Assembly (NCBI RefSeq): GCF_005406125.1
Contig: NZ_BIXZ01000015.1
Span: 1 to 34,602, forward strand
Reading direction: 5' to 3'
Length of the DNA stretch: 34,602 nucleotides
DNA from: Haloarcula mannanilytica
GTDB lineage: Archaea > Halobacteriota > Halobacteria > Halobacteriales > Haloarculaceae
The position numbers and the translations under genes are program-made. Positions 1 through 34,602 of this stretch are shown here, in pieces; within the stretch, counting starts at the first letter, position 1, and each line of letters starts with the position of its first letter. The notes below the pieces were generated by a model. It was not told where the DNA came from, ran no database searches, and worked only from the letters and a program-made list of their open reading frames with translations.

Positions 1-127
1 GCGCTTCGCGTTCCTTACTGAGGCCGGGTATTCCTCCCGGCGTGATGGGAACGCCGACGACGACGAAGCCGACGCCCAGCTGGACGAAGAGGCGTGGGGG
101 TGGGTTGACGACAATCGAGCCCAGACG
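1..127. repeat. Terminal overlap (left copy) marking a circular molecule
   Basis: Bases 1-127 are identical to bases 34476-34602. An open reading frame crosses the overlap without interruption, so the window is a circle of about 34,475 bp read 127 bases past its start. An overlap of exactly 127 bases is what a de Bruijn assembler run with that word size leaves on a closed circle. I therefore read this as an assembly artefact of circularity and not as a biological terminal repeat. Confidence 0.93.
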
Positions 128-2233
128 GGTGCGCTAACTGTGCTGGCACATCTCGATACTGCCGATGCTCGGTCGGTCGCTGCGATCAAGCGAGACGACG
201 AGATCGCCTATGCAGACGGCAGTATCGACCGCTATGTGTCGTTCCTCGAAGCCGAGGACATCATCACCGTGGACCGCTCACACGCGTCTAATCGGCTCTC
301 GCTGACGCCACTCGGCTCGGCTGCACAGTCGTACGTCGACCGGGAAGGGAACCCGGTCCATCCGGCCCAATCCCGGCTGCGGGGTGCGTCTTACGGACAC
401 CCCTCACAGTCTCGTAAGTGTAGTGTATCGCCCCAGCGTCGCGACCGGACCCCCCCGGCCGAACGGTGGCTTGCCGCGACGGGTTCCGCGCCTGAAGCTG
501 GGTACGTCCAGTGGCTGGGCGATCGCACTGGGTCTCGAGCGGTCGAACCACCCGTTCTCCATCGCCGGTTTGCCGCCGCGAAACGTGTTGACGGCGTCAA
601 TTTCGCTGATGCCGACATCCTCGACTGGACTGATGAGGGAGACGCCCCCGACGGCGACGGGCGTGTCTCCTACATCTCGGCGTTCGACGACGAAGCGCTC
701 GTCATCCTGCAGTGGGGCGGCCCTGTCGTCACGCTGGGACGTCTGTGTGGGGCCTTACTCAGCAATCGGATGCTCAGTAAGGCCTTAAATATGGACGCGC
801 TGGGGAAACAGTGGAATCGCGCCCACGACGGCGTCGAGACGTTCAAGAATGACCTCCACGATGTCCTCGTCCAGGCCAAGCAAATCGGCTGGCTCTCCAG
901 TGATGAGCTCGAACATCTGGACAACTGGAGAGAACGCATCGGTGCGTTGCGGTCGGCGCTGCTCTCGAAAGTCGGCCAGTTCGACGAACTGGACTCCGGG
1001 CTGCAGAACCAGTTGATGTGTGACCTGCACGGCCTGCTGTGCAGCGCCACGAACGTCTACGACGCTGCCGGAATGGACGTGACGATCAACATCCGGCTTC
1101 CCGATCCCGATGCACTCCGGCGCAACAAGAATCAGTACACGAAGTTCCTCAATTTCGCTCGCTACACCATCACCAAGCAGGCCGGCTATCGCGATGCCTA
1201 CGGCGTCCACAGCTGGTATCGGATGTGCATCGAGGATCGCCCACAGAAGCTCCGGGCGCGGTCTGAATACGATATCGACGACACCGATCCCGTTGCTGAC
1301 CTACTGGCGTCGTGGATCTTCACTGGCCCCGGCGTCACTGACCTCCTGCCCGACGTCCAGGAGGCCGTCGACGAGGAAGCGACTCGGCTTCGTGACCGGG
1401 TCGAGGAGGGGGTCGAAGACGCCGCCATCCTCGATATTCCGATAGCCGAGGCCAATTCGCACGGTCATACCCGGGGGCTCGTCCGGGAATTTGCCGACCG
1501 CAAGGGGTTCTCCGACGGCAATCGCGAGGATCTCGACCGACTGACCCGATGCCTGGAAGCAGCACTCGCGACGAACGACCGCGGCCCGGACCCCTGCCTC
1601 GTGGCAGATGCACTCGACAGTCTCCAGGCCCGGGATTCTATTTCTGATCGGCTCGACGTCGACGCCATTGAGACCGCGCTGGCTAGTCTCCCCGCCGAAT
1701 CGATCTTCCCGACGCTCCCGCCGGCAGCACGGCAGATGCTCTCGGCGCTGTTCGCGAGCGACGAGCCGCTGACGCGGCAGGACCTCATCGAAGTGACCTC
1801 AGAGAGTTCGTATGACCGCCATCACAAGGCCTTGCGGGCCTTCTTCCTCGTGGAAGATACGGGTGACGGGTTCGTCGCACATCTGGAGCCGTGGTGGGCC
1901 TCAACATCGCCGGTGACTGACCCGTACCATGAGGCGAATCCATCGCTGGGAGCCCCGGCAGGGAACCCGTCGCACATCCTTCTGGGGCCGGTTTACGACT
2001 CGGGGCTGCTGAATCTCTCGCCGGAGGAGTATACTGACCTCGGGTATCTCGACTACCAGGAGGTCCTTGACGAGCTGGGACTCTCACGATGGCGGCCCAT
2101 CCTCGAAGCGTTCTGTAGCGATTGCCACGAGCCAACTGAACCATCTTATTCGGACCACTCAGGGGTCCAGATCGGGCCGCAGTCTCCGGCTTTGGACTCC
2201 ACACAAAAATCGCTCTCAGCTGCTGCAGATTAA
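2..2233 (+). CDS. RepH-like large plasmid replication protein, 3' part
   Basis: This is the C-terminal part of the 1,125-residue protein that starts at 33331. The codon phase at base 2 continues the frame that leaves the window at 34602, and base 128 encodes residue 425. The segment is acidic, with stretches that read as winged-helix-like folds (around GTG 140 onward, and near bases 1700-1880). No Walker motif, relaxase histidines or polymerase motif is evident. It ends at TAA 2231-2233. Length and position fit the RepH family of haloarchaeal plasmids such as pNRC100 and pHH1. That assignment rests on recalled family features and on the lack of any other replication gene here. An internal GTG at 140 could be mistaken for a start but is not needed once the circle is closed. 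Confidence 0.7.
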   Translation, partial: RFAFLTEAGYSSRRDGNADDDEADAQLDEEAWGWVDDNRAQTGALTVLAHLDTADARSVAAIKRDDEIAYADGSIDRYVSFLEAEDIITVDRSHASNRLSLTPLGSAAQSYVDREGNPVHPAQSRLRGASYGHPSQSRKCSVSPQRRDRTPPAERWLAATGSAPEAGYVQWLGDRTGSRAVEPPVLHRRFAAAKRVDGVNFADADILDWTDEGDAPDGDGRVSYISAFDDEALVILQWGGPVVTLGRLCGALLSNRMLSKALNMDALGKQWNRAHDGVETFKNDLHDVLVQAKQIGWLSSDELEHLDNWRERIGALRSALLSKVGQFDELDSGLQNQLMCDLHGLLCSATNVYDAAGMDVTINIRLPDPDALRRNKNQYTKFLNFARYTITKQAGYRDAYGVHSWYRMCIEDRPQKLRARSEYDIDDTDPVADLLASWIFTGPGVTDLLPDVQEAVDEEATRLRDRVEEGVEDAAILDIPIAEANSHGHTRGLVREFADRKGFSDGNREDLDRLTRCLEAALATNDRGPDPCLVADALDSLQARDSISDRLDVDAIETALASLPAESIFPTLPPAARQMLSALFASDEPLTRQDLIEVTSESSYDRHHKALRAFFLVEDTGDGFVAHLEPWWASTSPVTDPYHEANPSLGAPAGNPSHILLGPVYDSGLLNLSPEEYTDLGYLDYQEVLDELGLSRWRPILEAFCSDCHEPTEPSYSDHSGVQIGPQSPALDSTQKSLSAAAD

Positions 2234-2327
2234 TACTGGGGTGTCATAGACGAGTTCGCTAGGTGGTTGATTTCGGAACTGCAGACAATGAATCCCCTGC
2301 TCACTAAGTCTGCGAATTGACCATTAG

Positions 2328-2334
2328 ACATTTA
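2328..2334 (+). promoter_or_regulatory. TATA box for the small membrane protein gene
   Basis: The AT-rich motif ATTTATC is centred about 27 nt before ATG 2358. This is the spacing expected for a haloarchaeal leaderless transcript beginning at the start codon. No Shine-Dalgarno motif is seen. Confidence 0.5.
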
Positions 2335-2357
2335 TCGCCACTCGTTAGAAATAACAT

Positions 2358-2564
2358 ATGAGTATTCTGTGGCAAGCCGGATACGTCATAGCTATCGTTC
2401 TTGGTCTTGCCTACGTCATCTTTCCGAAGAGAGTCCATACGTTTGGATTTGAGTTCCTTCGGCGTTCATCATCCGACCAATCTACGGAGTCTAACACTCC
2501 TGTCTGGTTTTATTTGGGATTGGGTGTGCTATTTTTATTCATCGGCGTAACAGGGCTCCTATAA
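2358..2564 (+). CDS. Small two-helix membrane protein
   Basis: A 68-residue protein with two hydrophobic helices (about residues 3-21 and 48-67) separated by a polar loop with an Arg-Arg-Ser-Ser-Ser stretch. It probably sits in the cytoplasmic membrane with both termini on the same side. The layout, a helix followed by a proline-lysine turn and then a second helix ending near the C terminus, resembles small DUF6199-like proteins, but that is a weak impression. It stands alone between the replication gene and the toxin-antitoxin pair, with its own leaderless promoter. Function unknown. Confidence 0.7.
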   Translation: MSILWQAGYVIAIVLGLAYVIFPKRVHTFGFEFLRRSSSDQSTESNTPVWFYLGLGVLFLFIGVTGLL

Positions 2565-2713
2565 GGGGTATATCATCTGTACTGACCGCCTGACTAACAT
2601 ACGAGAAACATTCTATGACAGGCTAACTGAGGTGGGCTTCGATCCCAATCGATGATACCGCAGGCCACGTTCGTGGGCTCCGTCCAGCAGGCAAATCGTC
2701 GCTCGCGATCATG

Positions 2714-2756
2714 GCGGTATATTTATTGGTTTCAACCAGTTACAATAAGTTACAAT
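2714..2756 (+). promoter_or_regulatory. Promoter and tandem 9-bp operator of the toxin-antitoxin pair
   Basis: A TATA-like motif GGTATATTTATT lies at about 2716-2727. Two identical copies of AGTTACAAT follow at 2738-2746 and 2748-2756, one helical turn (10 bp) apart. The second copy overlaps ATG 2755. A tandem site on one DNA face over the transcription start is a plausible autoregulatory binding site for the winged-helix antitoxin encoded next. Confidence 0.5.
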
Positions 2757-3174
2757 GCCTGTTTCGATAGACGACCATGACCCGGATGTCGATCTACGGC
2801 CGGGAACAACTAAGTCGGACATCGTCGCGTTCCTCTATCGACACGATGAGTATGGGTACAGCCCGCAGGACCTCCGCAATGAACTCGATATACCGCATGG
2901 GACAGCGAAAGTCACACTAAAACGACTGTACGACAGCGGATATATTGACAAGACCCCGGACGGGTACTACCATGCTCGCCGAGACCGCGAGGATCTCTAC
3001 CGATACACAGCGGCACTGGACGGTCTTGACCGTATGTTCGCCACACACGAGGAACCGGACAGTACTGCCGAACTGGAAGACAATGACGCCGATGCTGAAT
3101 CGGCCACTCTCACTGACGATGATATCGACGAGGCTGTCGACCTACTCGATGATGCGGATGGGGACAATCCGTGA
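2755..3174 (+). CDS. Winged-helix antitoxin/regulator
   Basis: A 139-residue acidic protein. Residues 18-70 form a MarR/VapB-like winged helix (sequence around SPQDLRNELDIPHGTAKVTL is the recognition helix, followed by a wing with GYYHA). Residues 95-139 are a strongly acidic tail, likely disordered, of the kind antitoxins use to bind and block a partner toxin. Its stop codon overlaps the GTG start of the MazF-like gene, which implies translational coupling. I infer that it neutralizes that toxin and represses the operon through the repeats over its own start. Confidence 0.75.
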   Translation: MPVSIDDHDPDVDLRPGTTKSDIVAFLYRHDEYGYSPQDLRNELDIPHGTAKVTLKRLYDSGYIDKTPDGYYHARRDREDLYRYTAALDGLDRMFATHEEPDSTAELEDNDADAESATLTDDDIDEAVDLLDDADGDNP

Positions 3175-3512
3175 AATATCCGTCCGGCACACTCGTCTGG
3201 GTAAGCCCAGATCCGCACACAAAGAAAGATCAACGGCCCGTTGTTGTCGTCCGGCATCGAGACCGTCCCTATAGTTCCGTCGAGTGTACGGTAATGTGCC
3301 TCGGGCATGGATCGCAGACTGAGAACCATCGCACGCCAAAACTTGAGGAAGACATGCACTATACGGGAATCTCGTTCTCGAGTTCGACGTACCTTCTCCC
3401 GTGGTCGATTCACACGATTCCGCCGGGGGCGATTCTTCCTGGCGAGCAGGGCCAGCTGACACAGGAGGGGAAGAAACTCGTTGTGAGAGAGTTCGCGAAA
3501 ATGATGAAGTGA
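3171..3512 (+). CDS. PemK/MazF-like toxin (endoribonuclease)
   Basis: A 113-residue protein with the features of the PemK/MazF barrel: an N-terminal beta-strand with GTLVWVSPDP, then RPVVVVR, and a later strand giving a Thr/Ser-rich segment before LPWSIHTIP. In this family it cleaves mRNA at short motifs and halts growth when the antitoxin is lost. The GTG start at 3171 overlaps the antitoxin TGA (GTGA), so the start is fixed by coupling. The haloarchaeal version is divergent and the usual catalytic Arg and Thr cannot be assigned with certainty. It likely acts as a plasmid addiction or phage-response module. Confidence 0.72.
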   Translation: MKYPSGTLVWVSPDPHTKKDQRPVVVVRHRDRPYSSVECTVMCLGHGSQTENHRTPKLEEDMHYTGISFSSSTYLLPWSIHTIPPGAILPGEQGQLTQEGKKLVVREFAKMMK

Positions 3513-3584
3513 ATTTGGTGCGCATTCGATGGAAAAACCAGGCATCGCAGCGAATTACTGACCGAGCTACTAGAATAACCGTAG

Positions 3585-5330
3585 CTACAACATCTCTTTC
3601 AGCCGATCTCGAAGTGGTTTCATTGGTTCCTTGACCTGCTCTTCCACCGCATCAGCTTGCTTTGCCTGTCCTTTCCACCAGTGCTTTTTCGCAACTATCA
3701 CACACTCTCCCGTTTCCATGCGTGTCAGCTCACCGGCTGTGATCGGACGGCGATCTTCAGTCCGAGTAGTGTGGCTCTGTGTCGTCTGATACGACCCGCC
3801 GGTCTGACTTTTCGACCGCGAGCGTGACTGCGATACTGTTTGTTCTCGCTCTTTCCCGATTTCCGTTTGAATGTACCGCGTCGTCTGTTCATCGCCGGGC
3901 TGGAAGTACAGACCCTGCGGGCAGTTTCCTAACACTGCTGCCGACTCATCGCCATAGACGGCGTCGAGCTGCCCGACCGTCTGTGCCCCAATCATGACTC
4001 GTGCATCCTCACTTCGCCCCCGAGCTGCAAGCCCCGGTAACTCTGTTATCGGCGGGAGAGAGTCAATCTCGTCCAAGATGAAATTTGTCGGCGTTGCCGA
4101 GGACCGGGCAATCCGGATTGTCCAGTTAAGCAGCACTTGGTACATCGGAGCAGCCTTGGTCGCCATCGGTCCAGAGCGAATCAACAGCACTCGCCCGTTG
4201 GGATTTTCGACATACTCTCGAACGGAAAACTCACCATCAGTCTTGAATTGACCAGTAAATACATCTCCGACATTTTGTGTGAGTTCTGTGTAGACGTTCT
4301 CTGAGCCGCTGTTATCTCCTTGCCTAATCTTCTGTGCAGCAGTACGAAGGTCATCGTACTTATTCAGCCGTGTATGTATCTCGTCCTTCGGTTCGTGTAC
4401 CAGATTATAGATATCGTCGTGGCCAAGTTGGCCAACCGCATCTTGCTTTTCAGCTTCCCGATGGAGATATTTTAGACAGGCAGTAAACACGCTCTCTGCC
4501 TTGCGATGGAATGGATTATCTCCGTCAGCCTCTCCGAACACAGACCGTGCAATCTCTTGATAATCCTCTTCTCTTTCAACATCCTGAAAGAGATTCCAGC
4601 GGACATCCGTCTCTTCAACCCCGACTCGAAGCACCTCAAACCCACGTTCTCGATAGAATTGTTCGAAGTCGTTTCCAGACTCGTGTACAATGACTGCCGT
4701 CCCCTCATCGTGGGGATACTGCTGTGAAAGGAGTTGCATTCCGGTTGTCTTCCCACTCCCGCTCTCACCGAGTACCGCCGTGGAGATGTCTTGCCGGAGT
4801 CTGGGTAGTGCCGGAATATCGTCTCCGTCTGTATATTCATCTGAGGTGGCCGATATATCTTCCATCGGCACGACAAATTCGTCAGACTCTCTGATGTACT
4901 TGGGTTCTTTCAGATCAAAGATGTTGTCGCCCCAGCGTCGGGTGAGGGGCAGGCTCGCTATCGCGACGCTGAATGCGGCATATGGCCCCAAAAAGAGGAC
5001 ATCAGGGATGCCTGCGAACCCGACACCAGCGATAGACAGTCCGAGCACCTCGCCAATGAAGACGAGCGGGGCCATAATGTGTGCAAATAGGATTACAAGG
5101 ATCGGCCAGAGTTTGCCTTGCAGCAACGCACCGGCGAAGACGACACTCCCCAGCAGCGCATAACAGGGATAGATCCACCACCAGAGCCGAAACCGACGTA
5201 ATTTCGGCTGGTCCCATTCGACGTACCACCATGGAACCAGCAACCGTGGCAGCGTCATTGTAAGTAGAACATCGATGAATATCTCCCCGAAACTCTCCTG
5301 CCGTTTGCTCGTCTTTGTCTCAGATGTCAT
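3585..5330 (-). CDS. VirD4/TraD-type coupling protein (conjugation ATPase)
   Basis: A 581-residue membrane ATPase. Hydrophobic segments at about residues 48-70, 75-100 and 105-128 anchor the N terminus. A Walker A motif GESGSGKTT lies at 188-196 and a Walker B NFILDEID at 416-423, followed by a conserved ARGRSEDARVMIGAQ stretch (about 436-450). This is the VirD4/TrwB family, which links the relaxase-DNA complex to a transfer channel and pumps DNA. It is the last gene of the mobilization operon and overlaps the relaxase gene by 11 nt. No VirB4-type ATPase or other channel gene is present, so transfer would depend on a channel supplied by the host or another plasmid. The region looks less GC-rich than its neighbours. 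Confidence 0.85.
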   Translation of the reverse strand: MTSETKTSKRQESFGEIFIDVLLTMTLPRLLVPWWYVEWDQPKLRRFRLWWWIYPCYALLGSVVFAGALLQGKLWPILVILFAHIMAPLVFIGEVLGLSIAGVGFAGIPDVLFLGPYAAFSVAIASLPLTRRWGDNIFDLKEPKYIRESDEFVVPMEDISATSDEYTDGDDIPALPRLRQDISTAVLGESGSGKTTGMQLLSQQYPHDEGTAVIVHESGNDFEQFYRERGFEVLRVGVEETDVRWNLFQDVEREEDYQEIARSVFGEADGDNPFHRKAESVFTACLKYLHREAEKQDAVGQLGHDDIYNLVHEPKDEIHTRLNKYDDLRTAAQKIRQGDNSGSENVYTELTQNVGDVFTGQFKTDGEFSVREYVENPNGRVLLIRSGPMATKAAPMYQVLLNWTIRIARSSATPTNFILDEIDSLPPITELPGLAARGRSEDARVMIGAQTVGQLDAVYGDESAAVLGNCPQGLYFQPGDEQTTRYIQTEIGKEREQTVSQSRSRSKSQTGGSYQTTQSHTTRTEDRRPITAGELTRMETGECVIVAKKHWWKGQAKQADAVEEQVKEPMKPLRDRLKEML

Positions 5331-5838
5331 CGTAGCCCTCCTGTGCTTGAGTCACTTCGCGCTCTTGCTCCGCCGTGACACTCCGTTCTTGAACGCGCTC
5401 TCTACTTCTGAGCCGTGTGCGCTCCCGAAAGCGCTCTCGTGTCTGTTCTCGAAGGTTGGTCAGATCGTCTGTCTCCATGTGTAGATCTCGTTGTTTGCCG
5501 ATCGCAGCGACGTGTGCGTGTGATTTTCCTGATTCTGGACGAGCGTGGACACCGTAGACGTACTCGACAGAGGGTTTCTCTGCTTTCCAGTCGTTGAGCG
5601 TTGAGCGAGTACACTGGTCAATTTCTGCTGCAGTGTAGCCCGCATCCGGATCAGGCGCAATGATGAACTGGCGCTGCATATCGGCTGTCTCAGACCGCTC
5701 GACGAACGCTTCAATTTCTTTTTCGCTCAGCTTGCGGCCAGTCGAATCTCGGATCTCGACTGTCCGCTCTGCATCTTCACTGATGTAGGTGATCAGGTTG
5801 CCGGCGCTGCCTGTCTGGAAGTCCGATTTCACGATCAT
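5320..5838 (-). CDS. Small relaxase-like mobilization protein
   Basis: A 172-residue protein with the layout of a MOB-type relaxase N-terminal domain. Tyr18 in NLITYISE fits the nucleophile; residues around FIIAPDPDA (58-66) match the usual beta-strand; His98, His107 and His109 (GVHAR and SHAHVAAIG) make the three-histidine metal site. The C-terminal third is charged, Arg/Glu-rich and probably helical. ATG 5838 is chosen because it overlaps the upstream TGA (ATGA). It would nick the plasmid at oriT and carry the strand to the coupling protein. It is much shorter than bacterial relaxases and has no helicase or primase domain. Confidence 0.75.
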   Translation of the reverse strand: MIVKSDFQTGSAGNLITYISEDAERTVEIRDSTGRKLSEKEIEAFVERSETADMQRQFIIAPDPDAGYTAAEIDQCTRSTLNDWKAEKPSVEYVYGVHARPESGKSHAHVAAIGKQRDLHMETDDLTNLREQTRERFRERTRLRSRERVQERSVTAEQEREVTQAQEGYDDI

Positions 5839-6305
5839 TCGAACTCCCAATCCCGGTCATCAGATTTTGCCGAAGCACTACTCTCGGTCTCAGACGGCGT
5901 GGGATTCTGTTCCCGGGCGCTCTCGATATCACCGCCAACTGCGTCCATGTCCTCTCGGAGCCGTTCGGTGCCAACATTGAGGGCGTGTTGTCGCTGTGGA
6001 TCGTCATATTCGTCTTTGACGAGTTCCCAGACTGCTATCGAATAGACGCCTGATTTCGCGACGAGGTCCTCGAGGCCTTCCGTGGCTTCGGCAACCTCAT
6101 CCCGTGCCTCGGCGACAAGTTCCTGAATACGCTGTTCGGCCCGATGTTCACGCGCCTGGTCATCGACAGCTCCGTCGTGGATGTGCTGGTCGAGAACCTG
6201 TGCAATATAGGTTGAGGCAGAGACATCTTCAGCCTCTGCTCGCCGCTCGATTTCACGCGCTACGTCGCCGTCGACGTAGGTCGTGAGCTGCTCATTTCGT
6301 CCCAT
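5835..6305 (-). CDS. Ribbon-helix-helix relaxosome accessory protein (MobC-like)
   Basis: A 156-residue protein. Residues 1-45 carry a ribbon-helix-helix signature: a strand QLTTYVDGDV, then helices ending in STYIAQVL. Residues 50-85 are a Glu/Ala/Arg-rich probable coiled coil. The C-terminal tail is acidic and disordered. MobC-type proteins of this design bind near oriT and assist the relaxase. As first gene of the mobilization operon, coupled to the relaxase by ATGA, it probably also represses the operon. A 14-bp perfect palindrome lies 17 bp upstream of its start and is a natural binding site. Confidence 0.72.
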   Translation of the reverse strand: MGRNEQLTTYVDGDVAREIERRAEAEDVSASTYIAQVLDQHIHDGAVDDQAREHRAEQRIQELVAEARDEVAEATEGLEDLVAKSGVYSIAVWELVKDEYDDPQRQHALNVGTERLREDMDAVGGDIESAREQNPTPSETESSASAKSDDRDWEFE

Positions 6306-6604
6306 CGCGTTAGCAGTCCTTGCCTTCGCGAAGGCTGTGGTTTTGACCTATGGGCAAGTTAAAGAGTTGCAGCACTCCCTCTTTATTCGCTCTACGTCTG
6401 GTGGTTTTACCTGCAGTATACAGAGGTCGTGCTGCAGAATGTGCAGTACAAGAATACGGGTCTTGGAGGGTTGCAAAGTGCGGTCGATTCCAGCGCACAC
6501 ACCTGAGTTTTCACCCTGATATAAAATGCGTTACCAGACCACGGTGAAAGTGAACGACTCAAAAATATTTTATACTCTGCTTTGACTGTGGCATCTACCT
6601 GTCC
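6306..6604. other. Non-coding region upstream of the mobilization operon; candidate oriT
   Basis: About 300 bp lie between the mobilization operon start and the next gene. They contain the palindrome at 6322-6335, several AT-rich patches (for example around 6560-6580) and no convincing gene. Because oriT usually sits next to the relaxosome genes, this is the best place to look for it. I see no sequence I can match to a known nick site. Confidence 0.4.
6322..6335. promoter_or_regulatory. 14-bp perfect palindrome, likely RHH-protein operator
   Basis: GCCTTCGCGAAGGC is perfectly self-complementary and sits 17 bp upstream of the start of the ribbon-helix-helix gene. Such proteins bind short palindromes as dimers of dimers, so autoregulation or relaxosome assembly at this site is likely. 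Confidence 0.5.
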
Positions 6605-6856
6605 TCACACACCACCACCAGCACCGACCTGCACGCCGGTTTCTGGCGTGTCGCCACTGTACCACGAATCATCGACGGCGGACTCGTCGAGGACCGAGAC
6701 CCGCCATTCGCCGGGCTGTTCCATCTTGATGAGCAGCTGGACGTCGGTATCCGGGTTGCCCTCGTCGTCCAGGAGGCCACACATTTCGAGCTCGTCTTTC
6801 GGAAGCGTCACCAGGCCGCTCCCGCTACGAGCGGAGAGTTTGTTGATATTTGGCAT
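6605..6856 (-). CDS. AbrB-like small DNA-binding protein
   Basis: An 83-residue protein. The N-terminal stretch with GSGLVTLPKDELEMCGLLDD resembles one arm of a SpoVT/AbrB swapped-hairpin fold, where a beta-hairpin is followed by a short helix and a turn. The rest is acidic with a Gly-rich tail. Such proteins act as transition-state regulators or antitoxins; no toxin partner is evident next to it. A weak GGTGA ribosome-binding motif lies upstream of ATG 6856. Divergent from the zinc-finger gene at 7006. Confidence 0.55.
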   Translation of the reverse strand: MPNINKLSARSGSGLVTLPKDELEMCGLLDDEGNPDTDVQLLIKMEQPGEWRVSVLDESAVDDSWYSGDTPETGVQVGAGGGV

Positions 6857-7005
6857 GAATCTGTCACCGCCATCGTCCGTCGATGGCTACACTCTTGCCG
6901 TTCGGTGGTACCCAGCGTAAAAACCAAACCCATTTTGACACCAGACTGTTGACACTTGTCGCAATGGGCTCGTGTTTTACTAGTACTCCCCACCCAGCCT
7001 GACCC

Positions 7006-7356
7006 ATGGTATCGGCCGTGACCTGCCAGAACTGCGGTGCGCGTGTCGACGCACAGTACGCCCGTGTGTTTGGGAACGAACACACCGAAGTCCATGCTTG
7101 CCGGAACTGTTCCACCCAAGGCGCGGTCGCGAACGGCGCCGCCGTCGACGCCGATCGAGATGGGACGCTCCTGGTCCATCGCCCTGGCGTCGACGAGCCA
7201 GTCGAAGCTACCTTCCACGAGACAGATTCCGACAAGGACTGTACTACCGAGGGCCGCGTCACGCTCGAGGAGTTGCGGGAGCGGTCGGTGACCATGCAGG
7301 ATTCGACAACTGAGCACACCGAAGACGACGCATTTGCCGCACTGGTCGCCGAGTAA
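7006..7356 (+). CDS. Small zinc-ribbon protein (DUF7563-like)
   Basis: A 116-residue protein with two CxxC knuckles (CQNC near residue 7 and CRNC near residue 32), spaced like the small haloarchaeal DUF7563 zinc-ribbon proteins that begin with CQNCG and a valine-rich strand. It probably binds one zinc ion. The remainder is acidic and helical at the end. A TATA-like TTTTACTAG about 27 nt upstream of ATG 7006 indicates a leaderless transcript. Role unknown; such proteins are common among haloarchaeal plasmid regulators. Confidence 0.65.
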   Translation: MVSAVTCQNCGARVDAQYARVFGNEHTEVHACRNCSTQGAVANGAAVDADRDGTLLVHRPGVDEPVEATFHETDSDKDCTTEGRVTLEELRERSVTMQDSTTEHTEDDAFAALVAE

Positions 7357-7510
7357 CAACGCCACCTGATTTTTGATCGCCTGAAGCCGGCAGTTCGGTG
7401 ACCGCCACTTCGGGACCATCCCGGGTGTTACCCATGAAACCTCTCGGTAATGATGGGATTCACAGTTTGAGTTCTGCAAACGCGTTATCGATGACGTCTT
7501 CTCTGGTGTC

Positions 7511-7852
7511 CTACTCGCTCCCGACGTTGTTGAGCGCGCTGTTCAGTTCGAAGAGTTCTTTGATGACATCGCTGTCCGCAACTCGGTATCGACGTGGGGA
7601 CGTGTCTGGAACCGCTTCGATGAGTTCGACCTCGAGTAAGAGGTCGGTATAGTTGCCGACCGTCTGGCGTGTAACGCCTGCATGCTCTGCGAGTTCGGTT
7701 TTGTTGAACTCACGATTCGGTGGGAGATCGAGCAACGCGTCGACGAGAATCGGGATCGCATCGTGCTGCGTGAGGTAGAGCCACCCGCTGGGGTGTTGCT
7801 TTCGGAGTTCCTTCTTCTCCCCGCGGTCGGCCGCGTGGTCCATACTGCTCAT
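7511..7852 (-). CDS. Winged-helix transcriptional regulator
   Basis: A 113-residue protein using ATG 7852. The frame stays open further upstream, but a TATA box GCTTATAC at about 7875-7882 lies 26 nt before this ATG, which fixes a leaderless start. The region FNKTELAEHAGVTRQTVGNYTDLLLEVELIEAV is a classic helix-turn-helix followed by a wing with SPRRYRV. It belongs with haloarchaeal ArsR/MarR-like regulators. It is divergent from the gene at 7945, and the shared gap holds an inverted repeat, so it probably controls both promoters. Confidence 0.75.
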   Translation of the reverse strand: MSSMDHAADRGEKKELRKQHPSGWLYLTQHDAIPILVDALLDLPPNREFNKTELAEHAGVTRQTVGNYTDLLLEVELIEAVPDTSPRRYRVADSDVIKELFELNSALNNVGSE

Positions 7853-7873
7853 ACAGGATAACTGCTCTACGCG

Positions 7874-7923
7874 TGTATAAGCATTTGCACTAGTGTTAAC
7901 CACTATTAACAGGTGTTATATAC
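7874..7923. promoter_or_regulatory. Divergent promoters with GTTAA/TTAAC dyad
   Basis: Two TATA boxes face away from each other: GCTTATAC (minus strand, about 7875-7882) and TTATATAC (plus strand, 7916-7923), each about 26 nt from an ATG (7852 and 7945). Between them GTTAA (7895-7899) and TTAAC (7906-7910) form an inverted repeat with a 6-bp gap. One dimer bound here could cover both upstream recognition elements. Confidence 0.6.
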
Positions 7924-7944
7924 GAGTGGCTTTATCGCTCGATT

Positions 7945-8259
7945 ATGGAGAAGCCGTCGGTGAAATGTGCCCTCTTGGCTACGATGATTGCCAAACACAA
8001 ATGGGGCACGCCGATTACAGAGGAGGCTCTGCTGAATCTCTCGGCTATTGGCGACGACTATCCAACAGCGCGTGAAGTCTACGCAGACCTCCGGAGTGGG
8101 CCGTATATCATCTATCGCGGCACTCGTGGTATCGAACTCGACAAGAGCAACTTCGACAGCCTCGCCGATGTCCTGTACCACGAGTGTGGCTGGGAAGCCT
8201 GGGAAATTGAGAGTCGCCTGAAACACTACGAGGGAATCGACGATCACGACTGGTCGTAA
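7945..8259 (+). CDS. Conserved-looking haloarchaeal protein of unknown function
   Basis: A 104-residue acidic protein, leaderless from ATG 7945. It is rich in Tyr, Trp and His, with a C terminus that reads SLADVLYHECGWEAWEIES and ends DHDWS. The composition and motif density look like a real globular protein, but I do not recognise the family. The divergent regulator and shared operator suggest that it is the regulated target, or that the two form a two-gene control unit. Confidence 0.65.
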   Translation: MEKPSVKCALLATMIAKHKWGTPITEEALLNLSAIGDDYPTAREVYADLRSGPYIIYRGTRGIELDKSNFDSLADVLYHECGWEAWEIESRLKHYEGIDDHDWS

Positions 8260-8346
8260 CAACCAATCTGGGTTCTCCTTCGTAGCTGTCTCCTCTGTGG
8301 TTTTCGGTGAATGTTCTAAGTGGTCATCGCTCGTGGTGTCAAGCGT

Positions 8347-8766
8347 TCAAAGGTAGTCTGAGAACCAATCCGGAGCGCCGGTGTACTCGGCCCAGCAGCG
8401 CTTGTGGCACGGCTCTCCTCGGGCGTTCGGTATCGCGCGGTCAAGGTCGACCATCTCACCACAGAGGTCACACTCGGCGCGGTGGCCCATCTGGCGCTGT
8501 TCAACTGAGAGATCCTTTGTCTCGATGTGGAGCTCGTGCAGTGCCCGGGGAGTGAGTCGGACCAGCACCTTCTCGCGGTCGTCTTCGTCCCGCTTCTCTG
8601 GTGTGTACGTGAGCACCCAGTCTTGGCTTTCCTCACCATCGCCGGCCGGGCCCAGGGAGATCGTCTGTGCCAACTCGTCCGGAACGTAGTGCCATTCGTT
8701 GTCGGCAAACCGTGGGTAGTGGCCTGTCGGTCGCGGGTTCTCGGGGTCGATGTCGTCTTCGGTCAT
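8347..8766 (-). CDS. Zinc-knuckle protein encoded with the recombinase
   Basis: A 139-residue acidic protein. A CxxC (CDLC near residue 99) and a HKRC (near residues 120-123) make a likely treble-clef-like zinc site in the C-terminal third. The N-terminal part is rich in Trp and Tyr. The start overlaps the recombinase stop (ATGA, 8763-8766), so both proteins are made together. A directionality factor or DNA-binding accessory of the recombinase is possible from position alone; nothing in the sequence proves it. Confidence 0.65.
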   Translation of the reverse strand: MTEDDIDPENPRPTGHYPRFADNEWHYVPDELAQTISLGPAGDGEESQDWVLTYTPEKRDEDDREKVLVRLTPRALHELHIETKDLSVEQRQMGHRAECDLCGEMVDLDRAIPNARGEPCHKRCWAEYTGAPDWFSDYL

Positions 8767-9362
8767 AGTGACTCGACCTCCTGGAACGCATAGTCAATGA
8801 CGTCCTCGCTGGGGGCGTTCAGATACGGCTCAATCGCGGCGAATGAATCCCACCCACCTACGGCCATCACGACGCGGGGGTTCATTTGTTCGTCGACGAG
8901 GAGTCGCTGGGCGAAGCGGCGGCGGAGATCGTGGGTACTCACTTTCTCGAAGTCGGCATCGCCAGTCGCTTCAGCCGCCCGTGCAGCTGTCCGTCGAACC
9001 GCTGCTCTGACTCCGGGCTGGCTCAAATCGATAAAGGGGTCCTTCGGGGCGATGTTGTGCTCGTTCTGATACCGTTGGAGGTCGCGCTCGACGTCGGCGG
9101 GGAGGAAGGCATCGCGAGGCTTCCCACCGTTGCCGCTGGTATCCTTCCCGGCCTGGACACGGAGCCGATACTGTCCGCTGTCGGTCTGCTTGACGTCGAC
9201 GGGCCGGACCTGTGGAATCTCGAAGGCGCGCAGGCCGACGAACGCGCCTAGCTGGATGATGAGGTCGTCACGCTGACTGGTGGTCGCTCGTCGAAGATCC
9301 TCAATCTCGGGGTCGGTGAGCCACACTTTGTACTCGTTTCCAGCAGTCGATTCGATCCGCAT
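8763..9362 (-). CDS. Tyrosine recombinase (integrase/XerC-like)
   Basis: A 199-residue catalytic domain of the phage-integrase family. The expected active-site set is visible: Arg45 (FVGLRAFEI), Lys73 (AGKDT), His144 and Arg147 (THDLRRRF), Trp171 in the usual His/Trp position (VGGWDS) and nucleophile Tyr180 (AIEPYLN). It lacks the N-terminal core-binding domain of longer integrases, as several haloarchaeal plasmid and virus recombinases do. Roles could be integration at a chromosomal site or dimer resolution of the circular plasmid. A TATA-like CTTTAGTAA lies about 26 nt before ATG 9362. Confidence 0.88.
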   Translation of the reverse strand: MRIESTAGNEYKVWLTDPEIEDLRRATTSQRDDLIIQLGAFVGLRAFEIPQVRPVDVKQTDSGQYRLRVQAGKDTSGNGGKPRDAFLPADVERDLQRYQNEHNIAPKDPFIDLSQPGVRAAVRRTAARAAEATGDADFEKVSTHDLRRRFAQRLLVDEQMNPRVVMAVGGWDSFAAIEPYLNAPSEDVIDYAFQEVESL

Positions 9363-9481
9363 TACGATTACTTATGTTTCCGTTACTAAAGAGGGTACTG
9401 GTCGGTCGAAGACACCACGGTTTCCGCTGCTATGGGGCACATCTGTTACGACTAATATGACAAGCCGTCATTAGCTCTATC

Positions 9482-9526
9482 GTTAGTCTAAACCCTAACA
9501 CTCTTACTGTTAGGATACAAACTAAC
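9482..9526. promoter_or_regulatory. Double dyad operator of the TumE toxin-antitoxin operon
   Basis: Two inverted repeats share the same arms and spacing: GTTAG, 8 bp, CTAAC at 9482-9499, and again at 9509-9526. They are separated by 9 bp, so dyad centres are 27 bp apart. The second ends 8 bp before ATG 9535. This is a typical cooperative operator over a leaderless promoter and is probably bound by the HTH antitoxin. Confidence 0.65.
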
Positions 9527-9534
9527 AATTATCG

Positions 9535-9831
9535 ATGGGCGACGATGTTGTGGTACAGGAAGATGAGATTCAAGCCTACGATGACGGGACTGTCGCTCGC
9601 GTACGCATCCTCGAAGTGCCCGAGTCTGACCAGTACCCAGACGGCGTCAAGTATGCGTTTCACTATGGGGTGGCTGGTGCTGAGGATCCCATCATTCGTT
9701 TCGACAACCATCACGGTCCACACGAACTGCACATCGCGGGACAAGTCCTCGAGATCGAATTCGACGGACTTCAGCCACTGTATCAGGCGTGGCGTGCTGC
9801 ACTCCCGCCCGAGAAACGCATCGAATGGTAG
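9535..9831 (+). CDS. TumE-family toxin (DUF6516-like)
   Basis: A 98-residue protein. The central block YPDGVKYAFHYG...DPIIRFDNHHGPHELH matches the pattern of the TumE/DUF6516 toxin family, where conserved Tyr, Asp and His residues form the presumed active face. It is encoded first, 25 bp before its HTH partner. In this family the toxin is thought to act on RNA or translation and the HTH protein blocks it. The double dyad just before ATG 9535 supports autoregulation. Confidence 0.75.
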   Translation: MGDDVVVQEDEIQAYDDGTVARVRILEVPESDQYPDGVKYAFHYGVAGAEDPIIRFDNHHGPHELHIAGQVLEIEFDGLQPLYQAWRAALPPEKRIEW

Positions 9832-9856
9832 CAACCCTACACGCACACACGAACCC

Positions 9857-10264
9857 ATGACCCGAACACTCCACATCACGATTGGTACGCGTCCCGACCG
9901 CAGCGGCCTTGAGGATACCCTTGCGGCTATCGATGAGGGCGAGGATGTTGAATCAAACCCGTCTCGACTGAGTATCGAAAGTCTCGCAACGTTCGGCCGT
10001 ATCTTCCGGCCGACGAATCTGAAACTCTTGGAGGCGATCGTCGAACACGAACCGGATAGCATCCGCGAACTCGCACGCATTGTGGACCGACATCCACCCG
10101 AAGTGACCGAGAACGTCCACGAACTGGCGGACTATGGTCTGCTCGAGCTCGAAGACGAGGGACGGGCCAAGCGGCCGACTGTCTGGTATGATGAATTCGA
10201 GTTCTCTGGTGATGTGCCGCTGCGCGGACTCGACACCGGTAGTGATACGCCGATTGCTCCGTGA
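9857..10264 (+). CDS. HTH antitoxin partner of TumE
   Basis: A 135-residue protein using ATG 9857 (the frame is open further upstream but that part overlaps the toxin gene). Residues about 52-105 (RPTNLKLLEAIVEHEPDSIRELARIVDRHPPEVTENVHELADYGLLELE) form a winged helix of the HVO_A0114 type, a family commonly paired with TumE toxins. The C-terminal strand WYDEFEFSGDVPL probably mediates dimer or toxin contact. It should repress from the double dyad and neutralize the toxin. Confidence 0.78.
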   Translation: MTRTLHITIGTRPDRSGLEDTLAAIDEGEDVESNPSRLSIESLATFGRIFRPTNLKLLEAIVEHEPDSIRELARIVDRHPPEVTENVHELADYGLLELEDEGRAKRPTVWYDEFEFSGDVPLRGLDTGSDTPIAP

Positions 10265-10504
10265 GGCCGCCACTTCCATCTTATTTTCAGTATTCGAATA
10301 TATGGCCGGTCTCAGAATCGGCCGGTAGCAGCTTCGAACTGCTGACTCCCAATTCCGCCCCCTGCACGCGCGGGTATTAAATGAACTGGAGGGGGGAGGG
10401 GATGGATGGCATCATTCCTTGCCGCTATTACGCAGTCGCTCACTCACACTGATTTCGCCGAAACACTCTAGGAAATCCGGCTAGTTATCTTGACATATAC
10501 ACCG
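10265..10504. other. Intergenic segment with GGCCGGT repeats and a small hairpin
   Basis: No gene is seen in these 240 bp. GGCCGGT occurs twice (10304-10310 and 10320-10326), directly followed by a hairpin AGCAG (10327-10331), CTTCGAA loop, CTGCT (10339-10343). A purine-rich run of G and A lies near 10388-10408. The hairpin could be an attachment site core or a transcription terminator for the antitoxin gene. Confidence 0.35.
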
Positions 10505-10795
10505 ATGACTGATTCCGATTCACCGACTGCGACTACCCACCGACAAGCCGAGATCGTCGCCGCACTTGGTTTGTCCGAGTTCACGCCAGACGACTACACC
10601 GAACCGTCGTATCTGGCGGCGGCGCTCGATGCCGGCTTCGACGTCGCGGACCTGGCAATCGCACACGAGGTTTCGAAACGAACCATCTATCGCGCGATTA
10701 ACCGCCACGATATCGACCACGAGACGCCGCCGAAGAACGGCCCCGCTCGCCGGCTCTGGAACAGTTATCCCGACACGATTTCGGGTGATGACTGA
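10505..10795 (+). CDS. Small helix-turn-helix protein
   Basis: A 96-residue protein from ATG 10505. Residues about 46-68 (FDVADLAIAHEVSKRTIYRAI) are a homeodomain-like HTH of the sort found in resolvases and small plasmid regulators. The N-terminal half is Asp/Thr rich. Its stop codon overlaps the ATG of the next gene (TGATG), so the two are co-translated. It could target DNA for its zinc-ribbon partner or repress the pair. Confidence 0.65.
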   Translation: MTDSDSPTATTHRQAEIVAALGLSEFTPDDYTEPSYLAAALDAGFDVADLAIAHEVSKRTIYRAINRHDIDHETPPKNGPARRLWNSYPDTISGDD

Positions 10796-11469
10796 TGGGG
10801 ACGGCTGCTGGCGTCGACGCCGGCGCGGCCCCGGCGCTCGTCGAGACGATCCAGGCTATCGAAGAGGGTGATGTACTTGTGGTCAACGGCGACACACGCA
10901 CTTGGGACGTCACTGATGTCGTCGAGCGGTCCATCGAGGACCCGACCGACGACCGCGAATCAAAACGCGTGCTTCGACTCAATGCTCGGTCGGCGGTGTT
11001 CGGACTGGAACTGGTCAGCTATCCCGACCATCATGAGGCCTCGCTGCACGCGCTCGAGTCGCCGGACTGGACTGAAGACGGACGCGTCTTCGACGTCGAC
11101 GACGTCGAGGTGCTGACCCAGCGAGTCCCGTGGGTGGTCGTCAGCGGCGGGCCAGCTGCAAAGTACCACTTCCCGGACCCGCAGGCGGCCGCCTACGGCG
11201 AAGCCGCGCCCGCTTGTGGCGCTGGAAACCAGGGGTCAACGTACCGAATCACCCGGTGCAATGCGGTCGTCCCTGCGTATTCTGGGTGCAAGGACTGTCT
11301 GCGCCACGCGAAACCAGTTGGACTCCAGCCAGTCCAGTGTCCCGACTGTGGGAAGCACATCTGTCAGGGTATCCTCCAAGGCGAACAGGTTGCAGCTGTT
11401 GATGGATTCTCGATTACCTGTCCACAGTGTGAGTTCGATGGCACAGTTGAGGTCGCCTTCGAGAACTGA
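10795..11469 (+). CDS. Zinc-ribbon protein of unknown function
   Basis: A 224-residue protein. Residues 20-110 form an acidic, beta-rich domain. Two cysteine clusters follow: one with GAGNQGSTYRITRCNAV and SGCKDCLRH (about residues 140-170) and a second classical ribbon CPDC...CPQC (about 183-212). Two zinc ions are likely. The pairing with a small HTH protein suggests a role in DNA binding or transcription. I do not recognise the full-length family. Confidence 0.65.
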   Translation: MGTAAGVDAGAAPALVETIQAIEEGDVLVVNGDTRTWDVTDVVERSIEDPTDDRESKRVLRLNARSAVFGLELVSYPDHHEASLHALESPDWTEDGRVFDVDDVEVLTQRVPWVVVSGGPAAKYHFPDPQAAAYGEAAPACGAGNQGSTYRITRCNAVVPAYSGCKDCLRHAKPVGLQPVQCPDCGKHICQGILQGEQVAAVDGFSITCPQCEFDGTVEVAFEN

Positions 11470-11531
11470 CGGAGCACTGCCCCTGGGGTAGGTCGCCATT
11501 CATAGAGCTGCCGTGGATAAACTGTATCCTG

Positions 11532-11927
11532 CTATAGTGAATCCAAACGCTCTCGTATCTCCGAAGCGTCCAAATCGTCCAAACTCTCCAAACCGTATTT
11601 GACGACGAGTGGATAGAATGCGCGGTTCTTCTCGAACTCCTCGTCGTACTCGTACTCGTACTCGGCTTTGAGGACGTTGTAGAGCCGTTCCAATTCCTTC
11701 TTCTGGGTTTTCGGGAGATACATGTACGTCCCGACCTGCTCATCTTTGACCGAACTGTCGTCACCGTCACTGGATTCGTCTTGGTTGTCTGGTTCGGACG
11801 GTTTGGATGGTTTGGACGGTTTGTCTACTTCGGCTGGTTCGGCTGTCTTGGACGAGCTCTCTTCCTGGACGCGTTCTTGTGATTCTTTCCGCCGTTGCCG
11901 CAGGCGTTCGGAGCGATCGTCGCTCAT
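11532..11927 (-). CDS. ParA partner protein (plasmid partition, DUF8160-like)
   Basis: A 131-residue protein. The first 60 residues are highly charged and low in complexity (repeated KPSKPSKP-like units). The last 65 form a compact domain with QVGTYMYLPKTQKKELERLY and a Tyr/Glu repeat. This two-part layout immediately downstream of ParA recurs on haloarchaeal plasmids. It likely replaces ParB as the centromere-binding or ParA-activating partner. Its ATG overlaps the ParA stop by 4 nt, so stoichiometry is probably coupled. Confidence 0.7.
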   Translation of the reverse strand: MSDDRSERLRQRRKESQERVQEESSSKTAEPAEVDKPSKPSKPSEPDNQDESSDGDDSSVKDEQVGTYMYLPKTQKKELERLYNVLKAEYEYEYDEEFEKNRAFYPLVVKYGLESLDDLDASEIRERLDSL

Positions 11928-12718
11928 GCAGTCACCTCCTGGAATTCGAACTGTTCGTCGAGGTTCGCGGCCATCGCCTCAAAGACCTCTATCTGATCAC
12001 AGTCAGACTCTTCGACGAAGATGGACGCGCCGTTCGACAGCGCCCGCTGGATCGCTGCTCGCTCGCGGACTTCCCATACTGGTGTATCGTCGAAGGCGTT
12101 CCGAATCCAGTCAATCATCTCGTTGGCCTGTGTCTTTCGAACGTCGATACGGTTGATCACGACGCCACACTCGTCGATGCTGATCTCGTAATCGCGCGTG
12201 AGTGCGTCGACGTGGTCGAACAAGAGTTCGAAGGCCCGCTTGCTCGTGTCTTCGGCGAGCGCTGGAATGAGGACATTCTGCGCGGCGAATAAGGCGTTGT
12301 CCATGAGGTTCCCGAGGAACGGCGGGCAGTCGATGATGACGTAGTCGTACTCGTCCTCGATGTGTTCCAGTGCCATCGCCAGTTGCTCGCCCGAGCGACG
12401 GGAGAGCGTGAGCTCTGGCTCGACGGCAGTCATGTCGATGTTTGAGGGGATGACCGACATCTCCTCGTGCTCACGGACGAGTTCACCGATGCGGTCGCGC
12501 TGCTCGGAATCACTGAGGATATCGAACAGCGACGGGGGCTCGCTATCGTACGCTTCGCGAAGGCCGAGGTTCTCCGTGGCGTTCCCCTGCGGGTCGAGGT
12601 CAACGAAGAGGACGTCCCGGCCACGGGCGTTCAGCGCACCGGCGGCGTTGATCGCGACGGCCGTCTTGCCGACACCGCCTTTCTGGTTACTGACAGCTAT
12701 TTTGGCTGGTTCGGCCAT
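11924..12718 (-). CDS. parA: ParA/Soj-type partition ATPase
   Basis: A 264-residue deviant Walker ATPase. The P-loop QKGGVGKT lies at residues 12-19 with the signature first Lys, followed by DLDPQGNAT and DYVIIDCPP (switch regions). ATG 12718 is chosen because the family begins just before the P-loop; the nine codons upstream are not typical and overlap the promoter. ParA proteins bind DNA non-specifically when ATP-bound and position plasmid copies before division. It forms a two-gene operon with the small partner protein. A 9-bp tandem repeat directly abuts its start. Confidence 0.92.
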   Translation of the reverse strand: MAEPAKIAVSNQKGGVGKTAVAINAAGALNARGRDVLFVDLDPQGNATENLGLREAYDSEPPSLFDILSDSEQRDRIGELVREHEEMSVIPSNIDMTAVEPELTLSRRSGEQLAMALEHIEDEYDYVIIDCPPFLGNLMDNALFAAQNVLIPALAEDTSKRAFELLFDHVDALTRDYEISIDECGVVINRIDVRKTQANEMIDWIRNAFDDTPVWEVRERAAIQRALSNGASIFVEESDCDQIEVFEAMAANLDEQFEFQEVTA

Positions 12719-12752
12719 ACAAACTGTACAAACTGTCCGAACCACTTAGTAC
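12719..12752 (-). promoter_or_regulatory. parA promoter with tandem ACAAACTGT repeat
   Basis: ACAAACTGT is repeated head to tail at 12719-12727 and 12728-12736, directly before ATG 12718. A TATA-like TACTAAG (minus strand) lies at about 12745-12751. The repeat sits in the 0 to -18 zone where a repressor would block initiation. It may be the autoregulatory site or part of the partition centromere. Confidence 0.5.
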
Positions 12753-12906
12753 TGCGTCAGACAACGATCGACCCGAGATGCAGCCCCCCTCTCGAAGTGC
12801 CCTTCTAAACCACTCCACAGTACGCATATCGAATGAGAACTCTGCTTCTGCTGCTGGAAGATCCATCTGAAATATGCTCTATCGACAGTGGCATATTGTC
12901 CTCGTC

Positions 12907-14115
12907 ATTTCAACCGCTAAAGCGGCCGTCTGCAACAGTTCGCCGTGATCCACGATTTCGACGGCTTTACCCCTTCAACCCCACAAGGGTCCGTCTGTAA
13001 CGCCGTTTTCGCGGACACTATCGCCATCATACCCGCGGCTTCAACCCCACAAGGGTCCGTCTGTAACCAGCCATCAGATGCCCCTCACGATTTTGCGGAG
13101 CTTCAACCGCCCGAGGGTCCGTCTGTAACGCGTCCAGCCACACCCACAACAGGACTTCGGGCCGCCGCTTCAACCGCCCGAGGGTCCGTCTGTAACGTGT
13201 GTGATAGTGGAACAGGAGGGGTTCTGCCGGGTGCTTCAACCCCACAAGGGTCCGTCTGTAACGCGTCCTGCTTGTCCATGTATCGCTCTTTCCCCAGCGC
13301 TTCAACCGCCCAAGGGTCCGTCTGTAACCCAGCAAGCACGTCCGTGTAGTCGGTGACGCGGACGCTTCAACCGCCCAAGGGTCCGTCTGTAACGATGATT
13401 CGGGCGAGTGTGGACACGCTTCGGGAGGCTTCAACCGCCCAAGGGTCCGTCTGTAACTCGAAGCCGAATCACCGTTGACCACGACGGCCCGCTTCAACCG
13501 CCCAAGGGTCCGTCTGTAACCCCGGCGGCGTCGATGCTGGGCAGGTCCGGATCTTGGCGCTTCAACCCCACAAGAGTCCGTCTGTAACGTAGAACTGCCC
13601 GCTGGCGTTCTGGTCGATCTTTCTGCTTCAACCCCACAAGAGTCCGTCTGTAACGTAGAACTGCCCGCTGGCGTTCTGGTCGATCTTTCTGCTTCAACCC
13701 CACAAGAGTCCGTCTGTAACGTTTGTCGAGGACTCCGAGGACCTGATAATCCGGACAAAGCTTCAACCCCACAAGAGTCCGTCTGTAACTGGCGTACCTC
13801 CGTCGGGAGACGGGGGAGTGGATCGCTTCAACCCCACAAGAGTCCGTCTGTAACCGTCGTACGTGGGGCTTTCGGACCGGCCGACGCCGCTTCAACCCCA
13901 CAAGAGTCCGTCTGTAACGGAGCACACAGTGACACAGGATCCAACGGTCTACGTGCTTCAACCCCACAAGAGTCCGTCTGTAACCTCCTATCCGCGGCTT
14001 GAGGAGTGGGCCGAGCGCGGGCTTCAACCCCACAAGAGTCCGTCTGTAACCAGATTTTGACGGGTCATACTGACTGCTCGAACACGCTTCAACCCCACAA
14101 GAGTCCGTCTGTAAC
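12907..14115 (-). CRISPR. CRISPR array 1, type I-B, 19 repeats and 18 spacers
   Basis: Thirty-nucleotide repeats alternate with 33-38-nt spacers. Read on the minus strand a repeat begins GTTACAGACGGAC and ends GTTGAAGC, the haloarchaeal I-B type whose last eight bases become the crRNA 5' handle. The leader lies at the high-coordinate end, so the newest spacers are near 14086. Going from the leader outward, repeats 14086 to 13559 (nine) carry CCCCACAAGAG on the plus strand, 13491 to 13299 (four) CCGCCCAAGGG, 13233 CCCCACAAGGG, 13167 and 13100 CCGCCCGAGGG, then 13038 and 12972 CCCCACAAGGG. The outermost copy at 12907-12936 is decayed. Two neighbouring spacers (13589-13624 and 13655-13690) are identical. 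Confidence 0.97.
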
Positions 14116-14230
14116 CATGCCCGATTTCCGGAGCACAGCCTATCTCTAGCGTGGTTTCACTTCACTATTTTCGTCGACCGGCAATACCCCCTGAACCCCT
14201 GGGGGGTCGACGATAGCTGCAGAAATTGCT
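14116..14230 (-). promoter_or_regulatory. Leader of CRISPR array 1
   Basis: This segment is nearly identical to 24989-25090 at the same end of array 2 and so is the shared leader, reading on the minus strand into the array. It contains an inverted repeat TCGTCGACC (14171-14179) and GGTCGACGA (14205-14213) flanking a C/G-run, and an AT-rich patch near 14160-14172 that may serve as the array promoter. Confidence 0.85.
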
Positions 14231-14519
14231 GGTCATCACTGGATACCGAGCAGTCGATATAACATTCGGTATCCATTCGACCATGGTGGACTCAGCATCT
14301 TAGAGCATCAACTGGAGTGTTTCCTTGATTTCAACAAGCGTTCCCTCGGTGACCTCCCCCTCGACGGAGCTTTGAACGTGTGTAAGAGACCGCAGAAGAA
14401 CTTGTGGAACCTTGGTGTCCGATCCGCCACACGTCGTAGACGATGATGGCATAGACGGATCATCACTGCTTCCAGAACAGGATGTACTCTGCACCGGTGA
14501 GCAAACCGTCCCGAGTGAT
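14231..14519. other. Gap between array 1 leader and cas3; no adaptation genes
   Basis: In the usual haloarchaeal I-B operon cas4, cas1 and cas2 follow cas3. Here only about 290 bp separate the cas3 stop from the leader, with no recognisable fragment of those genes. A small acidic ORF lies within it and is listed separately. Confidence 0.7.
14300..14452 (-). CDS. Possible small acidic protein downstream of cas3
   Basis: A 50-codon frame from ATG 14452; the same frame is open further upstream, overlapping the cas3 3' end. The C-terminal half (VPQVLLRSLTHVQSSVEGEV followed by a helix ending LQLML) has the composition of a haloarchaeal helical protein and two Cys precede it. It could be a small protein, the tail of a deleted gene, or chance. 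It lies where the adaptation genes would normally be. Confidence 0.3.
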   Translation of the reverse strand: MPSSSTTCGGSDTKVPQVLLRSLTHVQSSVEGEVTEGTLVEIKETLQLML

Positions 14520-17087
14520 TCACTCGGAGCGGCTACTACCGATGCCACGACCAGACACAGTATCGTACTCTACGGTCGCTTCTCTGGCATCTCGCATTAG
14601 GAGTTGGTCCGACTGGCCCGCATCACTGTCGACCCGAAGCGTCACGACAAGTGGCTTCAATTCCTCGAATACAGTTTTCGCCGTACTGAATTTGCCTGCC
14701 TCCCGCAAATTCTGATACTCCTCGTATCGTTGCCTGTCTTCTGTGGAACACAGAAGTACGACATCTTGCGTCGCGTAGTCGTCCTCGATGAGTGATGCGT
14801 TTCGGAGTGGCTCCCCTGCAGCGCTGTTGAAGTGTTCCACTAACCGGTCAGACCGCTCTGACGTCCGACGTTGGTGATGTAACTCACCGTAGTATGCCTT
14901 CACTCCTGTCGAAATAAGCTCAGCTTCGGGAATGGCGGCCCCATGTTCAGCTTGCAAGCTTGCGAGCGCTTGGCGTGCTGGCCGAAGCAGTGATCGCTGC
15001 CCGTAGATCAACTCCGATGGCGGTACAGTCGTCGCATCGTTGGCCGACGCCAACCGCCACACGGTGACTGGGCTAGTCGAGCCACTGAACTCTCGGTTAC
15101 ACCGACCAGCTGCTTGGACGAGTGCAGGTACGGGGGCGAAGTCACGGTAGAGTCGGTCAAAGCTCACGTCAACTCCGGCTTCGATGAGTTGGGTTGAGAT
15201 GGTCATGACGGACCACCCCTCGAACGGTGTGGATATCTCCGAATCGAGCAACCGTCGAAGGGCTGCAAGCAGGAGTTTGCGGTCACGCGGACGGAGTTGC
15301 GTCGTCAGTGTGACCACGACGGTTCCGTCCCCAGCTGTAGCAAGCCCATCCGACACAAACTCGAGATATGCTTCGGCTGCTTCGTCGGTCATGTCCTCAA
15401 CATTGAGGGATGATGACTGATGGAATGCTTCCAGATCTGCACCCAGCGAAATCGTCGTCTCACAAGGTCGTGAATGGTCGAAGACGGTATCGGTCAGTGT
15501 CGCTGCACTCTCGATTGTGTTCGCGATCGCTAGCGTTGTCGTACCATCTGTAGTCATCTCGGACAGTGTTTCCGCCGCAGTTTCGTATGATAGTGTGCTG
15601 GAGTCGTCACCAGCCAGATAGCCGGCAGTACTGTCGTGCAGATTGAACGTTACTCGTGGATTCGACTCCAGGAACGAGACACACTCGTCAGTCACTGTGG
15701 TCAACGACGTCGGTGAAGGGAGCGACGGGGCCTGTTCGAAAATCTGTGGCTGTGTCGCAGTCATCATGATAATGGTTGTGTCGTATTCCCGGGTGAGGAA
15801 GGCTGCGAGCCGACCAACGAGGCTCCACCACTCAAGCGCAATTCCCTGTGGCTCATCAAGTATGATGACACTATCTTGTAGTGCTGGTATCTTCATCGCC
15901 TGCGTGTTCCCAGGCCCTGCAACACTCTCGAACAACTGCGTGAAGGTCGTCAACACGAGACCTGCCTGCCACGTTTCTGCGTACAGTGCTTCGCTACCGT
16001 CGTTAACGACCGTCCCCTCTTTGCTCTCTGTCGCCGTTGTCCGCGTATCGGCAAGGTGATGATGGACGGTATAGCGGTCACTTAGTGGATCAACATCCAG
16101 ATACTCTTGACAGACATCGTCGACTTGGTCGAGAATCGATGTATATGGGAGGGCGTAGATGGCTCGGCTGTTCCGCTGTTCGGCCAGCTCTAATGCTGCA
16201 CGAAGGCCAGTAAGGGTCTTCCCGAATCCCGTCGGGAGTTCTATTTGGAACAGCCGATCGCCTTCTCTGTGGCTCGTCAATAACTGTTGATAGGACTCTT
16301 CGTGGGCAGTACTCCGGAGTTGGTTCAGGGTCTGTTCGAGCGGCGTCTTGCCCGCTGGCAACCCTGCGACGGTCGTCCGTAGCCGTTCTAATTCCGGCCG
16401 CTGTGCTCCCTCTGGAAGTGCTATTTCGGCAGCATCGAGTTTATCGGCACAAACGAGAGTCGACCATGCTCTTAGGAGTGTTTCGTAGAACTGCTCGTCC
16501 AGTTTTTTTGGATCGACGAGCAGCTTTTGATAGGTGGCTGGAGTGTCAACAAGTACGCCATCCCACTCCAGTTGGCCGTTACTGGCGGCCGTGACAAGCG
16601 CATTGCCAGCAGGTGCGGCGTTCTGTTTGATGTCCTGTAGTTGCGCTCGTGGAGCGTCATATTGACTATCGACTTTGGATCCGTTCCCAGCATACTCCTC
16701 ATGAGCTGCCACAACAGTTGGAAGCACACCATGGTGTCTGGCGACAGCGTAGAAGCCAGCCGTCCGCATTGCTGCAGACACATCTAGCGAGTACAGGACA
16801 TGTGCCGCTAGTAATGCACTAACGAAGCCGTGATAGGTATGTTCGTCCCGGGGTGCGTGACTCCGCTCACCGGACTCGAGATACTGCTGAAAATACGTTG
16901 TCAGTTTGCCGGCATCGTGCGTCCATGCAAGCGCCCGCATGACTGTTTGCCAGTCGTCGCCATAGGCACTTTCAGCATCAGCTGGAACCAACTGCTCGGC
17001 GTTCGTGGCCACGCCGTGTAGGTGATCTCGAAGCGATTGCGAGGGACGCGCTCGATACGACTCCAGCAGGGACAGATTGGGGGCCAT
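14520..17087 (-). CDS. cas3: CRISPR helicase-nuclease Cas3 (type I-B)
   Basis: An 855-residue protein with an N-terminal HD nuclease and a superfamily 2 helicase. HD residues: His22/His24, His57-Asp58 (WTHDAGK), His83/His86 and His118-His119. Helicase motif I is PTGFGKT (285-291), motif II DEPQ (411-414), motif III MTATQP (442-447) and motif VI QAAGRCNR (658-665). After Cascade binds a target, Cas3 is recruited, nicks and degrades the displaced strand. All motifs appear intact. Its start overlaps the cas5 stop (TGATG). It is the last gene of the cas operon. Confidence 0.95.
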   Translation of the reverse strand: MAPNLSLLESYRARPSQSLRDHLHGVATNAEQLVPADAESAYGDDWQTVMRALAWTHDAGKLTTYFQQYLESGERSHAPRDEHTYHGFVSALLAAHVLYSLDVSAAMRTAGFYAVARHHGVLPTVVAAHEEYAGNGSKVDSQYDAPRAQLQDIKQNAAPAGNALVTAASNGQLEWDGVLVDTPATYQKLLVDPKKLDEQFYETLLRAWSTLVCADKLDAAEIALPEGAQRPELERLRTTVAGLPAGKTPLEQTLNQLRSTAHEESYQQLLTSHREGDRLFQIELPTGFGKTLTGLRAALELAEQRNSRAIYALPYTSILDQVDDVCQEYLDVDPLSDRYTVHHHLADTRTTATESKEGTVVNDGSEALYAETWQAGLVLTTFTQLFESVAGPGNTQAMKIPALQDSVIILDEPQGIALEWWSLVGRLAAFLTREYDTTIIMMTATQPQIFEQAPSLPSPTSLTTVTDECVSFLESNPRVTFNLHDSTAGYLAGDDSSTLSYETAAETLSEMTTDGTTTLAIANTIESAATLTDTVFDHSRPCETTISLGADLEAFHQSSSLNVEDMTDEAAEAYLEFVSDGLATAGDGTVVVTLTTQLRPRDRKLLLAALRRLLDSEISTPFEGWSVMTISTQLIEAGVDVSFDRLYRDFAPVPALVQAAGRCNREFSGSTSPVTVWRLASANDATTVPPSELIYGQRSLLRPARQALASLQAEHGAAIPEAELISTGVKAYYGELHHQRRTSERSDRLVEHFNSAAGEPLRNASLIEDDYATQDVVLLCSTEDRQRYEEYQNLREAGKFSTAKTVFEELKPLVVTLRVDSDAGQSDQLLMRDAREATVEYDTVSGRGIGSSRSE

Positions 17088-17851
17088 CAGACGAAACAGA
17101 CTGTCCGGTCGCCGACTGAATACGTCGGCGCACCGCTCGTCTCGACAGTGTCGGTCCCGGTGGCGTACGCGTACGAGACGAACCCGGTCGTGTGGCGACC
17201 AGTTTCGTTGGCGGCCATGAATGCCGGCGTCCGCTCCATCCGAAGTGGTTCGCCAGCCGTCGGTACGACATACTCTTCTGGGACCGTCGAATCGACAGCC
17301 GTCGCATCAGCATCGTTGGTTACCGTGTTGACGTCGACGTCGTCGACTCGAGCCAAACACTCTGACTTTCCGAGATACGGTGTGTATGTACTTCGGCCAG
17401 CCAACAGCATCTCCTTCAATTCGTTGTATGTGTCCGTTTCCGAGAGGACTAAATCAATACGGTAGGCTGGATCGACGATGTACTCGAAGGTCCGCCGCTT
17501 TCGCTCGGTCGCAATACGACCAGGATCGACCACAGTCTTCCCGGAGACGCCGTCGGCTGTCTGAATATCGCCTTCTTCGGTGGGCAGCGTAAGCTGCGGG
17601 ATCGCAATCGTCTCGAGGTCGGAACACGGCGTAACTGCAATTGCTGAGGCATCGGCAGCAAAGGTCTCGTAATAGGAGTTCCGTGGCCGACCGAGAATGG
17701 CGGCGACGAGACCAGCAATCGTCGTCCTGGGAATCACTCGGTAGGTCAGCTTCTCTGTCGTCGCATCGAGGCGACGAAAGTGCCCCCACGAGCCACTAAC
17801 GGTAAAGGAGAGGCACTCGCGGCCGCTCACATCAAGGTCCGTCGTCGTCAT
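17087..17851 (-). CDS. cas5: Cascade subunit Cas5 (type I-B)
   Basis: A 254-residue RAMP protein. The N terminus CLSFTVSGSWGHFRRLDA is the first strand and helix of Cas5, with the family motif TTIAGLVAAILGRPRNSYYE after it. The C-terminal Gly-rich strands complete the fold. Cas5 caps the crRNA 5' handle in Cascade and bridges Cas7 and Cas8b. It lies 3 bp after cas7 and overlaps cas3 by one base, consistent with a single transcript. Confidence 0.93.
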   Translation of the reverse strand: MTTTDLDVSGRECLSFTVSGSWGHFRRLDATTEKLTYRVIPRTTIAGLVAAILGRPRNSYYETFAADASAIAVTPCSDLETIAIPQLTLPTEEGDIQTADGVSGKTVVDPGRIATERKRRTFEYIVDPAYRIDLVLSETDTYNELKEMLLAGRSTYTPYLGKSECLARVDDVDVNTVTNDADATAVDSTVPEEYVVPTAGEPLRMERTPAFMAANETGRHTTGFVSYAYATGTDTVETSGAPTYSVGDRTVCFV

Positions 17852-17854
17852 CAG

Positions 17855-18883
17855 TCAGTCATCGCCGTAGACATCGATTTTGGCCACACTGTCAGCGCCC
17901 ACGGCTTCAGAGAGTGCCTCGATGAGAAACTCCTGACCGCCGGTCTCGTCACCGTCTGTCACCGTCAGGTGCCGGTTTGCGGTCACGTGTACAGTCTCAA
18001 TGTGGTCGCTGTGTGCTGCGAGGTCCTCAACGAGGTCGGAGATATCTAACTCGACATCGCTGATGTTCCGTAGCTTACTATCTGGCACGTCTTGAGCAAG
18101 TGCGAGTCCGTCGTCGAGGGTTCCAATGTGGAATTCGTCCGTCTCGTATTCAACACGCAGGTACAACTGAGGCTGGTGCCCCATCTTCGAGCGTGTCAGG
18201 GTCTGATTCTTCAACGCTCGCCAGAGGACTGAATCAAGTCGCTCGACGTCGGCTTCAGTGAGTCCGGTCGACTCGGCTCCCACTTCGTTGACCACGCCGT
18301 GGAACGGAACGAGGGCATACTGCAGCCGGTTGTCCGTCGCAAAGGTCCCCTGTTCGCTGTCACCACCGCTGGAAACAACTGTCGAGAGTTGTTTGGACTC
18401 GCTCTTCTGAACGACTGTGTTTAGACTACGGGCGTGAGAAAACTGCACTGGGCCAATGAACTGCCCAGGGAACCCGTCACCAATCTTGTCCTGAAAGTCC
18501 GATGAGAACGAACAAGTCGCGCCGAAGTACCGGACGTCAGCAGCGTTGTTCAGAAACGCATCGGCTGCCTCGTCACCAGTAATCTCCTCGAGTTCGTCAG
18601 CTTCGAGTCCAGTGACGCTGGTGAAGAGATCGTCACGGTCGATGGCACCATCATAGTCTGCCTTCGAGGGATTCTTGATGTAGATTTCGAGGCCGTCATC
18701 ATCCAGTTGATCGCGGATGTAGCGTTTCAGTCGGACGTCGGTGACGACGGCTTTCCCGGTCGTCTCGTCGATACGGGGTTTGTCGTTGGCCGATAGCGGA
18801 TTCCCGTTGGGGTTGGTGTCCTCTGCATCGTAGAGGAAAACAATCTCGGAGCGGTTCGCAACGGTATCAGTGGATTCAGTCAT
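17855..18883 (-). CDS. cas7: Cascade backbone subunit Cas7 (Csh2 family, type I-B)
   Basis: A 342-residue protein. It opens with EIVFLYDAEDTNPNGNPLS, the hallmark of the Cas7/Csh2 family, followed by RIDETTGKAVVTDVRLKRYIRD. A central GPVQFSHARSLN segment and a C-terminal strand pair are also typical. Several copies line the crRNA to form the filament of the complex. It follows cas8b by 6 bp and precedes cas5 by 3 bp. Confidence 0.95.
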   Translation of the reverse strand: MTESTDTVANRSEIVFLYDAEDTNPNGNPLSANDKPRIDETTGKAVVTDVRLKRYIRDQLDDDGLEIYIKNPSKADYDGAIDRDDLFTSVTGLEADELEEITGDEAADAFLNNAADVRYFGATCSFSSDFQDKIGDGFPGQFIGPVQFSHARSLNTVVQKSESKQLSTVVSSGGDSEQGTFATDNRLQYALVPFHGVVNEVGAESTGLTEADVERLDSVLWRALKNQTLTRSKMGHQPQLYLRVEYETDEFHIGTLDDGLALAQDVPDSKLRNISDVELDISDLVEDLAAHSDHIETVHVTANRHLTVTDGDETGGQEFLIEALSEAVGADSVAKIDVYGDD

Positions 18884-18889
18884 TGGTAA

Positions 18890-21094
18890 TTAGTCGTCGG
18901 CAGCAGCGGCGTCAGCGTGGTCATCAGCCTGTGCAACGCGCGTGTCGTTGAGCCCGTAGGAGATGCCCAGACTATAGAGCCACTGCAGCTCAGCATCGGA
19001 CATTGTCCACTCGTTGGGATCGGCCGACAGCATGGCGTCGGTCAACCGGCTTGTGTACCGGTTGTTTGTCCAGTAGGACCGATCTTCTTCGGCTTCAGCG
19101 TAGGAATGGTCCATCTGCAGGACTTCTTTCGTGACTTCCTTGACCGTCTGCTTGGTCAGGTAGTCAATTGGATACCGACGGACCAATGTCGAGGAAACGT
19201 TCTCCCGAGACTGGAAGGCTGTGATTCGGCCGACTAACCCACCCAGCAGGAAGACGGCACGCGTATGGTCGGCATCGAGTGCGTCGTGATTGTCAAGAAA
19301 CGATTCGAGTCGGTCTGTTCGTGAGTCTGGCTCGTCTGTCATCGCACTTGTGGTGAAGGTGAAGGTCGTGTTGGTGGATTCGAGCATGTCTGCATCGCTG
19401 AGTGCTCGAAGTTGTGTGTACTGTTCAACGACTGATCGCTGTGGGAACGCGGTGTAATCGCTATCGCTGTCGAACGACTCATTTTGATCCTGCACCAACT
19501 GGTGGATATACTCCTCCAGCAGTGGTTGGAGTGGAATTTTGCCTTCGGTCAGGAGGGCCCGAACACGCCGCATTTCGTGGTCATCGATTTCGCCGACACT
19601 AGGTGTCTCGCTGGCCTGTCGACTGGTTCGTGTCGGTTCAGTCGTCCGACCGAAGTAATCGCCATACAGGATTCGCCGAACGAGTGGCAGTCCCAGACCG
19701 AGATATGGACTACTCTCAGGGGAGGGATAGGTGCCGAAGATGCCATCACCTTCGAAGATCGCACTTCGCGTGACGTCGTTGTGTGCGTCTTCGAGCGCGG
19801 CTGGCTGGAAGATCCCATCGAGCGTGTCGAAGTAGACGCGGTCAGGGTTCCCGGTGACCTGGAGTACGATAGCGAAGCGGACGCGGTCCCAGTGGTCTTC
19901 GTCGACGAGATCGTCGAAATCTGTCTCGCCATCGGCAGCCGCGCCATCTGTGACTTCTCGGACCAATGTTTCGAGTTCCGTATCGAAGGTTCCATCAGGG
20001 CCAGTTTCCGCGTCACGGAGCGCTGTGTAGATGGTATCGTAGAACCACTCGAACGTGTCCGTGTCGAGTTCGTCCCGCCGCATAGCGAGATACGGGAGCA
20101 CGTACAACCGTCGGTTATTCCCCAGGCCACGGAAGAAGTCCTCGAAGATTGAGTCCGCCGCCGCAACTGCAGCGGCCGTGTCAAACGACAGCGGTCGAGT
20201 TCGCCACGCGTCGCTTCCTTTGGTGTCGATGTCCGGGAAGTGTTCGCGCTGTTTCTTCCCGTACATGCCGAACAAGCCCGGCGAACCGCCGGTGACCTGT
20301 TCGTTGTTACCGGTTACGTACCCGACGCCGTCGCCACTGGCGTCCTCAACGGAAATACTTTCGAGCCGGGCGGATTTTTTCTCGACCATCACGTCGTTTA
20401 GCACCGGAATCTCGCCAGGATAGCGGTACTCGTCTGCTTCGGGGTCCTTCACTTTGACAGTGATGAGTGAGTCAAACTCTTCATCTTCGCCGCCAGCGAG
20501 CTCGACGAACGCCTCTCCAAGTGCCTGCATCTGCTCATCGTCGTCACCCAGCGTCGCCAGCCCATCCAGCAGGCTGGCGTCGGCCTCTGATGCCTGCTCA
20601 CGGACGGTTTCTGCGTACTCTGACTGTGCCCAAGCGGTAAACCTGTCTTGGACGTTGTTGGTTCCCCATGCGTCATCACGGAACCCGGCGATGTGGTGGG
20701 CATCGGCTCCTTTGTGGGTCGTGATGGAGTAGTCGGTCATGCTACTCGTCTTGTTCGCTGGATATGCGTGCCCGACTCGGAATCGGTCTCCGCGCGTATA
20801 GGTGCCGATTTCTACGGGTCCGCCGTCCGAGTCCGGGCGTAACTGTGGGTTTTCCGGGTCCGACAGATCTGCGTAGACGGTGATGAGGCTGTCATCCGCT
20901 CCAAACAACTCACTCTTGGCACCCGGTGTCAGGTATGCGAGATGCTCCGGAGCCAGTTCCCAGTCGATATCACCCGACTGGACGGCACTGTACCAGTCAT
21001 AGAGCGAGTACTGCCACGCAACCTCGTAGAGTGAGGCCGGCAGCCGTGGCTGGAACCGCTTGACGGCCGTCTCCGCGTAGTCGTTATCTGCCAT
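18890..21094 (-). CDS. cas8b: Large Cascade subunit Cas8b (type I-B)
   Basis: A 734-residue protein, from ATG 21094, which overlaps the cas6 stop by 11 nt. The frame extends upstream but those residues would lie inside cas6. Position, size and strongly acidic sequence fit haloarchaeal Cas8b, the subunit that recognises the PAM and recruits Cas3. Identifiable parts include GDRFRVGHAYPANKTSSMTD near residue 107, and a helical C-terminal region. In type I-B the small Cas11 subunit is known to arise from internal translation of this gene; whether that happens here cannot be read from the sequence alone. Confidence 0.9.
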   Translation of the reverse strand: MADNDYAETAVKRFQPRLPASLYEVAWQYSLYDWYSAVQSGDIDWELAPEHLAYLTPGAKSELFGADDSLITVYADLSDPENPQLRPDSDGGPVEIGTYTRGDRFRVGHAYPANKTSSMTDYSITTHKGADAHHIAGFRDDAWGTNNVQDRFTAWAQSEYAETVREQASEADASLLDGLATLGDDDEQMQALGEAFVELAGGEDEEFDSLITVKVKDPEADEYRYPGEIPVLNDVMVEKKSARLESISVEDASGDGVGYVTGNNEQVTGGSPGLFGMYGKKQREHFPDIDTKGSDAWRTRPLSFDTAAAVAAADSIFEDFFRGLGNNRRLYVLPYLAMRRDELDTDTFEWFYDTIYTALRDAETGPDGTFDTELETLVREVTDGAAADGETDFDDLVDEDHWDRVRFAIVLQVTGNPDRVYFDTLDGIFQPAALEDAHNDVTRSAIFEGDGIFGTYPSPESSPYLGLGLPLVRRILYGDYFGRTTEPTRTSRQASETPSVGEIDDHEMRRVRALLTEGKIPLQPLLEEYIHQLVQDQNESFDSDSDYTAFPQRSVVEQYTQLRALSDADMLESTNTTFTFTTSAMTDEPDSRTDRLESFLDNHDALDADHTRAVFLLGGLVGRITAFQSRENVSSTLVRRYPIDYLTKQTVKEVTKEVLQMDHSYAEAEEDRSYWTNNRYTSRLTDAMLSADPNEWTMSDAELQWLYSLGISYGLNDTRVAQADDHADAAAADD

Positions 21095-21857
21095 GGTTGG
21101 TGATGTTGATGAATCCGAAGCCCAGAGAATTCCGCTCCCCAAGGCCGACATCCAGTGCCAGATTCAGATGCCGGCGGTGGTCATCGTCGCGAACGCTGTA
21201 ATCGAAGCGCCACTTGCTCAGAACCCACGTCTCTTCACGTCCTGTGGTCGGCGTGACCGGGATAGCGAAGGTCTTGATGAGTTCGTACCCGTCGAACAGA
21301 TCGCCATCGACATCGGAGGGGCCTGGCAGATAGTCGGGCATGTAGAGCCGATGCTTCTTATCCAGGTTTGCCTCGATCTGGGTCCGGAACGGCTCCATCG
21401 TATGTTCGGGCCGCCAGAACTCCGCTTCATCGTGGTCGACGTCGATATCGTACTCGTCGAAGCGCCACGGTGGAATCCGGACCAAGACGCCCGTCCCGGT
21501 TTCGAGTGTGCCAGTGGTTCCAGGCTCGCCGACGTCCGGTGACAGCGGCGTGACCTCGTCGACGTGGAAGGGCATCTCGCCGATGTTCAGCTCACGGTCG
21601 TGAGTGAGGTCCTCGGCGATATGGGCAAGCAGTGACTCCTCGGGTGAGGCAACCAGCAGTGTTCGTTCGTCACCCTCCTCCATGTCCTGCGGTGGGAAGG
21701 GGTTACTGTAGACGAACGGCTTTGGCTGGTTCTCGTCGTGGAGTGCGTCGTACTGGCTGTCTTCGAGGGCCTGCCAGATGCGGCCCTGGAGCTTGTTGTG
21801 ATACGTGTTGTCGTAGGCGGCGTCTCTGCGTGCGTGGAGTCGTGCGAGGATCCGCAC
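21084..21857 (-). CDS. cas6: crRNA-processing endonuclease Cas6 (type I-B)
   Basis: A 257-residue RAMP nuclease that cuts each repeat to release crRNAs with an 8-nt 5' handle. The C-terminal Gly-rich loop GLGERNSLGFGFIN (238-251) is diagnostic. His40 in YDALHDENQPKPFVYSNPF lies where the Haloferax enzyme has its catalytic His. GTG 21857 is the start; a GAGGTGAT ribosome-binding motif lies about 10 nt upstream. First gene of the cas operon, so cas expression depends on the promoter between it and array 2. Confidence 0.93.
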   Translation of the reverse strand: MRILARLHARRDAAYDNTYHNKLQGRIWQALEDSQYDALHDENQPKPFVYSNPFPPQDMEEGDERTLLVASPEESLLAHIAEDLTHDRELNIGEMPFHVDEVTPLSPDVGEPGTTGTLETGTGVLVRIPPWRFDEYDIDVDHDEAEFWRPEHTMEPFRTQIEANLDKKHRLYMPDYLPGPSDVDGDLFDGYELIKTFAIPVTPTTGREETWVLSKWRFDYSVRDDDHRRHLNLALDVGLGERNSLGFGFINITNHGR

Positions 21858-21867
21858 CGGTCAAATC

Positions 21868-21928
21868 ACCTCTGTCGTTTGTGAGTGTTGCATAACACGT
21901 TAGTTGAGAATATCATGGCTTATAAATT
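21868..21928 (-). promoter_or_regulatory. cas operon promoter and ribosome-binding site
   Basis: A good TATA box TTTATAAG (minus strand) lies at about 21920-21927, and GAGGTGAT at about 21868-21875 precedes GTG 21857. Transcription should start near 21895, giving a short leader of about 40 nt. Unlike most genes here this one has a true Shine-Dalgarno motif. The decayed end of array 2 begins only 20 bp upstream of the TATA box. Confidence 0.6.
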
Positions 21929-21947
21929 CCATCTGACCACAGTGAAA

Positions 21948-24900
21948 GTAGTGACACCACAGGGGTCCGTCTGAAATCACCATTGGGTCGGTCAGGTCGA
22001 CTTCCATTCCGAGGCTTCAACAATTCACTGGTCCTTCTGAAACGGTTCGACGAGGATATAGTACGACTTGTCGGTCGCGTTGCTTCAATCGCCCAAGGGT
22101 CCGTCTGTAACGTCCGATGGTGACCATCCGAAGTCCGAGCTTCGCTTTGCTTCAACCGCCTAAGAGTCCGTCTGAAACCCGAAACGGATGATAAATCGGG
22201 ACTCCGGCGATTCCGCTTCAACCGCCAAAGGATCCGTCTGGAACGCTTGCACCCATTTGTCAGTCGGCAAACGACCAAGCTTCAACCGCCCAAGGGTCCG
22301 TCTGTAACTCCGGGCGATCCGGTGGTCGGCCGTCGAACGGACGCTTCAACCGCCCAAGGGTCCGTCTGTAACACCGGATTTATGCACGGTGTCCCACAGC
22401 CGAGACAACCTTCAACCGCCCAAGGGTCCGTCTGTAACTGGGCACTCGGTCGGGTTCCGGATGGCTGGTTCGTCCTTCAACCGCCCAAGGGTCCGTCTGT
22501 AACCTGCCTTCATTCGGTACAAAGAGAACGATGAGCAGTGCCTTCAACCGCCCAAGGGTCCGTCTGTAACGGACCCGGCCGCCCTGCCCGATATCGAGGA
22601 TCTTCCTTCAACCGCCCAAGGGTCCGTCTGTAACGATCTCCCGGGACCCGTCCAGCGTTCGAGCCTCCGGCCTTCAACCGCCCAAGGGTCCGTCTGTAAC
22701 AAGCCTGCATACAGCAACAGGCCGCCGACGAACGCCCTTCAACCGCCCAAGGGTCCGTCTGTAACTTCGGGAGGGTCAGGGGACCCGCTCAGGTTGTTGG
22801 CCTTCAACCGCCCAAGGGTCCGTCTGTAACTAGGCGCGCACCCAGCGTTTGATGGTCTGGTTGTCGCCTTCAACCGCCCAAGGGTCCGTCTGTAACAACA
22901 GTCATCGCTACCGAGTTGAACTTGTGGAAGGCCCTTCAACCGCCCAAGGGTCCGTCTGTAACCTGCTCGCTGACACCTCGGACCTCTCGCTCTCGACTTC
23001 AACCGCCCAAGGGTCCGTCTGTAACCTCGCTACGGGGTGGCGACGGTCAAACCATCAGACTTCAACCGCCCAAGGGTCCGTCTGTAACGACCCAAGAGCA
23101 AGACGACATTATCGCACAGATGACTTCAACCGCCCAAGGGTCCGTCTGTAACACCAGACCCAGCACAGCTTAGCAATGGGGCTTCGGCAACTTCAACCGC
23201 CCAAGGGTCCGTCTGTAACCAGGCCAAACATCACGAGCCCGACAGTCACCGGACTTCAACCGCCCAAGGGTCCGTCTGTAACACGCGGCTACAGGGCCGA
23301 CTCCAAGCGTTCTACGCTTCAACCGCCCAAGGGTCCGTCTGTAACAACCTCCAGGAGTTCGGCAGGTCGTTGACGCGGTTGCTTCAACCGCCCAAGGGTC
23401 CGTCTGTAACAAGAAGCGCTCGACGACCATCTCCGCTCTGGGATCGCTTCAACCGCCCAAGGGTCCGTCTGTAACTCCTGACTATCAACGAGTCGCTCGG
23501 AATAGTGCATGCTTCAACCGCCCAAGGGTCCGTCTGTAACCTGGCGTGACTGCGTTGTTGTCGCTGTTGTCGCTCGCTTCAACCGCCCAAGGGTCCGTCT
23601 GTAACAGTGTCGAAGCCACCTTCTCCTGCATGATCTTCGGGCTTCAACCGCCCAAGGGTCCGTCTGTAACGCTTCGTCTCGGATTCATTGTCGAACTCAA
23701 CAGCCTGCTTCAACCGCCCAAGGGTCCGTCTGTAACCGATGATTCGGGTGCTGACATGGTTGGGTCCTGAAAGCTTCAACCGCCCAAGGGTCCGTCTGTA
23801 ACCGGCGAATATATTCCCGTCGACGGTAGTATAATGCTTCAACCGCCCAAGGGTCCGTCTGTAACCACCACACTGTGACCGACCGAGTAGAGTACGGGAG
23901 GCTTCAACCGCCCAAGGGTCCGTCTGTAACCTTCTCGAAGGCCACCCGGACGCCGCCCAGGCCGACGCTTCAACCGCCCAAGGGTCCGTCTGTAACAATT
24001 GTGTCTGCAGCCGTTTTGTGGTATCTACTCCCGCTTCAACCGCCCAAGGGTCCGTCTGTAACGAAGCGCTGGAGGAGATACTCAAGCACATCCCGTCGCT
24101 TCAACCGCCCAAGGGTCCGTCTGTAACCGTTCCCGACCCCATTGCTGTAGTGGTATTTTTTGTAGCTTCAACCGCCCAAGGGTCCGTCTGTAACGCGTCT
24201 CGTAGGCATACCCGGCCTCACACCGGACGCGCTTCAACCGCCCAAGGGTCCGTCTGTAACTCTTGCTATCCCTTGGATCAGTCCGTAGATCAGCTCGCTT
24301 CAACCGCCCAAGGGTCCGTCTGTAACCGGCCAGGTAGCCGCCGTTGCCGCCGTTGTCGTTGTCGCTTCAACCGCCCAAGGGTCCGTCTGTAACGGAACCG
24401 ATGCCAGGGTACAACTCCCTCAAGGTGCGCTTCAACCGCCCAAGGGTCCGTCTGTAACTGGTAACTGATGGCACACACGGCGACCCACATCACAACGCTT
24501 CAACCGCCCAAGGGTCCGTCTGTAACTGTCTACCGAGTCCGCGGTCGGGGAGTCGAAGTGCTGCTTCAACCGCCCAAGGGTCCGTCTGTAACAGGCAACT
24601 GTCCTAACGCTGGGACACCTCGATCGGGCTTCAACCGCCCAAGGGTCCGTCTGTAACTGAACTGGAGGAATGGAAGGACCTCGCACAAAAGAAGGCTTCA
24701 ACCGCCCAAGGGTCCGTCTGTAACTTTCGTCGCCGCCAGCGCTCTGGACTGCTTCGACAAGCTTCAACCGCCCAAGGGTCCGTCTGTAACAACTCATCAC
24801 GCATCACCACCCATCGCCGCGAACGCCAGCTTCAACCGCCCAAGGGTCCGTCTGTAACACGTGCCGAACACGTAGGAGATCTCGCCGTTGGCGCTTCAAC

Positions 24901-24988
24901 CGCCCAAGGGTCCGTCTGTAACCTGGTGTTCGCGGAGTTCGATCAACAGGCTCTGGCGGCTTCAACCGCCCAAGGGTCCGTCTGTAAC
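21948..24988 (-). CRISPR. CRISPR array 2, type I-B, 47 repeats and 46 spacers
   Basis: Repeats of 30 nt, spacers mostly 33-38 nt, transcribed on the minus strand from the leader at 24989. Apart from the oldest copies the repeats carry CCGCCCAAGGG (plus strand). The oldest, leader-distal repeats are decayed: 21948-21977 and 22014-22043 are heavily changed, 22082, 22149 and 22215 mildly. The base at the repeat edge next to CTTC changes in blocks: G in repeats 3-7 (22082-22372), C in repeats 8-16 (22409-22962), A in repeats 17-21 (22996-23282) and G in repeats 22-47 (23316-24988). That base is the last base of the crRNA 5' handle. Confidence 0.97.
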
Positions 24989-25090
24989 CATGCCCGATTT
25001 CCGGGACACAGCCCATCTCTAGCGTGGTTTCACTTCACTATTTTCGTCGACCGGCAATATCCTCTCTACCCCCGGGGGGTCGACGAAACA
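24989..25090 (-). promoter_or_regulatory. Leader of CRISPR array 2
   Basis: Nearly identical to the array 1 leader for about 75 bp next to the first repeat (ATGCCCGATTTCCGG then TCTCTAGCGTGG on the plus strand). Here the inverted repeat is longer, TTTCGTCGACC at 25042-25052 and GGTCGACGAAA at 25078-25088. The pair of leaders implies both arrays were once fed by the same adaptation complex. Confidence 0.85.
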
Positions 25091-25105
25091 CACGGCGATA
25101 TGCTC

Positions 25106-25357
25106 CTACACTGTCGCCGCCACGTGCTGATACTCCGTCTGTGATGGCATCGGCTGCAACGTCAACCCAGCCAACGCGAGCTCCCGAAGCACTTCGGGCG
25201 GTACACCCTCAACGTCCCTCAATACAGCATCGAGCGTCCACGCATCGTACTGACTGGCGCTCGGCGCAAGCACGTCCACGGACTCGGTCGGGACCTCGTC
25301 ACGAATCGCTCGGGCAGCTCGACGAACACGCCGCCGCTCTTCTACGGTACAGCTCAT
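25106..25357 (-). CDS. Small helical protein next to array 2 leader
   Basis: An 83-residue protein: a basic N-terminal helix (EERRRVRRAARAIRDEV), then an Asp-rich middle with SQYDAWTLDAVLRDVEGVPPEVLRELALAGL. It looks genuinely coding by composition. Its ATG overlaps the stop of the decayed gene copy upstream (ATGA), so it occupies the place that the 60-residue partner gene holds elsewhere in this region. Function unknown. Its transcript would run toward the array 2 leader. Confidence 0.6.
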   Translation of the reverse strand: MSCTVEERRRVRRAARAIRDEVPTESVDVLAPSASQYDAWTLDAVLRDVEGVPPEVLRELALAGLTLQPMPSQTEYQHVAATV

Positions 25358-25620
25358 GCTTCGACACCCCGAACAAGATCGTCGACGAGCGACCCACCGA
25401 TGTGCGGCCCGATGTCTCAGCCACGCTCACGCCGAGTATATTCGCACCACTGTGAAAGCGTCTCGAAGGCCGTATCGACTAACTCGACCTTCTCGGCGTC
25501 ACCAGCGACCGACACAACAGCAACGGCGAACTCATAGCTGTCCCAGTAGCGGGCTGCACCCTCGCCGTCGACGCCGAGAAACAACGGTCGGCCCTGGGTG
25601 AGTAGTTGGTCGAGAGTCGG
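25354..25620 (-). pseudogene. Decayed copy of the 97-residue gene (cassette boundary copy 1)
   Basis: Translating the minus strand gives a protein closely similar to the intact gene at 29964-30257, with blocks PLFLGVDGEGAARYWDSYEF and KVELVDTAFETLSQWCEYTR. The 5' end is missing, and an in-frame stop (25417-25419) replaces the Trp of the GWDIGPH block. The gene is therefore broken. It ends with an ATGA overlap with the gene at 25106. Confidence 0.8.
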
Positions 25621-25648
25621 TCAGTACAGAGAACGTCAACACCAGCGG

Positions 25649-25951
25649 TTATCCTCCGATAATAAATCCGAGACCGAGGAACGGGGCAGCGACGACGCAC
25701 AGCAATACGAGTCCCGCGGTAAAACGGAGTACGCCTACCGCCTGTAGCTGGGTCTCTGGGAGAGATTCGGCGATTCCCGACAGCGCAGTTCCGACGATCA
25801 TAAATAGTAACCATCGGGTTTCGCCAGCGTCGCCGACACTCCAGGCATACGCGAACATACACAAGAAGGTAAGCGACAGGCCGAACTGGAAAAGTCCGAT
25901 TCGCCGGCCTTGTGGCTCGTTGAACAACACTTCGCTGATATTGGGGACCAT
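25649..25951 (-). CDS. Three-helix membrane protein
   Basis: A 100-residue protein from ATG 25951; a TATA-like TTTTGTATC about 25 nt upstream supports a leaderless start there. Hydrophobic helices at about residues 19-36, 46-62 and 73-98, the last ending in a Gly-rich stretch. Short loops carry an Arg-Arg at the start of helix 1, suggesting an inside N terminus. No family recognised. It is the only gene between boundary copies 1 and 2, so it may be cargo of this region. Confidence 0.65.
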   Translation of the reverse strand: MVPNISEVLFNEPQGRRIGLFQFGLSLTFLCMFAYAWSVGDAGETRWLLFMIVGTALSGIAESLPETQLQAVGVLRFTAGLVLLCVVAAPFLGLGFIIGG

Positions 25952-26123
25952 GAGCGACGCGTTTCTGTTCGAGATACAAAACAATGCCTCAGTGCGTCCC
26001 AGCAGAACGTCCTCTCCCGTGATACGCGATCCCTCTGCAAGGGGTGGGGGGTGCTATGAGATACGCAGACTTAGTGGTCAGTTGTTCTAAACTTTCACAG
26101 TGAAAAGAGTCGGACCAGTACTC

Positions 26124-26375
26124 AAATCCGCCGCATCGTCGTCACAACCTCCCGGCCAGTGACCCGCCGCTGACAGCCGTTCCGGGCTCAATGCGCTCGA
26201 AGCCGCTATCGCTCCGCGGCTCGAACTCGATGTCCGCTTGGGACCATGGACTGGCTCGTACACGAAGCCCTTCGCGTCGACGACAGACTGCTTGCTTATG
26301 ATTCTCATCACTAAACGAGATTACTGACGAGCGACCCGTCAACATGCAGTCCAATACCCCAGATACATGGTTGAC
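26124..26375 (-). pseudogene. Decayed copy of the small gene pair (cassette boundary copy 2)
   Basis: Bases 26124-26310 match the 60-residue gene at 29785-29967, but a 4-bp deletion (near 26187) and a 1-bp deletion (near 26233) shift the frame. About 60 further bases match the 3' end of the 97-residue partner gene, after which similarity stops. It cannot encode the original protein. Confidence 0.78.
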
Positions 26376-26389
26376 CAACAGAGTGTCAA

Positions 26390-27136
26390 TCAGGCAACGG
26401 TCTCCATATTGTTTATCTCGCTAATATGGTTTATAGCCTCTGTGGACAGACTAGCTGCGATTTGGAGGTAGATCCGGACACCGAGAGAGAGACTATCTTC
26501 CCACTCATCCGATATGAGTTGTGACTCAAGTGCCTGCGAAATCATTTCTTGATCATCAGCGACCTGGGGAGCCATTTGTTGAATCATCTCCTCAAGCGTC
26601 TGAACCTCTTCTATTTGCTTCCCGAATTGTGAACCAAAAATCTGTGCGTCGGTGTTTGATTTCCTAAGTAGTCTGTCCATCAAAGGAGAATGTTCTGTCG
26701 ACTCATTTATTGCATCACCCATATCAAGACCGTCTGATTGGGAGTACTCTTGCTGTCCCATTTCAAAAATCTCGTTGAGAGCGTCGTCAGTTGATTTCTC
26801 TTCACTGGCTTCAGTCAGAGCCGATAATTTTCTGAATACCACATACAGGGCCCGTACTTGTTCTGCAGTCTCATCGTCCAGACCTTTGGGATATGGGTTG
26901 ACAAGTTCTTTTAATTTTTGAGCTGTCTTCGCTGACTCGTTGGATATGCTTCCATAATTCAAATCCGAACGGTCTCTCGCACTTTCGCAAATTCCGTGCC
27001 CTCGACTAATTTGGGTGATGGCGTCTTCATGCCATTCTGAAATAGCCTGTCGTCTATTCTGATATCGCTCAAAGGCGTATCGAATTAGCTGTCCAAACAC
27101 AGCTCCAGCAATTGCTGATAGAATCGGCACCCACAT
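26390..27136 (-). CDS. Membrane-anchored helical protein, divergent from TIR gene
   Basis: A 248-residue protein. Residues 3-20 form one membrane helix, followed by a basic stop-transfer stretch (RYQNRRQ). The rest is helical, Glu/Gln/Ser-rich and probably cytoplasmic, with coiled-coil-like parts (about 170-200, EEVQTLEEMIQQMAPQV). No catalytic motif is visible. It is AT-richer than the plasmid backbone and shares a 102-bp intergenic region with the TIR gene, so they are likely co-acquired and possibly co-regulated. A sensor or membrane partner for the TIR effector is conceivable, but is inference from position. Confidence 0.65.
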   Translation of the reverse strand: MWVPILSAIAGAVFGQLIRYAFERYQNRRQAISEWHEDAITQISRGHGICESARDRSDLNYGSISNESAKTAQKLKELVNPYPKGLDDETAEQVRALYVVFRKLSALTEASEEKSTDDALNEIFEMGQQEYSQSDGLDMGDAINESTEHSPLMDRLLRKSNTDAQIFGSQFGKQIEEVQTLEEMIQQMAPQVADDQEMISQALESQLISDEWEDSLSLGVRIYLQIAASLSTEAINHISEINNMETVA

Positions 27137-27238
27137 TTATAAAAGGTTTTACCTGATAATCAATAGCTGCTTTGTTAAGAAATTAGACAGATGCTACCAA
27201 TATCAAAAACTTTCACGTAACGCTACAGTTACAAAGAT

Positions 27239-28060
27239 ATGGCTTCGGAAACGGACGATGTAGACGAAAAAGACGTATTCATATCGTATTCACACTCCGA
27301 TTCTAAAGAGGTAGCAAAGCTCCTGGGCCAAGAATTGACCTCAATGGGCATAGCGGTCTGGCTTGATGATATCGAAATGTCGATTGGAAGTAGCATTCGC
27401 GAATCAATTGACGACGGTCTTACTCAATCGGAATATGGGGTTGTTATTCTCTCTAAAGGCTATTTTGAGGGAACATCTGAATGGGAGTTGAATGGTCTTG
27501 TTGAGAAACACACCAACGAAGATGATGTGATTCTCCCCCTCTGGCATAATATCGGTCACGACTACGTTTACCAGCAAAGTCCGAGCCTCGCTGATTTAGT
27601 CGCCGAAGAGGTTGACAAGGAGAATGTGCAGAGTGTCGCCGCTTCAATCTACCAAATAGTAAGGGAAGATCGGGGAGAAATTGATGATTGGGGCGGAGAT
27701 ACAGGTACTGATGGAAGTCCTGGATTCATAGATATAGATATCACATTTCAGGGACGGTTTGACCCCAAGGTTGGCAAAGAGGTGACCATAGAGTCTTGGC
27801 GTAATCATAACGCTTCTAATCTCACATCACTCGAAGCGACAGAAATTCGGGACGAGGATAGGGGGATCGACTACACAAGCAGTTCCAAGGGCACAACAAT
27901 GACCGTCAAGCGGATTGATGACGAGCCTCTCAACGGCGTTATATCCGACATTCAAGAGCTTCGGTCTAACAAAGCGGAGTTCACGATTCGAGTTGAGGAA
28001 TCTCGATTGGAGGAACTTTCGGATGATCGAGACGACTATAAATCTGGGTTCGTCCAGTAA
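27239..28060 (+). CDS. TIR-domain protein, probable NAD-degrading defence effector
   Basis: A 273-residue protein. Residues 10-145 are a TIR domain: box 1 VFISYSHSD (13-21), WLDDIEMSIGSSI (41-53) and the helix SEWELNGLVEK, where Glu83 is in the position of the catalytic glutamate of NADase TIRs. Residues 158-273 form a beta-rich domain (FIDIDITFQGRFDPKVGKEV and onward) that I do not recognise; in such proteins this part usually senses infection. Prokaryotic TIR proteins typically deplete NAD+ or make cyclic nucleotides to stop phage growth. Enzymatic activity here is inferred. Confidence 0.88.
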   Translation: MASETDDVDEKDVFISYSHSDSKEVAKLLGQELTSMGIAVWLDDIEMSIGSSIRESIDDGLTQSEYGVVILSKGYFEGTSEWELNGLVEKHTNEDDVILPLWHNIGHDYVYQQSPSLADLVAEEVDKENVQSVAASIYQIVREDRGEIDDWGGDTGTDGSPGFIDIDITFQGRFDPKVGKEVTIESWRNHNASNLTSLEATEIRDEDRGIDYTSSSKGTTMTVKRIDDEPLNGVISDIQELRSNKAEFTIRVEESRLEELSDDRDDYKSGFVQ

Positions 28061-28121
28061 TTCGGTAGGCCTGTTGGCTGAGCTTTTCCACAATTTCTTG
28101 AGAGAAAGAGTGGGTCGCTAT

Positions 28122-28304
28122 TCAAATCCGCCGCATCGTCGTCACGACCTCTCGGCCAGTGATCCGCCACTGACAGCCGTTCCAGACGGCCTCGATGCGC
28201 TCGAAACTACCGTCTGACCGCGGCTCGAACTCGATCTTCCACTTGGGACCCCTGACAGGCTCGTACACGATGCCATTCACGTCGGCGACCGACACCTCGC
28301 TCAT
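28122..28304 (-). CDS. 60-residue protein, orphan copy (cassette boundary copy 3)
   Basis: An intact 60-residue frame closely similar to 29785-29967, sharing FVYEPVRGPK-like and IEFEPRSDGSFERIEAVWNG blocks and ending TTMRRI. Its 97-residue partner gene is gone except for about 20 bp of its 3' end. The basic C terminus and alternating strand pattern suggest a small beta-rich, possibly nucleic-acid-binding protein. No family recognised. Confidence 0.6.
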   Translation of the reverse strand: MSEVSVADVNGIVYEPVRGPKWKIEFEPRSDGSFERIEAVWNGCQWRITGREVVTTMRRI

Positions 28305-28380
28305 GCATTCATCACCCGAGCGGCTTGGTCGGCTGATAACCCACCGGCTTGTATCCCGGTATCCCGACCGCACTCCGTGA

Positions 28381-28421
28381 TTAACCAACACTCCCGGTAT
28401 ATAGTGATCTTTGTTGGTTAA
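28381..28421. promoter_or_regulatory. 10-bp inverted repeat around a TATA motif
   Basis: TTAACCAACA (28381-28390) and TGTTGGTTAA (28412-28421) are exact inverse complements flanking 21 bp that contain GGTATATAGTG. A repressor site centred on a promoter is the natural reading. Neither strand has an obvious start codon at the expected distance, so it may be a relic of a lost gene. Confidence 0.45.
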
Positions 28422-28522
28422 GACCGTTGAGCGAGGTCCCGAATTGGACAGTACAGGATGCATATCGGTCACGTCATTACTGCTGATACCGCTAGTGAGG
28501 AATCGCTAAGTACAGTGAAGAA

Positions 28523-28530
28523 TTTTTAAT
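28523..28530 (+). promoter_or_regulatory. TATA box of the nuclease-like gene
   Basis: TTTTTAAT is centred about 25 nt before ATG 28552, fitting a leaderless transcript. Confidence 0.5.
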
Positions 28531-28551
28531 CCAGACACAAACAGGGCGTTT

Positions 28552-29653
28552 ATGTACAGTAGAACGCGGGACGAACTAAGCGAAATGACTGACTTCTCCG
28601 CATTCGAAGATCTCTGTAATCTCCTCCTCTCCAGAATCGGGTATGAAGGACTTGACCCGCAAGGTATCCAAGGCCGAGACGGCGGTAAAGACTCTATTCT
28701 TCGGAGAGACAAAACCACAGTATTCCACTACAGCCTCCGAACTGACTGGGAATCCAAACTTGATGAAGATCTTCAGACAGTACAGAAACACGTTGAAGCA
28801 GGCGATTTCAGTTGCGAACACTTTGTGTTTGTCACTAACGAGTTCATTGGAGGCGAAAAGAAGGGCAAAAAGAAGAACGGGGTCGAAGCAGAATACCCGT
28901 GGTCTTTCGAACTAATTGATGGATTGAGAATACAAAAAGAGCTTGACGCCCACCATCTCGACCTACGGAAGCAATTCTTCGGTATCTCTGACGATGGTCC
29001 AGAAACGAAATTGCTTGATGAACTGGAATCATGGAGAGATCAACGCATCAAGAAAAATCAAGAACAACGACGGTCTATCAGTCAATTATGAACACGAGCC
29101 GAATGTCATACTGCACATTGTCCCCCGGTCAGCATTGGTCGGAGCCAATAATATCGAATTAGGTCGAGATGATGAACTATCACCAATCAAACTGAACGCT
29201 TGGAACACAAAGCCGTTCAGAGACGGAATAACTGGATGGGCTCCAAACCCCGATGGAACGGAATCCAAGGCGTACACCGATTTGTACAGAGATGGCCGTG
29301 TGGAAGGGGTCTGTAAGATCGAGCCGTTCGATAGAGGTGATAAGGAGCTGATCAACCCAGACTACTTTCAGAAATACATATTCAATAGCCTAAACAAATA
29401 CCTCAGAAAGCTGCGCGAGAAAGGGGTTGAAACGCCCATATACGTGTCCCTGTCACTGCAGGGTATTGAAGGAATGGGGATCGGCGTTGGCGGATTCCGT
29501 GGGAGTGTTGACGAAGGCCAAGTATTTAGCACAGATCCCTTAACCCCAGAACCTGTTGAAGTCACTTCGTTCGAATCCAGCGTAGAGGATCAGTTAGAAG
29601 ATCTGATTGATGAAATCTGGAGGGATGCCGGACATTGGGGGAGATCAGTCTGA
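28552..29653 (+). pseudogene. Restriction-nuclease-like protein with a one-base frame break
   Basis: The first frame (28552-29091, 179 aa) begins with a PD-(D/E)XK-like domain: FEDLCNLLLSRIGYEG, GRDGGKD (41-47) and VFHYSLRTDWESKL. The second frame (ending 29653) continues with NYEHEPNVILHIVPRSAL and a beta-rich domain resembling C-terminal domains of AlbA/Schlafen-type proteins. Removing one A from the AAAAA run at 29053-29057 joins them into a single 366-residue protein reading RIKKIKNNDGLSVNYE across the join. This may be a true mutation, a sequencing error or a programmed slip. A nuclease of this type next to a TIR gene suggests a defence role. Confidence 0.7.
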
Positions 29654-29784
29654 CTAAGTCCAGAATGGTATAGAAATTTGGCTCTGTTGGAATTCTCATC
29701 TTATGACAGTAACGACGTGCGAGATACGCACACGTACTGATCAGCCGTTTCTTTGCCCTGCCAGTGTAAATTTCAGGTTGGAGC

Positions 29785-29967
29785 TCAAATCCGCCGCATC
29801 GTCGTCACGACTTCCCGCCCGGTCACACGCCACTGACACCCGTTCCAGACGGCCTCGATGCGCTCAAACCCACCATCGCTCCGCGGTTCGAACTCGATCT
29901 TCCGCTTGGGACCACGCACGGGCTCGTACACGAAGCCGTTCGCGTCAGCCACAGACTGCCCGTTCAT
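29785..29967 (-). CDS. 60-residue protein, second gene of the small pair
   Basis: Sixty residues, moderately basic at both ends, with predicted strands FVYEPVRG, KIEFEPR, FERIEAVW and QWRVTGREVV. The ATG overlaps the stop of the 97-residue gene (ATGA). It is the complete representative of a family with three copies in this window. Similarity between copies begins right at this gene's stop codon and flanking sequences are unrelated. Function unknown. Confidence 0.65.
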   Translation of the reverse strand: MNGQSVADANGFVYEPVRGPKRKIEFEPRSDGGFERIEAVWNGCQWRVTGREVVTTMRRI

Positions 29968-30257
29968 GCTTCCACCATCCGAACGAGATCACCGACGAGC
30001 GACCCGCCGACGTGGGGGCCGATGTCCCAGCCACGCTCGCCACGAGTATACTCACACCACTCCGAAAGCGTCTCGAAGGGGGTCTTCGACAGCTCAACCT
30101 TCTCTGCCTCCCCACTGGCCGAAACAACAGCGAGGGCGAACTCGTAGCTGTCCCAGTAGTGGGCGGCACCCTCGCCGTCAACGCCCAGGAAGAGTGGGCG
30201 CTGAGTCAGTAGTTCGCGGGCGGTACGTTCTTGTGGATTGGATTGCGTAGTTGCCAT
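29964..30257 (-). CDS. 97-residue protein, first gene of the small pair
   Basis: A 97-residue acidic protein from ATG 30257. Its core, FLGVDGEGAAHYWDSYEFALAVVS, has a strand with Asp-Gly-Glu-Gly and a His-Tyr-Trp, then a helix with ETLSEWCEYTRGERGW and a C-terminal IGPHVGGSL. I do not recognise a family. The D-G-E-G pattern recalls metal-binding or toxin-like folds but that is only an impression. Its upstream region forms a three-way-junction inverted repeat (30275-30334) that would lie in its mRNA leader. Confidence 0.65.
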   Translation of the reverse strand: MATTQSNPQERTARELLTQRPLFLGVDGEGAAHYWDSYEFALAVVSASGEAEKVELSKTPFETLSEWCEYTRGERGWDIGPHVGGSLVGDLVRMVEA

Positions 30258-30274
30258 TGGTTCTTGGACGGAAC

Positions 30275-30334
30275 CACGCGCCTCGGTGCTCCTACACCGG
30301 GGCGATTTCGTGAGAAATCGACCAGCGGCGCGTG
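30275..30334 (-). promoter_or_regulatory. Three-way-junction structure upstream of the small gene pair
   Basis: Outer arms CACGCGCC (30275-30282) and GGCGCGTG (30327-30334) pair perfectly. Inside lie hairpin CGGTG/CACCG (30284-30288 and 30295-30299, 6-nt loop) and hairpin CGATTTC/GAAATCG (30303-30309 and 30314-30320, 4-nt loop). It ends 18 nt before ATG 30257. AT-rich sequence at 30345-30376 could be the promoter, which would place the structure in the 5' leader. A cis-acting RNA or a protein-binding site is likely. Confidence 0.55.
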
Positions 30335-30410
30335 TGTTCCTATCTAATACTGTTGGGCTGGGCAAACAAAAAACTATTGCCCTAGAAAAACAACTATCGA
30401 ATGAGACAAG

Positions 30411-30644
30411 ATGTCTGCCCGAGGCCCAGAGCGACAAGTCAGTGATAAGGAACTACTCGAATGTTTTGAAGATGTAGAGAAGCCGTTTGTGACTACCTCA
30501 GACATTGCTACGCGGGTTGGATTGTCTAAAACTCGAATCCGACAGCGTTTGCAATCAATGGGGCCAGATGTTCGCATAGAACGTCACAAAGTAGGAAATG
30601 CAGTTGTCTACTGGTTGCCTGACGAGAACTCTGGATCTAACTGA
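30411..30644 (+). CDS. Winged-helix regulator
   Basis: A 77-residue protein. VTTSDIATRVGLSKTRIRQRLQSM is the helix-turn-helix and VVYWLPDE the wing. The N terminus GPERQVSDKELLECF matches a common haloarchaeal family of small regulators that begin with a Gly-Pro motif followed by VSD/VTD. Its 3' end overlaps the convergent regulator at 30608 by 37 bp, so simultaneous transcription of both would produce complementary RNA. Confidence 0.75.
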   Translation: MSARGPERQVSDKELLECFEDVEKPFVTTSDIATRVGLSKTRIRQRLQSMGPDVRIERHKVGNAVVYWLPDENSGSN

Positions 30645-30868
30645 GCTCGCCCATCGTCTGTTATCCAATACACCCGGGCACGCCCCACACGCTCTGATTC
30701 GACCCACCCGTTTTTCTCCATATCTTTTAGCTTATTGCTGACTGCCGTATTGCTAATCTCCAAGCGTTCAGCGAGATCTTTAGGGGCCTGAACTGGTGGA
30801 TAAGCTAGCCTAATTTCTTTCAAAACGTCGATTTTGGTGACCGTTGGGTCTGGTCCGGGCTTAGACAC
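30608..30868 (-). CDS. Winged-helix regulator, same family, convergent
   Basis: An 86-residue protein using GTG 30868, which places the family motif KPGPDPTVT at the N terminus; the frame stays open upstream but that part is Cys/Arg-rich and untypical. Residues APKDLAERLEISNTAVSNKLKDMEKNGWVESERVG form the winged helix. It is related in design to the regulator at 30411 and overlaps it tail to tail. Target unknown. Confidence 0.68.
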   Translation of the reverse strand: MSKPGPDPTVTKIDVLKEIRLAYPPVQAPKDLAERLEISNTAVSNKLKDMEKNGWVESERVGRARVYWITDDGRAQLDPEFSSGNQ

Positions 30869-31265
30869 TTTGAGAACATTTTGGTCGGTTCGGACATAGT
30901 AATGTCTCTCTACAAGTGTTCTTCTAGAGCAAGTATTATGGGTGTCGGGTGTAACATCACAAAATAAGCGACGCCTACTCTCGCACACAGCGTCGCATCG
31001 AACCTATGACAGCAGACCAGCCCACCCACGAAGAGTCGCATCGCTCGCCAGCCTCGATTTCCGTTCATTCGGAAACCGCCAGACGGCGGCACTTCCGCTC
31101 ACTTCCGTTCATCTTCCGTTCATCGCCTAAGCGGCCCACGAACACGCCACAGCGGCCCACAGACAAGAATCGGTCGCCGAAAATCGACTTCCGTTCACGC
31201 GCGCCCCAGACTCTTACCATGTCCTGTCCCAGTGCCAGCCAGATGCATCCCACCGGAGGTCACCA
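30869..31265. repeat. Intergenic region with iteron-like repeats, candidate origin
   Basis: About 400 bp without a convincing gene. CTTCCGTTCA or one-base variants occurs at 31058 (TTTCCGTTCA), 31092 (CTTCCGCTCA), 31102, 31113 and 31188. The 31058 copy is also half of a dyad TTTCCG/CGGAAA. AGCGGCCCAC is repeated at 31130-31139 and 31151-31160, exactly 21 bp (two helical turns) apart. Repeats of this kind are typical of a plasmid origin or of an operator for the PadR-like gene just downstream. Confidence 0.55.
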
Positions 31266-31577
31266 ATGACGACCTACTACGAACTGACTGGCTTCCAGCG
31301 CGATCTGCTGGAAGCCATCGCCGGCGTCGACGACGAGCCGTATGGCCTCGCGCTCTACCTCGACGAGCGCTACGCCGACCCGATCAACCACAGCCGCCTC
31401 TACCAGAACCTCGACCAGCTCGCCGAGCTGGACCTCATCACCCGTGACGAACTCGACGCTCGCACGAACGTGTATACGTTGACTGACGCTGGCAGACAAG
31501 AGCTCCAGCAACAGGCTGACACGCTCGCCAGCCTCTGTGAGCGGCCCCGACCCGTCGTTGGAGGTGACCAGCAGTGA
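31266..31577 (+). CDS. PadR-like winged-helix regulator
   Basis: A 103-residue protein. It opens TTYYELTGFQRDLLEAIAGVDDEPYGLALYLDERY, the haloarchaeal PadR-like pattern, followed by HSRLYQNLDQLAELDLI (recognition helix) and a wing NVYTLTDAGRQEL. GGAGGTCA lies 8 nt before ATG, a clear ribosome-binding site. It sits immediately after the iteron-like repeats and heads the run of genes leading to the replication protein, so it may control plasmid copy number. pNRC100-type replicons also have small genes before repH. Confidence 0.85.
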   Translation: MTTYYELTGFQRDLLEAIAGVDDEPYGLALYLDERYADPINHSRLYQNLDQLAELDLITRDELDARTNVYTLTDAGRQELQQQADTLASLCERPRPVVGGDQQ

Positions 31578-32196
31578 GTATTGATTATCATCACAACAAT
31601 ATCAAACATGTTTTATATTCTTACCAAGAAGCAAAATCCGGGCGACATTGGGGACACAGCGAGTCGCCCGGAAGCCGGTGTTGTCAGAGGCACGGGCGGG
31701 TTCTGGATTCGGCCTACTCGCTGGCGCAGTCGGTCTGTGTAAGCGAGTGGCGCAACGATCCGAACCCGTTTAGAAATAATGTATATCCAATAATTAGTTT
31801 TTATGGCACCCATTCGTACAGATGCGGCCGGCTGAGAGTTATATTCGGTAGCCAGTCAGTCCTCAACAGGAAACCCAACGCAGTTTTCGATCTATCCACA
31901 CGCCGCCAGAACACACAGCTCCACCATGGAAAGCAGCAGAAAGATGGTGGGCAGCCATGGAATGGGGGGAGTGGCGTGTCCACCATCCGAAGTCGTCATC
32001 CACGACGACAGGTTCTGACCCCGGGCCAATCGATGAATTCTAGGGAATTCAAGGGGAAATGGAGCGGAGACCAGAACCCAATCGATTGGTATAGGGTTGG
32101 TAACCAAAACCGCTACGATATTGCCCCACAGCGACTCGATTCTCCGACCACATCTCGGCCGCTGACTGGTTCCTCACGCCACGGGGAGGTGGGTCG
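31578..32196. other. 620-bp non-coding-like, partly AT-rich region; possible origin or disrupted gene
   Basis: A strong GGAGGTGA (31559-31566) points to GTG 31574, overlapping the PadR stop, and a 208-codon frame follows. Its product would be rich in Arg, Ser, His and Asn and poor in Asp/Glu, unlike any real haloarchaeal protein here. I read it as non-coding sequence, perhaps inserted into or replacing a small gene. It contains AT-rich patches (31574-31625 and 31770-31805), a 10-bp inverted repeat (31637-31672), a 7-bp one (31716-31748) and a 12-bp palindrome at 32078-32089. RepH-type origins need an AT-rich region like this. Confidence 0.5.
31637..31672. repeat. 10-bp inverted repeat
   Basis: TCCGGGCGAC (31637-31646) and GTCGCCCGGA (31663-31672) are exact inverse complements with a 16-bp centre. 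It lies 60 bp after the PadR-like gene and could be its terminator or a protein-binding site of the origin. Confidence 0.5.
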
Positions 32197-32496
32197 ATGA
32201 CACCCCAGCCCACCGTTGGCGAGATCGTCGCCATCACGACCACCGACAGCGACCCCTTCCTGCTGGTCTGTTCGCAGGATCCCGAACTCATCACGGGTGT
32301 CTTGCTCGCGGATCTTGCGAGCGAGACCGTTCACCGGCTGCGAGCGTCCGAACCGGACACAGCCACGCGCCGGGAGCTGGCCACCGCCGTCGAGCGCGCT
32401 GACGAGTGCATGTCCTTCACCGTGCCGAGGACAGACTGCACGCTCGTCGAACGCGACAGTAGCCATCCTGGACCGTTCGACGGAGGTGAAGAGTGA
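32197..32496 (+). CDS. Small acidic protein upstream of the replication gene
   Basis: A 99-residue acidic protein. GGGAGGTG upstream of ATG 32197 is a good ribosome-binding site. The N-terminal part (PTVGEIVAITTTDSDPFLLVC) is a beta-barrel-like start, and the rest is helical. Its TGA overlaps the next ATG (TGATG). Position suggests a RepI/RepJ-like accessory gene, but I have no sequence match to support that. Confidence 0.65.
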   Translation: MTPQPTVGEIVAITTTDSDPFLLVCSQDPELITGVLLADLASETVHRLRASEPDTATRRELATAVERADECMSFTVPRTDCTLVERDSSHPGPFDGGEE

Positions 32497-32708
32497 TGGC
32501 CCGGGCCGACACCACAGTCGCGACTGAACGGGACACAGCGCCCGCACAGCCCGACGAGTGGCGACTCCGCTACATGGTCGGTGACCTCACCCACTACACG
32601 GAGTGGACGACCGACTTCCCCACCGTCGAGAACTACTACGAGCAGTACCGCCGCGGTGACTACGCCCACGACGTCGTCATCGAGCGCCGGGCGGTGATCG
32701 AGGGATGA
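32496..32708 (+). CDS. Small Tyr-rich protein upstream of the replication gene
   Basis: A 70-residue protein from ATG 32496, preceded by GGAGGTGA at a good distance. The C-terminal half (DEWRLRYMVGDLTHYTEWTTDF followed by YYEQYRRGDYAHDVVIERR) is dense in aromatic and charged residues. Coupled to the gene before it. Family not recognised; a role in replication control is inferred from location only. Confidence 0.65.
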   Translation: MARADTTVATERDTAPAQPDEWRLRYMVGDLTHYTEWTTDFPTVENYYEQYRRGDYAHDVVIERRAVIEG

Positions 32709-33124
32709 CCGCCGGCCACGGGAACCACTACGGCGTCGACCACGACGTTGGGACCGACGCCGACCGCGCCGCCCCCCTCGATCACAGCAGGACTGTTGAT
32801 TCAGGAATCCGAAATATAGCGGGTTCACTGGCCGCTGTGAACTATTCAGCTGGCTGGCAGAAGCGCAAGACGGGCGTCAGACACGATGTCAATTTGTGCG
32901 GGGGATTTAATACGGGACGGAATGTCACTTTTCGGTATCAAGCAAGGACACACCCACCACTAATCGAAGTGGACGCAGGAAGAACGGGGGCGTCGATTCG
33001 CCCCCGAGGCATGATCACCTCATTCTTCCTGCGCACCCATCATAAGCATTTCCCCACAGCCAGAGTCATCTCTGCGCAGTCGTGGGGCAGCACAGCTGGC
33101 CGGAGAGCCGTGAGAACGTCGTAA
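32705..33124 (+). CDS. Questionable ORF, possibly truncated after its first 25 codons
   Basis: The ATG overlaps the preceding stop (ATGA). The first 25 residues are His/Asp-rich and haloarchaeal in style; after that the sequence becomes Arg/Ser/Thr-rich with few acids and contains the inverted repeats listed separately. The most likely reading is a gene start whose body has been lost or replaced by non-coding origin sequence. Confidence 0.3.
   Translation: MTAGHGNHYGVDHDVGTDADRAAPLDHSRTVDSGIRNIAGSLAAVNYSAGWQKRKTGVRHDVNLCGGFNTGRNVTFRYQARTHPPLIEVDAGRTGASIRPRGMITSFFLRTHHKHFPTARVISAQSWGSTAGRRAVRTS
32974..33033. repeat. Three-way-junction inverted repeat near the replication gene
   Basis: Outer arms CGCAGGAAGAA (32974-32984) and TTCTTCCTGCG (33023-33033) are an exact 11-bp match. 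Between them are hairpin GGGGGCG/CGCCCCC (32986-33005, 6-nt loop) and hairpin GAGG/CCTC (33006-33021, 8-nt loop). Sixty bases are thus almost entirely self-paired. It lies 300 bp before the replication gene and could be an origin cruciform or a structured RNA. A smaller dyad GTTCAC/GTGAAC sits at 32823-32842. Confidence 0.6.
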
Positions 33125-33330
33125 GCGCAGCGAATGGCAGGATCCCTCCACGCTACCGAAGGGTCAGTCGACTCTCCAGTAGATCTGGCGGTCGGGCTAG
33201 CGGGCCCGGCCCGTTCGAGAGCCATCACTCTCACCTGCGACATGCGCTGTGGAGCGCTATCTCACCGTGACTGCCGTCGCGATGATGGGCGATACTCCAG
33301 CAGCGCACTCGCTCGTGGGGGCGATAGCGG
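33125..33330. other. Leader region of the replication gene
   Basis: About 200 bp without a supported gene. An in-frame TAG at 33325-33327 closes the replication frame upstream, so ATG 33331 is the first possible ATG start. I see no strong TATA box or Shine-Dalgarno motif. Confidence 0.5.
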
Positions 33331-34602
33331 ATGACCTACGCCGTCGTCGGCTGTACGGACTGCTCGGCGCTCTGGATCATCGACGACACGGGCGGTGCAT
33401 CGAGCACGTGTCTGACCTGTGGCCAGACGCATGACCACGACCAACTCCGATCGCTCGCGACGGCCGAGGACCGAGAAGTCGCCGCACAACGCCGATCCGC
33501 ACTGCTGGCGTCACGCCGCGGTGAAGCGGATGCAGACCTGCGCGCGTATTGGGACCAGGCGGCCACGGACCCGGTCATCGATGATCGGGAGTACCTGGAC
33601 GGGATGGGCCTCGACGACGAGCTCGTCGACGAACTCTGCGGTGCGTCTTCCTCGACGTCGACGACGTCCGCTTCGGTCTCGGCGACCCAGCCAGACGCTG
33701 GGCCCGATGTCGATGTCGACGTTGCGGACAAACCACAGCTGCGTGGCCGAGCGTATCCTGACGCGGCCGAGGAACCGGGGATTGCCCTGCTGGACCCTCG
33801 GGGTCAGCTCTCAATTACCGGGTTGACCTACCACGATGTGGCGCCACAGACCTCCGAGTGGCTGGGCGATCTCCTTGCAGACCTCATCCCGACGACGGCC
33901 CGGTGCGTCCAGGATCTCGCAGTGCTTCACGAGGCGGGCCCCGATCCCGCGGACCCCCGACAGAGCAACTACGAGGTGCCGCGGTTCGTCCAGCGTGTCC
34001 TCGTCGAGGAGGTCGCCGAGCTCGAAGACGCTGATTCATCTACCGGGGCCATCGAGGAAGCACGTGCATATCTCGACGCGGCGGCCCGCTACGCGCTCCT
34101 GTGGGACAATGATTGCTACCGGGCCCAGCGCGGGTTCAACGGCACCGAGCAATTCGAGCGGATTCAGCGGACGCTCACCACCACTGGCACGAGTCGCGGG
34201 CCGTTCAACGCCGGCGTCGAGGCGCTGCGTCATTCGCTGGTCGCGGTCCACGCCGAACGCGAGACGCCACTGCCCGTCACGTTCATCCTTGATGGTGAGG
34301 CCTGGACGGCAGCTGACCGCGAGACGATCAAGCGCGCGCTTGGGCTGCTGGATGTGCTTGCCGAGGGGCTGGATGTACGCATCCAGATGTCGCCCGGCGT
34401 CCGGCAGCGCGTCCGTCGGCTGACGCTGCGGGCACTCGACGCAGACGACGAGAGGACGATCCCAGCGTGGGCTGAGCGCTTCGCGTTCCTTACTGAGGCC
34501 GGGTATTCCTCCCGGCGTGATGGGAACGCCGACGACGACGAAGCCGACGCCCAGCTGGACGAAGAGGCGTGGGGGTGGGTTGACGACAATCGAGCCCAGA
34601 CG
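33331..34602 (+). CDS. RepH-like large plasmid replication protein, 5' part
   Basis: The first 424 residues of a 1,125-residue protein that continues at base 128 on the closed circle. The N terminus MTYAVVGCTDCSALWII followed by a second CxxC (CLTC at about residues 27-30) is a zinc ribbon of the DUF5817 type, found at the start of RepH-like haloarchaeal plasmid proteins. A low-complexity Ser/Thr/Asp linker (about 105-130) separates it from a larger acidic, mostly helical domain. It presumably binds the origin and starts replication. No Orc1/Cdc6, rolling-circle Rep or other initiator is present on the plasmid, which supports the role. The symbol is left blank because the match is from memory. 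Confidence 0.72.
   Translation, partial: MTYAVVGCTDCSALWIIDDTGGASSTCLTCGQTHDHDQLRSLATAEDREVAAQRRSALLASRRGEADADLRAYWDQAATDPVIDDREYLDGMGLDDELVDELCGASSSTSTTSASVSATQPDAGPDVDVDVADKPQLRGRAYPDAAEEPGIALLDPRGQLSITGLTYHDVAPQTSEWLGDLLADLIPTTARCVQDLAVLHEAGPDPADPRQSNYEVPRFVQRVLVEEVAELEDADSSTGAIEEARAYLDAAARYALLWDNDCYRAQRGFNGTEQFERIQRTLTTTGTSRGPFNAGVEALRHSLVAVHAERETPLPVTFILDGEAWTAADRETIKRALGLLDVLAEGLDVRIQMSPGVRQRVRRLTLRALDADDERTIPAWAERFAFLTEAGYSSRRDGNADDDEADAQLDEEAWGWVDDNRAQT
34476..34602. repeat. Terminal overlap (right copy) marking a circular molecule
   Basis: Identical to bases 1-127; see the left copy. It lies within the replication gene and keeps its reading frame. Confidence 0.93.

Follow-up and report, generated by a model that had tools for sequence, protein, structure and literature searches.

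A small HUH relaxase, a coupling ATPase and a predicted oriT in a probable minimal mobilization module of a Haloarcula plasmid

Introduction

Does a small haloarchaeal plasmid carry its own relaxase, together with the DNA site on which that relaxase would act? The question is raised by three adjoining genes of Haloarcula mannanilytica, located within a stretch of 34,602 nucleotides (hereafter the window), which is identical with one contig (NZ_BIXZ01000015.1) of an assembly of 4.2 Mb in total. Guglielmini and colleagues (2011) found pNG500 as the sole archaeal conjugative plasmid of such kind, and suspected the presence of unrecognised archaeal relaxases (PMC3158045). According to papers of 2023-2025, archaeal genomes and conjugative plasmids have no apparent relaxase homologues (PMC9905601), the known conjugative plasmids of archaea under discussion have yielded no relaxase (PMC12857230), and archaeal mobilizable elements could not be searched for, their relaxases being unknown (PMC11389934). 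In the literature searched, which covered few subscription papers, no paper on a haloarchaeal oriT was found. The three genes described here very probably represent a haloarchaeal plasmid MOB module that would work like a bacterial MOBP-type relaxosome, as judged from sequence comparison, a structure model and analogy with bacterial systems.

Organization of the three-gene module

The module is encoded on the minus strand, in the following order of transcription.

5835..6305, minus strand: RHH accessory protein, 156 aa, predicted relaxosome component (PHROG Arc-like repressor, 1.2e-3; model matches RHH structures)
5320..5838, minus strand: HUH relaxase, 172 aa (active-site conservation, PF03432 relatives, fold match to MobA of R1162)
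3585..5330, minus strand: VirD4/TrwB-like coupling ATPase (T4CP), 581 aa (Pfam PF10412 and PF12696)

All three reading frames are intact. The stop of the RHH gene and the start of the relaxase gene share ATGA (5838-5835), a 4-bp overlap, while the relaxase and VirD4 genes overlap by 11 bp, and translational coupling of the three genes is therefore plausible. The relaxase start was set at 5838, the upstream TTG at 5850 not being a conserved start. The first-pass annotation had described an RHH protein, a 172-residue protein with an H-HxH motif and a Tyr, and a VirD4-like ATPase as an adjoining and coupled set, and all three were indeed found in place and overlapping. The gene order is not a matter of chance, because an RHH gene lies upstream of the relaxase gene at 41 of 41 relaxase loci compared, and a VirD4 gene downstream at 39 of the 41.

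The 581-aa protein is, as seen from its sequence, a clear TrwB/TraD-type coupling protein, with matches to TrwB_AAD_bind (PF10412, 8e-38) and TraG-D_C (PF12696, 6.7e-21), hydrophobic segments at the N-terminus and the Walker A motif GESGSGKT. The model of the RHH protein (pLDDT 66.6) matches RHH structures including NikA, and RHH1 of pNG500 is near NikA-like proteins (1.4e-5).

The relaxase and its family

The 172-aa protein carries Tyr18 (motif I) and H98-x8-H107-x-H109 (motif III), in keeping with the one catalytic Tyr close to the N-terminus and the three-His metal site expected of PF03432/MOBP-type relaxases. In a set of 40 distinct homologues from haloarchaea, every sequence has Tyr18 and His98, 39 have His107 and 37 have His109, the remaining three carrying Gln at position 109. 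The window relaxase itself has Gln57 at a position where most relatives carry His. The homologues range from 168 to 263 aa in length, and the size of 172 aa is thus ordinary for the family, so that the rarity once attributed to so small a relaxase does not hold. In one lineage, relaxase and VirD4 are fused into a single open frame of 690 codons (L106:5851-7920), in which motif III has the form HxQ rather than HxH.

By itself the window relaxase gave no match above cut-off in Pfam and NCBIfam, and a PDB sequence search by family profile gave low-complexity matches only. Among its relatives, however, 17 of 19 match Pfam Relaxase PF03432 (E <= 0.1), and the pNG500 homologue scores above the curated cut-off of this family (28 bits vs 24.6; 2.9e-6). 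Several relatives are already named 'relaxase' in public annotation. Those relatives that carry a name come chiefly from Haloarcula; none was found in phage records and viral contigs, and a search for relatives outside Halobacteria among 295 genomes of the phylum, a thinly sampled set, matched only two Haloarcula genomes.

The AlphaFold model of the relaxase, built from a 12-row alignment, has a pLDDT of 79.6. Foldseek alone gave no match at E <= 0.001 for this model, and the fold match rests on VIA-align 2, by which Foldseek's own candidates were re-aligned. The top 19 structural rows were then all relaxases, the best being MobA of R1162 (Z 10.9, rmsd 3.0, 137 residues aligned), followed by NES (Z 10.3) and then F TraI, pKM101 TraI, TrwC and MobM. 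Lower down came a viral Rep domain, also HUH (7kik, Z 8.1); the best-scoring structure unrelated to these had Z 7.0. Fold prediction and conservation of the His and Tyr residues, the two points on which the first-pass annotation could have been refuted, both bear it out: as modelled, the 172-aa protein has an HUH relaxase fold, and it belongs to an archaeal branch of a recognised superfamily.

A candidate oriT upstream of the RHH gene

The aligned regions upstream of the module contain a conserved TTTAnCTTGCC with AAAYCGCMAGACG ahead of it. In the plasmid the following elements were recognised (the predicted nick is marked by ^).

6351-6436, minus strand: candidate oriT, two boxes and an inverted repeat (conserved motif)
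6395..6409, minus strand: oriT box 1, TAAAACCACCAGACG (consensus AAAYCGCMAGACG), with fixed spacing to box 2 across genera
6351..6366, minus strand: oriT box 2 and predicted nick region, CTCTTTAACTTG^CCCA (conservation; MOBP analogy)
6368..6436, minus strand: inverted repeat (ssDNA fold; repeat search)

The arms of the inverted repeat are TGCAGCAC (6436-6429) and GTGCTGCA (6375-6368), extended by CCTCT (6426-6422) with AGAGG (6382-6378), and 13 nt separate its end from the predicted nick. In folding of the single strand the hairpin had a z of -2.43, three of 200 shuffled sequences being equally good, and in the repeat search the inverted repeat had p=0.005. Pairing between box 1 and box 2 was also considered and rejected, since the two boxes do not pair in the window. 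The first-pass annotation had suggested 6306-6604 as the DNA substrate of the relaxase, a proposal that gains support at the level of sequence from the two-box motif and hairpin within it. Relaxase and oriT, two parts expected of a mobilizable plasmid, are both recognisable on this plasmid, the candidate oriT by its conserved motif and inverted repeat.

The nick regions of MOBP systems read (C/T)ATCCTG(C/T) and are preceded by a variable inverted repeat (PMC3772185). Because box 2 resembles (C/T)ATCCTG^(C/T), the nick is predicted, by analogy, between 6355 and 6354 of the minus strand. The sequence common in relatives, TTTATCTTG^CC, is one core base off TATCCTG^C, and the window has TTTAACTTG^CC.

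The starts of the two boxes are 44 bases apart in most genera. A position-weight scan also located the two boxes in pNG500 and in its relatives, where they lie 11 bases, or one helical turn, further apart, so that the gap between the boxes is either 28 or 39 nt. Lineage-specific inverted repeats stand just ahead of the nick region (Fisher p ~1e-7, for 20 sites that are related and non-independent). A recognisable motif is absent at L048, a relative from a neighbouring genus, and at several distant loci.

When 391 Halobacteria genomes were searched with the exact composite pattern, 15 matches were obtained in 10 genomes (none with the reversed control), and for 12 of these, comparison with relaxase positions placed a relaxase of the family no more than 3.5 kb away, it being noted that the pattern was partly derived from loci counted here, with genomes G025 and G256 outside the derivation set. 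The remaining three matches all belong to G256 (L090:11279, L090:12960 and L091:1202), with neither relaxase nor VirD4 detected nearby in the stretches examined, and they are possibly oriT-only mobilizable elements. In the 39-nt class, several more sites have VirD4 or a piece of VirD4 beside them but lack a neighbouring relaxase, and have the appearance of decayed modules.

RHH proteins frequently autoregulate. This background, and the location of the site before the RHH gene in minimal modules, would suit a two-box DNA that serves only as an RHH-bound regulatory site, the real oriT being elsewhere, but such an arrangement is unlikely. The motif usually precedes the RHH gene in minimal modules but follows VirD4, at the operon end, in full ones, as in pNG500 where it stands about 300 bp past VirD4; one minimal module (L049) is an exception in having it after VirD4. 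Since the location differs between the two kinds of module, the motif is not merely a promoter, and the promoter-only reading was set aside. In addition, in G256 the site stands apart from module genes within the stretches examined, and box 2 is akin to MOBP nick regions.

Minimal and full transfer systems

Two layouts were recognised among the relatives of the candidate relaxosome. The full layout, found on pNG500 and on another contig (C13) of the same assembly as the window, consists of a pilin, three membrane proteins, VirB4, RHH1, RHH2, relaxase and VirD4. The minimal layout, RHH, relaxase and VirD4 only, is found on the window plasmid, on pHsi55 and on one Haladaptatus plasmid, of which the relaxase is more distant than that of pHsi55. 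On this Haladaptatus plasmid (L044; NZ_CP085343.1, 21,460 bp) the gene set is present twice, about 10.7 kb apart, representing either a dimer or an assembly artefact.

No homologue of the pilin, membrane proteins or VirB4 of pNG500 was detected among the ORFs of the complete window plasmid. As no pilin, channel or VirB4 match is present, the gene content fits a plasmid that is mobilizable but not self-transmissible, in agreement with what the first-pass annotation had proposed; this property is predicted from the genes. Related RHH, relaxase and VirD4 genes and a related oriT motif also belong to the full system on C13, the VirB4 of which shares 90% identity with the pNG500 protein. Because this full system co-occurs with the plasmid, and both carry a related predicted oriT of the 28-nt class, the VirB4/pilin system on C13 is the likely helper channel, although the assignment is a guess. 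More VirB4-like ATPases, each split in two and unlike the C13 VirB4, are encoded on contigs C1, C9 and C10 of the same genome (L067-L072), and possibly belong to another transfer system.

The lack of channel genes on the plasmid, and the decayed copies with VirD4 and motif found in other genomes, might also be expected of a remnant of a conjugative plasmid that no more transfers DNA. This is rather improbable, however, given that the three frames and the active-site residues are intact, that another strain retains the same minimal set on pHsi55 (relaxase 91% identical), and that a more distant one is retained on the Haladaptatus plasmid.

A probable replication gene and other genes of the plasmid

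The two ends of the contig share an exact overlap of 127 bp, and owing to these 127 identical bases the contig is most likely a closed circular plasmid of 34,475 bp. A plus-strand gene for a 1126-aa protein spans the junction (33328-34475 joined to 1-2233). Its product is 84% identical to a protein of pHsi55 which in turn has a match to a PHROG replication protein (1.4e-26), suggesting that this gene is likely the replication gene of the plasmid, separate from the relaxase. That the small HUH protein is instead a rolling-circle Rep, with the conserved DNA as its replication origin, is the least probable reading. In its favour, the fold is common to HUH Reps as well, Rep family PF23343 is weakly matched by two members of the family, and the Rep domain 7kik is among the structural matches. 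Against it, the gene sits with RHH and VirD4 genes at nearly all loci, full conjugation operons included, the best structural rows are relaxases, and the plasmid has this separate junction-spanning gene.

Next to the mobilization module, a MarR-like winged-helix gene overlaps a small gene whose product weakly matches PemK/MazF (E 0.036) on the plus strand (2755-3512), the two forming a possible toxin-antitoxin pair. Type I CRISPR-Cas genes flanked by two repeat arrays, in which 18 and 46 repeats were recognised, occupy 12969-25020, including cas3, Cas8-like TM1802 and cas6 (Pfam) as well as two neighbours that resemble cas5 and cas7; cas1 and cas2 were not seen in this region. The spacers were compared with the collected conjugation loci without any match, the best having nine mismatches, and a CRISPR link to these loci was rejected. 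A TIR-domain protein (Pfam TIR_2, 1.8e-16) is encoded at 27239-28060 on the plus strand, and is perhaps a defence gene.

Proposed mechanism and significance

For the MOBP-like module, the following course may be proposed from knowledge of the families concerned. The RHH protein would bind the repeats of oriT within 6351-6436, and the relaxase, a bare HUH domain, would nick the minus strand near TTTAACTTG^CCCA via Tyr18, with His98, His107 and His109 holding the metal, and would remain attached to the 5' end. The VirD4 ATPase encoded on the plasmid would then deliver the relaxase-DNA complex to a channel encoded off the plasmid, presumably that of the C13 VirB4/pilin system in the same cell. 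If the strand assignment is true, transfer into the recipient should begin with the mobilization genes in minimal modules and end with them in full modules.

pNG500 had already been named conjugative in 2011, and what is new is the predicted oriT and the proposed pairing of a minimal module with a helper. The balance of the observations leans slightly towards a bacteria-like economy of helpers and hitchers in haloarchaea, in which full plasmids, minimal relaxase-plus-VirD4 plasmids and oriT-only elements (the three G256 sites) would all use one MOBP-like archaeal branch of relaxases and one type of oriT. Since the relaxase family and its predicted nick site, both kinds of module and possible oriT-only elements all occur in culturable haloarchaea, the question of archaeal relaxases becomes directly testable.

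Comparison with known systems

One of the closest known systems is that of pHsi55 from Haloarcula sinaiiensis, which shares the minimal RHH-relaxase-VirD4 set and the same oriT motif, but differs in its cargo, no CRISPR-Cas being annotated in the 40.5 of 55.3 kb examined; by MOB-suite it is typed as non-mobilizable. On pNG500 of Haloarcula marismortui, homologous RHH, relaxase and VirD4 genes are arranged in the same order with a related oriT motif. It differs from the window in the additional pilin, three membrane genes, VirB4 and second RHH gene, in the length of its relaxase (251 aa, including a long charged tail), and in the motif, which lies downstream of VirD4 with 39-nt spacing. With the bacterial MOBP/MOBQ relaxases (MobA of R1162, RP4 TraI and VirD2), the window relaxase shares one motif-I tyrosine, the H-HxH motif III and the HUH fold, and in the DNA an inverted repeat is likewise followed by a predicted nick region similar to YATCCTG. 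Identity is, however, very low (11% with MobA over the structural alignment), the nick region reads TTTAnCTTG^Y in contrast to YATCCTG^Y, and the haloarchaeal relaxase is a bare domain that lacks a primase or long C-terminal part.
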